Positions 1 through 64,000 of a DNA stretch of 64,000 bases are shown here, piece after piece. Location: positions 42,437,006 through 42,501,005 of the forward strand of contig CM068839.1 in the NCBI GenBank assembly GCA_028554795.2, given 5' to 3'. Source of the stretch: Sinohyriopsis cumingii (taxonomy: Eukaryota > Mollusca > Bivalvia > Unionida > Unionidae). Under the pieces are notes generated by a model that was not told the origin of the DNA, ran no database searches, and saw only the letters and a list, made by a program, of their open reading frames with translations. A program made the position numbers and the translations under genes. How positions within the stretch are numbered: position 1 is the stretch's first letter; every line of letters starts with the position of its first letter.

Positions 1-1351
1 CGAAATTTATTCTGGTCAGCCACGGATTATGACATCGTAGATAGACCGGATTGATTGGCTCTTGCACAATCAGAAATCCAGGTGGTTCTTTCGGAGTAAA
101 TGAATAGAGAATAAATCCTTGCTGGGTCTGATTTGATATTGTCGTGTCTGTGCTGTAACTGCCAACAATGACATCACACACAAGATTGACCGCGACCACT
201 TCAGTTATGTTTACGATGCCCGGGGATACATGCCGGCCTTGCCCTTCGGGGTTATTGTTGTGTCTGAGGACAGTTGGCTCCGGTAGTGTTTTTTTTGTAT
301 TGTGCAAGTATGTCGTCGAAGGACTCATTGATGAGGTCAGTGACGGATTTTCTTAACTCGGGAACATTATACCCAGGAAGTTTAAAATTCGGCAATGTGG
401 CTTCTGTCAGTGAATATGCAGTTAGAAAATTTCGTTTATAGGGCTGGTTGTCGGTATCATTGTGATGAAAAATTATTGCCTGAACGATTCGCTGGTTTAT
501 ATATTCCATGTCGGCGGCAAGCTGATTTAATATTTCAATCCGCATAATAATTTCGCTGCGTGAACTTTGTAAATCAAAAATATGTTCTTGAAAGAGTTGT
601 CGTAGCTGCGTTAGTTGTGTTTTATGTTCTTGTTTAATGATTTTAAAATTATAATCAACCTCAGCACTGGTAGTAAACACACCTGCTCTTTCTTCTAGTT
701 CATTAGCAAACCACCACTTCATATTGTCCTTGCTGCGAAATTCAAACCAACTACTCCCCGTTGCACTTTTTATAACATCCAGTTTCCGTTTATATGGCGG
801 TGTGATTTCATGATATGATTGCTTGTCAGTGATATAGTCAGATCTTTTAGGCGTTGGTGGTATTGGTGGCGTCGGTGGAGTGACTTCAGGCCATCCTAAC
901 ACTGTTCTGATCGAACTATTATATATATATCCATGGCGTAGTCTGGGGTGTTTATTTCGATTGCGGAAGACAGCGTTGGCTCATGAGTAGTTATTGCTAT
1001 TTTGGATTCCTTTGATGTGATATTTTTTATTCGACGTTGTAATTCCTCATTGATTTCTTCGATTTGATAAGACCCGGTTGGTAATCCAGTGACGTTCCAG
1101 TCTGGTGTGCCATCTGGTTTATTTTTATATGCAAACACAAACGAATTATTTGCTGGAAATCCACCAAACGATTTTGATCTGATATTGGGCCAACTGTGAT
1201 ATACTCGTAATTGTGCTAACGCGATTTCGCTTACTGGAATCGCAATTGAAAAATTAATATTGAATTCTGGCTTAGTTGAGGTTACTGTTAACAAAGATGT
1301 TCGCGCCGGGCTTGTATTTGCGACTATCTGCTGAACTAATTCCGTTGACAT
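1..1351 (-). pseudogene. Penton-like minor capsid protein, broken and partial
   Basis: The N-terminal part (1351 to 896, 151 aa) looks like the first jelly-roll of the minor capsid (penton-like) proteins of Polintons and Polinton-like viruses: a short lead, beta-rich segments, a YHSWPNI stretch, then a GSYQIEEINEEL helix typical of the family. The frame then shifts near 905, where a VLGW motif corresponding to the family's LGF motif lies in another frame. A C-terminal jelly-roll segment, recognisable by a VGSY stretch and a PPGFLIVQEP stretch, is readable from about 215 down to 1. Between them lies a proline-rich and coiled-coil stretch of about 200 residues. Penton-like proteins form the capsid vertices. 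The gene runs off the window. The family call is from recognised motifs, not a search. Confidence 0.6.
252..902 (-). CDS. 216-aa proline-rich, coiled-coil ORF inside the penton region
   Basis: This open frame overlaps the end of the N-terminal penton frame by 7 nt and ends 30-40 nt before the C-terminal penton segment becomes readable. It begins with a LGWPEV stretch followed by a TPPTPPIPPTP run, then a long charged helical region with repeated Gln/Glu. It may be an insertion domain of the penton-like protein now out of frame with its first part, or a separate gene such as a spike or scaffold. I do not recognise the helical region. The ORF is too long to be chance, but its independence as a gene is unsure. 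Confidence 0.45.
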   Translation of the reverse strand: MLGWPEVTPPTPPIPPTPKRSDYITDKQSYHEITPPYKRKLDVIKSATGSSWFEFRSKDNMKWWFANELEERAGVFTTSAEVDYNFKIIKQEHKTQLTQLRQLFQEHIFDLQSSRSEIIMRIEILNQLAADMEYINQRIVQAIIFHHNDTDNQPYKRNFLTAYSLTEATLPNFKLPGYNVPELRKSVTDLINESFDDILAQYKKNTTGANCPQTQQ

Positions 1352-1850
1352 TGTTGTTATTTATCTGCTGTCGTTTCAAATCGAAGTACTTTGTACTCTG
1401 AGTATAATCGTTGTATATCTTTGCCATTTGCGCGAATTTGGAATCTGATATTGTTGTATCGTCAAGACTGGATGATATCAGCGCTGACAATTTCGAGTAG
1501 GTGCTCGTGGCCGCGCTGTTTAACTTTTCATACTCGTGCAATTTTGTTAACGCACACGAGGATATTTTTTTCGCGATAATATTAGCAACTCCTGCAATTG
1601 TCGCTGATGTTGAAACTGTAATTGTGACCGCGATTGCAGTTGTCACTGGTGTCAGCGCTGATAATAATACTCCCGTAGATGCAACTACCGCTGACACCGA
1701 ATATACTATTGTGTCTAACACGGTTACACGCCGCTTGTATTTTTTGACCTTTGCTGTGTATTTGTTAATAGTATTCTTTAACTCTGACTGCCATTCGCGT
1801 ACTTGATCATATTTGTATTGTTGCGCTGTTGACTTCGTCAATGAGGCCAT
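1272..1850 (-). CDS. 192-aa protein with glycine/threonine-rich hydrophobic segment
   Basis: Residues about 1-45 are charged and helical, about 45-95 form a long hydrophobic Val/Thr/Ala/Ser-rich segment with two possible membrane passes, and the rest is a charged helical tail beginning with KISSCALTKLHEYEKL. I recall this layout (hydrophobic double segment, then a helix with HEKI/HEYEK-like sequence and a KISDxxF-like stretch) from cnidarian and mollusc Polinton-like elements, where no function is assigned. It lies between the fiber-like and penton-like genes and its 3' end overlaps the penton start, suggesting tight viral packing. A role in the virion or membrane is inference. The frame is open throughout. 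Confidence 0.55.
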   Translation of the reverse strand: MASLTKSTAQQYKYDQVREWQSELKNTINKYTAKVKKYKRRVTVLDTIVYSVSAVVASTGVLLSALTPVTTAIAVTITVSTSATIAGVANIIAKKISSCALTKLHEYEKLNSAATSTYSKLSALISSSLDDTTISDSKFAQMAKIYNDYTQSTKYFDLKRQQINNNNVNGISSADSRKYKPGANIFVNSNLN

Positions 1851-1859
1851 TTTATTATT

Positions 1860-2884
1860 TTACGCAGTAACCAATTGAGGCGTTCCAGCTACAAATTCCA
1901 AACACCACCAGTAAGATATTGCGGTTAATTTCTTGTCGGCGGATTCCAGTATAAATGTTTCTTCGGTTCCGCTATTTAATATGTTTGTCACAACCCCGGA
2001 ATACTTGTCGGTGGAATGTCTCCAGGGATATGTTGTAAAGATTTCAAATTTAGCGGCACTGAACACAGACAGTCTGTGCACTCCAGTGGCTGTTGATGTA
2101 TATTTGATAGTATTATTTTGTCGAGACCATGTTGCAAATCCAGATGATACCGTGTATACTATATTGGTGATATGCCCGGGAGTAACTCCAGTGGGGACTT
2201 TAATCAAACTGGTTTTGTTAACGATCTCAGGAATCCCCACTACGATGTTTTGCTGTGTTTGTTTGATCGTGTCAATGTTGTTCTTGATATCAACGAGTTT
2301 TATGTCGATGACGGGAGGAGTTCCAAAGAACTTATCCGTGGCATCATCGGTTTTTTGAAAGTTTCTTCGAAGTCTTGTAAACGCGTTTACATGAACATTA
2401 TACTCAGCCCGCAACGTGGTTAGTTTACCGTCAATGGTGCTAGTGCCTGTGTCAACATATTGTTTGTTTGCGGCATCTTCCGACGATGTTGGATCCGCTA
2501 ACATAGTTATTTTGTTACCGCTGAGACTGACTTCACCTGTCATTGTATCACCGGTCTTTTTTACGCGTTCCCTGCAGCTTTTTGCGTATGATCTCTCAGC
2601 GGCGCGATTGATATCAGCGAATCTCTGATTTTTCCGCTATCAGTGAACACAGGGATGTTACCCGGAATAGCTCCAATAACCCTACGAATTATTTCATGCC
2701 ATTAGATATCGCTGGTTTTTAGTTTTCCGTGCCGGTCCTGAAAAATAATAACCTCATCTGGGTCTATCCCGGATAACGATAAAAGATTATCGATTTCATC
2801 TTTGGTCGCATATTTTGATAAATCCACGTCGGAGCGTTTTTTTGTCTTTGTTTCGATAAGAGATCTTCCGTAAATATCAACCAT
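1860..2884 (-). pseudogene. Fiber-like protein, broken
   Basis: Two long open pieces (2884-2702 and 2543-1860) flank a segment that reads on with an in-frame stop near 2702 and a later frame change. The upstream piece and the linking segment each carry a version of a PVF-x-D-x-G-K motif, a short repeat common in viral fiber shafts. The downstream piece starts with a tail-fiber-type repeat (MTGEVSLSGNKI, then DAANKQYVD) and ends in a beta-rich C-terminal domain of about 110 residues that could be the receptor-binding head. In Polinton-like elements such genes sit beside the penton-like gene, as here. Host attachment is the family role. The breaks indicate a dead copy. Confidence 0.6.
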
Positions 2885-3314
2885 TATTTGATAGGAAACT
2901 GTTTAAATCGACCCATGGTATACTCGTGCACGACTTTGTGAGGTGGTTTGGTTGACGCTGATATCGCATCGAGGACATTTAATACTTTACGACCACATAT
3001 CGGAGGATCGGTCAGTGTTTGTGTTGGTAGCGTTGAGTACCACATTTTCCCTGACTTTGTCGCGAGGACGTCTTTTGTATATCAGACAAATTCAACTGGC
3101 GGTGCTAACCCATACGAATCAAAATAGATAATTCCACGTGGATCGATCGCGTAAGCAACCCAGTGAGTTCCTGGACCATTGCTGTTATCAAGATTAATAA
3201 TTCCGGTTTCTGGATTATTCGGTTGTTGTGGTAATTGATCTCGCATAAAGACGCCTCTGAAATTTTTTTTATATTTAATTGTTTAACAGCATCGAGGAAA
3301 TCAAAATTTGACAT
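2882..3314 (-). pseudogene. Adenain-like cysteine protease, frameshifted
   Basis: The open start (3314 to about 3250) is followed by segments in other frames that carry the marks of the adenovirus-type maturation protease: a GTHWVA box with the catalytic histidine near 3165, an acidic DSYG box near 3115, and an ICG box with the likely catalytic cysteine near 2990. At least two frame changes separate these. The family (C5/Ulp1-like) cleaves capsid precursor proteins during virion maturation in adenoviruses and is standard in Polintons. It lies between the fiber-like gene and the small hydrophobic gene. It is non-functional as it stands. The motif order and spacing make the call fairly safe. 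Confidence 0.65.
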
Positions 3315-3399
3315 CGGTGTGAAAATGCTAGCATTTTTTAAAACACTTTGTGTTTTTAAAACCTTTTTGGGTACCCTGACGCCGGAGTTCCAGGAAGTC

Positions 3400-3810
3400 T
3401 TAGCCCTGATCCGCGAGCGGATCTCCCCTTTTTTTGTATCCTTTTCCTGTGGCTTTCTTTAGTGCCATTCCAGCAGCTGTTCCAACAGCTCCTAACGCGG
3501 CGACCTTAGCGACTGCTGGGGCAGCAGCGGCTATCAACGCTGGTATTGCCGTGAGAAGTGGAAATATACCACCGGTTTTAACCATATCTTTGACAGCTGC
3601 AGGAGAGAAATCAAGTCGAACTCCAGTCACTGCTTGTTTTGCTTTATTAAAATGTTTTAGTTGGGTTTTAGTCAGCGATAACTTGTTTGGACCGCCAGTA
3701 ATCTGATAATTTTTTAGTGTTATCGTTGCCCCACATGTGCTCGAGTTTTTCGATTGTAATTTTTTCACCTGACCAGGAGTCAGAGTGACATTAACGTGAC
3801 TGTATGACAT
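3400..3810 (-). CDS. 136-aa small virion-type protein with Ala-rich hydrophobic core
   Basis: The N-terminal half has alternating polar/beta-type sequence (MSYSHVNVTLTPGQVKKLQ) and a second TKTQLKHFNKAKQ helix. The C-terminal half has a TGGIFPLL motif followed by an Ala-rich hydrophobic stretch (about residues 85-120) and a basic end. The 'LTPxQxKKL ... LTKTQ ... GGxxPLL' layout is familiar from small genes next to the major capsid gene in invertebrate Polinton-like elements. Function is unassigned; an internal virion or membrane-active protein is inference. The frame is intact, 50 nt downstream of the major capsid pseudogene. Confidence 0.55.
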   Translation of the reverse strand: MSYSHVNVTLTPGQVKKLQSKNSSTCGATITLKNYQITGGPNKLSLTKTQLKHFNKAKQAVTGVRLDFSPAAVKDMVKTGGIFPLLTAIPALIAAAAPAVAKVAALGAVGTAAGMALKKATGKGYKKRGDPLADQG

Positions 3811-3859
3811 TTCTTATAACTTTGCGATTGATCTAATTGTAACATGTTTTCGGAAAATA

Positions 3860-5240
3860 TTACATATTTTCTACTGGTGCATCAACGAATCTCATTCGGC
3901 CGCCAGCACCTTCAAGTAACATTGTTCTATCAGAAAGTATAATAGCGATTGCTCTGTAATTAGGTACGTCAGCCACATTTCTATTCACGGTAGCTCGAAA
4001 GTGTATATCAAAGACAGACTGTCTAGTTAAATCAAGATGCTCTAACGAGAAGTAATAGATTGGATAATGAGATATAAAATCCAATTGTGATATTTGCAAA
4101 CCAGTATCGATATTTAGATCACGCGCTAGATATTTCATCAATCGTTGATATGCACGTGCAACATGATTATTACCAAAATTTAACAGTATGTTCTCAGACG
4201 GTTCTTGATGTCCGTTTATTCTCAGAGAAACGTCAGTGATACCAGGTTGATCCAATATCATATGCGAACGTGTTTCATTACCCACCCGTGCAACATCCTG
4301 AAGAGCAATAAAAATATGTCGCGGCGCGGAAACTCCCTGCTGTGATGCTATATGCCATGTGAATAAACCGTTATTGGTATTTTGAATACTATCTGTGGTT
4401 GTTGTAAGCCACGATAACAACAATTTACCACCTTGATCCATAAAAGAAAGCAGTCGCTGTTCTTCAGTAATTGCAGGAGTTATTACCGGCATCCACAGTG
4501 ATAGTTTTGTTATGTTTACCTTACCCTCGTCACCTAGAGGTCGCCATATAGCATCATTGTCGTTGGCTTTTCTAACAAGCACGACCGTATGTTTTGCTCC
4601 AAAAATTACCTTTCTGACATCTCTGGAAAATCCAAAGATATGGGACAGCGGAATGGCACATGAAAAAAATTTCTACGATTACCTTTCAACATTTATCTAC
4701 GTGCAGCGAAACCTAAATTAAATTCTGTATTAGCGCTAATAATCATGTCTTCCACGTCGATATCAGCAGGAACAGGGCCAGTACGGTTTCTCGGTCGTCT
4801 AATAATGAACTGATCACTGTTAGGATAATTAGAAGCGTCCTTGGCAAACATCATTGATGGACCAGCTGATCTTGTATAATCATCAGAATATCTTGCTAGA
4901 CCAATTATTGTTGTAGCAACATCGACATCCTTCTGAATCGATTCGATATTTTTTCCATCAATCATGTAGATAGCACTATCAAACAAGGCCATAATTCCGT
5001 TATTGACAAAACCGATTTTAACCGCATCCCCGTATACTGTATCATCTGTTTTTATAATTTCTCCTTCTACTTCAATAAATGCTTCAGCGGGCAGGAAATA
5101 TATATTTGTATCCTGAACTTGCAAATCAATTCGTCCTCGTTTATTTGGTTCTCGTGCGTCATAAGAATAATACTGATAATCACGCTCTGATTCATTTTTA
5201 AGGACCGGTTCGTCTATGTCGAATGCTGGGGTCGGATTCC
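3860..5240 (-). pseudogene. Major capsid protein (double jelly-roll), split
   Basis: The N-terminal half is open from 5124 to 4693 (with recognisable coding upstream to about 5240, where a short acidic/tyrosine-rich lead is seen) and the C-terminal half from 4582 to 3860 in another frame. Between them are stops and a frame change. The N half has the family pattern of an NNGIMALFDSAIYMIDG strand pair followed by an IGLARY segment. The C half has the second jelly-roll ending in PNYRAIAIILSDR. This arrangement corresponds to the hexon-like major capsid proteins of Polinton-like viruses in invertebrates. It would form the icosahedral shell. The gene is dead in this copy. The family call rests on recognised motifs. 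Confidence 0.65.
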
Positions 5241-5264
5241 CGTTTAAACACTTTATTATAGAAG

Positions 5265-5693
5265 TTATCGTCTAAAACGAAGACCACTTCCCGCCACCAA
5301 ACTTGTGTTTATTTGTTCAGGATGTATCAGCGCTGCTAGTTTTTGATTTCCGGCTTCATTTATTACTTTACTAACATTTGCGGGCATGTCTGCGGTGGCT
5401 GGTAATTTTACCGGTGGAGGTTTTCTGCGTATTATTCGTGCTAGTCTGTCCTTGATTGCCAAGAATACTTTACTGGCAGCGCTACCAACAGCGCCAGTAG
5501 CTTTATCTTTGATAACGTCAATAGCTTTCATTGATAATTGTTTTGCGATCGGTATTGCTTTAGGTGCCATCCTCGCGAATAAACCCCGAACAACATCGCC
5601 GAGTCCATTTCCATAAGTCATCCTATATACGGGTACTCGTGAATTTACAACCCCGACCATAACTGGTCTACGATGAGAATTGTTTACGATCAT
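5265..5693 (-). CDS. pVI/pX-like small basic virion protein
   Basis: 142 aa. After a short N-terminal strand comes a GNGLGDVVRGLF amphipathic stretch, a helical Ala/Lys-rich middle and an Arg-rich C-terminus. The same plan (GHGLGDMLKS helix, helical middle, Arg/Lys-rich end) is seen in the 138-aa protein at 40394-40810 of the intact Polinton, also adjacent to the major capsid gene. Such proteins are compared with adenovirus pVI or pX: internal capsid or core proteins, pVI being membrane-lytic. Here it lies immediately upstream of the major capsid gene. The frame is intact. The comparison is by layout and composition, so the exact homology is uncertain. Confidence 0.5.
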   Translation of the reverse strand: MIVNNSHRRPVMVGVVNSRVPVYRMTYGNGLGDVVRGLFARMAPKAIPIAKQLSMKAIDVIKDKATGAVGSAASKVFLAIKDRLARIIRRKPPPVKLPATADMPANVSKVINEAGNQKLAALIHPEQINTSLVAGSGLRFRR

Positions 5694-5715
5694 TTTTATT
5701 TAATCAGTTATTTCT

Positions 5716-6981
5716 CTAATCGCTGTCTGTGAGTTCATCAATAAGTTCTCGGTAGATGTGAGAATCCATGATGTCGCCGCGAAATAATCGCTGACAGATA
5801 TCAGCCGCTTCATTAATTATTTCTGGTGAGTTGTTTCCGGCACGTCTTCCTCCTAAGAGAACTTCTAACCGCGATACGTCATTGATGATATTATCAGGGC
5901 AGGGAATAAAATCACCCCCCAGACCACTATCAGTTGCGCCAATGTCGGAGACATCGTAAAATACTTCTGGAGATTGTGGTCGTTTTTTGGTTTCTACATC
6001 TTTTGCAAATTTTTTATACCCAGGATCTTCTGCATCAATAGGCAAATTTTTAGAAGCAAAATATAATAAAGGGGTCCAGTCTTCGGGTTTTATTTTTTTA
6101 ACCTGTTGGGATTTTAGATAATTTTTTCTAGAATCATAACCATGTGCAGCAATATCGAGTAATTTATCACGGTTAGTAAAAACACTAATAGCTTTACTGG
6201 TAAAAAATCCTACAGGTGTTGGCCGTTGCCGCATCGATGAAGTTTGCTCAGGTGTTGAATAGGGAGGTGGAGGCCCTTGTGGTTGTTTACCTTTGTCAAT
6301 CTCCTGCATTGCCTTTATAAGTTTTGCAAATTTTAGATCGTTAGATTTGACCGCTTTTTTGTTGTAGTATACACGATACGCCCATCTAACAAAATTGTCA
6401 TCATTCACGGAAATATATTTCGGGTTTAAAACTTTATCTTTGTTATATAAACCCGCTAATATCAATTCAGGTAATTTTTCTTCTGGTGTGCTCTTAAGGA
6501 GTTTAATAAAAGCCGGATCAAATTTTGCAGTCAGTTCAACACTTTCTTTTACTGCTTTGGGTGCAGCAGCTTCGGCGACTTCAGTGCCTTCTTCAGCGGT
6601 GGGTGGAGGTTGAGCTGCAGCTATATCAGTTGGAAGATCTCGTAAAATCTTTTTTGTTTGTTTGGTTCTTCTAGCAATTTTTTCAGTTTGCTCAGCAGTT
6701 TGTTTTAGCACTGGAAGAATACCCTTTCTTCGTTCCTCTTCCTCCTTGATATCATCCTTAGGATCTCCCAGTAAAGCTCTTTCAGTGACCACCGCAGCTT
6801 TCTCAGTAGTTGTTGTAACGGGTTTAAATAATTCTTCTTCACCTATCGCAAATTCAACTTGTGCTTGCTGACGTTCTTGAAGTTTTTGTCTTACAGAATC
6901 TCTCACAGGAAGAAATTTTTTTATTGCTCCTAGTCGCTCTCGAGCTAGTCTAGCGGAATGTGCTTCTCCAATGTTGGCCAT
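5716..6981 (-). CDS. 421-aa charged helical protein of unknown function
   Basis: An intact frame and the first gene of the visible minus-strand series. Residues 1-120 are highly charged and helical (many Glu, Lys, Arg, Gln), about 120-150 are Ala/Pro/Glu-rich, about 165-230 form a compact domain (an EEKLPELILAGLYNKDKVLNP stretch and a WAYRVYYNKKAV stretch), about 240-260 are Pro-rich, and the C-terminal 100 residues are acidic. I do not recognise it. By position upstream of the virion genes it could be an internal structural or scaffold protein. The start ATG (6979-6981) is followed by a long uninterrupted frame and preceded by 340 nt of non-coding DNA, so it may be the promoter-proximal gene. 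Confidence 0.5.
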   Translation of the reverse strand: MANIGEAHSARLARERLGAIKKFLPVRDSVRQKLQERQQAQVEFAIGEEELFKPVTTTTEKAAVVTERALLGDPKDDIKEEEERRKGILPVLKQTAEQTEKIARRTKQTKKILRDLPTDIAAAQPPPTAEEGTEVAEAAAPKAVKESVELTAKFDPAFIKLLKSTPEEKLPELILAGLYNKDKVLNPKYISVNDDNFVRWAYRVYYNKKAVKSNDLKFAKLIKAMQEIDKGKQPQGPPPPYSTPEQTSSMRQRPTPVGFFTSKAISVFTNRDKLLDIAAHGYDSRKNYLKSQQVKKIKPEDWTPLLYFASKNLPIDAEDPGYKKFAKDVETKKRPQSPEVFYDVSDIGATDSGLGGDFIPCPDNIINDVSRLEVLLGGRRAGNNSPEIINEAADICQRLFRGDIMDSHIYRELIDELTDSD

Positions 6982-7369
6982 TATTATTAACTTAAATTTT
7001 TAATTTACAGCAGCAGAGAAGGGCGACGACAGGCAAACCATGCCAGGATATTCTCACGCGGCAGACACACAGACGTGATTTATGTAACACACAAATACCA
7101 AAAACGATCAGAGACGACAATAACAGCTGACAATTTTTAATTCAGAGCAGCAGAGAGGGCAGAACAAACCCGAGTGTTTTCGCAAGATAGACCCTTGTAT
7201 TAACAGAAATAGTTGTATAGGTAGATATTTTCATGAGATAACCCTTCAAGTCAGCAGAGAAAACCTATTTTGTCATGTTTACTGACTGGAGGGTTTATTT
7301 TGTAAAAAGAATCACTCTATCTAAAATGTTCTCGATAGAAGGCTCTGTTAAGCGAAATAGTTTGTGGGA
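6982..7369. other. Non-coding stretch with repeated CAGCAGAGA words
   Basis: No credible ORF. The word CAGCAGAGA recurs near 7012, 7149 and 7252, each before a different sequence. It lies between the first minus-strand gene and the terminal repeat of the element, where promoter or terminal repeat sequence would be expected. Confidence 0.4.
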
Positions 7370-7491
7370 TTCGCCCTCTCTGCTCCTTGTAATGATAATT
7401 CCATTGTCGCTATAACTCTTGTCGCCATATCGTCCCAGGGTGGTTTGTAATGCTAATTCCCATTATCGCCCTATCGCCCCACTATACTACT
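7370..7491. repeat. Right terminal sequence of the first Polinton-like element
   Basis: Contains two copies of a GTAATG-TAATTCCCATT-like unit and ends in CCACTATACTACT. The same layout (TAATGCTAATTCCCATTGTCGC then a short tail ending ACTACT) forms the right end of the intact Polinton at 45313, and the third Polinton ends in the same 13 bases at 46839. The following bases (CTGATG) would be the target duplication, but the left end is out of the window, so this cannot be checked here. Confidence 0.6.
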
Positions 7492-8096
7492 CTGATGTCT
7501 TTCTTTAAATGTTGGTATACATCTGAAAGTGCTCTACAGGCGTAGGCAATAATCTTTACATTATTAGTTAATAATGTGCCTAGACCGACAGGAACTGCAT
7601 GTATAAGTAATTGTGTTTCCTTATTAGGATCGAATTACGCTATTATTGCGTTATTTTATTAAATTTTGTTTGAGTTTTCCAAACGCTTGATCGTTTTTCA
7701 CTCCATCCCCATGGTTGATTTTGTTTGGTTAAGGCTCGAAGAGGGTCATTGATTGTTTGATGGAACGCAGCAGGCGAAGTACAAACAAAATTACATTATA
7801 TCCATTTCAAATATGGAAGATAACTATATTCATAATGTTATTACTACATGTACTGCATTACATTGCTTTTATTGATTTTATACATACTAAGCATTTCCTT
7901 ATTGACGATTCATAAACCCATGTATGCGTAACTTACAACAATATCCCTTAAAAAATGACCCGGAAATCTGATCAAAATTCAACGCTGCAATCAGTTTTCA
8001 ACACTGTGAAAATCAAAATTCAACGTTAAGAATTGACCCTGGGTCAACTTTTAACGTTAAAAGCAGACCCGGAGGGTCAACACTACACCGGCCCTG
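7492..8096. other. No gene seen
   Basis: AT-rich DNA without a credible ORF. A short stretch near 7960-8090 repeats the word TCAAC several times (a GGGTCAAC/TTTTCAAC alternation), just before the inverted-repeat arm. Confidence 0.5.
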
Positions 8097-8309
8097 CTAG
8101 CAAGTGCTACATTCATAATTCTAGTCATGAATTTTCTATTTTTCATTGATGCAAGCTGTAAATGGTTGCTTGCAAGTTTTTCTATCTACTTTTCTTCTGC
8201 GTCATTGTATCTTGCAATTTGCCAACTACTGAATTGATTATGTAGTTTGTCGTCTGACAAACGTTATGTCAGTTAGTACAAGTTTTGTATATTCTATTTA
8301 TAAACTTTA
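8097..8309. repeat. Inverted-repeat arm, left (partner 13193-13405)
   Basis: The stretch from CTAGCAAGTGCTACATT to the TATTCTATTTATAAACTT segment is matched in reverse complement at 13193-13405 with scattered mismatches. The arms are 4.9 kb apart. They could be the ends of one non-autonomous DNA transposon or two copies of one repeat in opposite directions. No transposase-like ORF is visible between them. Confidence 0.65.
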
Positions 8310-8408
8310 CAATTACATCATTCCAACTGCTGTTTTCATAAAGATTTGGCCTTGCAACAATGTAAATACTAAGTTTTATCAGTATCATCTTTGTTGTCCA
8401 ACTCGTGT

Positions 8409-8469
8409 CGCCATCTGTTGTCATAATGGCTTACTAGAAATTAGCATGGCATTATAACAACAGACGGCG
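8409..8469. repeat. Short hairpin, 20-bp arms
   Basis: CGCCATCTGTTGTCATAATG at 8409-8428 is followed, after about 20 bases, by its near-perfect reverse complement at 8450-8469. The first arm recurs near 13069 (GCGCCATCTGTTGTCATAATG), so this is likely the tip of a dispersed MITE-type repeat. Confidence 0.6.
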
Positions 8470-9640
8470 CTCTAAATTTCTAGAGTTTTTCATTTACCAT
8501 AAATAAATGAATGCTTCCTACGGAGCTTTACGACATTCATTTTGTGTCGATAACTCTTTCAGTCCCTTCTTTAAGGTGTACGTTAGCAACAAAGTTTTAA
8601 TCATCTCTAAAACCATATGCTTTCTCGAAGATCTAAGTGATTTATAGCACATTACGAAAACAAAAACGCATACACTACAGCAAGGTGGTCTATCTTTTTC
8701 AACCCCAGTTTTGACGCACTTAAGCATTTATCTTCATCGTTTAAGAAATATAATACTTGGTGATATCTCTCATTACTTTGGAAATATTAGTTATTTTAGC
8801 AAAGTAAGGATCAGAAATGACAATGATATATTCCCTCGTACTCTTCTTAACGAGCCTTCATCAGACGAACCATGTTGTAAGGATTTATTGTACGTCACCC
8901 ATTTTGACACACCTCACAGACGTCTATCTTTTCCTGTGATACTCTTGTACATAAAAGCTCCCGCGAAATAAAATATTTCAGAGCAAGATCAATAACACAT
9001 AAAAAAGTATATAGGTAAAATGACATTTAAAAATTTTAGCATTCCTTAAAGGTGTTCTTATTCTTATCACGATCTTCATTTTGGAAAATATTTTGCCGCA
9101 ACAAAAGAAAAAAAACAACGAAATAATCAAACTGTGGAAAATCATGTTCGTATCATGATAAAAATGTTTACTTGCGATTAGAAGTATTAGATTTAGTGTA
9201 CGATTGTTTTCCAATACTTAATTTGCATTGTTAATGTACAGAACCGCAACCTTTGAATGTATTTATATATAAAAAGCACAAAAAACAGTTTTAAAACAGG
9301 TTTGCATCCTTTATAACTTTTGTCCCTAAAAGTGGAAATAATCAGAGACAAAAGATGTTACAGGAGATTTTACTTGTATTTATTGTAATTCTTACCATTA
9401 TCAAACCAATTAAAATTAATAATTTGGTTCAAGAATTTTTAAAATATAAATACAGCACCCATAGGTTCTAATTATTCAGCTGCTCTTTGTCACATTAAAG
9501 ATTTTTAAAAAAAAACGATTTAAAGAATGTTGGAAATATGAATGTAGTGATGCATGATTCTGACTTGTTAATTATGCTGCTCTTTGCAATATCAAAGTAG
9601 TTTAGTGAATTATCTATGATCAAAGAAAGACAAAGAAAAA
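8470..9640. other. No gene seen
   Basis: AT-rich. Open frames here are short and low in complexity. Nothing recognised. Confidence 0.45.
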
Positions 9641-9649
9641 GAGAGAATG

Positions 9650-10085
9650 CACCAAAACTGCATAATTCATTAAGTTATTGTAATTGTATACATGTATCCG
9701 GGGTTGATGAGTGTGTTTTGGGCAGTCTTTAGCAAGTATCAACAAAAGAATAAATTCTACTGATCTTACTCGACAATTATACAGGGTAGAATTTTACTGA
9801 TCGTTGTCTTTGTATCTGCTTTTGTTCTATTTAATTGCGTACATGTATTCTGGGTAGTTGAGGGTGTTTTGGGACAGTCTTTTTTTTTGTTTTAGGGTAG
9901 TCATGGGGTCTTTCATTTGGTGATAAATACCAATATGGGGGTGGGGAATTCTTCTGATCTTACTTGATAATATTATACGATGCAGGGTTTTACTGATCAC
10001 TGTCTTTTTAAGGTTTGATTCAACAAAATGGTATACATGTATCCTGGGTAGGTGAGAGTGTTTTTGGACAGTCTTGAGCTAGCCC
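9650..10085. repeat. Imperfect long-period tandem repeat, about 3 copies
   Basis: A unit of about 150-190 bp beginning GTATACATGTATCC and containing GAGTGTGTTTTGGGCAGTCTT occurs near 9686, 9838 and 10030. Between them a TTTTACTGATCGTTGTCTTT segment recurs near 9790 and 9985. Copies differ by point changes and indels. Confidence 0.6.
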
Positions 10086-10884
10086 CATTACGTTCAGGGT
10101 GACAGATAGAAAAATTAAACTGTTGGATGTCTAATTCATGCATAAGTTGTTGGAAATAATCAAACATAAAATTTGCTGGACAGATTTGGGGAGGCAAACA
10201 AGTGTTAAAAACATTGCCTAAACTTTAGAACAGTTTTTGCTTTAATATTCTTCAAAGGAATAGACCATGGAAATCTTGAGGACGCACACATTATAGTCAA
10301 CAAGTATTGGTTGCTTGACTTGGTATTAGGTAAACAACCGACAGTCTACTATTGTTCTGTTAAATGGCTTGTCAAATGGTCAAATGCTGGAATAGGTTGC
10401 AGATGTGCCTTAGATATCTTCTGATTGGGATTTCCTACCATTTGACAAGTATGGCAAGATCTATAGTACTTATAAACATCACTTTTAATTTTCAGCAAAT
10501 AAAAATGATTATTGACACCAATATGACCAGCTTAAGGAGTTGTATGGGCTAGACTATGCATTTCCTGTTTTTATGACTTAGGAACAACAATTTGATTGCT
10601 CACTGACCACTCATCACCAGCAGGTACATCAGGTGTCTCCATTTTCTCATAATGACCCCATTTTACACAAGTGACAAACTGGTACTTGTGTGGCTTTAAT
10701 TTCTAAAACCCAGTCTTGTGTCTTTTCTGAGGAATAGTACTTGGGGGCCTATAACTCACATTAAAATGACTTCCATTCTTATAAAGTAGCTGTTACTTTC
10801 TGCTCAGATATCTTACAACTGCAGTCAGAAATTGGCTTGTGGTTTTTATTATTACATGTATGTTTAGAAACTAACTTACTTCTG

Positions 10885-10885
<1 letters not shown>
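10086..10885. other. No gene seen
   Basis: Several short ORFs of 60-66 codons show no recognisable protein features. Nothing else recognised. Confidence 0.4.

Positions 10886-10925
<40 letters not shown>
10886..10925. repeat. (CT)n microsatellite
   Basis: About 20 CT dinucleotides in a row. Confidence 0.95.
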
Positions 10926-10927
<2 letters not shown>

Positions 10928-12253
10928 TGAGTGATTAAGACATTTAAATTATGGAATTTACCTTATCCATTGTTCAAAGACACATAAATTGGGGATAAAA
11001 GCCCAAATATAAAATTTCATCTCAGGTTCATGAATATAATAGTTTTATGAAGGTCAAAGTATCAGAAATGACAAATTAGCAAATGAAATATAATCCTTTT
11101 CATGGATTTTTGCTCATAGCAATTGCAAACAACTTATTTTTATTGCCCACAAAATAAATTCTCCGAAAAGTGAGCATTGTTGTACATTGTAAATATTGAA
11201 TACAGATCCAGTAATGGAACGATTTTGGGGATTAATTCTTGAAAAAGACACTAGGGAATATAACCTGACTGTTTCTGAGTCATAATTTACAAATGTATGG
11301 GGTATACAAAAGGTAATGGGTCTTGGCCAATCCAGAATTTAGTTTTAATTCCTCAGAATTTGCAATGATGAATGTATGTCCAATCCAAAAGCCAGATTCT
11401 GTGAAAAGCTTGTCTTCGTTCATGTTTTATTCATGTGAAAGTGAAAAACAAAAGGGATTGGCAAATAAATCTATAAGAACAATGTAACAATTCAGGTATT
11501 TGTTACTTATAATTGCCTACCTGTATGATAATTTTTGTTCAGACTAATTCATCTAACAATATTGTTTTTATGAATGCCGGTTCAAATTAAACTTTTTTCT
11601 CTCTTATATTTCCTATAAAAGTTAAACATAGGACTGTATACTCTTTTTATTTATTTATTTTGCTTTATTGCATAGATGTATTGTGCTGATATTTTTTTTT
11701 TGTATCATGACAATATTAACTTATATCTTAAACAGGACAAAATAATGATAAAATCACAAATAAATGAAGATGTTTATGTGGGGTGGTGGATGCTACAACA
11801 GCCTGAGCTGTGCCTAGCCTTAAAATCTTTACAAGTTTTTTTAGAAAATTATGTGGTGGCGTGTGTTTTACTCATTTAACAGAAAACAAAATGATCTGTA
11901 GAAGATACATGTAAACATTTGTATTAATCTTTTTAACTAGTACATTAATTTCATATCCAAATGTATCAAGCACTTTTGGCACTGTATTGTAGCAGTAATG
12001 ATACCATCAAATTGAGCTGGTTACTGGTAGCGGTACCAATGTTATTTATATTAAATATATTATATTTTTATACTTGCTACCAAAGGAGTCTGATGTTTTA
12101 TCATATATGCTTTTTATGTGATGTCCTTGTTTCAAGTCATTTGTCTCTTGCTATTGACAACTAGTGACAATACTTGCTGGCTATTCCATAATCATCCATG
12201 CCATACATGTATAAGATTTCTGTATAATTTAACTATTTACCTTACTTCTTGTG

Positions 12254-12254
<1 letters not shown>
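10926..12254. other. No gene seen
   Basis: AT-rich, with poly-T and short repeats. ORFs up to 79 codons are low-complexity or run through the following (TA)n. Nothing recognised. Confidence 0.4.

Positions 12255-12316
<62 letters not shown>
12255..12316. repeat. (TA)n microsatellite
   Basis: About 31 uninterrupted TA dinucleotides. Confidence 0.95.
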
Positions 12317-12320
<4 letters not shown>

Positions 12321-12399
12321 CGGCCACAGTAAACTGCAGATTAACAGTAAAATTTAATTACATAGGGTAGAGAGAATAAACAGAATCCTCATCTCTGTA

Positions 12400-12404
<5 letters not shown>

Positions 12405-12441
<37 letters not shown>
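12405..12441. repeat. (CT)n microsatellite
   Basis: About 18 CT dinucleotides ending at a CGTGAATAAA sequence. Confidence 0.95.
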
Positions 12442-12446
<5 letters not shown>

Positions 12447-13192
12447 TAAAGAAAAAATGAAAGTATGGCCTCGAGGTGCAATTATCTGCAATTTTCTCAA
12501 ACCTTATACGAGGTCTTTACGGCTACAAAAAGCAGACTTTGAACTGCACTCTAAAATAATAAATATGCTATAAACTAATAACATTGTGAATGAGAATATA
12601 TAAACAAATTAGGGTCTTAAATCTTGCTTGTAAGCTGCCACCCTATTCTGCCACCGTGCGGCAGCGGTAAATTAAACAGAAAAAATGTTCAAACAAAATA
12701 AGGTGGGAAGGGTCAGCGGAAATATAACGTTGTATAAATACATCTAATTGTATACAATTTGATACATTTAATTTGTTTTGTGCTACTTGCAGGCCACATC
12801 TCTTCCGAATGTTAATACTCTGAGAAATCAGCTGCTGTAATTTAATTTGAATGATATTTTAAATAAGACACCCAAACTTGCCGTAAAGTGGTATAACCTC
12901 TTGTTGCTAGGGTCACAGTGGTTCGTTTCAAAGAAAATTTGGAGTATCCGCCCTTGAATCAAGGGATGGGGGTTCTAACCTGTAACAATATATTTTCTTT
13001 GTAACGAAACCCTGTTGCTAGGGTCAGAAGAATAGTCGTATTGTAAGAAATTGACTTGTCACAGCGCCATCTGTTGTCATAATGAGGCATTATTTTATGC
13101 TAACCTCCTTGATTCTAACTTGCAACGTGCTTGATGCTATATTATAGTCATGATTTTGGAAGGTGCAATTTGTGTAACTTGGGATATAGCAA

Positions 13193-13405
13193 GTTTATAA
13201 ATAGAATGTTAAAACTTGTAATAACTGACATAGCATTTGTCATATGACAAACAACAGAATTAATTCAGTAGTTGGCAAATTGCAAGATACAATGACGCAG
13301 AAGGAAAGTAGATCTAGGCACTTTCAAGCAGCTATTTACAGCTTGCATCAATGAAGAATAGAAAATTCTTGACTAGAATTATGAATGTAGCACTTGCAAG
13401 CAGCC
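13193..13405. repeat. Inverted-repeat arm, right (partner 8097-8309)
   Basis: Reverse complement of the arm at 8097-8309. The sequence around GCAAATTGCAAGATACAATGA is the best-conserved part. It runs directly into a degenerate tandem repeat of the same arm's end. Confidence 0.65.
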
Positions 13406-13540
13406 ATTGACAATAATGCAGAAGGAACGTAGCACTTGCAAACTGCCACGTACAATCTGCATCAATGAAGAATACAATATACAATGATAGAATTATGAAA
13501 GTAGCACTTGCAAGCAGCCATTTACAACAATGCATTAAGG
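13385..13540. repeat. Degenerate tandem repeat of GTAGCACTTGCAAGCAGCCA
   Basis: Three to four copies of a unit built from GTAGCACTTGCAA followed by AGCAGCCAT and an AATGCAGAAGGAA or CATCAATGAAGAA segment. It looks like local amplification of the end of the inverted-repeat arm. Confidence 0.6.
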
Positions 13541-13666
13541 AAGATTAGATAATACACGCGTAAAATTATGGCGGTAATCACTTCCATACATTCCTAGTCT
13601 GATCCCCTACCACGTATGCTCCCTACGTTGTACTCCGCTACACGAATACGAAGGTCTCTTTTACAG

Positions 13667-13800
13667 TATGATAGACGGGGTCCTATTTCAGAACGATCAC
13701 GTGGGTAATCTGAGGCAATCTTGTCACTCGGTATGTTCTTTTTTTCCCTTCAGATTATTTTTTTTCAACATCAAGATCGCGTGAAGCACCTATGGTATGA
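13667..13800. repeat. Dispersed repeat (second copy 50217-50350)
   Basis: Begins AGTATGATAGAC, then GGGTCCTAT, a GTAATCTGAGG segment, TTGTCACT and TTTTCAACATCAAG. The same series in the same order occurs at 50217-50350 in the same orientation with point differences. Unclassified. Confidence 0.65.
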
Positions 13801-13899
13801 AAGGGATCAGGGACAAAACGGACCGGTACCAAAAAGGCCCACGACCAAAACGGACTAGTGCTTAAAAAGGCCCGGTCCGAAAAGGCTTGACCCAAAAAG

Positions 13900-13999
13900 C
13901 ACAGGCACTTGATTCTGTGGAAACTAATGTGTACACTCACTATATAACATGTTATATGGTGAGTGTCCACATTAGTTTCCACAGAATCAAGTGCCTGTG
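13900..13999. repeat. Near-perfect 100-bp palindrome
   Basis: The arm CACAGGCACTTGATTCTGTGG and what follows is mirrored as its reverse complement up to 13999, with the centre at ATAACA/TGTTAT (about 13949) and almost no loop. Only one or two positions mismatch near the GTGTACACTCAC/GTGAGTGTCCAC segment. The flanks repeat AAAAAGGCCC-type words (13830-13900 and 14000-14010). It could be a small fold-back transposon or a MITE. Confidence 0.9.
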
Positions 14000-14002
14000 C
14001 CA

Positions 14003-15092
14003 AAAAGGCCCATTTATGTATCAATTACCAATTACTAGTTTCATGTCTACTAAAAGTAACTAATACGTAAATATTAAATCCTTGTTTTACTGTGAAATAT
14101 CTATAAATAATTGCAGTAGAGAATCACAATCGATCGTCAGTGATCATGAAAATAATTGCGACACGCTACTACATGTTCTATGTAAAATGAACAAAGAAGG
14201 CAAATAATAATTGTGAACGAAAACATTGGAAGTGAAGCGAATCAATAATATCTTTGTTATAATATATCAAGACTGAATACGAGTTAGTGTTACCCATGCG
14301 TGTTTTGTGCATGCCAACTTTGTCATGGTAATGCCTTAATTAAGTAATGATGATTTCATTAATGATGAATGGATATTTTCATTTGCGAAGAATATTGATT
14401 CTTCCTGTTTCACATACATTCAGTATCGTTAATACATGTGTGCGTAGTTTATTTGCGTTGATTATAATGTATGCTTTCAATAGACATTTGTTATATTCTG
14501 TGCCTTGTATGCACCGTTATTGCGTTGTGGTTGCAATGAAAGTCAAGTCACAATTAGACAAATATTAAGAGGTAATTTATAAACAAAAAAATAAACAACA
14601 AAAATTTTATGGTGGGATAGAAAGAAAAAAGAAGAAAAGATATAATGTCTGATTAGTATAAGCAACAAAAGAAAAACAAATGCTAATGCCATTTCAGATT
14701 TATATTTTTTTTTAATAATAACAAGCATTGTTGCTAATACGTGAGTATTAATATCTAATATCAAATACTACAACAATATTGCTCATAATGGCTATCAAAT
14801 AAATTTAACAGCAAAATACAGTAAACAATTCTACAATGACAGCAACAAATAATCATCGAACTATAAAAGCATGCATACATAGATATTCACTTTTCAACAA
14901 CAATAAAAAACTTACAACACAACAAAATTGCAAACAGTGGCTGCCGACGTTAATATTACGATATAGGATGCAATCCTAGAATAACAGAGGAATATAGTAG
15001 TGTTGTTGCCACAGTGTTTACACTTACACTCTGAAACCATACTGCTCGCCGACGGAACTCAAAAACTTTGAGGTTTTGACCTCGTGATGCAT
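14003..15092. other. No gene seen
   Basis: AT-rich DNA. The longest frames (73 codons) are low-complexity. It lies downstream of the MULE-like gene's last exon on the minus strand. Confidence 0.4.
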
Positions 15093-15271
15093 TTACTGGT
15101 CCCAAAGTGTATTTAATGATTTTTCTAATGTGATGCTTCGTCTCTCCCGTCCTAGGTCGTTACACTGGACAACTATACGCACCAGATCAGCCTCCCTCCG
15201 CAGTAGTGGCACTAACTGGTATAAGCCCAGTCCCATGTGTACTGCCGTTGAATTTAGACGATGGTGCCAGC
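15093..15271 (-). other. Last exon of the MULE-like gene
   Basis: The acceptor TTTTCAG ends at 15272. The exon continues the phase left by the donor at 15428 to give GWHHRLN and ends at a TAA at 15093-15095. Confidence 0.6.
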
Positions 15272-15428
15272 CTGAAAATGTATAACAGATAACGAACAAT
15301 TTAATTGTAAACGGAATATTTTTTTATATATCAACATGTATACATATTAATATGATACTGAGAATTATGTCATGCACATTAATAGACTAATGACTTTATG
15401 CTAATATGCTTTATTTTGCTTTGTTTAC

Positions 15429-15750
15429 CTTCAACGTCATTGTTCGTTCGCACTTTTTGGCGGTATACTGACCAGGCATCAGCTGGAAACACCGAGTTGT
15501 CCAGCCACTCCCCGATAAGGGTCCATGTAGCATCGTTTGTAGCCTTTATTTGTAGCATCTGCACTGATTGACGTATGTGAGCACTGGGCAGGAACTGAAG
15601 GGACAGCACTTGATGCACGAAGGAGTGAAGGCCCTCTCGCCGCATGTACGTTTGAGCCAATCCAATAGACTGAACGTGTCGCCACACGGTCTGGGACCAG
15701 TGGAAGGCACAGGACGCCAGGAAAAGCCTCTCTGATGGCGAGCCATGCAA
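15429..15750 (-). other. Exon of the MULE-like gene
   Basis: Acceptor ATTTTCAG precedes 15750 and donor GTAAAC follows 15429, both on the minus strand. It encodes the HWSQTVWRHVQ and RTNNDVE stretches. The frame entering from the upstream exon differs from the frame used for HWSQ, which marks a break. Confidence 0.6.
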
Positions 15751-17230
15751 CTGAAAATATGCAAAGAACAATCCCATAATTATATTGTTTGTGTATGAAG
15801 CCATTCTCTGTGAAAGGTAATACGGTTGTCCTAATGATATTGCATGACGTCTTTAATTTTTGCAGACATGCACTGTTAGCATTGTTGAGTAATGTTCAGT
15901 TTTAAATATACATTAATGTTATTAATAAACAGCTTACCTTTTTCGAAGTCCAGTACGAATCCTTCTAACGATGCATGTCCCAACATTGACTGCAGAGAAC
16001 AAAACACCTATAATCAAAGAATCGAAATAAGATCAGTGCTCGAATTGAGTTGACCATAATCAATTCTACAGCAGTTACATAACGTCATTTACCTTACATT
16101 CAACAATGACTCATCATTTAATTCTTGGAAAGAAATACACATGCTGGAAAAATTGTGTTGAACATTCAGGAGACATATGGTTCATGTTCGAGAGATCATG
16201 ACATAGTCTCATCACAGAGAGTATTTTGTTACTGTTTTTTCTTTCTATCATATATCTATCCAATAAACATGCTGAGAAATGTCAATGAATTTTGTAACAG
16301 GCAGAGAGAAAGAAAGCTTTAACATAATAGCTTACAGCCAGATTGTCTCTCTTCGTCTTCCAGCTCATTAGACAAAATACTGATTCTGTGCGCCATACCT
16401 TTCGATGAAGGCATTGATGGATATAAGTAGATTCTGTTGTCTGAATGGCTCACCAAGGACCTGAAAGTTATAACAACACTTATTAAACAAATGGGACTAA
16501 AGGCTATTACTGCGTGCTATTATCAATTTAAAACCGACAAAATCTGAAGTTCGGCAATAACTGGTACTCGTACTGCAAAAACTAATGAATACAACGTAAA
16601 GATTTACCTTAAATATTCCACCCATATACCACCATTTCGCTTCTTGCAAAAGTACTAACTTATATTCAATTGCCAGCAGGAAAAGTGTCGCTCCCCATCC
16701 ACTCTGATGTATGCTACCAAGAAGTCAGGAGCGTTGATGAAGTCCTCATTCAGCTGTCAAAATCAGAACAAATAGATCATTGTTATCAATATCATTCACG
16801 TAATAAAATATTCATAACTTCGTCCTCTCATAATGCACAACATGGATCAAAGTATAGCTTTGTTAGATGAATTTCAGTGCCAATATCATAGTGATTACTA
16901 CAAGTTACAAGTTTAATTACAAACTAGATATAAGACACTTTAAAAAAAATTGACATCAGACAGTAACATTAATGAGCAAACATTATAAAAATAAAAAAAT
17001 CAATTAATTTAAATTTTCAAGTAAATTTATATCTAACTAGATTTTTCTGAGTTCTATATAAACCACAAACTTCAATGTCCAACGTTCTTGGCTCTTCTGG
17101 ACGTAGCTTCGCTCTGGTTCTTTTAGCAACTCTCTTCAAGAGCGCCTTCTTTGGGAGAGAGACTGTATTTGGTCCCGAACTCTCCAGAATAGCGTCTTCT
17201 GCATTTTCAAGGCTGGTGTGAAACATTGCT

Positions 17231-19080
17231 CTCGAGCAGCACGTTTCACTTTTGAGAAAGAGGGAATCATGTTATGTCAAAGGAGGCAATCACAAGCGTA
17301 TATTTCAACACTAAACAAATATGGAAATTTCTGACCTTAATCAAAGATCTGCATGCCAATCTTCAGTAAAAATAATTTTATTGGCAAGAATACGGTTTAA
17401 TACTTAAAATGTCCCAAAAATAAAACAAATTAACTTTGGTGTACTAAAATTTGCCACTTTAGTGCAATCCCCTTAATTAATAAGCCAATACATAATAAGA
17501 TCTCTTCGATATGAAACACACCAAAACTTTATTTTTTTATGATAGTTTGGTTTAGTTTTAGTGAACTCGGGACAGAGACGCATAAGTGTCCCTGGCGTCA
17601 AATAGTCCCTGTTACAATCTAATTGTGTGGATTGATTGTATGACTCCATGTGCAGTATTTAAGTACCGGCGCTGCGTTACGGAAATGTAATAAGGACAAA
17701 CCATGCAGTTGTGAGGTAATCAGGCAATTGTGAAGTTGTGGTGTAAATGTGTAGTTGTGATATTGGTGGTCATGTGTTAATTAGAGGAAAATTAGTAAAG
17801 TTTCTTTCATTCGTTCACTAAAGAGACCCCTTGCATGTAACAGTATTAATGCTCAGATTTAAAAAGGAGATAAAATATACAAGCACAGATGAACTGCGGG
17901 CATCTCTTGCCCATCGTAAAAACCATTCATAATATCTGCATTAAACCTTTTAATCAGTTTTCTTGTGTTCCCGATCTAATTTGGCGAAGGATGTTATGAA
18001 CATTGGACTACCCATTAATAAACATGTATATCAATATTGCTCTCTGTGTTAAAAACGAAAATAGATCATATGTATCTGTCTATGTTTACATAAATGATTT
18101 AAATACTGTTAGCTCTTCTTGATGCCATTTTCGGTCAGTAATTCGGAAGCAAAGTGCGCAGGACGACAACAAAACAGTGTGAATATTTACCGCGTAAATG
18201 GGGACGCAATTTTCCGACTGATACACACGAGGTTTTGAGTCGAGTGGGGATGTGTGTATTGTTGTATATAGCATGATCTGAAAAAATACCGACAAAACGG
18301 GGAGATGCTCAGACACGCTTATTTTAAGGTTTGTATCAGTAAGTAAGGCATTTCATTTAAGCCGACATTACAAAACGGGAACGTTCACGTCTCGAGGTAT
18401 GTCCCCGGTCTGTTTGTGTTTTTATTTACACTGATGTCCCCGTTTCGCGCATTTTACAAACGCAGACACGCACACTTTTTGGACAAGACATACACAACAT
18501 TGTTATTTATGATTTTGCATTTTCACACACCTTTACCCCATATGAATAACCCAGACTGGACACCAATAGCGGGGTATGTTTCTATGAATATCCCTCTAGG
18601 CTTACCCCACGGTATTCAACCATCGTCTCAATCAAAATAACGTGCATTGGCCTGAAATAAATAATTTTATGCAAGCAATCATACAAAATTTATGCATTTA
18701 TGTTTTAAGGAAGTAGAGCGGTTGCACATGTTTCAAGTTTGTATTAAAGTTTCTCATACTCTTTGCAAATATTACTGGTATTACTTGCATATACGTACTC
18801 TTCTTCAATAAGATTCACTGGACCAATTTTTCTGTCGCTGATGTCGAATGACGTGTCTGTGTCGGGAATGTGGACAATCGTACTCGCACCATATGGATCC
18901 ACTTCAATTTCCGTTGACTCGGCCACAGCAATATCATTCGACAACTCGCCAATACTATGGATCTATGAAATAAATCAAACAATAAAAACCATTCCATTTT
19001 CTATTTTTCTTCGCACAAGATAATGATTTTTTAATTTTTTCGTCATATGTATAACGTCAACTTGTGACTTATGGAAATAT
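17231..19080. other. No gene firmly seen
   Basis: A 66-codon acidic minus-strand frame (18944-18744) could be a 5' exon of the MULE-like gene but carries no mark I recognise. Otherwise the stretch is AT-rich non-coding DNA. Confidence 0.35.
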
Positions 19081-19089
19081 AAATATTAA

Positions 19090-19330
19090 AACAGTCGATG
19101 ACCGAGTGTTTTAATTCATCGCCTTACGAATTGATCCATCTCACCGCCGCAGGTTCGATTCCAATATCAGATAGGTTAAAACTTTGCATGTGAGAAAACT
19201 TGCTACTCGCTTAAGGTAGGTCGATGATTGTCGCGGGATGTATCCGTGCTCTTTACCACCACCACCACCACCCACAAAATACCGGCGATAGCCAAATCAG
19301 GTCACTTTTAGATTAAAGATGGCAGCCCCA
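19090..19330 (+). repeat. Candidate tRNA-derived SINE
   Basis: A TGACCGAGTG box at 19099-19108 resembles a Pol III A box, and GGTTCGATTCC at 19152-19162 is a textbook B box about 45 nt further on. A CACCACCACC stretch follows. The body shows no ORF. Boundaries are approximate and I see no clear tail. Confidence 0.5.
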
Positions 19331-19500
19331 TTTCTGGATAACCGCCGTGAATTTTATGAGAAATTAATCAACTACATATTTGCTTGTTTATATATACAAC
19401 ATAAATAAGCCGTGAACACGATTTTATTGTTGTTTACCTTACTACAAGTGTCCTTAAAATTCCTCCTATCGCATTATGAAATTTAAACTATTATCTCTTA
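19330..19500. repeat. Dispersed repeat (related copy 46840-47100)
   Basis: Two segments, CCGCCGTGAAT-TTATGAGAAATTAAT and TATCGC-TTATGAA-TTTAAAC, also occur next to the right end of the third Polinton (46840-47100), though in the opposite order. It may be a duplicated piece of host sequence or an old repeat. Confidence 0.5.
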
Positions 19501-20561
19501 ATTTGCTTGATTTGTTTACTGTGTAAAACCAGCTTGGTGTATAATGTAAGAAGTTCTACTGAGTGCGGATACCACAATCACCAATTACCAAAGAACAAAG
19601 GAACAGGAAAACAAGAACAACGAAATAATACTAAGAAGAGGAAAATAATAGCAGCCCGCCAAGCCGTGAACAAAGGAATTGCACAGAAAAAGGTACTCTC
19701 GAACAAAGGAACGATAGGAACACGCAGTAAGATCGTAATATAGTAATATAATTTAAGCCTGCGGGCAATTGCATTCTCTGTGCTGTTTTGAAGTATTTAA
19801 AATCATGTACTGTTAACACTACCCTTATATATTTCTATTTTCTCTTAACTAACAATAACAATCTTATTCTATTGGCGCCATTATCCTAAAACAAGTCCAC
19901 TTTTCTCATCTCCACTAAGCAAAAATAAACTATTTAATCAAGAGTTAAAATCTTTATAAATAATCAAAATTCAATCAATACCTACAGCATATAACTGATA
20001 GCTCTTCCTTACTACAATATTAATAAGCAATCCAACTTACATAGGAAATTAAACAAGACCATAAAACCAAACTTTACAATAAAAACCATCAATTTAAATC
20101 AAACTATACACAAAGGTAACTAAACCTAAAACTATAACTATCCAAACCTAAGGAATTTAGAAAAGAAAGATCTCCAATTAATAAAAACAAATCTTTTTTC
20201 CCACTTAGTCGAACAACTAGACAATATGTCTCAAAACAACTAGACAATGTTACTCAAAACAAGCACACAAACAAAATGGCGCTCAACGCCAGAAAAAAAA
20301 AACAAAGATAGGCAACTTAACAATATCAGAAAAATGTCACTCACCAACCAAACAGAAAACAATTTCCCCAATAAAAAAGGACAACTAGACACTAGCTTGA
20401 GCCCTTCAACAAAACAAATACAACAAAAAAAATCTAGCATCCACCACCAGCTCCCCACACAATCTTTTAATCGCAGCAATAAACGATATTGACCCAACCT
20501 CGGCTATAGACTTCAAGCGCCCTGATCAGACATACGAATATGAGGAATTAAATGACACAAT
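19501..20561. other. No gene seen
   Basis: A-rich, with frames of up to 85 codons that are Lys/Asn/Gln-rich and unconvincing on both strands. Confidence 0.4.
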
Positions 20562-20562
20562 G

Positions 20563-20601
<39 letters not shown>
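20562..20601. repeat. (ATA)n microsatellite
   Basis: About 13 trinucleotides of ATA in a row. Confidence 0.95.
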
Positions 20602-20605
<4 letters not shown>

Positions 20606-20781
20606 TGAGGACTTTGTATCGCGCCTAACTTTTAGAAGCTCTAAGCGCTTTAAAACATTAGACAACACCTATAAGATAAAAAACATATAATGATATGATT
20701 ACAAAAACAAACACTATGAAATGAGAAAACATTAAACAAAACATGCTGAGAATATTTAAGGTAGGAAACATTATTAGGTCT

Positions 20782-22010
20782 TTAAGTTTGTTCTTGCAGT
20801 CGAAATAAGTGAGTTTTGAGAGCCCTCTCGAATGTGATCACTGTGTCTTTGTGTCTAAGTTCAGTGGGCAATTCATTCCATGTCGCTGGGCCCTGGTATG
20901 CAAAAGAACGCTGTCCATATGACTTTGTTTTCATAGTGGGAATAATGAGTATACGATTGTCAAAAGAGGAGCATAAGTATCTTGCTGGTGTGTACACATG
21001 GGTGAGGTCGGATAGGTATGTTGGACTAGAGTCCAACAGTGAAACGTAGCACAGAGAAGAAATTTTGTCTTTGATCCTGGATCGAATGGATAGCCAGTGT
21101 AGGGTACAGAGCAGCATGGAGGTGTGATCTGATCGTGGTACTCAAAGTATGATCCGAGTAGCTGTGTTTTGAAGTTTCTGGAGTAGATATTGAGATGAAC
21201 CAGACATAATTGAGTTACAATAGTCCAGTCTTGAAAGTGCTAATGAACACACAAGTGTTTTAGTGGCATCAACTGAAAGATATTTGCGAATTGAGCTGAT
21301 GCGTCTCCGCTCAAGATATGCATCCTTGCATATGTTCATGACATGTTGGTGCAGTGTGAGAGTACTGTCCAGAGTAACATGGTCTATTGTGTCAAATGCT
21401 GCAGACAAATCAAGGAGGGTGAGGACTGTAATCTTTTCGCTATCCAACGCAGAGAGAATGTCATTAACTACTTTTAGAAGAGTAGTTTCAGTACTGTGGC
21501 AAGGGCGATATGCAGATTGTACATTGCTAGAAAGACTGTTTGAATTTAGATGACATACAAGCTGGGATAGAACAACTTTTTCTAAGATTTTTTTTTTTAT
21601 ATGAATTGGAGATTAGAAGCTGGGCGGTATTTCTTTAAAGCGTTATGGTCTAGTGTTGGTTTCTTCAGCAAAGGCTTTACAATGGCAGTTTTGAAAAATG
21701 AAGGGAATTCCACGGATGAGAGAGAGGTATTAATAACATCAGTTAGTGAAGACAATACTGGATCTAAGCACTCAAGCAGATGTGATGCTGGAATTGGATC
21801 AAGTTCACATGACTTTGGTGCACTCTTCATCACGATTGTACGTACGAAATCCATAGAAACAGGTTCAAATGCTGCTAATGGTTGCCGCTCAGATTCTGTA
21901 TCCCAACTGTATGGTGACGACGAGTCAATTGAAATTGTGGTTTCAAGCTTACCTCTAATGGTTTGTACTTTGTCACGGAAGAAATTTGCAAACATGTCCG
22001 GAAGGTCGAC
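20782..22010 (-). pseudogene. CR1/L2-like LINE fragment (reverse transcriptase)
   Basis: Minus-strand pieces follow the order of a non-LTR retrotransposon ORF2. First comes the lead into the reverse transcriptase (21995-21597: FFRDKVQTIR, a KSCELDPIP motif, then KYRPASNL). Then comes a segment with AAFDTIDH (21447-21142) that jumps straight to the thumb/connection region. Last comes the C-terminal tail with LHWLSIRSRI, PTYLSDL and WNELPTELR (21117-20782). The segment with the catalytic YxDD is missing, and frames change between pieces. This is the Jockey-superfamily plan (CR1/L2). It is a dead, internally deleted copy ending near the terminal repeat of the third Polinton. Confidence 0.8.
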
Positions 22011-22139
22011 TGGAGAAAAGGTAGTTGAAAGTGGTGTTGGTTTGTTCCTTAAAAAAAATTTGTTTTCTTGCCTGAATTTTTTTATAGTCCGTTGTACAAG
22101 TGTTTGTGACTGTATGTTGCATGTTGTATGTGTTATATA

Positions 22140-22493
22140 AATCTAAGTCCCACTCTTTATTCCCGATTGAGGTCAGCCCGGTGAAAACCTGCACACCCGC
22201 TCTTTGCTCCCTATTGACTTCACCTCACATTGTTACCCATCTTCAGTACTGTGACGTCACCTCACATGTTCCTACATTGTTACCAATTTCCCGTACCGTG
22301 ACGTCAGACGCTAAACAGACCCCACTTTCCCTTGTCCCTTAACAACCCTTATTCCCATGTTCAATTTTCCTTGTCGCTAGACAGTCCCACACCTTTGTCG
22401 CGAAACAGTCCTATTCGTTTTTGTCGCTCTATAGTCCCATCCATGTTAAATTTCCCCATGTTAAATTTCCATTGTCGCCAGGGTAAAATCCTA
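22140..22493. repeat. Third Polinton (P3): right terminal repeat, main part
   Basis: Repeated units of the form CCATGTTAAATTTCC-ATTGTCGC-TAGACAGTCCCA run rightward, in the same orientation as the right terminal repeat of the intact Polinton (45070-45313). The sequence stops at 22493, where P2 begins, and continues across P2 at 46789. The rest of P3 would lie to the left but is not recognisable beyond the LINE. Confidence 0.65.
22488..22493. repeat. P2 target-site duplication, left (ATCCTA)
   Basis: ATCCTA directly precedes the P2 left end and recurs at 46783-46788 directly after its right end. A 6-bp duplication is what Polinton integrases make. Confidence 0.85.
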
Positions 22494-22930
22494 AGTAGTG
22501 AAGTGGGATACTCTAGAGACAATGGGAATTACCATTACAGGACCCCTTGGGACAATCTGGGGACTATGTAAATTTAGCATGGGAAAAAATCATGGGACAA
22601 TCTGGGGACTATGTAAATTTAACATGGAGAAAAATCGTGGGACTGTATAGGGACAATGGGAATTAACATGGGGGAATAGTTCGTGGGACTGTCTGGGGAC
22701 AAGGGGAATTTAACATGGGGAATAAATCATGGGACTGTCTAGGGACAATGGGAAATTTAACATTACGGAAACCCCTGGGGGATATAGCCTCAAGGGAATT
22801 TAACATGGGAAAAAGTCTTGGTCAACTCTAGCCTCAAGGTGAATTTAACATATGGAAATTGAACATGGTGGGTCTGTATAGCGTCAAGGGGAATTGAACA
22901 TGATGGGACTGTTTAGGGACAATGATGGTA
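22494..22930. repeat. P2 left terminal repeat with tandem units
   Basis: About nine degenerate units of 40-50 bp, each with a GGGACAA-GGGAATT core and AACATGG, like the AGCGACAA-GGGAATT units of the P1 ends but diverged. Confidence 0.75.
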
Positions 22931-23608
22931 GAGGGTCAAGCACAACAGAGACAGAGACATACATACACTAGTACAAGCGTGAGATTTATATATAAAGCAT
23001 TACCAAGACCTGAAATCTTGCTGGGGTGTTCAAAACTTTGCATAATTGTAATGATGCTATAAATAGCTATAATCAAGGAAATGCTCAACGACAAAATGAA
23101 TGCGACTAAAAGTAACGCTAAAATGACGAAATTGTCCCAGAATTTAAAGGAAAATAAACATATCCCCGAAAAGTAAGTTACAATGGTTTAGACTAAAATC
23201 GATAAAATTAGTAACTACTTACAATATCAACTTGTGTGACGATCGTGGATAAATACATATGTATCTATAATCAGCTGAAATTCCTATGAAATCTCACTAT
23301 CTATTTTATAGCTACAACTTGTGGGTTATTCCTTTGGAAAACCCCACTATCTTTTTATAGCCTCAGCTTGAGTGACGTTCCTGTTTATGAACTCTAGTAC
23401 ATATGTATAGCTACAACCTGTGGAAAACCCCAAGTCCATATTTATAGTCTCAAAATTTCCAGCGTCAGTGACGTCACTGTACTGGAAAGTAGGGGATAAA
23501 TGGCAACAGTGTTGCAAGTGGCTGACCTGAATATGCGCTACTGTAGGTAGGCAGGTAGAATGTATTTGATAGGGATAAAGGGAGTTTTATAGGGACAAAC
23601 AGAGACCA
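22931..23608. other. P2 sub-terminal DNA, no gene seen
   Basis: Short repeats of a TTTATAGC(T/C)(T/A)CA-CTTG word near 23310-23460, otherwise nothing recognised. Confidence 0.4.
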
Positions 23609-23666
<58 letters not shown>

Positions 23667-23670
23667 ACAC
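23609..23670. repeat. (AC)n microsatellite
   Basis: About 28 AC dinucleotides with a single interruption. Confidence 0.95.
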
Positions 23671-23771
23671 GCACACCACAGAGGGAAGAAGAAAAAACAA
23701 ACCCAAAATATACTATTCACACAGGGAAGAGGAAAAAAAACAACAAATATACTATCCAGACGTTCTTACAC

Positions 23772-23772
<1 letters not shown>

Positions 23773-23827
<55 letters not shown>

Positions 23828-23830
23828 GGA
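23773..23830. repeat. (AC)n then (GA)n microsatellite
   Basis: About 20 AC units followed by about 8 GA units. Confidence 0.95.
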
Positions 23831-23895
23831 AGAGGAAAAAATAAACCCCAAATATACTATCAACACAGAAGGGAGATAATACAAACCCCAAATAA

Positions 23896-24256
23896 ACTAT
23901 CCACACAAACGTACGCGAACGCATACAAACCCCAAATATACTATCACATAAACGTACGCAAACGCATACAAACCCCAAAATATACTATCCATACAAACGT
24001 ACGCGAACGCATACAAACCCCAAAATATACTATCCATACAAACGTACGCGAACGCATACAAACCCCAAATATACTATCACATAAACGTACGCAAACGCAT
24101 ACAAACCCCAAAATATACTATCCATACAAACGTACGCGAACGCATACAAACCCCAAATATACTATCCACACAACGTCGCTAACGCATACAAACCCCAAAT
24201 ATACTATCCACACAACGTCGCTAACGCGTACAAACCCCAAATATACTATCCACACT
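23896..24256. repeat. Minisatellite, unit about 43 bp
   Basis: Eight or so head-to-tail copies of a unit containing AAACGTACGCGAACGCATAC followed by AAACCCCAAATATACTATCC. Later copies shorten the first half (CACAACGTCGCTAACGC). The AAACCCCAAATATACTATC segment also occurs singly in the flanks between the microsatellites. Confidence 0.9.
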
Positions 24257-24306
24257 CGGGAGGAAGAAGAAAAAAAAAACAACCAAATATACGATCTACA
24301 CAACGT

Positions 24307-24308
<2 letters not shown>

Positions 24309-24353
<45 letters not shown>
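24309..24353. repeat. (CA)n microsatellite
   Basis: About 22 CA dinucleotides. Confidence 0.95.
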
Positions 24354-24355
<2 letters not shown>

Positions 24356-24410
24356 ACAGAGGGAAGAAGAAAACCATTATACACTATCCACACGGAGTGA
24401 AGAAATAACC

Positions 24411-24413
<3 letters not shown>

Positions 24414-24482
<69 letters not shown>
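24414..24482. repeat. (TA)n microsatellite
   Basis: About 34 TA dinucleotides. Confidence 0.95.
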
Positions 24483-24485
<3 letters not shown>

Positions 24486-24726
24486 CAACAGAGAGTGAAG
24501 AAAATAACCCATTATATTCCATCAACACAGAGTGAAGAAGAAAAAAGTTTTTTGAAAGCACCTGCAATGACCAACTCTGCCAAACATCTACACCCCACCC
24601 CCCACTCACAACACTACACAACCCATTTAACCCGTTATTTTATGGCATCAGTGTGTGATTTAGGAAACATCAAGACACAAAATGATGGATGAATAGACTG
24701 ACTATTGTTTACCGACTTGCATGCCT

Positions 24727-24835
24727 AAAGAGCGTGCGTGAAGGAAAACATCCTTCCATTTCAATTCTAACTAAAACATGATCCAGAGGGATAGAGAGAG
24801 GTGAAAGAGCACAATTTCATAAAGTGTGAGTAAAA
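24727..24835 (-). promoter_or_regulatory. P2 remnant of an accessory-gene promoter
   Basis: On the minus strand it carries GGATGTTTTCCTTCACG followed by CACGCTCTTT, the box found upstream of accessory genes O and Q in P1. The adjoining GGGATAGAGAGAGGTGAAAGAGCA sequence matches the DNA beyond the box at 46340-46360 and, inverted, at 42405-42440. No accessory ORF follows it, so it is an orphan copy. Confidence 0.7.
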
Positions 24836-24999
24836 ACAAAACACGCCATCCTTATTATACAATGTCAAGACCAAGAGACACTTACGTTTTCTTTCTGGTC
24901 TATTCTCTTTTAGAAGGTAGTATGAAATTTCACATCAGGGCCAACGCATCGGCTCACATTGTCAATTTTTCCATTTCCATGTCTTCAATGGCACCAGTT

Positions 25000-25358
25000 C
25001 TTCCTCATCTTCAGTTTCTTCTTCTTCTGAATCCCTCTTCTCTTTTTCGTCTTGTTTCTGTTTCTTCTCTTTTCTCGTAGGGCACTCTGAATCCCAGTGT
25101 CCTTTCTCCTGACAACGATATTAGGTATCTTGACTTTTGTCTCTCTTTCTTAGACGAAGCAGGTATTCTGGAGACAAATACCCATTTACCTTTGCAGATA
25201 TAGCAAACTTCATCAGCACTTACACACTTTCGTATGACTCTCATCAAATCAACGACCAAAAGAGTAAGTTTTGTTGCCTATTTCGCCTGTGAATTATGCT
25301 TTCGTATGACTTTTAGCATATATTTGACCAGCAGGTCGATCTGTGCTGACTCTTCCAT
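25000..25358 (-). pseudogene. P2 zinc-knuckle gene remnant
   Basis: Minus-strand homologue of the 156-aa P1 gene at 29901-30371. The start MEESAQ at 25358 corresponds to MEETTQ, and segments around 25130-25230 correspond to the two CCHC knuckles, but the frame is broken and knuckle cysteines are lost. The Glu/Lys-rich tail survives as the pyrimidine-rich stretch at 25010-25080. Confidence 0.65.
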
Positions 25359-25466
25359 CTTCTTGATCGTTTGAGAGTGGAATGAATACTCTGACGTTAA
25401 GACACTTTCCCTATGTACAGGGACCTGCTGCGTATGAAACCTAGTCAAATGTAATTTTGCAATAAG

Positions 25467-25860
25467 ATGAAACGATTTCATTGAGAAAGTAAAAGGCAAT
25501 AACGTGCCGTGTCGCCTCACACAAGAGCTGAAGTGTTAGCTCAAATCCGTGTCAGCGATTTCGAAGACGACATAACTGAGCTTTAACCAATGTTCTCCAC
25601 CTATGCCACAAAACCACGAGTCCTGCTTCACGCCAAAAGAAATTTCGTTCAGTCCGTAAAATATAGTATCACATCTGAGAAACGCAAAAACGAACTTCCA
25701 GAAAACTGAGAACGACGGCTTACACCTACAACGTGAAATGTATGAGTTCAAGTAGTGCGTAAAATTTAGTCAAATTAAATTTTTATAGTCAAGACGAAAC
25801 GATCTCTTTTCGAAGAAAAAAGCAGACACCAAGCGACAATGGCGATCCGTGTCACACAAC
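25467..25860 (+). pseudogene. P2 polymerase B gene, N-terminal remnant
   Basis: AAGATGAAACGAT at 25464 and the following sequence align with the start of the P1 polymerase gene at 30504 (codons for a SDFEDD-like stretch, then the CGGCTTACACCTAC segment near 25712). A second partial copy of the gene start (AAGACGAAACGATC) lies at 25792, followed by a segment matching P1 near 30860. Many stops are present and the catalytic part is absent. Confidence 0.6.
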
Positions 25861-25989
25861 ACTTTTCAAAATGTGTATTATTAGAGGTTTGTTCTAGCGA
25901 TCTGCACGGTTAAATTAAATGTTGATGTATTTTGCAATAAGACGGACACAATTTCCATGGGATCGCCCATGGTACCATTGTTCGTTCAT

Positions 25990-27690
25990 TAGTTTAATTT
26001 CTTTTCAATATTTTTTTTTATATAAATCGCCTATAGGATAGACCCAGTAAAGCATGGCCATTCTCCTCACTGTGAATAGCTACTCAAGTCAATTCGAAGT
26101 GAACGCGGTAAGAAAATAAGTATAGCCAATGAAATGGCTTACAAGGGGTGATGCATTGTTTTATTCTAAGACTGTGTGGCATAATAATCCCTACGTTCTT
26201 GCGTTGTTACCATTCCAGTGCAGACAGACTGGAATGTGAACTTACAAGCCCTCTTTGTGTATTTTACCATTTCTTCTTACCACATCAAAATACTGAGCGT
26301 CACAGTATTGGTTCGCGTTTTCAAGCTGACCATTTGTTTATATCTTACTTAAACATTGTAACATAAACACTCACACTCACATCGGTAGAGTCAGAACAGA
26401 CGTGTTGCAGTATTGAGGGGCATGTTATCTTTTTTTTCTTCAAACTAATAAATTTGGGGTTTGTATGAAGTAAAGAACCTAAAGTACAGTGAAACTCAAG
26501 GATGATGACCCAATCTGTCTGTCTATTGATGCGTGTATTTACTTAAGAAGAAATATGACCTCTAAAACACAAAGAGATACGGCAAGCATGATTAGAATGA
26601 ACACAACGATGTTTTCCTTCACGCCCGTGTAATTTAGAGTTTCAATCGTCTTTGAAGACAAACTTGGTCTCCTTTTGTAGGGCTTGAAATAATAAAAAAA
26701 CTGAAAAATCTTAAGCACTTTGGTATAGATAATTTCATCAACAGACTAAACAACATAAATACCGTTACAACAATAGAAAGCCTTAAATCTTCTATCAAAA
26801 AGAAATGCATCAAAAAATTAAAGATTAACGATAACTAACCAATGAAACCGAATTTAACAAAGGCAATGACAAGTGAAGAAATGCCTCTCACTTTGGAAAG
26901 GTAGGCGAATGTACTCTGTCATGCACCATCAACTTTAAAAAAATTATAAACAGAGAGAAACCTGAACTCAAAATTCAGTTGTTTTTTTCTTCAAAATTGT
27001 TTCGTTTCTTTTTTCTTTTTTTGGAACAAATCTAAGCACTAATATAGAGTGGAAAAGGGAAAATGCACATACAAGCTTTGATATTTCTGAAAAAATGAGG
27101 GGATATTCCTAACGTTCATAACCACCTATATATGCTTGGACTTGTCTGTGACTTATCCACAAAACAAGATGTACATATTTCTGGTCAAGCTGCAAGTGTG
27201 TGCGTGTTTTTGAAAATGGTAAAAATTGGATATACAATTTTCTCGTGACACTTATAACGTGAAGAGTCTGTGCAAGTGTCAAAAGCCAAAGTCATGTAAG
27301 TTTTGTATTTTGTACGGCTTGTAAAGATTTCCACTTTAGAAAATGTGAAGTATTACAAGTTATTATCAAAAACAGAAGTGGAACATAGTGGCTTGCAAGA
27401 AAGAAAATAACCCAGACAGTTGGTGTCATCAAGAGTGCTAGAGACGGTACCCGAACTTGCTTGCTTGCTTACTTGAATTAAAGTGATTTTCGCTCTAATG
27501 GAGCATGTATCACTGGTTTAATAACGCACCGCGTGATTTTTAATTACTCCTGGGGAAGGAAAGAGAGCCTCATCCCCCAGGCTTTTATGTACTCACAGAT
27601 TATTTTTAAATTTAGCCACTCAGGTGTAGGACTAACTAATCCTTAACAACCTGACTGAAAGGCTTTAAACATGAGTGGGAATTGTCTCAC
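25990..27690. other. P2 interior without recognised genes
   Basis: Besides the orphan promoter box at 26608 I recognise no gene. The sequence between polymerase start and integrase tail, about 10 kb in P1, is reduced here to about 2 kb, so a large deletion has occurred. Confidence 0.45.
26608..26627 (+). promoter_or_regulatory. Orphan accessory-gene promoter box
   Basis: GATGTTTTCCTTCACGCCCG matches 16 of 16 bases of the first half of the P1 accessory-gene box. No accessory gene follows it. Confidence 0.6.
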
Positions 27691-27794
27691 CACACACTCA
27701 TTTTTCTGTCCGAGCGTGGTAAAGGAGGAAAAAGGTGCTCAGCAAGACAGCCATGGATGTTAAGTACTCACCAAAACGCTAGCCCGTACTTATT

Positions 27795-27976
27795 TCAAAT
27801 CAAGTCGTGTCACCAAAAAAGACGACATGTACGACATCGAAAGCATTGTCAAACGCAGAAACCGTAAAGTGGGCAAACGACGTGTCAAAGAAGTAAAAGT
27901 ACGTTGGAAAGGATATCCACCCAGTTTTGATTCTTGGATCGACGCTTCGCAAGTCATCAACTATAAAAAGAAGTGA
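27795..27976 (+). pseudogene. P2 integrase tail (chromodomain)
   Basis: Nearly identical to the last 60 codons of the P1 integrase (38870-39048): a YDIESI start, a VKVRWKGYPPSFDSWID chromodomain core and the YKKK end. The rest of the integrase is deleted. Kept frame and high similarity show P1 and P2 are close relatives. Confidence 0.8.
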
Positions 27977-27981
27977 CCATC

Positions 27982-28213
27982 ATGCCCTTTCACACAGACG
28001 CAGCTACGTCGACCACTCCTTCACCCATTTCTTCTCTGCAAGATTTACAAAAACAACCCTTGTGGGTGGTATGGAGAACGTGTGCCTAAAATGCAAATCG
28101 TCTTTTTCTGCCAAATCTTCGTGGTGTATTGTGTCATCGGTGCAGCCGTTGCCAATTTGAGTTTGCAACAAGGAGACAAACAATTGTGGACCATTGTATT
28201 GAGCAGTTGCATC
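27982..28213 (+). pseudogene. P2 membrane-protein gene, left half (split by P1)
   Basis: Homologue of the P1 membrane-protein gene at 39054-39470, starting six bases after the integrase stop, as in P1. It has a small frame change near 28062. The reading stops at 28213 at the P1 insertion and resumes at 45314. Confidence 0.85.
28208..28213. repeat. P1 target-site duplication, left (TGCATC)
   Basis: TGCATC precedes the P1 left end and recurs at 45314-45319. The uninterrupted target is preserved in P1's own gene at 39285-39296 (GTTGCATCGGTT), so the insertion can be reconstructed base for base. Confidence 0.97.
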
Positions 28214-28474
28214 AGTAGTAAATGGGGATAGATTAGCGACAATGGGAATTAGCATTACAGAGACCCCTGGGTCAGATTAGCGACAATGGAAATTTAACAT
28301 GGCGAAAAATCGTGGGTCAGATTAGCGACAAGGGAAATTAACATGGGAATAAATCGTGGGTCACTCTAGCGACAAGGGGAATTTAACATGGAACTATAGT
28401 GTGGGTCTGTCTAGCGACAAGGGGAAATTAACATGGGGAATAGAGTTCGGGCTTTTGGGATTTTTTTTTTTAAT

Positions 28475-28511
28475 TTAAATTTAAATTTAAATTTAAATTT
28501 AAATTTAAAAA
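28475..28511. repeat. (AAATTT)n array in the terminal repeat
   Basis: Six or so copies of the self-complementary hexamer AAATTT. The right terminal repeat has about four (45032-45056). This is the only clear length difference between the two ends. Confidence 0.9.
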
Positions 28512-28556
28512 AGGGGTAGGCAATGGAAAGGCTATCTCTTTTCGAGAAATATGGCT

Positions 28557-28572
28557 GGCCCTGAAAAGGGCC
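28557..28572 (-). terminator. Histone-type 3' stem-loop of gene A
   Basis: On the minus strand GGCCCT-TTTC-AGGGCC, with AAA before it and AGCCA after it. A CTCGAAAAGAG purine-rich element follows (28530-28545 on the plus strand). It lies 25 nt past the gene A stop. The layout equals the metazoan replication-dependent histone mRNA processing signal. It lies within the left terminal repeat. Confidence 0.85.
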
Positions 28573-28596
28573 TTTGGGTTTATGTTAATGTATTCA

Positions 28597-28830
28597 TTAA
28601 CATAAATGGTACCGCATTGGTCTTCTTCTTGTCCTTAGGCTGCGTCTCACTGTTGGTCCGTAAATCAGCACTCTTTTCAGGCATCCTTGTCTTTCAACGT
28701 AGATCCTACGTATCCACAGGCTGGTGTTTGTCCTGTGGACAATGGTCCACTTGGATCGGACATACATGAGCATGTCCGTCCTAAACATCATGGAAGACAC
28801 AAGCGTAGAAGATTGCACATCGGTCCACAT
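28597..28830 (-). CDS. Gene A, 77-aa conserved small protein of unknown function
   Basis: No family is recognised. A basic C-terminus (TVRRSLRTRRRPMRYH) follows a middle with IYVERQGCLK. A diverged homologue at 59731-59946 in P4 keeps the start region (MWTNVESST), the VERQGCLKQVFIYGP stretch and position, so the frame has been under selection or is at least old. It is divergently transcribed from gene B. A minus-strand TATAAATA lies 45 nt upstream of the ATG, and a histone-type stem-loop lies 25 nt after the stop. It may be an early regulatory protein, but nothing in the sequence proves that. Confidence 0.65.
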   Translation of the reverse strand: MWTDVQSSTLVSSMMFRTDMLMYVRSKWTIVHRTNTSLWIRRIYVERQGCLKRVLIYGPTVRRSLRTRRRPMRYHLC

Positions 28831-29049
28831 CTTGAAGCGACGAGAACAAGTGAATCAATGCAGTGAACTGCGCTTATTTATAGGTACAGGAAGGATTGAA
28901 ACGGATTGAATTCATTCACCAATCCGAACACGCGTTACAAAATTCGGTCAGCTCACATCCAATCCGAAGAGAGCAGTCTGTGACGTCACGTGGTCTATAT
29001 AGATTCGTTAGCGCTTGTGTGCAGTCAATCTATGCGACAGTGATTCAAC
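28831..29049. promoter_or_regulatory. Divergent promoter between genes A and B
   Basis: TATAAATA on the minus strand (28875-28882) serves gene A and CTATATAG (28995-29002) serves gene B. Between them are two GGATTG (28891 and 28901) and two CAATCC (28919 and 28959) words, which are reverse complements, forming a symmetric CCAAT-like array. A perfect cAMP-response-type palindrome TGACGTCA (28981-28988) overlaps a CACGTG E-box (28987-28992) just 5' of the gene B TATA. P4 keeps the CAATCC words, the TGACATCA and the CTATATAG at 59985-60110. These sites suggest use of host bZIP, bHLH and NF-Y type factors (inference). Confidence 0.75.
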
Positions 29050-29610
29050 ATGACGGAAACTCAGAAAACGATCCATTGGGGTGCACCAGCAGGGGAGACT
29101 GCCCAAGGGAACCCGGACTTACTTTCAGAAGAGGTACATTGGGATTTTGTGGATTTTCTTACCTCGCAAGAATTTGTTCCGGAACCTTCGTTACCTTCTT
29201 CATTACCGCAAGTGGAGAATTTTAGACAGAGACAGAAAGAAGAACTGGAGAAATTTATGCAACGACAAAAGGAAGCGGAACAAGCTTTTCTCCTACAGCA
29301 ACAGCAACAGCAACAAGAAGAGGTAAGAAAAAAACAACAGCAACAACAGCAAGAAGAAGTAGCAGCAAAGAAACAAGAGGGTGAAAATCAAACGGCTACG
29401 GTACTGTTGGACATTTTAGCGGAGTTAAGAAGTCTGAAACAAATGTATCAGACTTCTTTATCACGACCGAAGAGAATACGACCTTCCCGAGCTAAACACG
29501 CCAACCCTGTGACTAAGCCTGTCGTACCACCCTTAGTGATTTCAACCCAATCATCAGAAGTAGGCCTTGGCCGTGGCAAAGGCTTAAGGCAGTTAAAGTT
29601 GATTGGTTAA
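29050..29610 (+). CDS. Gene B, 186-aa Gln/Glu-rich coiled-coil protein
   Basis: The N-terminal 60 residues are acidic with a VHWDFVDFLTSQEF stretch. Residues about 65-125 are an uninterrupted charged helix with poly-Gln runs (7 and 7). A leucine-rich LLDILAELRSLK segment follows, then a basic SRPKRIRPSRAK stretch that could be a nuclear signal, and a Gly-rich end. No family is recognised. P4 keeps the start, the QRQKE helix and the LLDILAELRSLKQMYQTSL block, the latter almost unchanged, so that block may be the functional core. It is transcribed from the divergent promoter and followed 27 nt after the stop by a perfect histone-type stem-loop. Confidence 0.75.
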   Translation: MTETQKTIHWGAPAGETAQGNPDLLSEEVHWDFVDFLTSQEFVPEPSLPSSLPQVENFRQRQKEELEKFMQRQKEAEQAFLLQQQQQQQEEVRKKQQQQQQEEVAAKKQEGENQTATVLLDILAELRSLKQMYQTSLSRPKRIRPSRAKHANPVTKPVVPPLVISTQSSEVGLGRGKGLRQLKLIG

Positions 29611-29637
29611 ACTCACTCCTACACCATAAAGAAAAAA

Positions 29638-29653
29638 GGCCCTTTTCAGGGCC
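29638..29653 (+). terminator. Histone-type 3' stem-loop of gene B
   Basis: AAAAA, then GGCCCT-TTTC-AGGGCC, then ACCCA: this matches the metazoan histone mRNA 3' stem-loop consensus position for position. A purine-rich CTCGAAAAGAAAT element starts about 12 nt after the stem, where the histone downstream element that pairs with U7 snRNA lies. A back-up AAATAAA follows near 29702. Confidence 0.92.
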
Positions 29654-29900
29654 ACCCACATTTCTCGAAAAGAAATACAATTTTAATTTGCCAATAACTC
29701 AAAAATAAACCCCACCCATTTTACCCTTATAGTACGTGTCTGTGTATGAGTGCTTGAGTGTAGCTTCTTATTTTAAAATCAAAACTCAAAGACACTTACC
29801 TTATATCATTCATGTATTCTTTTATCCATTTTTTACAATCCAATTCACAATTCACCACAGAACACTTTAAAAAGTTCTTACACTTCTTCTTTCTCCTTAT

Positions 29901-30371
29901 TTAGTCTCTCTGTTTTTTCAATTTCTTCACCGTTTTTTCCTCATTTTCTTCCTTTCTTCTTTTCTTCTCCTGTTTCTTTTCCTCTTTTAAATAGAATTGT
30001 CTTCTTTCTTCCTCTTCTTCCTCTGAAGAATCCCTCTCTTCTTTCGAAGAATCCCTCTCTTCTTCTGAAGAATCCTTCTTTTCTTCTGACTCCTCTTGTT
30101 TCTTTTTTGGGCAATCTGGAGACCAATGTCCTTTTTCTTTACAATAATAACAGGTATCTTGACTTTTGTCTTTTTTAGCCCCTGTTTTTTTTTTTTTTTG
30201 ACGGTCTGGACACTCTGAAGACCAATGCCCTTTCTTCTGACAGATATAGCAAGTATCTTGACTTTTATCTCGAAAGGAAGGAGAGTAGTCCGTCGGCTGG
30301 TCTGAAGAGAATTTTCTAATGACCCCTCGCAAAGCTCTGACGAAACGTTCCATCTGGGTAGTCTCTTCCAT
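29901..30371 (-). CDS. CCHC zinc-knuckle protein, 156 aa
   Basis: Two perfect retroviral-Gag-type knuckles, CX2CX4HX4C, at residues 41-54 (CYICQKKGHWSSEC) and 74-87 (CYYCKEKGHWSPDC), joined by a Lys-rich linker. The tail of about 65 residues is Glu/Lys/Ser-rich with SSEEERDSS-type repeats. I start at MEETTQ rather than the ATG 48 nt upstream because homologues in P2 and P4 begin there and a minus-strand TATATAAAAAGG (about 30424-30435) would otherwise be only a few bases from the start. Such knuckles bind single-stranded nucleic acid. It is divergent from the polymerase gene (136 nt between starts), so a replication or packaging role is plausible. I know of no standard Polinton gene of this type. 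Confidence 0.85.
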   Translation of the reverse strand: MEETTQMERFVRALRGVIRKFSSDQPTDYSPSFRDKSQDTCYICQKKGHWSSECPDRQKKKKTGAKKDKSQDTCYYCKEKGHWSPDCPKKKQEESEEKKDSSEEERDSSKEERDSSEEEEEERRQFYLKEEKKQEKKRRKEENEEKTVKKLKKQRD

Positions 30372-30506
30372 CGTTGTGCTCGGCTTGAGAGTGAAATGAA
30401 TAGTGAAAGGACAAGACACACACCCTTTTTATATACGCTGGTTTGCCAAGACTATAAATTAGTCTATGGTGTTTAAACTTGAGTCATTTGACGTTTTGCA
30501 CTCAAG
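30372..30506. promoter_or_regulatory. Divergent promoter: zinc-knuckle gene / polymerase
   Basis: A minus-strand TATATAAAAAGG (30424-30435) and a plus-strand CTATAAATT (30452-30460) stand back to back, about 50-55 nt from the respective start codons. Confidence 0.75.
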
Positions 30507-32084
30507 ATGAAACGATCCCATTCATTCGAGAAGAAAGAAGAAGAAGAAGAAAGTAAGAGGCAGAAACGTGATCTATCGCCTCGTACCAGGGCTGAAATCT
30601 TGTCACAAATTCATGCCAGTGATTTTGAAGAGGACATGAGTGAACCAGAATCCGAACCCTCTAAACCAAGTTCACCACCCTTAGTCAACCCTGAAAAGTA
30701 CTATTCCATTCGAGAGACGGAAAAGCGCTCCTCTAGAAAATTTAGAACCACGGCTTACACCTACACGGTGAAGTTTAAAGATTTCAAGGCCGACGTACCC
30801 TTGGAGAAAGCAGAAGGGTTCATCACCGAGATGTGGGATTCTTTGCTCACCGCACTCAAGCGACAATGTCAAGCCAAAGAAGACGATCGCTTGACACTAT
30901 CCATAGATCACGACGGTTTGAAATCCCCTGTTTGGATCGAGTTTAGCAGACCCGCAGAACTGACCCCTTCCAAAGTCATGGACAAGTTACAACAGGTGCA
31001 ACAATCTAATGACCAGTTTGACATCACCGATGGTAAAGCCACACTGAAAATGGCCCACGTCTCTCCTCCTCAAGGAACTGGATGCAAAAAGATGTTATTG
31101 GTGGACGACCTTCGCAACACCAAAAAGAGTCTCGTCCGAATTAACAACCCTCAAGACCAGATGTGTTTAGCCCGTGCCATCGTGGTGGGACGAACCTATG
31201 CCAACAAGAACGACACGGTAGAATGGAAAAGAACCTGGAAAACTATTCAACGATGCGATCGAGCCAAACAACGAAACGAAGCAGAACTCCTGTTACAACA
31301 AGCCGGACTGTCCAAAGACACACCCTGTGGCATTCCTGAGATGCAAAAATTGCAAGATGCCCTAGCTCCACGCTACACCTTGAAAGTGCACCCTCAAGAA
31401 ATGCGTGGAACTCTGTTGTTTCGAGGCCAAGATTTTAAGGACGGAAAATACATTCATGTCTATCATCACGATGACCATTTCGATACCATTACCAGTATCA
31501 CTGGATTCCTGGGATACGGTTATTATTGTGAGAAATGTGACTATGGTTATAACAATCGAGAGCAACACAAGCATTGTGGAATAAAATGCCCAGGATGTTT
31601 GGCCTCTCCACCCTGTCTGAGCGAAGGACCAGTGCCTTGTTCGACTTGTTTGCGCACGTTTGTCAGTCCTACCTGTTACCAACAACATCTGAAAACGCAA
31701 GGTTCACAGCAGAAATGTGCTTGTCAACTCTTGAGATTGTGCCCTACGTGTAGACAAGGCATACGTACCAATAGTACCAAGGCACACGTATGTTCAGGAA
31801 AAAAAAATGTCACATTTGTCACCGCATCGTGGACTTGGAACACCAATGCTACGTGCAAAAATACCAACCCCCACCAGAGAAAGAGGACGGTCACAAGAAG
31901 AAAGGCAATTTCATCTTTTTCGATTTCGAATGTATGCAAGAGACCGGCATTCACATTCCTAATTTCTGCGTGGCTCATCGAGCGTGCGAGAAGTGCATTC
32001 AAGAACCTATCTTCAGTCATTGCCCTCACTGCAGCAAGATTCCCGGAGGGCGTGAAAAAATCTTTCGGGGACCAAACACGTTAG
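30507..32084 (+). CDS. polB: DNA polymerase B, N-terminal frame (525 aa)
   Basis: N-terminal part of the protein-primed family B polymerase. After an acidic lead, a domain of about 350 residues contains the family's NNPQDQMCLARAIVVG-like stretch and an IHVYHHDDHFDTITSI stretch. Zinc-binding clusters follow (YYCEKCDYGYNN, then CPGC, CSTC and CPTC pairs). The true coding moves to the -1 frame within a run of nine A at 31799-31807; residues after about 433 in this frame are not the polymerase. In P4 the corresponding place keeps one frame with an in-frame TGA, which suggests the ancestor was one frame and P1 lost a base, though a programmed -1 shift cannot be excluded. Confidence 0.85.
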   Translation: MKRSHSFEKKEEEEESKRQKRDLSPRTRAEILSQIHASDFEEDMSEPESEPSKPSSPPLVNPEKYYSIRETEKRSSRKFRTTAYTYTVKFKDFKADVPLEKAEGFITEMWDSLLTALKRQCQAKEDDRLTLSIDHDGLKSPVWIEFSRPAELTPSKVMDKLQQVQQSNDQFDITDGKATLKMAHVSPPQGTGCKKMLLVDDLRNTKKSLVRINNPQDQMCLARAIVVGRTYANKNDTVEWKRTWKTIQRCDRAKQRNEAELLLQQAGLSKDTPCGIPEMQKLQDALAPRYTLKVHPQEMRGTLLFRGQDFKDGKYIHVYHHDDHFDTITSITGFLGYGYYCEKCDYGYNNREQHKHCGIKCPGCLASPPCLSEGPVPCSTCLRTFVSPTCYQQHLKTQGSQQKCACQLLRLCPTCRQGIRTNSTKAHVCSGKKNVTFVTASWTWNTNATCKNTNPHQRKRTVTRRKAISSFSISNVCKRPAFTFLISAWLIERARSAFKNLSSVIALTAARFPEGVKKSFGDQTR

Positions 32085-34573
32085 CCGATTTTGCCCAATG
32101 GGTCTTAGACCCCATCGACAAGACGTGGAGCCAAGAGGACATCGAACGTTACGGAGATTGTCATCGTCATGCCACGGTGATGGCTCACAATTTCTCCGGA
32201 TACGATGGACAGTTTCTTTTGAGGTACTATGCGGAACAAGGCACCGAGCGTCCTAAAGTCACTTTGAACGGAGCCAAAATCATTTTCATGCAAGTGGGAC
32301 AAGTACAGTTTAAAGATTCGATGAGTTACTTGGCCATGCCTTTGAGTCGAATGCCTAAAACGTTTGGAATGACAGAAATGGCTAAAGGGTACTTTCCACA
32401 CTTTTTCAATACGGAAGCCAATCAACATGCCGTTCTACCCCATTTGCCTGAGGCTCACTATTACGACCCCGACAACATGCGTACCGAACAACGAGAAGCT
32501 TTCTACGCTTGGTACCAGGCTCATGTCTCCGACCCTTTCGACTTTCAGGAAGAAATGCTAAAGTATTGTCGTTCCGACGTGGACATTTTACGACGTTGCT
32601 GTGGAAAATTTCGAGAACTGTTCATGGAACACGGAGGGGTCGATCCTTTGAAAGAAGCTTGCACCATTGCCAAAGCGTGTTCCTTAGTGTACCGCCAACG
32701 ATTCATGCCTGAAAACACCGTGGCTGTCATCAGTCCTCAAACGACCAACTATGTCAAGCGTCAATACTCTGTCAAAGCCCTACGTTGGTTACATTACTTG
32801 TGCGACAAGGAAGACAAATGGATTCAGCATGCCCGCAACGGAGGAGGCGAAAAGACCATCGGAACGTATTCGGTAGATGGCTGGGACTTAGAAAACCCCA
32901 AGATCGTGTACGAGTTTAACGGTTGCTTATTTCACGGATGTCCCGTCTGTTACCCTGACCGTGACACTAAAAATCAGTTTTTGCAACGAACCATGGAAGA
33001 CTTGTACCAGGACACTTGTCAGCGACGCCTAAAGTTAGAACAGCAAGGATACCAAGTGGTGGAAATGTGGGAACACGAGTACGATCACCGTTTGAAAACC
33101 GATCCCGAGTTTAAACGCCTCGTGGAAAGTTACCAGTTCATGGACCCGCTGAACCCGAGGGATAGTTTGTACGGAGGAAGGACCAATGCCACCTGTTTGC
33201 TGTACCAAGCCGACGAAGAGAAAGGAGAAGAAATCAAATACTTGGACGTGTGTTCGCTGTATCCCTACGTGTGCAAATATTGTCGCTTTCCTGTAGGGCA
33301 CCCGCAATTGTTGACGGAACACATTGACCTGAAAAACATTCGACAATACGAAGGCTTGATCAAGTGTAAAGTTTTGCCTCCCACGAACCTATACCATCCC
33401 GTCTTACCTCACCATTGTCAAGGCAAACTGATGTTTCCCTTGTGCCGTACTTGTGCCGAAACGTGCAACCAGGACCAACCTTGCCATCACAGCCAGGAAG
33501 AACGTGCCTTGACGGGAACCTGGGTCAGCGTGGAATTGTTCAAAGCTCTGGACATGGGATACCAACTGTTAGAAGTGTACGAAATTTGCCACTTTCCCAA
33601 GACACAACAGTACCACAAGGGTGACCCTACTCAGAAAGGCATTTTCGCCGACTACGTGGATGCCTTTTTGAAACTGAAACAAGAAGCCAGCGGCTATCCT
33701 TCTTGGTGTCACACTCCCGAAGACCAAATACAATTCAAAGAGAAATACTACGCACAAGAAGGCATCTCTTTAGACCACATCGAAAAAAACGAAGGCAGGC
33801 GATCGTTTGCCAAAGTGATGTTAAATTGCTTGTGGGGTAAAATGGCACAACGACCGTGTTTACCCAAGACGGAATATTTGACAGAACCTTCCCGCTACTT
33901 CCAGATGATTCACGACAAAACCAAATACATGAAACACGTGGACGTCGTTCGAGAGGATTTGATCTTGATCAATTACGAAGAAGATCTGGGCTTTGTACAA
34001 GACGACCCTTTTGGAAATGTCATCATTGCGGCTTACGTGACAGCTCATGCTCGCTTAAAATTGTACGAAGCTTTAGAACTGTTAGAAGAACGCGTCCTGT
34101 ACTTTGACACGGACAGTTGCATTTACATCCATCACCCGATTCAACAGCACCCTGACATCGAAGGAGACCGTTTAGGAGCCTGGACAGACGAGCATCCCGA
34201 CGACAAGATTCTAAGTTTCGTCAGTGGTGGTCCCAAAAATTACGGCTACGAATACCGGGACAAACAAGGAGAAGTGCACACGACGTGCAAAGTGAAAGGA
34301 CTGACTCTGAATCATCGTACCAGTCGAGTGGTCAACTTTGGGGTATTGAAAGAAGCCTTGCAATCGGGAGAGGATGGAAACTTTAAAGTGACCACCTATC
34401 AACCGAACAAGATTGTACGTTTACCCACTCACCACATCGTCAGTCGACCCTTGGAAAAAGTCTATCAAATTGTATACCAGAAGCGAGTGCGACTTCCCAA
34501 TCTATTCACCTTACCGTACGGTCACGTCGGTATTGGTCTGTATATGAAAAGGAACCCTAGGCAAGATCGATAG
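31790..34573 (+). CDS. polB: DNA polymerase B, catalytic frame (927 aa)
   Basis: It contains the exonuclease and polymerase domains. Exo I is DFECM (D45, E47), Exo II is AHNFSGYDG (about 132-140) and Exo III is YCRSDVDIL (about 260). Polymerase motif A is DVCSLYP (about 485), motif B is KVMLNCLWGK (about 675) and motif C is YFDTDS (about 775). All catalytic acids are present. Protein-primed B polymerases copy linear genomes with terminal proteins, which suits the inverted terminal repeats. The ATG at 31790 lies upstream of the A-run and need not be used. A canonical AATAAA (34992-34997) lies 420 nt downstream. There is no histone-type stem-loop. Confidence 0.93.
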   Translation: MFRKKKCHICHRIVDLEHQCYVQKYQPPPEKEDGHKKKGNFIFFDFECMQETGIHIPNFCVAHRACEKCIQEPIFSHCPHCSKIPGGREKIFRGPNTLADFAQWVLDPIDKTWSQEDIERYGDCHRHATVMAHNFSGYDGQFLLRYYAEQGTERPKVTLNGAKIIFMQVGQVQFKDSMSYLAMPLSRMPKTFGMTEMAKGYFPHFFNTEANQHAVLPHLPEAHYYDPDNMRTEQREAFYAWYQAHVSDPFDFQEEMLKYCRSDVDILRRCCGKFRELFMEHGGVDPLKEACTIAKACSLVYRQRFMPENTVAVISPQTTNYVKRQYSVKALRWLHYLCDKEDKWIQHARNGGGEKTIGTYSVDGWDLENPKIVYEFNGCLFHGCPVCYPDRDTKNQFLQRTMEDLYQDTCQRRLKLEQQGYQVVEMWEHEYDHRLKTDPEFKRLVESYQFMDPLNPRDSLYGGRTNATCLLYQADEEKGEEIKYLDVCSLYPYVCKYCRFPVGHPQLLTEHIDLKNIRQYEGLIKCKVLPPTNLYHPVLPHHCQGKLMFPLCRTCAETCNQDQPCHHSQEERALTGTWVSVELFKALDMGYQLLEVYEICHFPKTQQYHKGDPTQKGIFADYVDAFLKLKQEASGYPSWCHTPEDQIQFKEKYYAQEGISLDHIEKNEGRRSFAKVMLNCLWGKMAQRPCLPKTEYLTEPSRYFQMIHDKTKYMKHVDVVREDLILINYEEDLGFVQDDPFGNVIIAAYVTAHARLKLYEALELLEERVLYFDTDSCIYIHHPIQQHPDIEGDRLGAWTDEHPDDKILSFVSGGPKNYGYEYRDKQGEVHTTCKVKGLTLNHRTSRVVNFGVLKEALQSGEDGNFKVTTYQPNKIVRLPTHHIVSRPLEKVYQIVYQKRVRLPNLFTLPYGHVGIGLYMKRNPRQDR
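31799..31807 (+). other. A9 run at the polymerase frame change
   Basis: Nine A between GG and TGTCAC. A -1 move here links the zinc-cluster region of the first frame to the CHICH continuation of the second. A AAA AAA is both a classic slippery sequence and a hot spot for single-base loss. Confidence 0.8.
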
Positions 34574-35012
34574 TTCATTGTTCATTGAAGTAACTTACCA
34601 TGTCGTTGACGAAGAAGAAACCAGATTGGTTAGGAGTCAAATGTTGGACATCACCGAGACCAGGGTTTTGAGGCTTGGACACAAGAGGTGGCCTAGTATG
34701 CACGAGAGTTATTCAAGGAAAAAAGTTACTTTTCAACCTGTGTTAGTGACGGTGCCAGAAGAACCCGTCACCCAGGACAGGACTGTCGTGGACAGGCCTG
34801 AAAGACCCTTTCGGGAGGACAATTGTGTGACCTTACCCCTACTATAGAACTGGTTAGAACTTTACCCAAAACATGTTGTACAGACACTTGTGTTTATTCC
34901 ACGTTCATGGTTATCATGTGCCTTTTATTCTTGTACTTAAGCCTTTGGCTTTTATGCATTTTTGTCTTTCGTATTTATGTTTGAAACATTCAATAAACGT
35001 GTTCTGAAAAAG
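34574..35012 (+). other. Polymerase 3' region; small doubtful ORF at 34641-34847
   Basis: A 68-codon frame (34641-34847) starts at an internal ATG and has no recognised features. It could be a short gene between polymerase and ATPase or just 3' UTR. The frame remains open upstream to 34578 without an ATG. AATAAA at 34992 ends this region, 15 nt before the TATA box of the ATPase gene. Confidence 0.35.
34992..34997 (+). terminator. Polyadenylation signal AATAAA (polymerase)
   Basis: A canonical hexamer, followed by GT/T-rich DNA. It contrasts with the histone-type ends of the accessory genes. Confidence 0.75.
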
Positions 35013-35020
35013 TATATAAA
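35013..35020 (+). promoter_or_regulatory. TATA box of the packaging ATPase gene
   Basis: TATATAAA 48 nt upstream of the ATG at 35068. Confidence 0.75.
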
Positions 35021-35067
35021 CTCTTGTCTTGTTTGTTTTTCGTGTCACAAGTGACATTTCTCACACC

Positions 35068-35811
35068 ATGGCTACCTCTGCTGTCTCTGCTCCCTCTTCC
35101 TCTACTGTCAAAGTCATCGACGAACACTTAGATCGTGCCAGTTGGGAGGCTTTGTATCTTCGCCATCCCTTTAACATGCTCATTGCTGGACCTAGCGGTT
35201 CAGGCAAAACCGAATTCGTCAAACGTTTGATCGAACATAAACATCATTTGATCGATCGACCCCCTCAACGAATTGTGTGGTGTTACAAAGAGTGGCAATC
35301 GGCGTACAGCCTCTTGCGAGAAAGTCAAGGCGATTCCATCGTGTTTGTGGAAGGCATTCCTAAAGAAGACGACGGCATCGTCTCTGACTCCCGTCTAACC
35401 CATTTGGTCATTTTCGACGACATGTTAGGAGAAGACGAAGAAGAAATTAAACTGTGGTTCACGCGCAAAGGGCATCACCGTAATGCCAGTGTCGTTTACA
35501 TCACCCAAAATTTGTTTCAACAAAGTAAAGCCCATCGCACCATCAGTCTCAATGCGCATTACGTGGTCTTGTTTAAAAGCCCTCGAGATAAATCGCAAGT
35601 GCAAGTCTTAGCCAAACAGTTAGGAACGCCTTGGCTGACTCAGGCGTACGACGATGCCACTCAAACGCCACACGCCTATTTACTCGTCGATTTGAAACCT
35701 ACGACTCCCGAGGATTTGCGATTTCGTACCCACTTGTTTCACCACTGGTGCCAAGACGGAGGGCCTGTCCTGTACACGTCTCCGTCCTCGACTTCATTTC
35801 ACTCCCCATAA
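35068..35811 (+). CDS. Genome-packaging ATPase (FtsK/HerA, A32-like)
   Basis: 247 aa. Walker A is GPSGSGKT at 41-48, Walker B is LVIFDDM at 113-119, and a sensor-type TQN follows in a SVVYITQNLFQQSK stretch. This is the standard Polinton ATPase length and plan. It would pump DNA into the preformed capsid. I start at ATG 35068 because it has an ideal Kozak context (CACCATGG) and a TATA 48 nt upstream; the open frame extends 13 codons further without an ATG. The stop TAA (35809-35811) falls inside a CATAAAAAAA sequence just before the next gene's TATA. Confidence 0.95.
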   Translation: MATSAVSAPSSSTVKVIDEHLDRASWEALYLRHPFNMLIAGPSGSGKTEFVKRLIEHKHHLIDRPPQRIVWCYKEWQSAYSLLRESQGDSIVFVEGIPKEDDGIVSDSRLTHLVIFDDMLGEDEEEIKLWFTRKGHHRNASVVYITQNLFQQSKAHRTISLNAHYVVLFKSPRDKSQVQVLAKQLGTPWLTQAYDDATQTPHAYLLVDLKPTTPEDLRFRTHLFHHWCQDGGPVLYTSPSSTSFHSP

Positions 35812-35816
35812 AAAAA

Positions 35817-35827
35817 TCTATAAAAAC
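35817..35827 (+). promoter_or_regulatory. TATA box of gene G
   Basis: TCTATAAAAAC, 40 nt upstream of the ATG at 35865 and directly after the ATPase stop. Confidence 0.7.
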
Positions 35828-35864
35828 CTCAGACCCTTTTTCGTCTGTCTCACATAGTGCGAAA

Positions 35865-36785
35865 ATGACGTCCCTTCAGTCGCATCTTCCCGTCAAATTG
35901 ATTCGTGCCTTGTATGGCATCAGTCGAGAAAAAAATCCACAAACACGAGCTCGTGTCTTAGAAGCTAGTCTCAAAGAAGTCTTACGATGGTTCACGGTGA
36001 CGGCACGTCAATTACTCCAAGGAATCATTCAGATTCCTCATCAAACCAAACGCTTTTTCGATCGAAACAAAGTCGCTTTGGTCCAACTGGCCGATCCCCG
36101 CATCGACACTCAAACCAAAAAACAAATAATTTTGAAACCTGGAGGGAGCGGTACTCTAGGAGGGGTCATCATTCGCTCACTCTTAAGATGGGATCCTAAT
36201 GCCCCCAAAGTTATACCCAAGACAAAAGTCCAACGAAGCCCCAAGAAGAAAAAGACCAGGTCCCCAAGGATAACTTCTCCAGTGGCAGGACCCTCCTCTG
36301 ACCAGACACCACCACCACCCCGGAAAAAGAAAAGAAGCCCCCAGAAAAAGAAAAGTCCACAGAAAACTAGTCGCAAGAGAGGCACTTCGGCCAGGACGCA
36401 ACCTTACACTCGCAAACCACGACCTGCCACGGCAGTGACTGCGTCTCCGGCAGCTTCACGTTTGTCCACTTCTCCGTTAATGACACCCAGAACTGAAGAG
36501 TACTTGGAGACGTTGATCACACCAAGAACTTCTCCGTTGATGACCCCCAAAAGAACTTCCCCAGTGGCAGGACCTTCCAATTTAGTGGCAGTGGCTGCTG
36601 CTCACAAAGTACCTTCTCCCAAAATCAAAGTTCAAGAAAGATCGGGCATGTTACAAAGTTTACTGGATTTGTCCAAGCAAGAACTGGCTCGATTTAGTCC
36701 GTTACGTACCCCTGCACGATGTGTCATGCCTGTCCTCAAACTAATACGACGTAAAGACAATCAGTGGCGACGCGTTCCAGTATAA
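35865..36785 (+). CDS. Gene G, 306-aa basic virion-type protein
   Basis: The N-terminal 115 residues form a helical domain (LIRALYGISREKN, a TARQLLQGIIQIP stretch, then KKQIILKPGGSGTLGG). The remaining 190 residues are Lys/Arg/Ser/Pro-rich with KKKKTRSP and PRKKKRSPQKKKSPQK repeats, and TSPLMTP repeated two or three times. The N-terminal domain has the same plan as the next gene H, a known small Polinton protein sometimes compared to adenovirus pX, so G and H look like duplicates with G gaining a basic tail. Such tails suggest DNA binding, e.g. as a core protein. It starts at ATG 35865; an open frame upstream overlaps the ATPase and is not used. Confidence 0.75.
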   Translation: MTSLQSHLPVKLIRALYGISREKNPQTRARVLEASLKEVLRWFTVTARQLLQGIIQIPHQTKRFFDRNKVALVQLADPRIDTQTKKQIILKPGGSGTLGGVIIRSLLRWDPNAPKVIPKTKVQRSPKKKKTRSPRITSPVAGPSSDQTPPPPRKKKRSPQKKKSPQKTSRKRGTSARTQPYTRKPRPATAVTASPAASRLSTSPLMTPRTEEYLETLITPRTSPLMTPKRTSPVAGPSNLVAVAAAHKVPSPKIKVQERSGMLQSLLDLSKQELARFSPLRTPARCVMPVLKLIRRKDNQWRRVPV

Positions 36786-36790
36786 AAAAG
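36781..36790 (+). promoter_or_regulatory. TATA box of gene H overlapping the gene G stop
   Basis: TATAAAAAAG, in which TAA at 36783-36785 is the stop codon of gene G. It lies 54 nt upstream of the gene H ATG. Confidence 0.75.
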
Positions 36791-36843
36791 GCCTGTGACC
36801 AAGTCCGGTATCAGTGTTTTTTGGTGCTCCTGAAGACTCAAAG

Positions 36844-37230
36844 ATGTCACCCTGCAGAAAACCCCAAGGAAAGAAAAGGAAAGGACTGCCACCACGTTTA
36901 GCCAAACATGGGGACATGTTATCTGTCCTGTCCAAAGCTTCTCCACCCCTACGAAAAAAACTCATTCAAACAGCCTCCAAAGAGGTCATCGATACCGTGT
37001 GCGAATGTTGTTTGAACGTTTTGAAAGGCACTATCCCTTTGTCCAAACACCAGAAACAATGTTTAGGCAAACATCGTCACGTTCTTCGCCAAATGGTTCA
37101 AAAGAAAATTCCCATTCGTCAAAAAAAGAAGATGTTAGTGCAACGTGGAGGTATTTTACCTCTCTTGTTAGGTCCCATACTGAAAGGAGTCTTGGGAACC
37201 ATGTTGGGAGGACTGGTGGGAGCAAGATAA
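36844..37230 (+). CDS. Gene H, pX-like small basic Polinton protein (128 aa)
   Basis: A recognised Polinton protein type: basic lead, a KLIQTASKEVIDTVCEC helix, a LNVLKGTIPLSKHQK stretch, a KKKMLVQRGGILPLLLGP motif and a Gly-rich hydrophobic end (GTMLGGLVGAR). It is very common in animal Polintons between ATPase and capsid genes and sometimes likened to adenovirus pX/core protein. It is likely packaged with DNA. The function is not proven. Starting at ATG 36844 gives a 54-nt leader from the TATA. The stop TAA (37228-37230) lies inside GATAAAAAGG, a TATA-like site for the next gene. Confidence 0.85.
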   Translation: MSPCRKPQGKKRKGLPPRLAKHGDMLSVLSKASPPLRKKLIQTASKEVIDTVCECCLNVLKGTIPLSKHQKQCLGKHRHVLRQMVQKKIPIRQKKKMLVQRGGILPLLLGPILKGVLGTMLGGLVGAR

Positions 37231-37235
37231 AAAGG
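37226..37235 (+). promoter_or_regulatory. TATA-like box of gene I overlapping the gene H stop
   Basis: GATAAAAAGG contains the H stop codon TAA. It lies 44 nt upstream of the gene I ATG at 37279. Confidence 0.6.
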
Positions 37236-37278
37236 CCTCGGAAGTCCCAAGATCTCAGAATTGACCCCTGACAACCCC

Positions 37279-37917
37279 ATGGAAGGACGAAAACTAGCTT
37301 TAGTGCCTTACAAACGATGGATGGAATACCATCGGTGGCAAGAACAACACACCCCGCAATTACCTCCCAATCCCCATTTCAGCGAGATGTCCCAGTTACA
37401 ACACGAATTGCAGTCCTTGATGGATCGCCAAGATTTGTCCGAAACAGAAAAATCGCAAAAGTACGGTCAACTCTTGCAACGACTGCAACTCTTTCACCAG
37501 AAAGCTTTAGACGAAACAGCTCTACCCACTCTGAAAGATTTTAAGACCTTGATGAAAAGTCCAGCACCATCACCAGTACCAGTACCAGTACCACCAGTAC
37601 CCGTGACCAAGACAGAAAAAGGAGAAGAAGAGGAAGGGTTTCAAACTCCACCAGAAAAAGTACGCAAGTTAACAACACCACCTACCTCCAGAATTGGATG
37701 GATTAAAAAGATGATGGCCACCCCTTCTTCCTCACAAGAGAAAAAGAAAGTGAAGACAGAAGTGAAGACAGAAGTGAAACAAGAACCGATATTCCCAGCT
37801 CAGACATCCTTCTCCTCTTCGACACCTATTGCTGGCCGCACACGCAAAGCATTGCAATCCAAGAAAATACCCCAAGAGAAAAAGAGTAGCATCCTCCAAG
37901 AGTGGGTGTCTTATTAA
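37279..37917 (+). CDS. Gene I, 212-aa Polinton protein with LVPYKRW motif
   Basis: The N-terminal 90 residues carry a KLALVPYKRW motif and a helical LQHELQSLMDRQDLSETEKSQKY stretch followed by LQRLQLFHQK, which recall a Polinton protein family with an LVPY start and an LSDxEK helix. Pro/Val repeats (PVPVPVPPVPV) and a Lys/Ser-rich tail with GWIKKMMATPSSSQ follow. It is found between pX-like protein and integrase. The function is unknown, probably virion-internal. A fragment of the same gene is fused to a polymerase fragment by deletion in P4 (63770-63957). The stop is 21 nt before the integrase start. Confidence 0.7.
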   Translation: MEGRKLALVPYKRWMEYHRWQEQHTPQLPPNPHFSEMSQLQHELQSLMDRQDLSETEKSQKYGQLLQRLQLFHQKALDETALPTLKDFKTLMKSPAPSPVPVPVPPVPVTKTEKGEEEEGFQTPPEKVRKLTTPPTSRIGWIKKMMATPSSSQEKKKVKTEVKTEVKQEPIFPAQTSFSSSTPIAGRTRKALQSKKIPQEKKSSILQEWVSY

Positions 37918-37938
37918 CACACCAACCAACACAAAAAA

Positions 37939-39048
37939 ATGGAAAAAGTCTTAGCCAGCATTTACTACGATCCCTCCCATCCTGCAGGTTACGCAGGAGT
38001 TCAAAAATTGTATCGTGCTGCCAAAACGCAACTGAAAAGTCTCCGTTTACCTCAAGTGCAACGATGGTTACAAGAACAAGCTACCTACACTTTACACAAA
38101 CCCATTCGACGCAAGTTTGCCAGAAGTCGCACCCGAGTGGAAGGCATCGATCATCAATGGCAAGCCGATTTAGCCGATGTCTCTCATTTGGCCAGCTACA
38201 ATCGTGGCTACAAATATTTGTTTTGTGTCATCGACGTCTTTTCCAAATTTGCCTGGGTCGTGCCCTTGACTTCCAAATCGAGCAGCGAGTTAGTGCGAGC
38301 CCTGCAACGGGTGTTGAAACAAAGCGGTCGTCACCCTCTTCGATGGCAAACGGACAAAGGCACCGAATTTCTGAACCAAGCTTTCCAAAAAGAATTAAAG
38401 AAACGTGACATTCATTTTTTTACCACCGAGAATCCCGAAACCAAAGCCAGCATCGTGGAACGTTTTCAACGCACTTTGAAAGAACGCATGTGGAAATATT
38501 TTACGCATCACCACACTCTGAAGTACATCGACATCTTACCGCACCTGGTGCAAGCGTACAACCAATCTTACCATCGAAGCATCGGACGTGCCCCGCAAGA
38601 CGTTACTCCCGAGAACGAAGTGTTGGTGTTTGAGCACCTGTTTGGTACGTCCCCGACGAGGGCTGTCCCCAAGAAAAGTGGAGAGTTGGCCGTAGGAGAT
38701 TGGGTGCGCATTGGCAAAACCAAACGCACTTTCGACAAAGGTTACTTACCTAACTGGACGACCGAACTGTTTCGCGTCAGTGGACGAGTGCATGGCCGTC
38801 ATCCTGCCGTCTATAAATTGGAAGACATGAACGGAGAAGTGCTCAAAGGAACGTTTTATTTGCCCGAGTTACAACGTGTCACCAAAAAAGAAAACGACGT
38901 GTACGACATCGAAAGCATTCTCGAACGCAGAACCCGTAAAGTGGACAAACGACGTGTCAAAGAAGTCAAAGTACGTTGGAAAGGATATCCACCCAGTTTT
39001 GATTCTTGGATCGACGCTTCGCAAGTCATCGACTATAAAAAGAAGTGA
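37939..39048 (+). CDS. Polinton integrase with C-terminal chromodomain (369 aa)
   Basis: A retroviral-type DDE integrase: D77 in WQADLAD, D139 in QTDKGTEF and E174 in KASIVERFQ, with about 34 residues between the last two. The middle has YKYLFCVIDVFSKFAWVVPL. The C-terminal 50 residues are a chromodomain (YDIESILERR then KVRWKGYPPSFDSWID), which may steer insertion to marked chromatin. The family inserts Polintons with 6-bp target duplications, matching the TGCATC repeat. The ATG is preceded by AAAAAA, 21 nt after gene I. The frame is complete and all catalytic residues are intact. Confidence 0.96.
   Translation: MEKVLASIYYDPSHPAGYAGVQKLYRAAKTQLKSLRLPQVQRWLQEQATYTLHKPIRRKFARSRTRVEGIDHQWQADLADVSHLASYNRGYKYLFCVIDVFSKFAWVVPLTSKSSSELVRALQRVLKQSGRHPLRWQTDKGTEFLNQAFQKELKKRDIHFFTTENPETKASIVERFQRTLKERMWKYFTHHHTLKYIDILPHLVQAYNQSYHRSIGRAPQDVTPENEVLVFEHLFGTSPTRAVPKKSGELAVGDWVRIGKTKRTFDKGYLPNWTTELFRVSGRVHGRHPAVYKLEDMNGEVLKGTFYLPELQRVTKKENDVYDIESILERRTRKVDKRRVKEVKVRWKGYPPSFDSWIDASQVIDYKKK
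39031..39041 (+). promoter_or_regulatory. TATA-like site inside the integrase end
   Basis: GACTATAAAAA lies in the last codons of the integrase, about 14-20 nt upstream of the next ATG. It is close for a promoter but conserved in P2 (27959-27970). Confidence 0.4.
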
Positions 39049-39053
39049 CCATC

Positions 39054-39470
39054 ATGCCCTTTCACACAGCAGACGCAGCTACGTCGACCACTCCTCCTTC
39101 ACCTAGTTCTTCTGTGCAAGATTTACAAAAACAACCCTTGTGGGTGTGGTGTGGAGAACGTGTGCCTAAAACGCAAATCGTCTTTTTCTGCCAAATCTTC
39201 GTGGTGTATTGTGTCATCGGGGCAGCCATCGCCAATTTGAGTTTGCAACAAGGAGACAAACAATTGTGGACCATTTTATTGAGCAGTTGCATCGGTTACC
39301 TGCTTCCTAATCCCTCCCTGAAATTCACCTCGAACGGGAACCCCGGGAACCTTGTGTCCAGTGCCAGTGCCAGTCACCACTTCAATCACAACCAGAACCC
39401 CATTTTAGACGGAGACACGCCTCTGACGTCCAGTAACCCCTCGGACAGCCACAGAACTCTGGAATTATGA
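39054..39470 (+). CDS. Membrane protein with two hydrophobic segments (138 aa)
   Basis: A Ser/Thr/Pro-rich lead of 25 residues, a membrane segment at about 41-62 (IVFFCQIFVVYCVIGAAIA), a short polar loop (NLSLQQGDKQ), a second hydrophobic stretch at about 71-85 ending in GYLLPNPSLK, and a Ser/Asn-rich tail. The LWTxLLSSCxGYLLPNPSL signature recurs in animal Polintons with no known role. It starts six bases after the integrase stop and ends in a 4-base ATGA overlap with the penton-like gene. Its P2 homologue is the site into which P1 inserted. Confidence 0.8.
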   Translation: MPFHTADAATSTTPPSPSSSVQDLQKQPLWVWCGERVPKTQIVFFCQIFVVYCVIGAAIANLSLQQGDKQLWTILLSSCIGYLLPNPSLKFTSNGNPGNLVSSASASHHFNHNQNPILDGDTPLTSSNPSDSHRTLEL

Positions 39471-40390
39471 GTCACCAAAACCAATTTTACTTAACCTTAC
39501 CCAGTGACAGTTCCATGGAGGTGTTTCCCAAGAACACGTTGTGCTGTTACACGGCCAAATTACCTCAAGCCATCCAGTTAGATCACGAAGCCCATTGGGA
39601 AGTGGCTTTAGTAGAAATGATTCACCCGACCCAAGTCCTCAATGTCCTTCCCAATCAAAATTTTTTTGATGTGGAAGTTCATGACGAGCAAATGCAACAG
39701 TGGATGGATAGCAATGTCAAGTATGACAAGAAAACCCGTACACAAAAGTACACCACCTATCACTTGTTCATTCCCCCAGGCTATTATTTTAGTGGTCAAC
39801 ATTTGGTCAGCACCATAACCTCCAGGTTTAATGTCGTGTTTCTGAAAGCTTTGGAGCATGTCAACAAAAATGTCACCATGGAGTACCACAAAGCAGCTCG
39901 TCGCTTCTTGATGAAATTTGAACGGAGTAAAATCCTGTCCATTTTATTTTGTCCTGAATTGTTTGACATGTTGGGCGGAGACATGGACATGAGAAAGACC
40001 ATGATCAAGAAAAACGAATTACCCATCGTTTACGACAACGAGTCTTTTAGCAAGTTATTTCGTGCCCCGGTAGAACTGAACCAAGGACTGAATTTGATGT
40101 TCGTGTATTCCGATGTGGTGGAGTACAACGTGGTGGGACACACCTCCGTACCGTTACTGCGTGTCATTCCTTTCAAAGTGGATTCTGCCACGAACACTGA
40201 CGAGGAAGGTGGAAACACTTACCACGTCCACCGCGAATTTGTCCATCCTCACTATTTGCCTGTCAGTAAGTCGTATTTGGACACGGTGAACATTGCTATA
40301 AAAGGAGATGTGGGACAAAATATTCCATTCACCAAAGGAAAAGTCACGGTGAAACTCCATTTTCGAAAACGGTTCTCTCACGACTCTTAA
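39467..40390 (+). CDS. Penton-like minor capsid protein (307 aa)
   Basis: Typical Polinton minor capsid protein. It starts with a FYLTLPSDSSMEVFPKNT strand and a YTAKLPQAIQLD segment, then WEVALVEMIHP, a TYHLFIPPGYYFS stretch, and a C-terminal segment with YCDV-like and VPLLRVIPF sequences. It forms the pentameric vertices of the capsid. Length is as usual for the family. ATG overlaps the preceding stop. A CTATAAAAGG near 40297 inside the 3' part could be a promoter for the next gene. Confidence 0.9.
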   Translation: MSHQNQFYLTLPSDSSMEVFPKNTLCCYTAKLPQAIQLDHEAHWEVALVEMIHPTQVLNVLPNQNFFDVEVHDEQMQQWMDSNVKYDKKTRTQKYTTYHLFIPPGYYFSGQHLVSTITSRFNVVFLKALEHVNKNVTMEYHKAARRFLMKFERSKILSILFCPELFDMLGGDMDMRKTMIKKNELPIVYDNESFSKLFRAPVELNQGLNLMFVYSDVVEYNVVGHTSVPLLRVIPFKVDSATNTDEEGGNTYHVHREFVHPHYLPVSKSYLDTVNIAIKGDVGQNIPFTKGKVTVKLHFRKRFSHDS

Positions 40391-40393
40391 GTC

Positions 40394-40810
40394 ATGTATC
40401 CAGTGTACCGAGGGATTGCTCGACAGCGAGGACACGGCTTAGGAGATATGTTAAAATCGGCCTTTCGTTCGGTGGCCCCGGTGTTGAAACCGATGGTGAC
40501 ACGCGGATTGCACGCCTTGAAAGATGCGGCACTGACACAAGGCAAAGAATTTCTCCAAAATGTCATCATCGACAAACAAAACCCTAAAGAAGCCTTCATG
40601 AGGGCAGGCAAAAATGTCTTGCTGCAAACGGGCAAAGACATTTTAGGCCAACGAGAAACACCTATAAATGCCCTGCACGCTACCGAGTCAGGCATTCAGC
40701 AAGGACAAGGCAGAAAGAGACGACGAAGAAAACACCCTTTCACCAGACTTCAAGCGAGAAAGGCCAAGAAAAGAAGAACCATTCGAGACTTAGACGTTTT
40801 CGATTATTGA
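40394..40810 (+). CDS. pVI/pX-like small virion protein (138 aa)
   Basis: The N-terminus is GHGLGDMLKSAFRSV, an amphipathic helix with Gly start. A helical KPMVTRGLHALKDAALTQGKEFL middle and a very basic C-terminus (GRKRRRRKHPF, KAKKRR) follow. The plan is that of adenovirus pVI/pX-like proteins of adintovirus-type Polintons: an internal capsid protein, possibly membrane-active. It lies between minor and major capsid genes, as in related elements. It starts four bases after the penton-like stop. Confidence 0.75.
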   Translation: MYPVYRGIARQRGHGLGDMLKSAFRSVAPVLKPMVTRGLHALKDAALTQGKEFLQNVIIDKQNPKEAFMRAGKNVLLQTGKDILGQRETPINALHATESGIQQGQGRKRRRRKHPFTRLQARKAKKRRTIRDLDVFDY

Positions 40811-40826
40811 GAAAAGAGACAAAAAA

Positions 40827-42140
40827 ATGATGCACCGAGAATCTTGCGCTTGTTCCAAGACGGAACTGGATCTGTTTGCCATGCCCCCCACGATGATGAC
40901 GATGCAAGAATCCCAGTGGGTGGAATTTCACCCCGTCTCCTCACTGACCGATTCCGCTCCCATCGAGTTTGAAATCAAAGGACAGCCCGAAGATTACATC
41001 GATCTGAATAGCAGTTACTTGTACCTGAAAGTCAAAATTCTAGATAAGACTGGAGGTGCTATAGACGATGAAGCAGTAGCTCCCGTCAACAATTTCATGC
41101 ATTCCTTGTTCAGTGGAGTGGACTTGTATTTGAATAACAAACTGGTCAGTAGCAGCATGGATACTTACCCTTATCGTGCCTACCTGGAAAATCTCTTGAC
41201 GTACGGAATAGATGCCAAGAACACTCATCTCAATGCCTGTGTGGTATGGGAAGCTGACGAACCTACCAAGTTTGAAATATTGGAAACTGATGAAAAGAAA
41301 GACAACAATGATGGATTTCTAGAACGAAGAAAGAGAATCACGGGAGCCGACACAAGTTTAGAACTGATGGATCGTTTGCATTTGGACATGTGGTTGCAAG
41401 AAAAGTATTTGCTGAACGGGGTGGATGTCCGCCTGAGACTGAATCGTAGCAGTGCCGCTTTCCATTTGATGGCTGATAGTGAGGGTTACAAAACCAAAAT
41501 CTTAGAAGCCAGACTCTACGTACGCCGTGTGGAAGTGTTACCTAAAGTGGGAAACGACATCAGTCAGACGTTGAGCAGAACGACCGCCAAGTATCCCATA
41601 CGACGCGTGGAAGTGAAAACCTTCACCATTCCCAAGGGACAGCGATCCATGATTGAAGATCATCTGTTCCAAGGACAGTTACCCAAACGTTTGATCGTTG
41701 GTATCGTCGAGAATACAGCCTTCAACGGAGCTGCCGAAAAAAATCCTTTCTACTTTCAACACTTTGGTGTGTCCAAAATCGAAGTCAGTCGCGATGGCAA
41801 GACCTTGTGTACCCGACCTTTCGAACCTGACTTTAAAAAGAAGAATTACTTGAGATCGTACTTGTCCTTGTACGAAGCCACCGGACAGTTAGGAACCAAT
41901 ACCAGTCACGGTATTACGTACGAGGATTATGCAGGAGGCTACGCTTTGTGGGCTTTCGATTTCACTCCAGACCAAGGCAGCGACGAGGGACATTTCCACC
42001 CTATAAAATCCGGCCAGATTCGTGTGGAAATTCAGTTTAAAGACCGAGACCCTGATGAAACGGTGAACGTCATCCTGTATGCAGAATTCGATAATACCAT
42101 AGAAATCAACAGTTTGAGAGAAGTCATCCTAGATTACTAG
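40827..42140 (+). CDS. Major capsid protein, double jelly-roll (437 aa)
   Basis: Hexon-like Polinton major capsid protein. It has FHPVSSLTDSAPIEFEIKG and YIDLNSSYLYLKVKI strands at the start, PVNNFMHSLFSGVDLYLNN, a middle LLNGVDVRLRLNRS, a YPIRRVEVKTFTIPKGQ link between the two rolls, and a C-terminal YALWAFDFTPDQ and IRVEIQFKD. Usual length is about 430-650. The frame is intact. Two AATAAA signals follow in a tandem repeat (42249 and 42347), so its mRNA is probably polyadenylated. Confidence 0.95.
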   Translation: MMHRESCACSKTELDLFAMPPTMMTMQESQWVEFHPVSSLTDSAPIEFEIKGQPEDYIDLNSSYLYLKVKILDKTGGAIDDEAVAPVNNFMHSLFSGVDLYLNNKLVSSSMDTYPYRAYLENLLTYGIDAKNTHLNACVVWEADEPTKFEILETDEKKDNNDGFLERRKRITGADTSLELMDRLHLDMWLQEKYLLNGVDVRLRLNRSSAAFHLMADSEGYKTKILEARLYVRRVEVLPKVGNDISQTLSRTTAKYPIRRVEVKTFTIPKGQRSMIEDHLFQGQLPKRLIVGIVENTAFNGAAEKNPFYFQHFGVSKIEVSRDGKTLCTRPFEPDFKKKNYLRSYLSLYEATGQLGTNTSHGITYEDYAGGYALWAFDFTPDQGSDEGHFHPIKSGQIRVEIQFKDRDPDETVNVILYAEFDNTIEINSLREVILDY

Positions 42141-42194
42141 AAACCATGGAAGACTGTTATCCCTCTTTACCTAGTGGAGAAACTTTTAGTGTTG

Positions 42195-42375
42195 CATTGT
42201 TGTTAAAAAATGTTAGAGTTGTTGTTGTTTAGTGTTAAGTGATTTTTGAATAAAAAATGTTGTGTTTTGAAAAAATTGTTTGATGTTATATTGTTGGATT
42301 ATTGTTAAAAATGTTAGAGTTGTTGTTTAGTGTTAAGTGATTTTTGAATAAAAAATGTTGTGTTTTGAAAAAAAT
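42195..42375. repeat. Tandem duplication carrying two AATAAA signals
   Basis: Two copies of a unit of about 98 bp (TTGTTAAAAATGTTAGAGTT, then a TTTTTGAATAAAAAATGTTG end). AATAAA occurs at 42249-42254 and 42347-42352. An inverted copy lies in P2 at about 46410-46510. Confidence 0.85.
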
Positions 42376-42480
42376 GCCTTTGTCTTTTGTTTAGCTATAA
42401 GAATGTTGGATTGATGCTCTTTCATTTCTTACTATCCCTCTCATGACACTCACTGAACGTTGCGACTCAAAAACCGTGTG

Positions 42481-42520
42481 GGGGATGTTTTCCTTCACGT
42501 CCGCGCTTTGACTTTAAGAA
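42481..42520 (+). promoter_or_regulatory. Accessory-gene promoter box, gene O
   Basis: GGGGATGTTTTCCTTCACG then TCCGCGCTTT (42481-42509), followed by a weak TATA-like CTTTAAGAA. ATG is 58 nt further. The same box precedes genes P and Q. Confidence 0.85.
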
Positions 42521-42566
42521 CCGGGGCAGTTTCCAGTCTAACCATCAGACTCATCCTCCTAAGAAG

Positions 42567-42923
42567 ATGTGCTCCAAACTAGCTAAACTCAACGAAGCCT
42601 ACGTGAATTTGCATAGGGTCAGACACAGTCTGATACCGAAGCCAGAAGAAATAGAGAATGTGAGAATGTTAAAAATCACTGAAGACCTGATAGAAGAGCT
42701 CTTCAGAGAAGAAATGAACAGGGAAAAAGAAGAATGGACAGAGAAGTACAGACTTCAGAGACAGCAGCAACAACAACAACAAGAGCAGCAGCAGCAACCT
42801 GAAGCTGACAGAGGCTTTGTCGATTGTCGTATCGACACCAAAGAGTTCTTCTTCTCTTTCCGAAGAAGCAGACCTATCGCCAGAAAGTCTATCCTCAGAG
42901 GACATCGCATTCTTAGAAACTAA
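42567..42923 (+). CDS. Gene O, 118-aa coiled-coil protein
   Basis: N-terminal LNEAYVNLHRVRHSL helix, an acidic leucine-rich middle (TEDLIEELFREEM) running into an Arg/Glu helix with two short poly-Gln runs, then a DCRIDTKEFFFSFRRSRP motif and a basic end. No family is recognised. A P2 homologue at 45866-46198 keeps all parts, with DTKEVFFSFRRSRP best preserved. It has the shared promoter box upstream and a histone-type stem-loop 30 nt after the stop. Promoter, 3' signal and layout link it to P and Q as a family of small genes. Confidence 0.75.
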   Translation: MCSKLAKLNEAYVNLHRVRHSLIPKPEEIENVRMLKITEDLIEELFREEMNREKEEWTEKYRLQRQQQQQQQEQQQQPEADRGFVDCRIDTKEFFFSFRRSRPIARKSILRGHRILRN

Positions 42924-42953
42924 AAAGAATGCCATAGCAAACAAAAAAAACCC

Positions 42954-42969
42954 AGCCCTTTTCAGGGCT
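42954..42969 (+). terminator. Histone-type 3' stem-loop of gene O
   Basis: AGCCCT-TTTC-AGGGCT then ACCCA: the outer G-C pair of the gene B and Q loops is replaced by A-T, a compensatory change. CTAGAAAAGAAAT follows about 10 nt later. A back-up AATAAA is at about 43035. Confidence 0.9.
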
Positions 42970-43019
42970 ACCCAATACTCTAGAAAAGAAATAACAATCG
43001 ATTTGCCAATGTGTGTAGG

Positions 43020-43267
43020 TAGAGTAGTGTGAAAATAAACACTAACTCTTTTTTAAAAAAATGTGAGGGTATGTGTTTGTGTGTTTGTGTTTGTAAGTGG
43101 TTAAGTAAGTTGGTATGGATAGTAGATTAAAATGATGTCTTTTTTTTTTGGTGTTTGAGGTGTAAATTTGGGGTTAGATTGGATTGCTTTGCATATGTGG
43201 ATAGTCTATTGAAGTGATTTATAAAAAATTTTAAAATAGTGATGGGTAGCATAAAAAGTGAGTGAGT
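43020..43267. other. Spacer between genes O and P
   Basis: GT-rich (TATGTGTTTGTGTG and similar), with no ORF. It ends in a partial promoter box (GGTCCGCGCGTTG near 43280). Confidence 0.5.
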
Positions 43268-43332
43268 GTTTCTTTTAGGTCCGCGCGTTGTTTTATGGTC
43301 ATGATGTAGGTAAGATCAATTTTATGTTTTTA

Positions 43333-43371
43333 GGGGATGTTTTCGTTCACGTCCGCGCTTTCACTATAAAT
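43333..43371 (+). promoter_or_regulatory. Accessory-gene promoter box, gene P
   Basis: GGGGATGTTTTCGTTCACG then TCCGCGCTTT (43333-43361), then TATAAA at 43365-43370. A second, partial box (about 43270-43290) lies upstream, separated by TGATGTAGGTAAGATCAATT, as in front of gene Q. Confidence 0.85.
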
Positions 43372-43422
43372 TGAAACTCGTTCGGCAGTCTAGCTACCCT
43401 TGTTGATTGATCAACACCAAAA

Positions 43423-43797
43423 ATGAACACGAGACTGGAGAAACTGTTGGAACTTCATGTGCATCTGGAATATGCCAGGCGCATATTAAATGAACTGGCC
43501 GCGGAAGCCATTGTGGAGGAGGGAAGGATAAGAAAGGAGGAGGAAAGAAGAAACAAAGAAGAGGAGGAGAGAAGATATAAAGAAGAGGAAAGAAGATACA
43601 AAGAGGAGGAGAGAAGATGCAAAGAAGAGGAGGAGGAGGAAAAGGAGAGAAGAAGAAGAAATTTCAGAATCCCAGAGAGCGAAAATTGGGATTCTGAAGC
43701 GACATATCCTGCCTCTGCTCTCTCCCTTCAAAAGGTAAAAAGTAATTGGGGGATAAGATGTGTATGCGGCGCCAGGCCTGGAAGGTGCCACCATTAA
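43423..43797 (+). CDS. Gene P, 124-aa coiled-coil protein
   Basis: Starts MNTRLEKLLELHVHLEYARRIL, a leucine-rich helix like the starts of O and Q. It continues as an Arg/Glu/Lys helix with four or five EEERR(Y/N/C)KEEE repeats, which suggests repeat expansion, and ends in a Ser/Cys-containing tail. No family is recognised. It has the same promoter box and a histone-type stem-loop 34 nt after the stop. Confidence 0.65.
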   Translation: MNTRLEKLLELHVHLEYARRILNELAAEAIVEEGRIRKEEERRNKEEEERRYKEEERRYKEEERRCKEEEEEEKERRRRNFRIPESENWDSEATYPASALSLQKVKSNWGIRCVCGARPGRCHH

Positions 43798-43831
43798 CCA
43801 GGTGTCCATGAAGTTCCAAACAAAAAAAAAC

Positions 43832-43847
43832 AGCCCTTTTCAGGGCT
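43832..43847 (+). terminator. Histone-type 3' stem-loop of gene P
   Basis: AGCCCT-TTTC-AGGGCT then ACCCA, followed by CTAGAAAAGAAAT. It is identical to the gene O signal. The back-up AATAAA has decayed to ATTATAAA (about 43910). Confidence 0.9.
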
Positions 43848-43929
43848 ACCCAATACTCTAGAAAAGAAATAACGATCGATTTGCCAATGTGTGTAGGTAG
43901 AGTAGTGTGATTATAAACACTAACTCTTT

Positions 43930-44395
43930 TTTAAGATAGTGTGAGGGTATGTGTTTGTGTGTTGGTGCTTGTAAGAGCTCAGGTATGTTTGTGGGAATAG
44001 TAGATTATGGGTTTCTTTATTGTTTCTTAGCGTAGGTGAAGAGTATAGTTAGGGTTCTGTAAGCGCTCACGTACGATTGTGTGGATAGTAGATTATGGAT
44101 TAGTTTATTGTTCTTAGCGTATGTGTTTGTGTGTTTGTGTTTGTGTGTTTGTGTTTGTGTTTGTACCCGCTCACGTACGATTGTGTGAATAGTAGATTAT
44201 GGATTTGTTTATTGTTCTTAGCGTATGTGAAGAGTATAGTTTGGGTTTTGTAAGCGCTCACGTAAGATTGTGTGGATAGTAGATTATGGATTTTGTTTAT
44301 TGTTTCTTAGCGTATGTGGAGAGTATAGTTTGGGTTTTTATTATATGAAATGAAAAAGTATAGTTTGGGTTTTATTATATGAAATGAAAAAGTAG
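43930..44395. repeat. Tandem repeat, unit about 100-120 bp, about 4 copies
   Basis: Each unit has GCGCTCACGTACGATTGTGT, GGATAGTAGATTATGGATT, TTTATTGTTCTTAGCGTATG and GAGTATAGTTTGGGTTTT. The first copy (near 43975) is diverged. One copy carries an extra (TGTGTTTG)n stretch. It lies between genes P and Q. Confidence 0.85.
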
Positions 44396-44424
44396 GGGGA
44401 TGTTTTCCTTCACGTTCGCGCGTT
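44396..44424 (+). promoter_or_regulatory. Upstream accessory promoter box of gene Q
   Basis: GGGGATGTTTTCCTTCACG then TTCGCGCGTTG. Followed by GTCATGATCTAGGTAAGATC, shared with the gene P upstream region, showing the promoter module was duplicated. Confidence 0.8.
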
Positions 44425-44464
44425 GTTTGGTCATGATCTAGGTAAGATCAATTTTACGTTTTAG

Positions 44465-44504
44465 GGGGATGTTTTCCTTCACGTACGCGCTTTAAGTATA
44501 AGAA
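44465..44504 (+). promoter_or_regulatory. Accessory-gene promoter box, gene Q
   Basis: GGGGATGTTTTCCTTCACG then TACGCGCTTT (44465-44493), then TATAAGAA at 44497-44504. ATG follows 50 nt later. Confidence 0.85.
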
Positions 44505-44553
44505 CCCATAGTATTCGTCGTTCAAACCATTCTGCAAAGAATAAAAAAAGAAG

Positions 44554-44943
44554 ATGGCTTCTAACCAAATGGACAAAATACAAACATTACAAGACGTTTT
44601 AGACAACTTAGGAATGATGGAGCAGATGTTGATAAGACTGGTTGAAGACCATTATTCCTATAGTCCCCATCGTGTAAAGATGGAAATTAATAACTTAAAA
44701 AAGGTAAAGGACAAGATTAGTGGTGTCATGAAAGAGATAAAGGAGGAGAAGGAAGATGAAGAGGAAAGAATAAGAATAAGCAAATGGAACGAAAAGATTG
44801 AAAAAGAAGAAGAAAATGAGAAGAGGAAGAAAGAAGAGGAGGAAGAGAAGAAGAAGAAAGAAGAGCAGGAGAAAAAGAAAGAGAAGAAGAGAAAGAATGT
44901 TGGAGATAAAATAAGAACTTGGTGGAGAAAAAGAAGAAATTAG
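44554..44943 (+). CDS. Gene Q, 129-aa coiled-coil protein
   Basis: N-terminal leucine-rich helix (MDKIQTLQDVLDNLGMMEQML), then a long Glu/Lys helix from residue 45 to the end (poly-EEEK and KKKEEQ), finishing with a Trp/Arg-rich end (RTWWRKRRN). No family is recognised. It is the last gene before the right terminal repeat and its histone-type stem-loop (22 nt after the stop) lies within that repeat, mirror-image to gene A at the other end. Confidence 0.65.
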   Translation: MASNQMDKIQTLQDVLDNLGMMEQMLIRLVEDHYSYSPHRVKMEINNLKKVKDKISGVMKEIKEEKEDEEERIRISKWNEKIEKEEENEKRKKEEEEEKKKKEEQEKKKEKKRKNVGDKIRTWWRKRRN

Positions 44944-44956
44944 AAGCAGAAGAAGA

Positions 44957-45313
44957 AAACCCAAAGGCCCTTTTCAGGGCCAGCCATATTTCTCGAAAAG
45001 AGATAGCCTTTCCATTGCCTACCCCTTTTTTAAATTTAAATTTAAATTTAAATTTAAAAAAAAAAATCCCAAAAGCCCGAACTCTATTCCCCATGTTAAT
45101 TTCCCCTTGTCGCTAGACAGACCCACACTATAGTTCCATGTTAAATTCCCCTTGTCGCTAGAGTGACCCACGATTTATTCCCATGTTAATTTCCCTTGTC
45201 GCTAATCTGACCCACGATTTTTCGCCATGTTAAATTTCCATTGTCGCTAATCTGACCCAGGGGTCTCTGTAATGCTAATTCCCATTGTCGCTAATCTATC
45301 CCCATTTACTACT
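44957..45313. repeat. P1 right terminal inverted repeat
   Basis: Reverse complement of 28214-28581 with fewer AAATTT units. It contains the gene Q stem-loop and five 44-45-bp units with TTGTCGCT cores. It ends CATTTACTACT, then TGCATC. Confidence 0.95.
44966..44981 (+). terminator. Histone-type 3' stem-loop of gene Q
   Basis: AAA, then GGCCCT-TTTC-AGGGCC, then AGCCA and CTCGAAAAGAGAT. It has the same sequence as the minus-strand loop at 28557-28572 because both lie in the terminal repeats, each serving the last gene reading outward. Confidence 0.9.
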
Positions 45314-45319
45314 TGCATC
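45314..45319. repeat. P1 target-site duplication, right (TGCATC)
   Basis: Second copy of TGCATC. The sequence after it (GGTTACCTGCTTCC) continues the P2 membrane-protein gene. Confidence 0.97.
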
Positions 45320-45475
45320 GGTTACCTGCTTCCTAATCCCTCCCTGAAATTCTCCTCGAACGGGAACAACGGGAACCTTGTGTCTAGTGTCAGTGCCAGT
45401 CACCACTCCAACAACAACCCCATTTTGGGCGGAGACACTCCTCTGACTTCCAGTAACACCTCGGACTGGCTAGGT
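45320..45475 (+). pseudogene. P2 membrane-protein gene, right half
   Basis: Continues the gene interrupted at 28213: GYLLPNPSLK, then the Ser/Asn-rich tail as in P1 (39291-39460), to about 45475. After a SDW codon string the similarity to P1 stops and a different sequence follows. Confidence 0.85.
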
Positions 45476-45479
45476 CTGC

Positions 45480-45745
45480 ATTTCTTGCTCCCGCTGCTGT
45501 TGCATATATTTCTTCCCTCCACACCGAGTTCTGGGCCTAATTCTTTTAATTTCGTTGTACCCGAACTTACATTATCCATATTATCACCAACAAATACAAA
45601 AAAAACCCTCACAGACCTAAAAGAAACACTCACTCACTTTTTACAGAACATTAGTAATTTTAAAATTTTGATAAGCGACGGAAACGAAGGACTTAGAGTC
45701 ACACTTTCTAACCAAGATAAAGAAATCATGTACTTATAGACTCAC
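45480..45745 (-). pseudogene. P2 accessory-type gene remnant
   Basis: On the minus strand this holds an AAAAAGTGAGTGAGTGTTTC segment (about 45640) also found in the P1 spacer near 43255, followed by a short frame (start MDNVSSGTTKLKELG) and a Gln/Glu-rich stretch (MQQQREQEM in one frame). It resembles the layout of the small coiled-coil genes but is too decayed to name. Confidence 0.4.
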
Positions 45746-45819
45746 TTCTGTATTTTTTCTTCTAACTGACTAACATATCATAGGCAATGGAATGTTATTT
45801 CTTTTCGAGAGTATGGGGT

Positions 45820-45840
45820 AGCCCTGAAATGTTTTCTTTT
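45820..45840 (-). terminator. P2 degenerate histone-type 3' signal
   Basis: Minus strand keeps TTTCAGGGCTACCC and the CTCGAAAAGAAAT downstream element, but the 5' half of the stem is lost (ACA in place of the CCCT arm). It sits just after the P2 gene O homologue, at the expected place. Confidence 0.7.
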
Positions 45841-45865
45841 TGGAACTTGAAGCTATGGCGATCGC

Positions 45866-46198
45866 TTAGGTTATAAGATGGCGGCCTCCTCTGACGACAG
45901 GCTTTCTCACAGGATAAGGTCTGCTTCTTCGGAAAGAGAAGAAGACCTCTTTGGTGTCGATACAACTGTTGACAAAGCCTCTGTCAGGTTCATGCTGCTG
46001 CTGCTGTTGCTGCTCTCTCTGCTGTTTCTGAAGTCTGTACTTCTCCGTCCATTCTTCTTTCTCCTTCTTGAATTCCTCCTTGAAGAGCTCTTCCTTCAGG
46101 TCTTCAGTGACTTTCAACATTATGATATTGTCTATCTCTTCAGGTCTCGGTATCAGACTTGTCATGACCCTATGCAAATTCACATAGGCTTCATTCAA
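45866..46198 (-). CDS. P2 homologue of gene O
   Basis: 110 aa. MNEAYVNLHRV, SLIPRPEEIDN, a TEDLKEELFKEEF helix, poly-Gln, and DTKEVFFSFRRSRP match P1 gene O throughout. The frame is open, which is notable in an otherwise wrecked element. Its promoter box lies at 46271-46296 and its decayed histone-type signal at 45820-45840. It reads toward the left, opposite to gene O in P1 relative to the element's right end. Confidence 0.7.
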   Translation of the reverse strand: MNEAYVNLHRVMTSLIPRPEEIDNIIMLKVTEDLKEELFKEEFKKEKEEWTEKYRLQKQQREQQQQQQHEPDRGFVNSCIDTKEVFFSFRRSRPYPVRKPVVRGGRHLIT

Positions 46199-46260
46199 CT
46201 TGGTTAATCTTCGTAGGAAGATGAGTCGACAATGGATGGGCAGACTGGAGACTGCCCCGT

Positions 46261-46296
46261 TTTTATGGTCAAAGCGCGGACGTGAAGGAAAACATT
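46261..46296 (-). promoter_or_regulatory. P2 accessory-gene promoter box
   Basis: Minus strand: AATGTTTTCCTTCACG then TCCGCGCTTT (46271-46296), followed by GACCATAAAA as a TATA-like site (46261-46270). Confidence 0.85.
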
Positions 46297-46542
46297 ACTA
46301 CACGGTTTTCAAGTCGAACCGTTCAAATAGTGTTATGGGAGGGATAGAGAGAAGTCAAAGAGCATGAATCAGGATACCTATAGTTAAACAAACCACAAAG
46401 GCATTTTTTCTTCAAAACACAACATTTTTTTATTCAAAATCACTTAACACTAACAAACAACTCTAAGATTTTTTAACAATAATCCAACAATATAACATCA
46501 AACATTTTGTTTCAAATGACAAACATTTTTTCAACCACCACA

Positions 46543-46773
46543 TTATTTTGGACAGGGTTGACAACGTTGTGAATGAAATTGTGATTTCCACTGTTGGAAG
46601 ACATTAGGCCATTGATGGACATTACGTTTCCTAGCTTGAGACAAAAGATAAGCATAATGGTCACAAAACCATTGATCTACTTTCACATCGTTTCTAGAAG
46701 AATGACGATCAAAATAAGTCACTAAATGTTCTAAAGAATAGCCCAGACTACGATTATCCCTAGCGTATCCCAC
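46543..46773 (-). pseudogene. P2 5'-truncated ORF fused to the element end
   Basis: 76 codons with RDNRSLGYSLEHLVTYF and FCDHYAYLLSQARKRNVHQWP. The frame has no ATG: it opens within the first 20 bases of the P2 right terminus (GTGGGATACGCTAGG), so only the 3' part of a gene remains. The downstream DNA (46410-46510) is the inverted copy of the polyadenylation repeat that follows the major capsid gene in P1. The protein is not recognised and does not match the P1 capsid protein C-terminus. Confidence 0.45.
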
Positions 46774-46782
46774 TTCACTACT

Positions 46783-46788
46783 ATCCTA
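46783..46788. repeat. P2 target-site duplication, right (ATCCTA)
   Basis: Second copy of the ATCCTA seen at 22488-22493, directly after the CACTTCACTACT terminus. Confidence 0.85.
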
Positions 46789-46839
46789 CTATTTTAACAT
46801 TAAAGTCCCATTGTTGCTAGAGTATCCCACTATACTACT
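46789..46839. repeat. P3 right terminus, last 51 bp
   Basis: CCCATTGTTGCTAGAGTATCC then CACTATACTACT, the Polinton end type. With 22140-22493 it forms one right terminal repeat that P2 split. Confidence 0.75.
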
Positions 46840-47180
46840 CCCATTCCTCGTATCGCCTTATGAAGTTTAAACACTTACACTGAACTCCAAAAAAGGCGGG
46901 TCTACTGGCTCGTCTTGGTCTTCATCTGATACAACCATGGTCACAGGAACCTGTTGTAAACGATTAAGGTATATTTATTAAATGCAAAATTTGCCTCGAA
47001 TAGACGCTCATCTTGAACAAAGTAGTGTTACGACTTGTCAGCACCATTTCTAAATAACCGCCGTGAATGTTATGAGAAATTAATTTACTTGTTTAAATGC
47101 AGTAAAGTTGGGTTCACCGGCTCGTCTTTGTCTTCACCTCCATGGTCATACGTGGTAAAATAAATTTATTATACTTTAGT
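46840..47180. repeat. Host flank with internal repeat and dispersed copy at 19330-19500
   Basis: Two related blocks (a GGCTCGTCTTGGTCTTCA-type stretch near 46900 and GGCTCGTCTTTGTCTTCACC near 47120) flank a CCGCCGTGAATGTTATGAGAAATT segment shared with 19350. On the minus strand the first block reads as a possible short acidic exon with a GTAAGT donor, but there is no protein match to support it. Confidence 0.45.
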
Positions 47181-47709
47181 TGCTTTATATCATACCTGAT
47201 TCAATTCTCTGCATGGCCTGCAGGTAAAATTGATTTCCCCTCTGTTATTTACAGCCTCCCTGTACGCCAGCAAGGATATTCCTAGAATAAATAATTTATT
47301 ATATAATCTTCTTAGATATATGTTTTCGATTCATGCTCTGTTGGATGTACAATTAAAATATGCAAAGGCAAAAACATTCATACGAGATTTAATGGAACAC
47401 ACGAAGCTAAATGTCATCATTAGCAGAGAATTGTCTTAATTGTCTTAAATAAAGAGAATTTTCTTAAATAAAGAACTGTTTCCTTTTGTATGTCCTGTGT
47501 TGTAAAAGTCAACAATAGGCAAAAGTCTCGTTGATAATTTTATTTTCAGTGGCCTGCACCGCCATTGTTATATGTTTCATTGTAGTACTTGTGACTTCGA
47601 GAACATGTCTAGTACGTAAGAATAATAAATGTGTTTGCTCGTGCTCCCTGATTTCCAATTGAATGGTTATGCCAAATAGAAGTGAATAGGAAGCTTTTCA
47701 CACATGTAA

Positions 47710-47711
<2 letters not shown>
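47181..47711. other. No gene seen
   Basis: A 69-codon frame (47230-47439) has no recognised feature. The rest is non-coding. Confidence 0.35.

Positions 47712-47796
<85 letters not shown>
47712..47796. repeat. (TA)n microsatellite
   Basis: More than 40 TA dinucleotides. Confidence 0.95.
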
Positions 47797-47798
<2 letters not shown>

Positions 47799-50216
47799 AG
47801 TTTGTGCATACGCGTGTGTTTTAAGCATTACGATTGTTTCAAATACTATGGCTGACTGTAACCAGTTCTAAGGGTAAAACGCATATATGTTATCAAATAT
47901 GGTTGATGCTGGTGGCACTATTGTATATTACCTTCATAGCTTAAGCACAGTCTGATACATCCATCAATCATATACCAAAATAAAAGGAATTAAAAGTTCT
48001 CTTAACAATACCAAAAATAAACGGTGTCTTTTTTTAATTGCCAATACTACCAGTGAGGAAAACCATGGCAAGTTCTTGTTTTTTTACAAATCTAACCGTA
48101 AGTAAAATACGAAACTGTTTTGCGCCACCTTACCGATTCAGCAGTGAATCGTGGTGCTCCAGAGAGAAAGTGGAGATAATTTCTCCAAAACAACAACAGT
48201 AGCAGAAGATAATTTGTGCGGACTCAAATGGACGTTGCAAGAGCGACGAATTATTTACTGAGTAAGGTTTTCAGATGGAACAAAAGGCAGATTGTCACCG
48301 TACTACTTAATCTGATTTATTTTCATTGAATGTACTTACATTTCTTAAGGGCTATTGGTATAGCACAATTCAGCACATATGGGAGACGTTGCTCTGTGCG
48401 TGCGTTGGTGGTTTACGCCATTTTCAACACATAGCGACCAGGATATTTGGTGCAGAAAAAACACCAACCCACGGGAAGCTACTGGCAAGCTTTCTCCCAT
48501 TGGTCGAACTGAGATTGGAACTGATGCAGATAGAGGTGAGATGTGTGAGTGATATGGTAGGCCTTCGTAGTCGTACCTAAATGCATCCTGGACTCGGGTT
48601 AGACTAGTCCGACATGTAAGACCTTGACGCTGATATTTATGTTGTGGGCGTCAAAGTCTTACAGCCTAACTAACGGCGCTGTGTAGCGTGTTTTGATGTC
48701 GACTAACATTGTTACGAAAGTCAAATTTTCAGGAATATTTCACACAACTGACAAGTAAAATAACGACGCTATTCTACAAAGTGAAGTCATAATGTTTTAG
48801 TCAGACGTTACTCACTCTGATGTTTTTTCTCTAATAAATTCAAATTCTCTCAAAAGAAATGAACTTGTTTTCAAGTTTTGAACTTTTAAAAGTTTTAATC
48901 AAAATAATGTGGGATGATACCCAAATATACCATCCAAAATATTGAAATATGTTTATATTGTGTTATTCGTGTATTTTAAAAAATTAGTTATAATTTGTGA
49001 ATATTAATATTTATTAATAATCTGTTACTTGCAGTGTTTTACAAATAATGTGACAATGAGTATAGTTTTCAAATGAACTCAGGTTTAAGTTGAATATGTG
49101 TTGTAGTGTATGTCAGTGTACTCATTTAGACACTTTACATATTTTAAATATAAATTGTTGTTTGAAAATTTAATGCAAATATAGTTTATCAAAGTCTATT
49201 CAGTCCTGATTATTGAATGCTCTGCACCATAACTGTTCTCAAAATTCTCCAGACAGATCTTTGTTATCACTACAGAGCTCAAAAAAAAAAAATTGTTGGA
49301 CACAGGCCTCAGGCTGGTGACTTAAATAAACTCAAAAGCCCAGACTGAAATTCCACAAGCCCAGACTCCAATTTCCACATACCCAAAAAATTTCCCTTTT
49401 TTTTTCTTGTTGTCACAGAGTGTTGATATAGCTACAATTCAAATATAAAGTAAATAGGGTTCAAAAGGGTTTGAAGGTAATGCAAGTATCATTAGTGTTC
49501 ATCATTATGCTGGCTGCTTCACAAAGAGTTCTGAAATTTATTTTTGTTGGGCTTTGCTGATATCTAACTTAAATTGGCCTTAAAAATGAATTACAATTCG
49601 ACACTGTTCTGACAACTGAAATGATAATGCTTTGCATTTTATATATGCTGTAAAATCCGACCTTAAAGAAACGTTGCCGCTGTTCACAAACTTGTCAAAA
49701 ATATAATGTATATGGCTTAAACATTCTAATTAAGGGAAGTAATGTGTAGAAGCTTTCGATCTTGTACATGCCTTTAGCATCTCTTTGATTTACCTGTAAT
49801 GGATTGTTCCACTTCCTGATCCTACCTATGCAACTTAGCACAATGGGCTCACCAACTGCAGCCTTCAAACACATGTCACTAGCTATTGTCAGTTAAGTAA
49901 TATGTGAAATGGTAGTTTATACCTGACCACTTTGCCTTTAATTGCCACTGTATAAGATTCTCAAGGGATAGTTTTACATCAGCTCCAGTCATGACTGTTT
50001 ACCATTTATACATGCTATATGTAATGGGCATATATTGAAAGTAGTGTTTGCTTTTTTTGTTTTTGGGGTATTATTTTAATTTTTTGAAGATTACTGAAAA
50101 TTGCGTTTTCTCAAAAGATGACCGTGTTAATGGGTTTGGGAGTACAAAATCATAATTTTAGCATGTCATGCCCACAGGTACTTGATGTTGAAAAATTACC
50201 TCAGGTCTCTTTAATA
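47797..50216. other. No gene seen
   Basis: AT-rich DNA. An 84-codon frame at 48326-48580 is unremarkable. Nothing else recognised. Confidence 0.4.
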
Positions 50217-50350
50217 GTATGGTAGACAGGGTCCTATGTCAGAAAAATCATCGGGGTAATCTGAGGTAATTCTGTCACTTTGATGATATTTTTCCTTCCA
50301 ATTATTGCTATTTTCAACATCAAGCTTATTTTGAGCATCTGTGGACATGC
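50217..50350. repeat. Dispersed repeat (first copy 13667-13800)
   Basis: Same order of segments as at 13667: AGTATGGTAGAC, GGGTCCTAT, GTAATCTGAGG, CTGTCACTTTG, TTTTCAACATCAAG. Confidence 0.65.
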
Positions 50351-50985
50351 CATGCTTCAGTTTGATTAAAATATGATCTCAATTTCACATAGGACAGTGG
50401 TGATCTGATTTAGATTGTGTCTTGTTATGGCAGGTATGTCAACATCTTGAAAATACATTTATATATTTCATCTGCGCGATCAAAGTTTCCTCAGGTAAAT
50501 TAAAATTGCCTGACAGGCATCTCACTCAGAATACAGGACAGACCCAATCTAAAATTAGAGAGACCCAGGGCATCAGGCAATCAAATTTTTTTTTAGCACT
50601 GCACTATGGGCTTTTACAGTGGTGGTCAAGTACTAAACTGGGTCAAGAAATGATATTGTCAGGTCTAATCGTCATTTGAGGCAGACACTCTAACTGCTAG
50701 GCAACCCGAGTGGTGGGGATCCAAATAAAGCCAATAATTGCCATTTACAGGTATATGTAATCAAATTCTAAAAATCTACACCCATTACTGAAATATTACT
50801 GAACGTATACATAACCTGTATGACCTTTAATATAACTGATTTCACTACTGAGTATTTTTTATTTTATTTTTCTGCATGATAATAATGAATATATATATGT
50901 TTATCAATGTTAATTTAAGTACACATTGGCATTTTAGTATTTTTATTATGTGTATCTTTGTTCATCAACTACTTTTATAGCCATG

Positions 50986-52150
50986 CAGGGCTGAGCAAAT
51001 CCCATAGCCCGACGTCCCTGACTAGTAATTTTTGAAGTCGGACAAGTAAAATTTTCAGAGTCGCTAGTCCAGGACAAGTGCTTTTTAAAAAAGTCAGGCT
51101 AGTCCTTATTTTCGTGCATTAATCACTATATCTGCCTTTATTTGGCCAATCATGCCCTCTGGGCGTACTGAATACTTGATTCTACCCCTCTTCGTGTATA
51201 CATTTACATTCTTTTACCGTTTGACTGCATATTGGGCTAAGCAACCAAATTATCGGCAAATCAAAACACGTCAAACAAAAGAAAGCCAGTATGATCAATT
51301 TGCAGTGTTGTAAGCGGTTTTGTTGCAATGAGTTTACTCAATCTAGGTCATAATGAGCAGCTCACTGATTTTAATCCAGCGAGTCAGTGTAATTAAATTA
51401 AAGAAAGGTACTTTACCGACATCAGTGTTGGTGTCCTATATGAACTGATTAAATGACAGTAATGATTCTTTAATTAAAATTGATTATATAGATGATTAAC
51501 TTCCACGTGCTATATTGTGTTTGAAGCGAAACAATTACGCTAATTAATGAGCTTTCAGTTCGTATTTAAAAGAGAAAACTGATGTTATGATCACTTTAAA
51601 AGTAGTTGTCAAGCAAGCTGATAGTTACTCTGTGGATAAAATGAGTTTGTTAAATTATTTTCGCAAGTAAGGTAATAATGGCGATTCGGCGAAGGTAAAT
51701 TTGTTTGAAAATGGAGGGATTAAACGTAAGACGGATACTGAGTGTGCGGTAGCTATTTCTGAGTGTGAACGAGGATTTAGTTCAATCAGCTGTTGGCTTA
51801 GTACTGGTGCAGGTGGCAGACATATACATGGACATATTTTCAAATCCATCAGCTAAAACATATATACATGAACCTGAAGAAGCCAAATGTATAACAACCA
51901 ATGTTTTTGAAAAATTAAATTCTTTTAAGAAATAATTATGTTGTATATCGTTTTGTTTGTTTTTTCTATGGATTAAGCACATACGTCTCATCAAATCTTG
52001 GCAAATGATTACCATTTTGGGACCAGTGAAAAATAAGGTGGGACTAGTGACGAGTAAGGTGGGACTAGTGAAGAGAAATGTGGGACTAGTGAATTTTCTG
52101 AAACCACTTGTCCTGGACTAGTGGTTAAAAAAAAAATTTGCTCAGCCCTG
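50986..52150. mobile_element. hAT-like non-autonomous DNA transposon, 1.17 kb
   Basis: Ends are CAGGGCTGAGCAAAT and ATTTGCTCAGCCCTG, exact inverted repeats of 15 bp, flanked on both sides by CCATG (50981-50985 and 52151-52155). Sub-terminal GTCCAGGACAAGTG and CACTTGTCCTGGAC are also inverted, and a GTGGGACTAGTGAA unit repeats three times near the right end. The CAGGG start is hAT-like, but hAT elements usually duplicate 8 bp, so the class is tentative. No transposase is seen. Confidence 0.75.
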
Positions 52151-52155
52151 CCATG

Positions 52156-53993
52156 GTTTCTAAAGTGTATCAAGCTAATCTGGAGCTATAATTAAGTTTG
52201 TTTGTTGGCGCAGTTGAAATTAACAACAGCTATTTGATGGCTTGATGCCTACATTTTACCTTGAGCAAGGCCTTAAACATAACACACGAAATTATCAGCT
52301 AGGGCAGGGGAACATCTAAAAACATTAGTCATAAAAATGTACATCAAAAAAAATCACAGGGCGAAATTGTTTTCATTTTCCTAACAGAAGAGAGCAAAGT
52401 TTTTGTTTTTTAGGTAACTTAGTCACCATTTCGCCTTGTAGCGTGACCTATCGATGATTGGAGAATGTTGTCAAAGTCAAACTGAAAGCTTTGATTACTT
52501 TCATGATGTATATTCACATCACCTATTCAATATAAATACAGTTACAACAGAATTGGATATTATTATTTTTTTAACAATCACAGGTACTTACAGACATTGT
52601 TTCTTTGAAGTATGTCAGGGTACCATAAACTTCAGAGTTGCAGTCCTTGTCATAAGATAATTACAGTGGTAAGGATTAACTGTTAATTACTCATATTGGC
52701 TTTATGCCTGTTTACACAGGTCTAACTTTTAGCTGTTCTGCAGATTAGTTATGGCTGACCAAAATATGAACAGGGAAACATCCTGGGGAAAATGATGCAC
52801 ATCGTGGAGATGTGTTACAGGGAGAAACTGCACTTCCTTTGGGAATTTAATGCATATTTGACCCAGAAACTTAGGTCTCTGATATCCATGTTGTAATGGG
52901 TTCAAGGCAGAATGTATCAAATGTAAGAGTGGTCTGATAATTTCCAATTTCTTTTATAAAATAAAGTATATTTAAACCCATTGCCAAAAAAACAATGTAT
53001 GCAATTAATGTGGTGTTATATTAACTGACACTTAAACATTTAAGGAAGAGAATAGAGACCTGGATTGTAAGGAGGTATGACATGTTTACAGTATACAGTA
53101 AGATGTTTCTGCTGTAGGTGCTTACAAGTTACTGTCAGACATTACAATTTTCTTTTAATGCTGCATTAGTATGTTTCAGGGTCTGCAATATTACTTTCAT
53201 TAATTCCATCAGCCACGTTGTAAAAGTAGCTTTTATTGTTAATGAGGAGAGAGAGAGCGCAAAATATGCTTATGCTATTTGCTAATTTCTTTTTATCTTT
53301 TGTTCTATTTTATGTACTTTCCACGGTGACTTATATCAAGGAGGTGTCGCATAGCTACTGTAGTGTTTAAGAAATACATTAAACATACATAAGGAACAAG
53401 AGGCTTCATGATTGTTGATAACGAGCTGTCAGTTACTGTGAATATAGATTTCAATTTTCAATTCAACCCTGTGGGGACTTGCACCTTAAGCCACAATATG
53501 TAAGTACTTGAGGTGGCAGCTTAAAAAAGATGTATACAGATAGTGATCTTGACGGTATCAAGTTAAACATGTGACTAGCATTGACCCTTGCAGTTGCTTT
53601 GTATTCCAGCCCTTCCCCATATATGCAGAATGTAAATCTTGTTTGCTCTTAATTCAGTCACTAAATTCTGTCAAAGTACAGTGATCTGTTGAATGTAAAG
53701 TGCAATATCAAATTGCCTTTTTTAGGTTTTATACATATCTTTTCAAAAAACATTATTTGTGCACATTCCTGGGTTTTTTAAGTAAATAATCTTAACATTT
53801 TCCACTTATTATGTACTGTACACACTCACCCCTTTAAAGCATATGCACTTTACCACAAGCCCTTAATTACAGTTGTATATCCAGTTTCCCTTGATGTTTC
53901 ATTATATTTTCAGGTCATTTAGGGATTGAAAATAAAAATAGTTATATTTTGATACAAGTATATGACATTTAATACCATTTTCTTTTCTTACAG
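52156..53993. other. Non-coding, probably 5' intron of the nucleotidase gene
   Basis: No coding exon recognised. A TTCTTACAG acceptor at 53985-53993 marks the end of an intron entering the first coding exon. Confidence 0.45.
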
Positions 53994-54219
53994 GACTAAA
54001 TTCTGAATGATGAATCTTTAATTTTCCATTACTGTTTGAGAGAGATGGGAGACAGTACTTTAACCATCATTCACTTCAATGATGTCTACAACATTGAACC
54101 ACAGACAATTGAACCTGTGGGTGGAGCTGCCAGAATGGCGGGATACATCCAGTCCTGTCAAAATATCGGTCTTAATCCTCTTGTTCTCTTCAGTGGTGAT
54201 GCCCTTAACCCTTCCATAA
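53994..54219 (+). CDS. 5'-nucleotidase/metallophosphatase-like gene, first coding exon
   Basis: After a TTCTTACAG acceptor and 51 nt of 5' UTR, ATG 54045 opens MGDSTLTIIHFNDVYNIEP. HFNDVY is the first metal-binding box of the calcineurin-like 5'-nucleotidase family, and LVLFSGDALNPS carries the second (GD). The exon ends with one base of a codon at 54219 before a GTTAGT donor, and exon 2 completes the codon. Family members hydrolyse nucleotides or sugar phosphates with two metal ions. No signal peptide is visible, so a cytosolic member seems likely. In animals such proteins are often labelled after bacterial YfkN-like or MggB phosphatases. Later exons are outside the window or interrupted by P4. 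Confidence 0.85.
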
Positions 54220-56513
54220 GTTAGTTGCTGACCTTTTTTATAGAGACATTAATCCATTTATTCAAATCAAATTCAAGAGAAGCCACACAACAATATTTTA
54301 AATAATTGAGAACTCCGAGACTGAAGATGCTTTTGCTGGGATCTAAATAGATGCAGCATTATCATTTATTTTCACTTGCAGGGGGGCATCTGTTCCTCAG
54401 AGTACAGGAGTAAATGTGTTTTTAAATCATTTAATTAAGTTTGATCATGACCAGGTTTTATCTGCTTATTTATATCCTGGGGTGTGGCTTTATAAACTGT
54501 GTATGCAACCTGCATGCTGGAGAAAGTTGTACATGCCTGATATAAGTTGACCACAATAACCAGGATATTTAACCTTTCAGGCATATATTCATTAAGACCT
54601 AGTCCACAAAAATTATTGTACATTCATTTGCTTTTGCGAGTAAACTTTCTCCCTCATGCAGAATGTGGTCCAAACACATAGACAACACTATAAGCTAGGG
54701 TGACTGTTACTGACGGACCAAAAAAAGAACGGGATGCCATCTTTGTGTGACATTGCCAAAAAATGGGGGAGGGTAATGATTCAGTTTAATGCCTAAATAC
54801 TCGTTTTATAAATCGTATTGGGAATAGTTGTTGTCAGTAAAGAGCTTTTTTGTATAAATTACCTTTATTTCCAAGATCCCGAACTTCTGACAAATCATTA
54901 ACAACATTCCAAGAGGTTTCAGCAATGAAAACATTGTGTATTACACCAATGCAATTTGCTGTTGTTGATTCACAATAAAACAAGATTCCTTTTTTCCAAA
55001 CACTAGAGACATTTATCTCATGAAACTGCTGTCAACATTAAAAATCTATTTTTTTATTCTATTAGTAAAATATTTATGCAGTGGTTTTATTGTATGTTAA
55101 AGTGAAACTTCTTTACACCTTTGAGGAAATCTCAGGGAGTTTTAAGTTACTACAAACTCTGAAACTCGCTTCTCCATGATGAACCATATCAGTGAAATTA
55201 ATTTATTTACTAAGGTCTCTTTGCTTGGTTGCCTTGCAATCTTTGATCACATTTATGAATGAGTAGGCTAATTTAAATTTATTAGTTATATTACTTACTA
55301 AATAATATAACAATGTTTGATTGATCATTTGAGATGTGTTGACCTGACAAATGCCTGTGACCACTAGTTCTTATACACCATTAGGATTTGCATGCCTTTT
55401 ATCATTTTTAAAAAAATTGTACCCTCTTTATTTGGTTCGAGTCAAAAAACAAATTAACATGATAATACAAAGCAGGTCTGTTTTTAACTGAGTGTAACAA
55501 TACCACAACAAATGTATGCAAATTGGAGATAAAACTCTAAGCCCTTAATTAGGTTTTCACAGATATAGCTGTGATGTTATAGTGCAATTTTTCACATTTG
55601 CATATTGCATTTTTGATGATTACATTGAAGGAGAATTAAAAGACACTTCTAAAACATGAATTTTATTTGACAAAACTCATTTAATTTGTATATATTGTTG
55701 CCACCAGTAGTCATTTATAATTTGTATTTTAATCGAAATTTTGTCATATTATTATTTACAATGTACTGAGAAAATGGTGTGGAAAGAAAAATTGAACAAA
55801 ATACATGACTTAAAGTTTCAGAATTTCATGATCTTGATTTAAAATTCTTGGTACTAACATAATTTTTGAGGATAAAATGAGCAATATGTCAAGGTTTCAT
55901 TCACGAATTTTGATCATGATTTTTTTCTTCCCCTACAAGAGATAGGGGTCAATTTTGGGGTTATATTTAAGTTTTTTTAATAAAAGGGATCTGTGCATGA
56001 CCCTGATTATATGGAGGTTGTGAGTTATCTGGGTGCAAGTTATTGAAGGAGAGTTGTAAAAAAAAAAATAATATTTTGCTAAATATTACATTTTTCTTAA
56101 TACTTAAATTTGTGAATTGGGCAACAGGTTGTGGCTACAGAAAGATGATATAAAGTTTGAGTCATCAAATTTGTGGCTTGCAGCTTCCATTTTAAGAAAA
56201 GATACCATGTGAAAAACAGCAAATTCCTTTTATGTTTCGCTCTGCTTGCATATAGCATGCATGGGTTTGAAAAGTTTTCTCAGGTCATGGGCACATAATG
56301 TGTGCCTACCACTATGCATGTTTATTGGATGGACTTTGTTCCACTTTTTGAAAAAAAAATGAAATTGCAAGGTTAATATGGTCAGGCTTACAAAAAAATA
56401 ATACAGAGGGAATCCAGACCTCTTTCCAGGTAGTCAACATGGAAGTAGTTATTTAATTATTCATCTGTAAAAAAATATCCATTAAGCTTGTAGAGCACTG
56501 GAATATTATTTTG

Positions 56514-56518
<5 letters not shown>

Positions 56519-56561
<43 letters not shown>
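56519..56561. repeat. (TA)n microsatellite
   Basis: About 21 TA dinucleotides abutting the fold-back element. Confidence 0.95.
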
Positions 56562-56562
<1 letters not shown>

Positions 56563-56567
<5 letters not shown>

Positions 56568-58430
56568 GTGTGACCCTGCTATAATACGGTAGTTGGGGTC
56601 CATAGAACCTGATGTGTTACTGACCGAACCATGTTATAAACAACCAGGTCAGTTAGCTGAAGAAAATGGTGCATGTTCCCCAAACAATTTGCATCGGGTT
56701 AGGTAATAAATGCGGGCAGTAAAATACATGCTTCATTGGCACATTTACCATTTTAAAGCGATACATATAAATGAGAAATACACCTGTAGTGAAAATAGGA
56801 AAATGTAAAAATCCATCAGATTCCATTACTTTTATTGAAGTTTGTAGTTGGCTTTCTTTGATGAAGGGTGCATGCGTTAATGACGTCAATGCTAAAGGAC
56901 AGCTTTGGAGAACCAAACAAATGCCCATTTCTTAGTGTGGTGGCAACATCAAATAACTGTATTGCATGATTGAGACTGATTTGTTTCCATTTGCTGAGTA
57001 TGTTTTCATAACAATCAGTGCTTCAGAGGTAATCTGTTTCCTTTGAAATTTCAGTGAACTATTTTATCAGGGTACATTTTTAGAAAAGAATTGGCCAACT
57101 TTTGGTCTATTCTACCTACTGTTCCTCCCTGCCTATTGAATAAACCAGTAAGATGTGGTTTTTTTAAATACATTTGTGGTAGAAGAATGATGCTGCCATC
57201 CACGCATGCATCAGAAATTTAACAAAGGGTTAACAGACATTAGAGAAGCAGGTGTTCTGGTCTGATGACAGGGATTATTACAGAAGATGTGAGTGTTCAC
57301 ATGCAATATATATTAATTACTAGCGAGAGGCCTAAAATCTGATGAAAGATAGATTAAGAGATAATCCCTCGTCCACTTGATCTCCGTTACCAGAAATGTC
57401 AACAACAAAAAAGTGGATGCGTGGAAGGCAGCATCTCGCTGCTACCACAACTGTTAAAAAAAATTACATCATACTTATTGGTTTATTCAATAGGCATGGA
57501 GGGACAGTAACTAGGATAGTCCAAACGATGGCCAATTCTTATTTAAAAATGTACCCAGACAAAATAGTTTGCTGAAATTTCAAAGGAAACAGATTACCTT
57601 TGAAGCACCAATTGTTATGAAAATTTACTCAGCAAATGGAAAGAAAAAAATCGGTGTCAGTCATGCAATACAATTATTTCATGTTGCCACCACAATAAGA
57701 AATGGGCATTTGTTTGGTTCTCCAAAGCTGTAATTTAGCAGTGACTTAAATAACACATGCACTCTTCATCAAAGGAAGTCACTACCAAATTTAAATGAAA
57801 GTGATGGAAGTTTCTTTTTGCAGGGAAAAAGTTTATGCTTACGAACGCTACCAATGGCGGCTTAAAACACAAACTATTACCGACTTGGGACATGAAAAGT
57901 AAATGTGCTTCATCATTCTTTACGTGATTGTGCTATATTTTTCCACTGAATTCAGACCAGTATGACCTGTGACAAAATTATTGAATATTTTAAAGCGTTG
58001 TGTGCATATTTTCGATGGAATCACTTGCATTGTTGATTCAATGTATATGATGAAGTTCGTGGGTCAGTACACGGTGTTGATACTATTCATGCTATACATT
58101 AGAAATGTATATATAAACAGTATTCACGTATATGTACCAATTTGTGGTTCTCTAAATAAAGTAAACTATTATATATGTCTTCTCTGTTTTCACTACAGGT
58201 GTATTTCTCATTTAATATGCATCAATTTAAGATGGTAACTGTGCCATTGAAGCACATATTTTACTGCCCGCATTTATTATCTACACCCCCTCCCCGCAAT
58301 TTTGTTCGGGTACATGCATAATTTTCTTCAGCTAACTGACCTGGTTGCTTATAACACGGTTTGGTCTATAACACAGTTGGGTTTTATGGCTCCCAACTAC
58401 CGTGTTATAGCAGGGTCACATTGTATGTGT
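56563..58430. mobile_element. Fold-back DNA transposon with long inverted repeats
   Basis: The left end (CACAGTGTGACCCTGCTATAA) and right end (GTTATAGCAGGGTCACA) are inverted copies, and the similarity continues inward for about 700 bp on each side (for example GCCCATTTCTTAGTGTGG at 56921 against CCACAATAAGAAATGGGC at 57691), to a centre near 57350. The right arm carries an extra insert of about 370 bp (57824-58193). No transposase. The TIR is Tc1/pogo-like in look, and the TA-rich flank would suit a TA target, but the class is not proven. Confidence 0.8.
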
Positions 58431-58442
58431 ATGTATATGTAT

Positions 58443-58450
<8 letters not shown>

Positions 58451-58489
<39 letters not shown>

Positions 58490-58490
58490 T
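58451..58490. repeat. (TA)n/(CA)n microsatellite
   Basis: TA dinucleotides passing into CA dinucleotides, just past the fold-back element's right end. Confidence 0.95.
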
Positions 58491-58536
58491 TGTGGCCTCA
58501 GAATCCTTGATTACTTTCTAACTTGTTTTATTTCAG

Positions 58537-58623
58537 TGAGTATATTTCTAAAAGGAGAGCAGATGATTCCAATCTTAAACTTGCTTGGTGTGAGGTGTGC
58601 AGTACTGGGCAATCATGACTTTG
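58537..58623 (+). CDS. 5'-nucleotidase-like gene, second coding exon
   Basis: 87 nt between TTTATTTCAG and GTGAGT. It completes the split codon and gives a KGEQMIPILNLLGV stretch and a GNHDF box, the family's catalytic Asn-His signature. Phase and motif order confirm the join to 53994-54219. Confidence 0.88.
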
Positions 58624-59337
58624 GTGAGTCTAACACCTCCTGTTAATGCATTGATGATCCAACAGTTTTTGTTTGGTAATATTTATACTTTAAGTTTCAT
58701 GCCTTTTTATTGAAATTATTTTTGTCCAGTACTAATTTTAATTTGTTTAAATTAGTCATGTTGGTTTGATAGGTAAATGTTACTCCTACCATATCGTTGC
58801 ACCTTCACCCCATCCCAAAGCCATCTCATAATTTTGAGTAGTATGCATATTTTTAAAGAGAGTGATAATTTAATTATTGTATAATCAGATAATTAGTTCT
58901 ACTGGTCATAGACCACAAGAGCTTATGGGAAGGTCTATTGACCATTGTCTGTATGTTAATACAGATTTGTTATTGCAACTCCTCCTTAACTACAGTGGGG
59001 ATTGCCTTGAAACTTTACACTTGATCTTTAGTCCTAAATGGAAATGTTGCTGCTCGAATATACATTATGGTTGCTACAGTGAATATCTTGAAAATCTTGT
59101 TTTTGCTACTCCTCCAGAATGAATGATCTTAAATGAAAATGGTGCTGAGTTGGTGTCCAGTGACAGCCATCTTGAAAGTCTTGTTACTACTACTTCTAAT
59201 TGGCTGGTCATCTCAACATAGCGTTTCACCTAAAGTCTTCTTATGGTGTCTAGTTGGTCCTAAATGAAAATGGTGTGATCTGAAGTTAAATAATAGCCAC
59301 CACCACAGCCATCTTGAAAGTCTTTTGTTAAGCTGCT
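58624..59337 (+). other. Start of nucleotidase intron 2
   Basis: No exon seen. The stretch from 58960 to 59340 repeats AGTCTTGTTACTACTAC-like and CCATCTTGAAAGTC words. P4 begins at its end, so P4 probably lies in this intron, or downstream DNA has been displaced. Confidence 0.5.
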
Positions 59338-59560
59338 AGTAGCTATAGGTGATATCGTGGGACACATGAGGACATATAAGGAAAAACATGGTTGTACCAT
59401 AGGGACAAGACTTTTCAGATCACCCTAGGAATGTATAGGGACAAGGGAATTTAACTTGGGGAATTTTAACATGGGTGGGACTATAGAGGGAAAAAGTATT
59501 GGGTCTGTACACTCAATAGGAATGGAACAGGTTGATGACATCACAGTACTTACTATTGGC
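59338..59560. repeat. P4 left terminal repeat, degenerate
   Basis: Units with AGGGACAAGGGAATTTAAC and AACATGG(G)TGGGACT as in the P2 left repeat. The boundary at 59338 is approximate and I could not find the target duplication. Confidence 0.6.
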
Positions 59561-59652
59561 AGCAGTGTATACGTGCTGTCTTAGGTAAACACATGTAAAA
59601 CGCTATAAATAAATTTTAGGCATGAAAGCAAATCTTTTCGATTCAATGGAGT

Positions 59653-59668
59653 ATCCCTGAAAAGGACC
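59653..59668 (-). terminator. P4 histone-type signal of gene A, decayed
   Basis: Minus strand GGTCCT-TTTC-AGGGAT: loop and inner stem intact, outer stem weakened by a mismatch and wobble pairs. It lies in the same place relative to gene A as in P1. Confidence 0.65.
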
Positions 59669-59730
59669 TTTAGTTTTTATGTTAACATCGTTCTGTTAAC
59701 ACAGAGTGCATTGCATAGATCTTCTCTTCC

Positions 59731-59946
59731 TCAGACTTCTTCTGACTCTGGACCGTAGATAAAGACTTGCTTCAGACAGCCTTGTCTCTCTACATAAATT
59801 ATTCTTTTCCAAACGCTCTTATCGATGATCCGGATAATTGTCCATGATGGTTTCACATACATGGGTAAGTCTGTGCAGAACAGCGTCAACAATACAAAGG
59901 TAGATGATTCTACGTTAGTCCACATCTTGTGATGAGAACAGGTCAA
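59731..59946 (-). CDS. P4 homologue of gene A
   Basis: 71 aa with MWTNVESST near the start and VERQGCLKQVFIYGP, matching P1 gene A. Open but with a different C-terminus that lacks the Arg-rich end. The divergent promoter with gene B is also kept (CAATCC words and CTATATAG at 59985-60110). Confidence 0.6.
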   Translation of the reverse strand: MTCSHHKMWTNVESSTFVLLTLFCTDLPMYVKPSWTIIRIIDKSVWKRIIYVERQGCLKQVFIYGPESEEV

Positions 59947-60154
59947 GGGAATGAAATGAACTGCAGTTATTTATATTGGAAGAGCAAACTGAAATGGATT
60001 GAGTTTTCTCACCAATCCTAGCACGCATTACAAAATTCAGTCGCAGTGTGGAGTCTGTTTTCCAATCCAAAGAGAGCTACCTGTGACATCACATTCCCTA
60101 TATAGGTGCACTAGCATCTATGCACAGTGAATCAATGTGACAAAGTTTTTAAAT

Positions 60155-60773
60155 ATGACGGAAACTAAGAAGACGATGAATTGGGGTGCACTGGCTGTGG
60201 AGATGAGAAGCGATGGCATAGCAGCGGCTACCAAAGTCAACACAGTCTTACTTCCAGAAGAGATCTATTTTAATTAAGATTGAGTGGGGTTTCTCTCTTC
60301 TTCGCAAGAATTTGTTCCAGTACCTTTGCCACCTTCTTCCTTACCACATGTTGAGGATTTTAAACAGAGACAGAAAGAACAATAAGAGAAATTTTTACAG
60401 CAGCAGAAAAAAGCAGAACAGGCTTTTCTCCTTGAAAAGCAACAGCGAAAAGAAGAAGAGGCAAGAAGAAGGAAATGACAGGAAGAAGAAGCAACAGAGA
60501 AGAAGCAAGGTCTAGGAGAGAAGGAGGACAGTGAAAGTCAACTGGTGATGGTACTCTTAGACATTTTGGCAGAATTAAGGAGTCTGAAACAAATGTATCA
60601 GACTTCTTTAATATGACCCAAGAGAAAATGACCTTCCCGAGCCAAACAGCCCAACCCTGTTACTATGCCTTAGATACCCACCCTTGTGATTTCTGCAAAT
60701 CATCATCGACAGGAGCAAGTTCAGAAGTAGGCCTTGGCCATGGCAAAGGCTTAAGCCAGTTATAGCTGATTAC
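60155..60773 (+). pseudogene. P4 homologue of gene B, broken
   Basis: Starts MTETKKTMNWGA as in P1, then stops near 60278 and shifts frame. The QRQKE helix (about 60365-60480) and the DILAELRSLKQMYQTSL block (about 60555-60610) are still readable. Confidence 0.75.
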
Positions 60774-60817
60774 ATCCCGTTCCTGAGTAGTTTTTTAAAA
60801 AGAAAACAAACACCCAT

Positions 60818-60833
60818 GGTCCTTTTCAGAGCC
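60818..60833 (+). terminator. P4 histone-type signal of gene B, decayed
   Basis: GGTCCT-TTTC-AGAGCC then ACTCA, followed by CTCTTTAAAAGAGAT. One internal mismatch and one wobble pair. Confidence 0.65.
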
Positions 60834-61142
60834 ACTCACCTCTCTTTAAAAGAGATATAATTCATTTTGCCAAAATCAATTAAAACTCAAAATCCCGTTT
60901 TTGCTTATGATGTACGTGTGTGGATATGTGAGTGTAGGTCCTTATTCTAAAAAATCAAAAGCAAGAGACATTTTCTGTCTGTTCTATTCTGGTACAAATT
61001 TTACTGTCATATTCACAGCACAACACTTTAACAAGTTCATTGACTTCTTTGTCTTTTTGTTCACTGTCTATGTTTTGAATTTCTTCACTTTCACAGGTTT
61101 TTCAACCTCCTCTTCCTCACTTTCTCATCTTCTTTTCTCTTT

Positions 61143-61407
61143 TTTTTTTTTTTTACCAGAGACTTAAAAAATGGTACTAACAGCTGCCTCGCTTGGCGTT
61201 CAGCATTTAGAGGTTAGTGTTAGGACTGGTCGGCCTGGTGTCAGGTTAATGTGACTGGGTGGGACATCATGCTACATGTCTGTGGCATGATGCCCCAGTG
61301 CTAGACATCACTATAAACTGCCACATTGCAGACATCGTAGCGATATGACTGAAAAATTGTTAAAGCTACGTTAAAAATAAAAATCACATCACATCACATC
61401 ACATCTT
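61143..61407 (+). repeat. SINE inserted in the P4 zinc-knuckle gene
   Basis: A block with no counterpart in P1, flanked by TTTTCTCTTT at 61133-61142 and 61408-61417 (likely target duplication). It ends ...TGACTGAAAAATTGTTAAAGC, TACGTTAAAAATAAA and a (CACAT)n tail, a 3' end I associate with mollusc SINEs. Confidence 0.7.
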
Positions 61408-61429
61408 TTTTCTCTTTCTGCACGTGTCT

Positions 61430-61738
61430 GGGTTCTTCCTTTTTGGAAGTTACCTCTTCTTCCTGTTTTGGTCAGGGCATTCTGAAGACCAGTGTCCTTT
61501 CTCTTGACAATGATAACAGATATCTTGACTTTTGTTTCTTCTGACACCTGTCTTGCTTTTTTGACAGTCTGGACAATCTGTAGCCCAGTGCCATTTCTTT
61601 TGACAGATGTAGCAAGTATCTTGACTTTTATCTCAAAAGGAGGGGGAGTAGTCCATCAGCTTGTCTGAAGAAAACTTTTGTATGACACCTCTGATCAGAA
61701 GTTTGATCTGTGTGGGCTCTTCCATCATTCTGCTTGGT
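61430..61738 (-). pseudogene. P4 zinc-knuckle gene remnant
   Basis: Minus-strand homologue of 29901-30371. The start is MMEEPTQ-like at about 61728, both knuckle regions are recognisable at about 61490-61620, and the acidic tail is interrupted by the SINE (61143-61407) with remains at about 61080-61140. Stops are present. Confidence 0.7.
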
Positions 61739-61862
61739 TTGAGAGTGAAATGAATACTGGGAGGGAAGACACTAACCCTTTATATAGGGAAGACACTAGA
61801 CTGACATGGGTATAGGGAACCTTGGAGCTTAAAATGTAGTCATTTGACTTTTTGCAGTCAAG

Positions 61863-63735
61863 ATGAAACAGTTGCATCATTTCACGGAGAAAGGACAAGA
61901 AAGTAAGAGGCGGAAACGTGTTTTATCGCCTTGCATTGTAGCTGAAGTCTTGGCTCAAATTCATGCCAGCGATTTTGAAGATGACGAGAGTGAGCCAGAA
62001 TCCAGACCCACATAGTCTACACCCATCCAGAGTCTACAGCCACCACCAGTAAACCCATTCGAGAGATGGAAAAGTGGTCTTCTAGAAAAGTTTGAACCAC
62101 GGCCTACACATACGCTGTGAAGATTAAAATAGCAATTTCAAGCTAAAGAAGACAATCACTTGAGACTTTCCATTCATCACAACAGTTGGAAATCCCCCGT
62201 TTGGATTGAGTTTAGCAGCCTAGCAGAATTGACATCATCCAAAGTCATCAGCAAGATTCAACACGTGCAACAGTCCAACAAGTTTCACCTCACCGATGGA
62301 AAAGCGATACTGTTCATGACCCACATTTCTCTTCCTCAAGGGACAGGACGCAAAAGGTGGTATTGGTGGATGAACTTCGTAGCATCAAGCGTAGCCTCAT
62401 TCAAATTAACAACACTCATGACTAGATCTGTTTAACCCATGCCATCATTGTGTGATGAACATATGCTGACAAGAATGACACCCTCAAGAAGTGCGTGGAC
62501 CTCTTTTGTTTCGAGGGCAAAATTTTTAAAGACGGAAAATACATTCAAGTCTATTATCGTGATGAACATTTCGATGCCATCACCAGTATCACCGCATTGC
62601 TGGGATACAGTTATTACTGTGAGAAATGTGACTATGGCTATAACAATCGAGAGCAACATGAGCATTGTGGATCGAAATGCTCAAGATGTTTGCCCTGTCA
62701 ACCCTGTATTGATGAAGGACAAGAACAAGTGCATTGCCCTGCTTGTCAGTGCACTTTTGTCAGTCTAACTTGTTACCAACAACATATGAAGATGCCAAGT
62801 ACACAGCTGAAAAGTGCTTGCCAACTCCTGAGATTGTGCCCTACTTGTGGACAAGGTATACGTACGAATAGTGCCAAGTTACACATTTGTAGAGGAAAGA
62901 AATGATGTCACATTTGTCACCAAATTGTGGACTTGGAATGGAACATGAATGCTACGTTCAAAAGTACCATTCCAAACAAGAGGAGGAAGATGACCAGAAG
63001 AAAGGCAATTTCATCTTTTTCGATTTTGATTGCATGCAAGAGATCGGTATTCACATTCCTAATTTCCGTTTGGCTCATCAAGCATGTGAGAAGTGCATCC
63101 AAGAGCCTATCTTTAGTCATTGCCCTCAATGCAGCAAGATTCCTGGAGGACTTGAGAAAATATTTCAGGGACCAAACATGCTGTCCAATTTCGCCCAATG
63201 GATCTTAAACCCCATCGATGAGACATGGAGTCAAGAGGACATCAAACATTACGGAGACTGTCATTGCCATGCCATGGTAATGGCTCACAATTTTTCGAGA
63301 TGCAATGGACAGTTTCTTCTGAGATACTATATGGAACAAAGTACTGAACGTTCTAAAGTGACTTTTATTGGAGCCAAAATCATTAACATGCAAGTGGGAC
63401 AAGTGCAGTTTAAAGATTTGATGAGTTACTTGGCCATGCCTTCGAGTCGAATGCCTAAAACATTTGGAATGACGGAAATGGCCAAAGGCTATTTTCTGCC
63501 ATTTTTCAGTGCTGAAGCCAATCAACATGCCGTTCTACCCCATTTGCTTGAGGCTCAGTACTATAACACCAACAGCATGTGTAGTGAACAATGATACGCT
63601 TTCTACACTTGGTACCAGACTCATGCCTCGGAGTCCTTAGACTTTCAGGAACAAATGCTAAAGTATTGTCGTTCCATCATGGACATTTTATGGCGTTGCT
63701 GTGGAACATTTCTAGAATATTTTCAAACATCATTA
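61863..63735 (+). pseudogene. P4 DNA polymerase B, broken and 3'-truncated
   Basis: ATGAAACAG at 61863 matches the P1 polymerase start. Open pieces at 62160-62435, 62495-62905 and 62902-63594 carry the N-terminal domain, the zinc clusters and the exonuclease part (DFDCM for the Exo I box). Polymerase motifs A, B and C are absent because a deletion jumps to gene I. At the place of the P1 A9 run, P4 reads GGAAAGAAATGATGTCAC: a single frame with a TGA, and the next open piece restarts at an overlapping ATG. Confidence 0.85.
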
Positions 63736-63764
63736 TTCCATCAAAGCCCTACACTGGCTACATT

Positions 63765-63985
63765 ACTGGGGGTAATTGGATGGATTAAAAATATGATGGC
63801 CACCCCTTCTTCCACAGAAGATAAACTTAGGGTGAAGGCAGAAGTGAAACAAGAACCAATTACCCTTGTTCAGACATCCTCCTTCTCCTTGACAGCTATT
63901 GCTCGCCGGACACGTAAAGCTTACAATCCAAGACAATACCACACAAAAACAAAGTAGCATCAGTGAAGATTGGGTGACTCATTAA
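63765..63985 (+). pseudogene. P4 gene I tail fused after a deletion
   Basis: GWIKNMMATPSSTEDK to the end corresponds to P1 37690-37917 (GWIKKMMATPSSSQ). The junction with polymerase sequence lies near 63768, so about 5 kb present in P1 has been lost. A frameshift lies within the last codons. Confidence 0.75.
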
Positions 63986-64000
63986 CAAAAATGGAGGTGT

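Follow-up and report, generated by a model that had tools for sequence, protein, structure and literature searches.

Histone-type 3' end signals behind five small terminal genes of a Polinton family in Sinohyriopsis cumingii

Results

Polinton P1 and its terminal genes

The stretch of DNA analysed here, termed the window, comprises 64,000 nucleotides (positions 42437006-42501005) within the 2.9-Gb genome of Sinohyriopsis cumingii. It contains a Polinton, P1, with four core genes and five small genes, A, B, O, P and Q, near its two ends (Table 1). The capsid gene gave no match in a Pfam search and was assigned by the F54H12.2-like names of its homologues, a label which we take to be a mark of Polinton capsids; all named animals among the best 120 of its 1023 homologues are bivalves. 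Upstream, the region 30507-34573 contains two overlapping frames (525 and 927 aa) where a single polymerase gene might be expected. P1 is flanked on both sides by pieces of another copy (45779-46531 on the minus strand, 80% identical to 42252-43011, and 27806-28216, 93% identical to 38875-39296), and thus seems to have been inserted in or beside an older copy. The window also holds another Polinton-like gene block (252-6981, minus strand), with a double-jelly-roll domain match at 3860-4672 and no Histone3 match, as well as a second, decayed copy, P2 (59400-64000), which comprises A, B, zinc-knuckle and polymerase regions, is 68–83% identical in pieces and is cut by the window end.

Table 1. 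Features of Polinton P1 and of the decayed copy P2, in window coordinates
Feature	Position	Strand	Remarks
Target-site duplications of P1	28208-28213 and 45314-45319		TGCATC; read by eye from the flanks
Polinton P1	28214..45313	n/a	TIRs about 368 nt, 97%; 6-bp target-site duplication on both sides
HDE core of A	28537..28542	-	AAAAGA (AAAAGAGAT); 14 nt past stem
Stem-loop of A	28557..28572	-	GGCCCT TTTC AGGGCC, tail AGCCA; inside inner TIR; RF00032 35.6 bits over 28532-28577, E 1.2e-6
Gene A	28597..28830	-	ORF, 77 aa, Arg-rich
Divergent A-B promoter region	28831..29049		219 nt between start codons; consensus matches only
Gene B	29050..29610	+	186 aa; long helix and basic tail; conserved C-terminal VGLGRGKG
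Stem-loop of B	29638..29653	+	Tail ACCCA; RF00032 41.2 bits, E 9.6e-9
HDE core of B	29668..29676	+	AAAAGAAAT; 14 nt past stem
DNA polymerase B	31790..34573	+	DNA_pol_B_2, E 1.6e-42; core gene without stem-loop
A32-type packaging ATPase	35068..35811	+	Pox_A32, E 1.3e-7; core gene without stem-loop
rve integrase with chromodomain	37939..39048	+	PF00665, PF00385; core gene without stem-loop
Major capsid protein	40827..42140	+	Homologues named F54H12.2-like; core gene without stem-loop
Gene O	42567..42923	+	ORF, 118 aa; upstream box CACGTCCGCGC
Stem-loop of O	42954..42969	+	AGCCCT TTTC AGGGCT, tail ACCCA; RF00032 27.1 bits, E 1.8e-3, below cut-off
Gene P	43423..43797	+	ORF, 124 aa; TATA at -58
Stem-loop of P	43832..43847	+	AGCCCT TTTC AGGGCT, tail ACCCA; RF00032 31.0 bits, E 6.4e-5, below cut-off
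Gene Q	44554..44943	+	ORF, 129 aa; TATA-like TATAAG at -57
Stem-loop of Q	44966..44981	+	Tail AGCCA; inside inner TIR; RF00032 35.6 bits, E 1.2e-6
Decayed A-type stem-loop of P2	59653..59668	-	Purine core retained at 14 nt
Decayed B-type stem-loop of P2	60818..60833	+	Purine core AAAAGAG retained at 14 nt

None of the five small genes matched a histone in Pfam up to E 0.1. Gene A gave no Pfam match of any kind and no match to solved structures up to E 10; homologues were found at 78% (P0141) and 74% (P0142). For gene B there are 20 homologues, and 17 sequences entered the alignment; the AF2 model is one long helix of low confidence (mean pLDDT 69.4, pTM 0.26). The tail GRGKG of its product is, in our judgement, reminiscent of the start of H4. 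The idea that A and B are distant histones was nevertheless rejected, given the lack of Pfam histone matches, the lack of a structure match for A and the single modelled helix of B. The contigs that carry the homologues P0141 of A and P0131 of B are each 1455 nt long and have identical sources, which suggests linkage of A and B in other places as well.

A and B are transcribed divergently. As judged by consensus matches only, the region between them carries two CCAAT/ATTGG boxes, a CRE-like TGACGTCA and a TATA box for each gene, at -52 for A and at -54 for B. Many histone gene pairs of animals are arranged in this way, divergently and with TATA and CCAAT boxes. Among the 16 genes tested, CCAAT was present upstream of the A-B pair only; TATA boxes also occur upstream of C, D1, the ATPase gene and others, and gene O has none at the usual place. 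O, P and Q have in common a box, CRCGTMCGCGC, at about -71 to -75, which none of the other 13 tested genes has in its 220 nt of upstream sequence. E2F sites (TTTSSCGC) were found within 220 nt upstream of none of the 16.

Stem-loops and purine elements follow the five genes

A preliminary description of this DNA had placed histone-type stem-loops after A, B, O, P and Q. All five are present, 24 (A), 27 (B), 30 (O), 34 (P) and 22 nt (Q) past the stop codons, and each stem is followed by ACCCA or AGCCA as described. The Histone3 covariance model recommended there (Rfam RF00032, cut-off 34 bits) gave scores over the cut-off for the ends of A, B and Q, whereas those of O and P fell short of it. 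With the same model, a search up to E 1 gave no match across the core genes from 30507 to 42140. With regard to the purine-rich downstream element (HDE), its position was borne out in all five genes; the distance from the stem to the start of the core AAAAGA is exactly 14 nt in 7/7 copies in the window, two of them decayed (P2). The sequence given for the element, CGAAAAGAAA, in contrast, occurs only in B; genes A and Q have CGAAAAGAGA, whereas O and P have AGAAAAGAAA. The covariation that had been claimed is weak: the only stem pair involved is the one that changes from G-C to A-T in O and P, and the signal does not exceed that in shuffles of the seven window rows, of which 65/500 matched the covariation score and 357/500 the number of covarying pairs.

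The motif itself is far from random expectation. At up to two mismatches, GGYYCTTTTCAGRRCC occurs 7 times in the window against 0.29 expected, and 0/100 shuffles reached 7. Similarly, GYYYTTTTCARRRC with AAAAGA within 3–25 nt produced 6 matches in the window and 0 in 200 first-order Markov samples. The RF00032 scores, the shuffles and the constant 14-nt spacing together led us to reject a chance origin of the motifs.

A second small hairpin (29660-29676 and equivalents) shares nucleotides with the purine downstream element and is conserved to a large extent among the copies. It reflects that the HDE can pair with the preceding spacer (ATTTCT...AGARAT): 90.5% of the cells are paired over 86 distinct stretches, compared to 52–67% when the partners are slid by 1 or 2.

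The host H3 and H4 genes carry the same stem and spacing

The histone genes of the host form tandem arrays with a repeat unit of about 8.3 kb (150 of 662 candidates were scored). Within 30 fetched loci, the H3 end GGCCCTTTTTAGGGCC-ACACA with CTAGAAAAGAG was found 30 times, and the H4 end, which has the same stem GGCCCTTTTTAGGGCC followed by ACAAA with CTAGAAAAGAT, 29 times. The comparison covers H3 and H4, whose identity was checked with tblastn for three of the loci (L120, L121 and L145). Both histone ends have the GGCCCT/AGGGCC stem, and in both AAAAGA is likewise located 14 nt after it. The RF00032 scores are also of the same order, 35.9 bits for H3 and 37.7 for H4 versus 41.2 for Polinton B and 35.6 for A and Q. 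The claim that the Polinton ends display the full layout of metazoan histone 3' ends is thus supported by the host's own H3 and H4, with which they have the stem and the 14-nt AAAAGA spacing in common. Given the same stem, purine core and spacing, the natural reading is that the signal would have been captured from the host lineage or is tightly adapted to the host machinery.

In mouse, CUCUUU of U7 pairs with the HDE core AAAGAG, as described in PMC7026596. The Rfam U7 model found no match in the host genome, and none in 14 control genomes either.

Copies across the host genome retain the signal

A genome-wide Histone3 search, in which 75 of 589,472 first-look candidates were scored and all exceeded the cut-off, gave at least 75 sites. 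All 75 belong to this Polinton family: 65 were assigned by protein match (tblastn), and the remaining 10 because their DNA matches the Q end and TIR of P1. The scored candidates included none of the histone genes of the host, and tblastn with the four human core histones gave no match in any of the 75 loci. A strict pattern assigned the stem in 69/75 loci (67 GGCCCTTTTCAGGGCC and 2 GGCTCTTTTCAGGGCC), with AAAAGA at 14 nt in 66 of them. A looser pattern detected the stem-loop in the remaining six loci as well (L037, L064, L078 and L038–L040, the last three with one unpaired position) and yielded 89 distinct 58-nt sequences for 111 sites in all fetched stretches, window included. Over 86 distinct genomic stretches, the variable stem pair was G-C in 75, A-T in 7, G-T in 1 and unpaired in 3; overall stem pairing was 98.3%, but the collecting pattern restricts the stem letters, so this value is no independent test.

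The stem-loop of P was examined in five 3-kb loci selected by Q, where it was intact in L009, L010 and L012, had one unpaired position in L005 and was decayed in L008. Within the window, the minus strand near 45.8 kb holds a third remnant, which still has the 3' arm, the tail and the purine core of an O-type end. The preliminary description had named a motif scoring no better than shuffled sequence and absent from related elements as the outcome that would speak against it; the outcome was the opposite, with Rfam matches for three genes and dozens of genomic copies that keep the motif.

Reciprocal selection and conservation of the A and B ends

Since loci chosen by a stem-loop are biased, copies were picked by the signal of one gene and the end of the other gene was inspected; copies without both the A and the B signal would escape this design. 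In the A-selected set, 24 of 25 loci were examined for the B end and 21 could be aligned, the exceptions being L081 and L088 (earlier parts of B only) and L092 (only 29 nt beyond the signal). The B stem-loop was present in 21/21 alignable copies, 17 with 6/6 pairs and 4 with 5/6 (with G-T taken as paired), and so was AAAAGA at 14 nt. Conversely, among B-selected copies (21 of 22 loci anchored) the A stem-loop was present in 21/21, 20 with 6/6 pairs and one with 5/6; AAAAGA was exact at 14 nt in 18/21, and the other three had one changed letter.

Mean pairwise identities differed considerably between the regions. For gene B (P1 and 21 copies) they were 0.960 in the stem-loop, 0.962 in the HDE, 0.958 in the coding part and 0.946 in the tail; the region from stop to stem reached 0.753, the spacer 0.869, the first 44 nt past the HDE 0.773 and the next 60 nt 0.885. 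For gene A, the stem-loop had the highest value (0.994), followed by the HDE (0.924), which lies slightly above the spacer (0.89), the stop-to-stem region (0.874), the coding part (0.83), the tail (0.815), which is no better preserved than the coding part, and the next 33 nt (0.781). Amid DNA that is mostly drifting, the stem-loop is thus clearly preserved for both A and B. For the HDE the effect is clear in B and modest in A.

Relatives outside the host genome

The deposited frames of two homologues, P0133 (B) and P0142 (A), continue beyond the usual stop, and their tails (PISGPPTSLEKRYY and KPFSGPLTLLENIYY, respectively) correspond to the translation expected of the stem-loop and HDE. In tblastn searches with these tails under relaxed settings, the window stem-loops ranked first (best E 1.9e-4 and 2.1e-4). 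In a viral contig collection, searches with MCP, PolB and gene B found no relatives, and three stem-loop patterns gave no exact match. Four capsid relatives (27–46%), whose termini may not be covered, gave no RF00032 match up to E 1. These four are Polinton capsid genes from binned bacterial genomes, two of which bear the names of tubeworm and mussel symbionts, and presumably represent contaminating host or animal DNA.

Discussion

The stem-loops, tails, purine elements and their spacing strongly support, at the level of sequence, a histone-type 3' end matching that of the host on genes of a Polinton. Our main reading, to which we assign a probability of roughly 0.8, is that this Polinton family carries the host's replication-dependent histone 3' end signal on five small terminal genes, and that the signal times these genes to S phase. 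Following the established pathway, host SLBP would bind the Polinton stem-loop, host U7 snRNP would pair with the purine core AAAAGAR, and CPSF73 would cut the pre-mRNA between the stem-loop and the HDE. The expected products are capped, non-polyadenylated mRNAs, which would be stable and translated mainly during host DNA copying, with a peak in S phase. A, B, O, P and Q would thereby be tied to the host S phase, and the polymerase, integrase and capsid genes are without the signal. The cassette probably came from a host histone gene and would have spread to five genes through duplication and TIR exchange.

We also consider it likely that non-histone mRNAs of the Polinton use the host histone 3' end pathway instead of poly(A) and are switched by the host's replication timer, and that the cassette, as the divergent A-B pair with its TATA and CCAAT boxes suggests, may stem from a divergent pair of histone genes that was captured and had its coding parts replaced.

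The histone-type end might instead serve something other than S-phase timing. It could provide strong expression in oocytes and embryos at early cleavage, stages at which histone mRNAs are processed very actively, or divide the output between ends of the poly(A) and of the stem-loop type. For a germline element, germline expression would be the most profitable. AATAAA is located within 300 nt behind B and O, 94 and 111 nt past the stop, respectively, so poly(A) ends are possible for these two genes. None was found within 300 nt behind A, P and Q; this would fit poorly with a split output, but it is no argument because 11/13 of the other P1 reading frames lack AATAAA likewise. Poly(A) sites have also been found behind ordinary histone genes (PMC1924863), and human H2AC18 is able to use both end types (PMC9756948). 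However, stem-loop mRNA is normally coupled to S phase (PMC5011920), and we regard this explanation as unlikely.

It appears very improbable that the stem-loops are inert remnants of a histone 3' region that was captured and then copied with the rest of the element. The match to the host H3 and H4 ends would fit such a capture, but inert DNA would not be expected to retain the stem-loop and HDE amid mostly drifting flanks, with the A stem-loop better kept than the A coding part, nor to keep the constant placement after five genes. Similarly little can be said for the transcripts being a decoy that titrates host SLBP or U7 and disturbs the histone supply: the many signal sites would suit a decoy, whereas conserved protein homologues of A and B would be needless for one. 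That the hairpins are DNA or replication structures near the TIRs, as two of the five inside the inner TIR might suggest, is the least credible proposal, since the hairpins of B, O and P lie outside the TIR, their orientation follows the gene with tail and HDE downstream in the transcript sense, and the layout is common to the host histone genes.

If S-phase timing through the histone-type signal is true, a mobile element applies histone-type ends to non-histone genes, which would extend that class and explain how the gene expression of a self-copying element is coupled to S phase. Poly(A)-selected RNA sequencing would then underreport A, B, O, P and Q.

The preliminary description knew of no transposon or DNA virus with this system. 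This stands for animal Polintons, as no description of histone-type 3' ends in them was found in openly licensed PMC papers among the matches listed, which for some queries were the best 15–20 of 33 to 10,356; otherwise it needs qualifying, since six Rfam hits named 'histone 3'UTR stem-loop' are counted for polinton-like viruses and virophages in PMC12220804. In the section concerned, the hits are given without discussion, and differ from the present case in coming without gene context, HDE, host comparison or conservation test.

P1 resembles other Polintons/Mavericks in its PolB, rve integrase with chromodomain, A32-type ATPase and F54H12.2-like capsid (by homologue names only), and in its long TIRs and 6-bp target duplication; it differs in that its five terminal accessory genes carry histone-type ends. 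These ends resemble replication-dependent histone 3' ends in having a 6-bp stem, a 4-nt loop, an A-rich 5' flank, a short tail and a purine HDE at 14 nt, with the stem 22–34 nt from the stop. They differ in the loop (TTTC versus TTTT in the host) and in the tail (ACCCA or AGCCA versus ACACA or ACAAA), and the genes they follow are non-histone genes and part of a mobile element. In Mimiviridae viral mRNAs also end at hairpins, but there, according to PMC4402537, the cut at the hairpin is made by a viral enzyme and is followed by polyadenylation.
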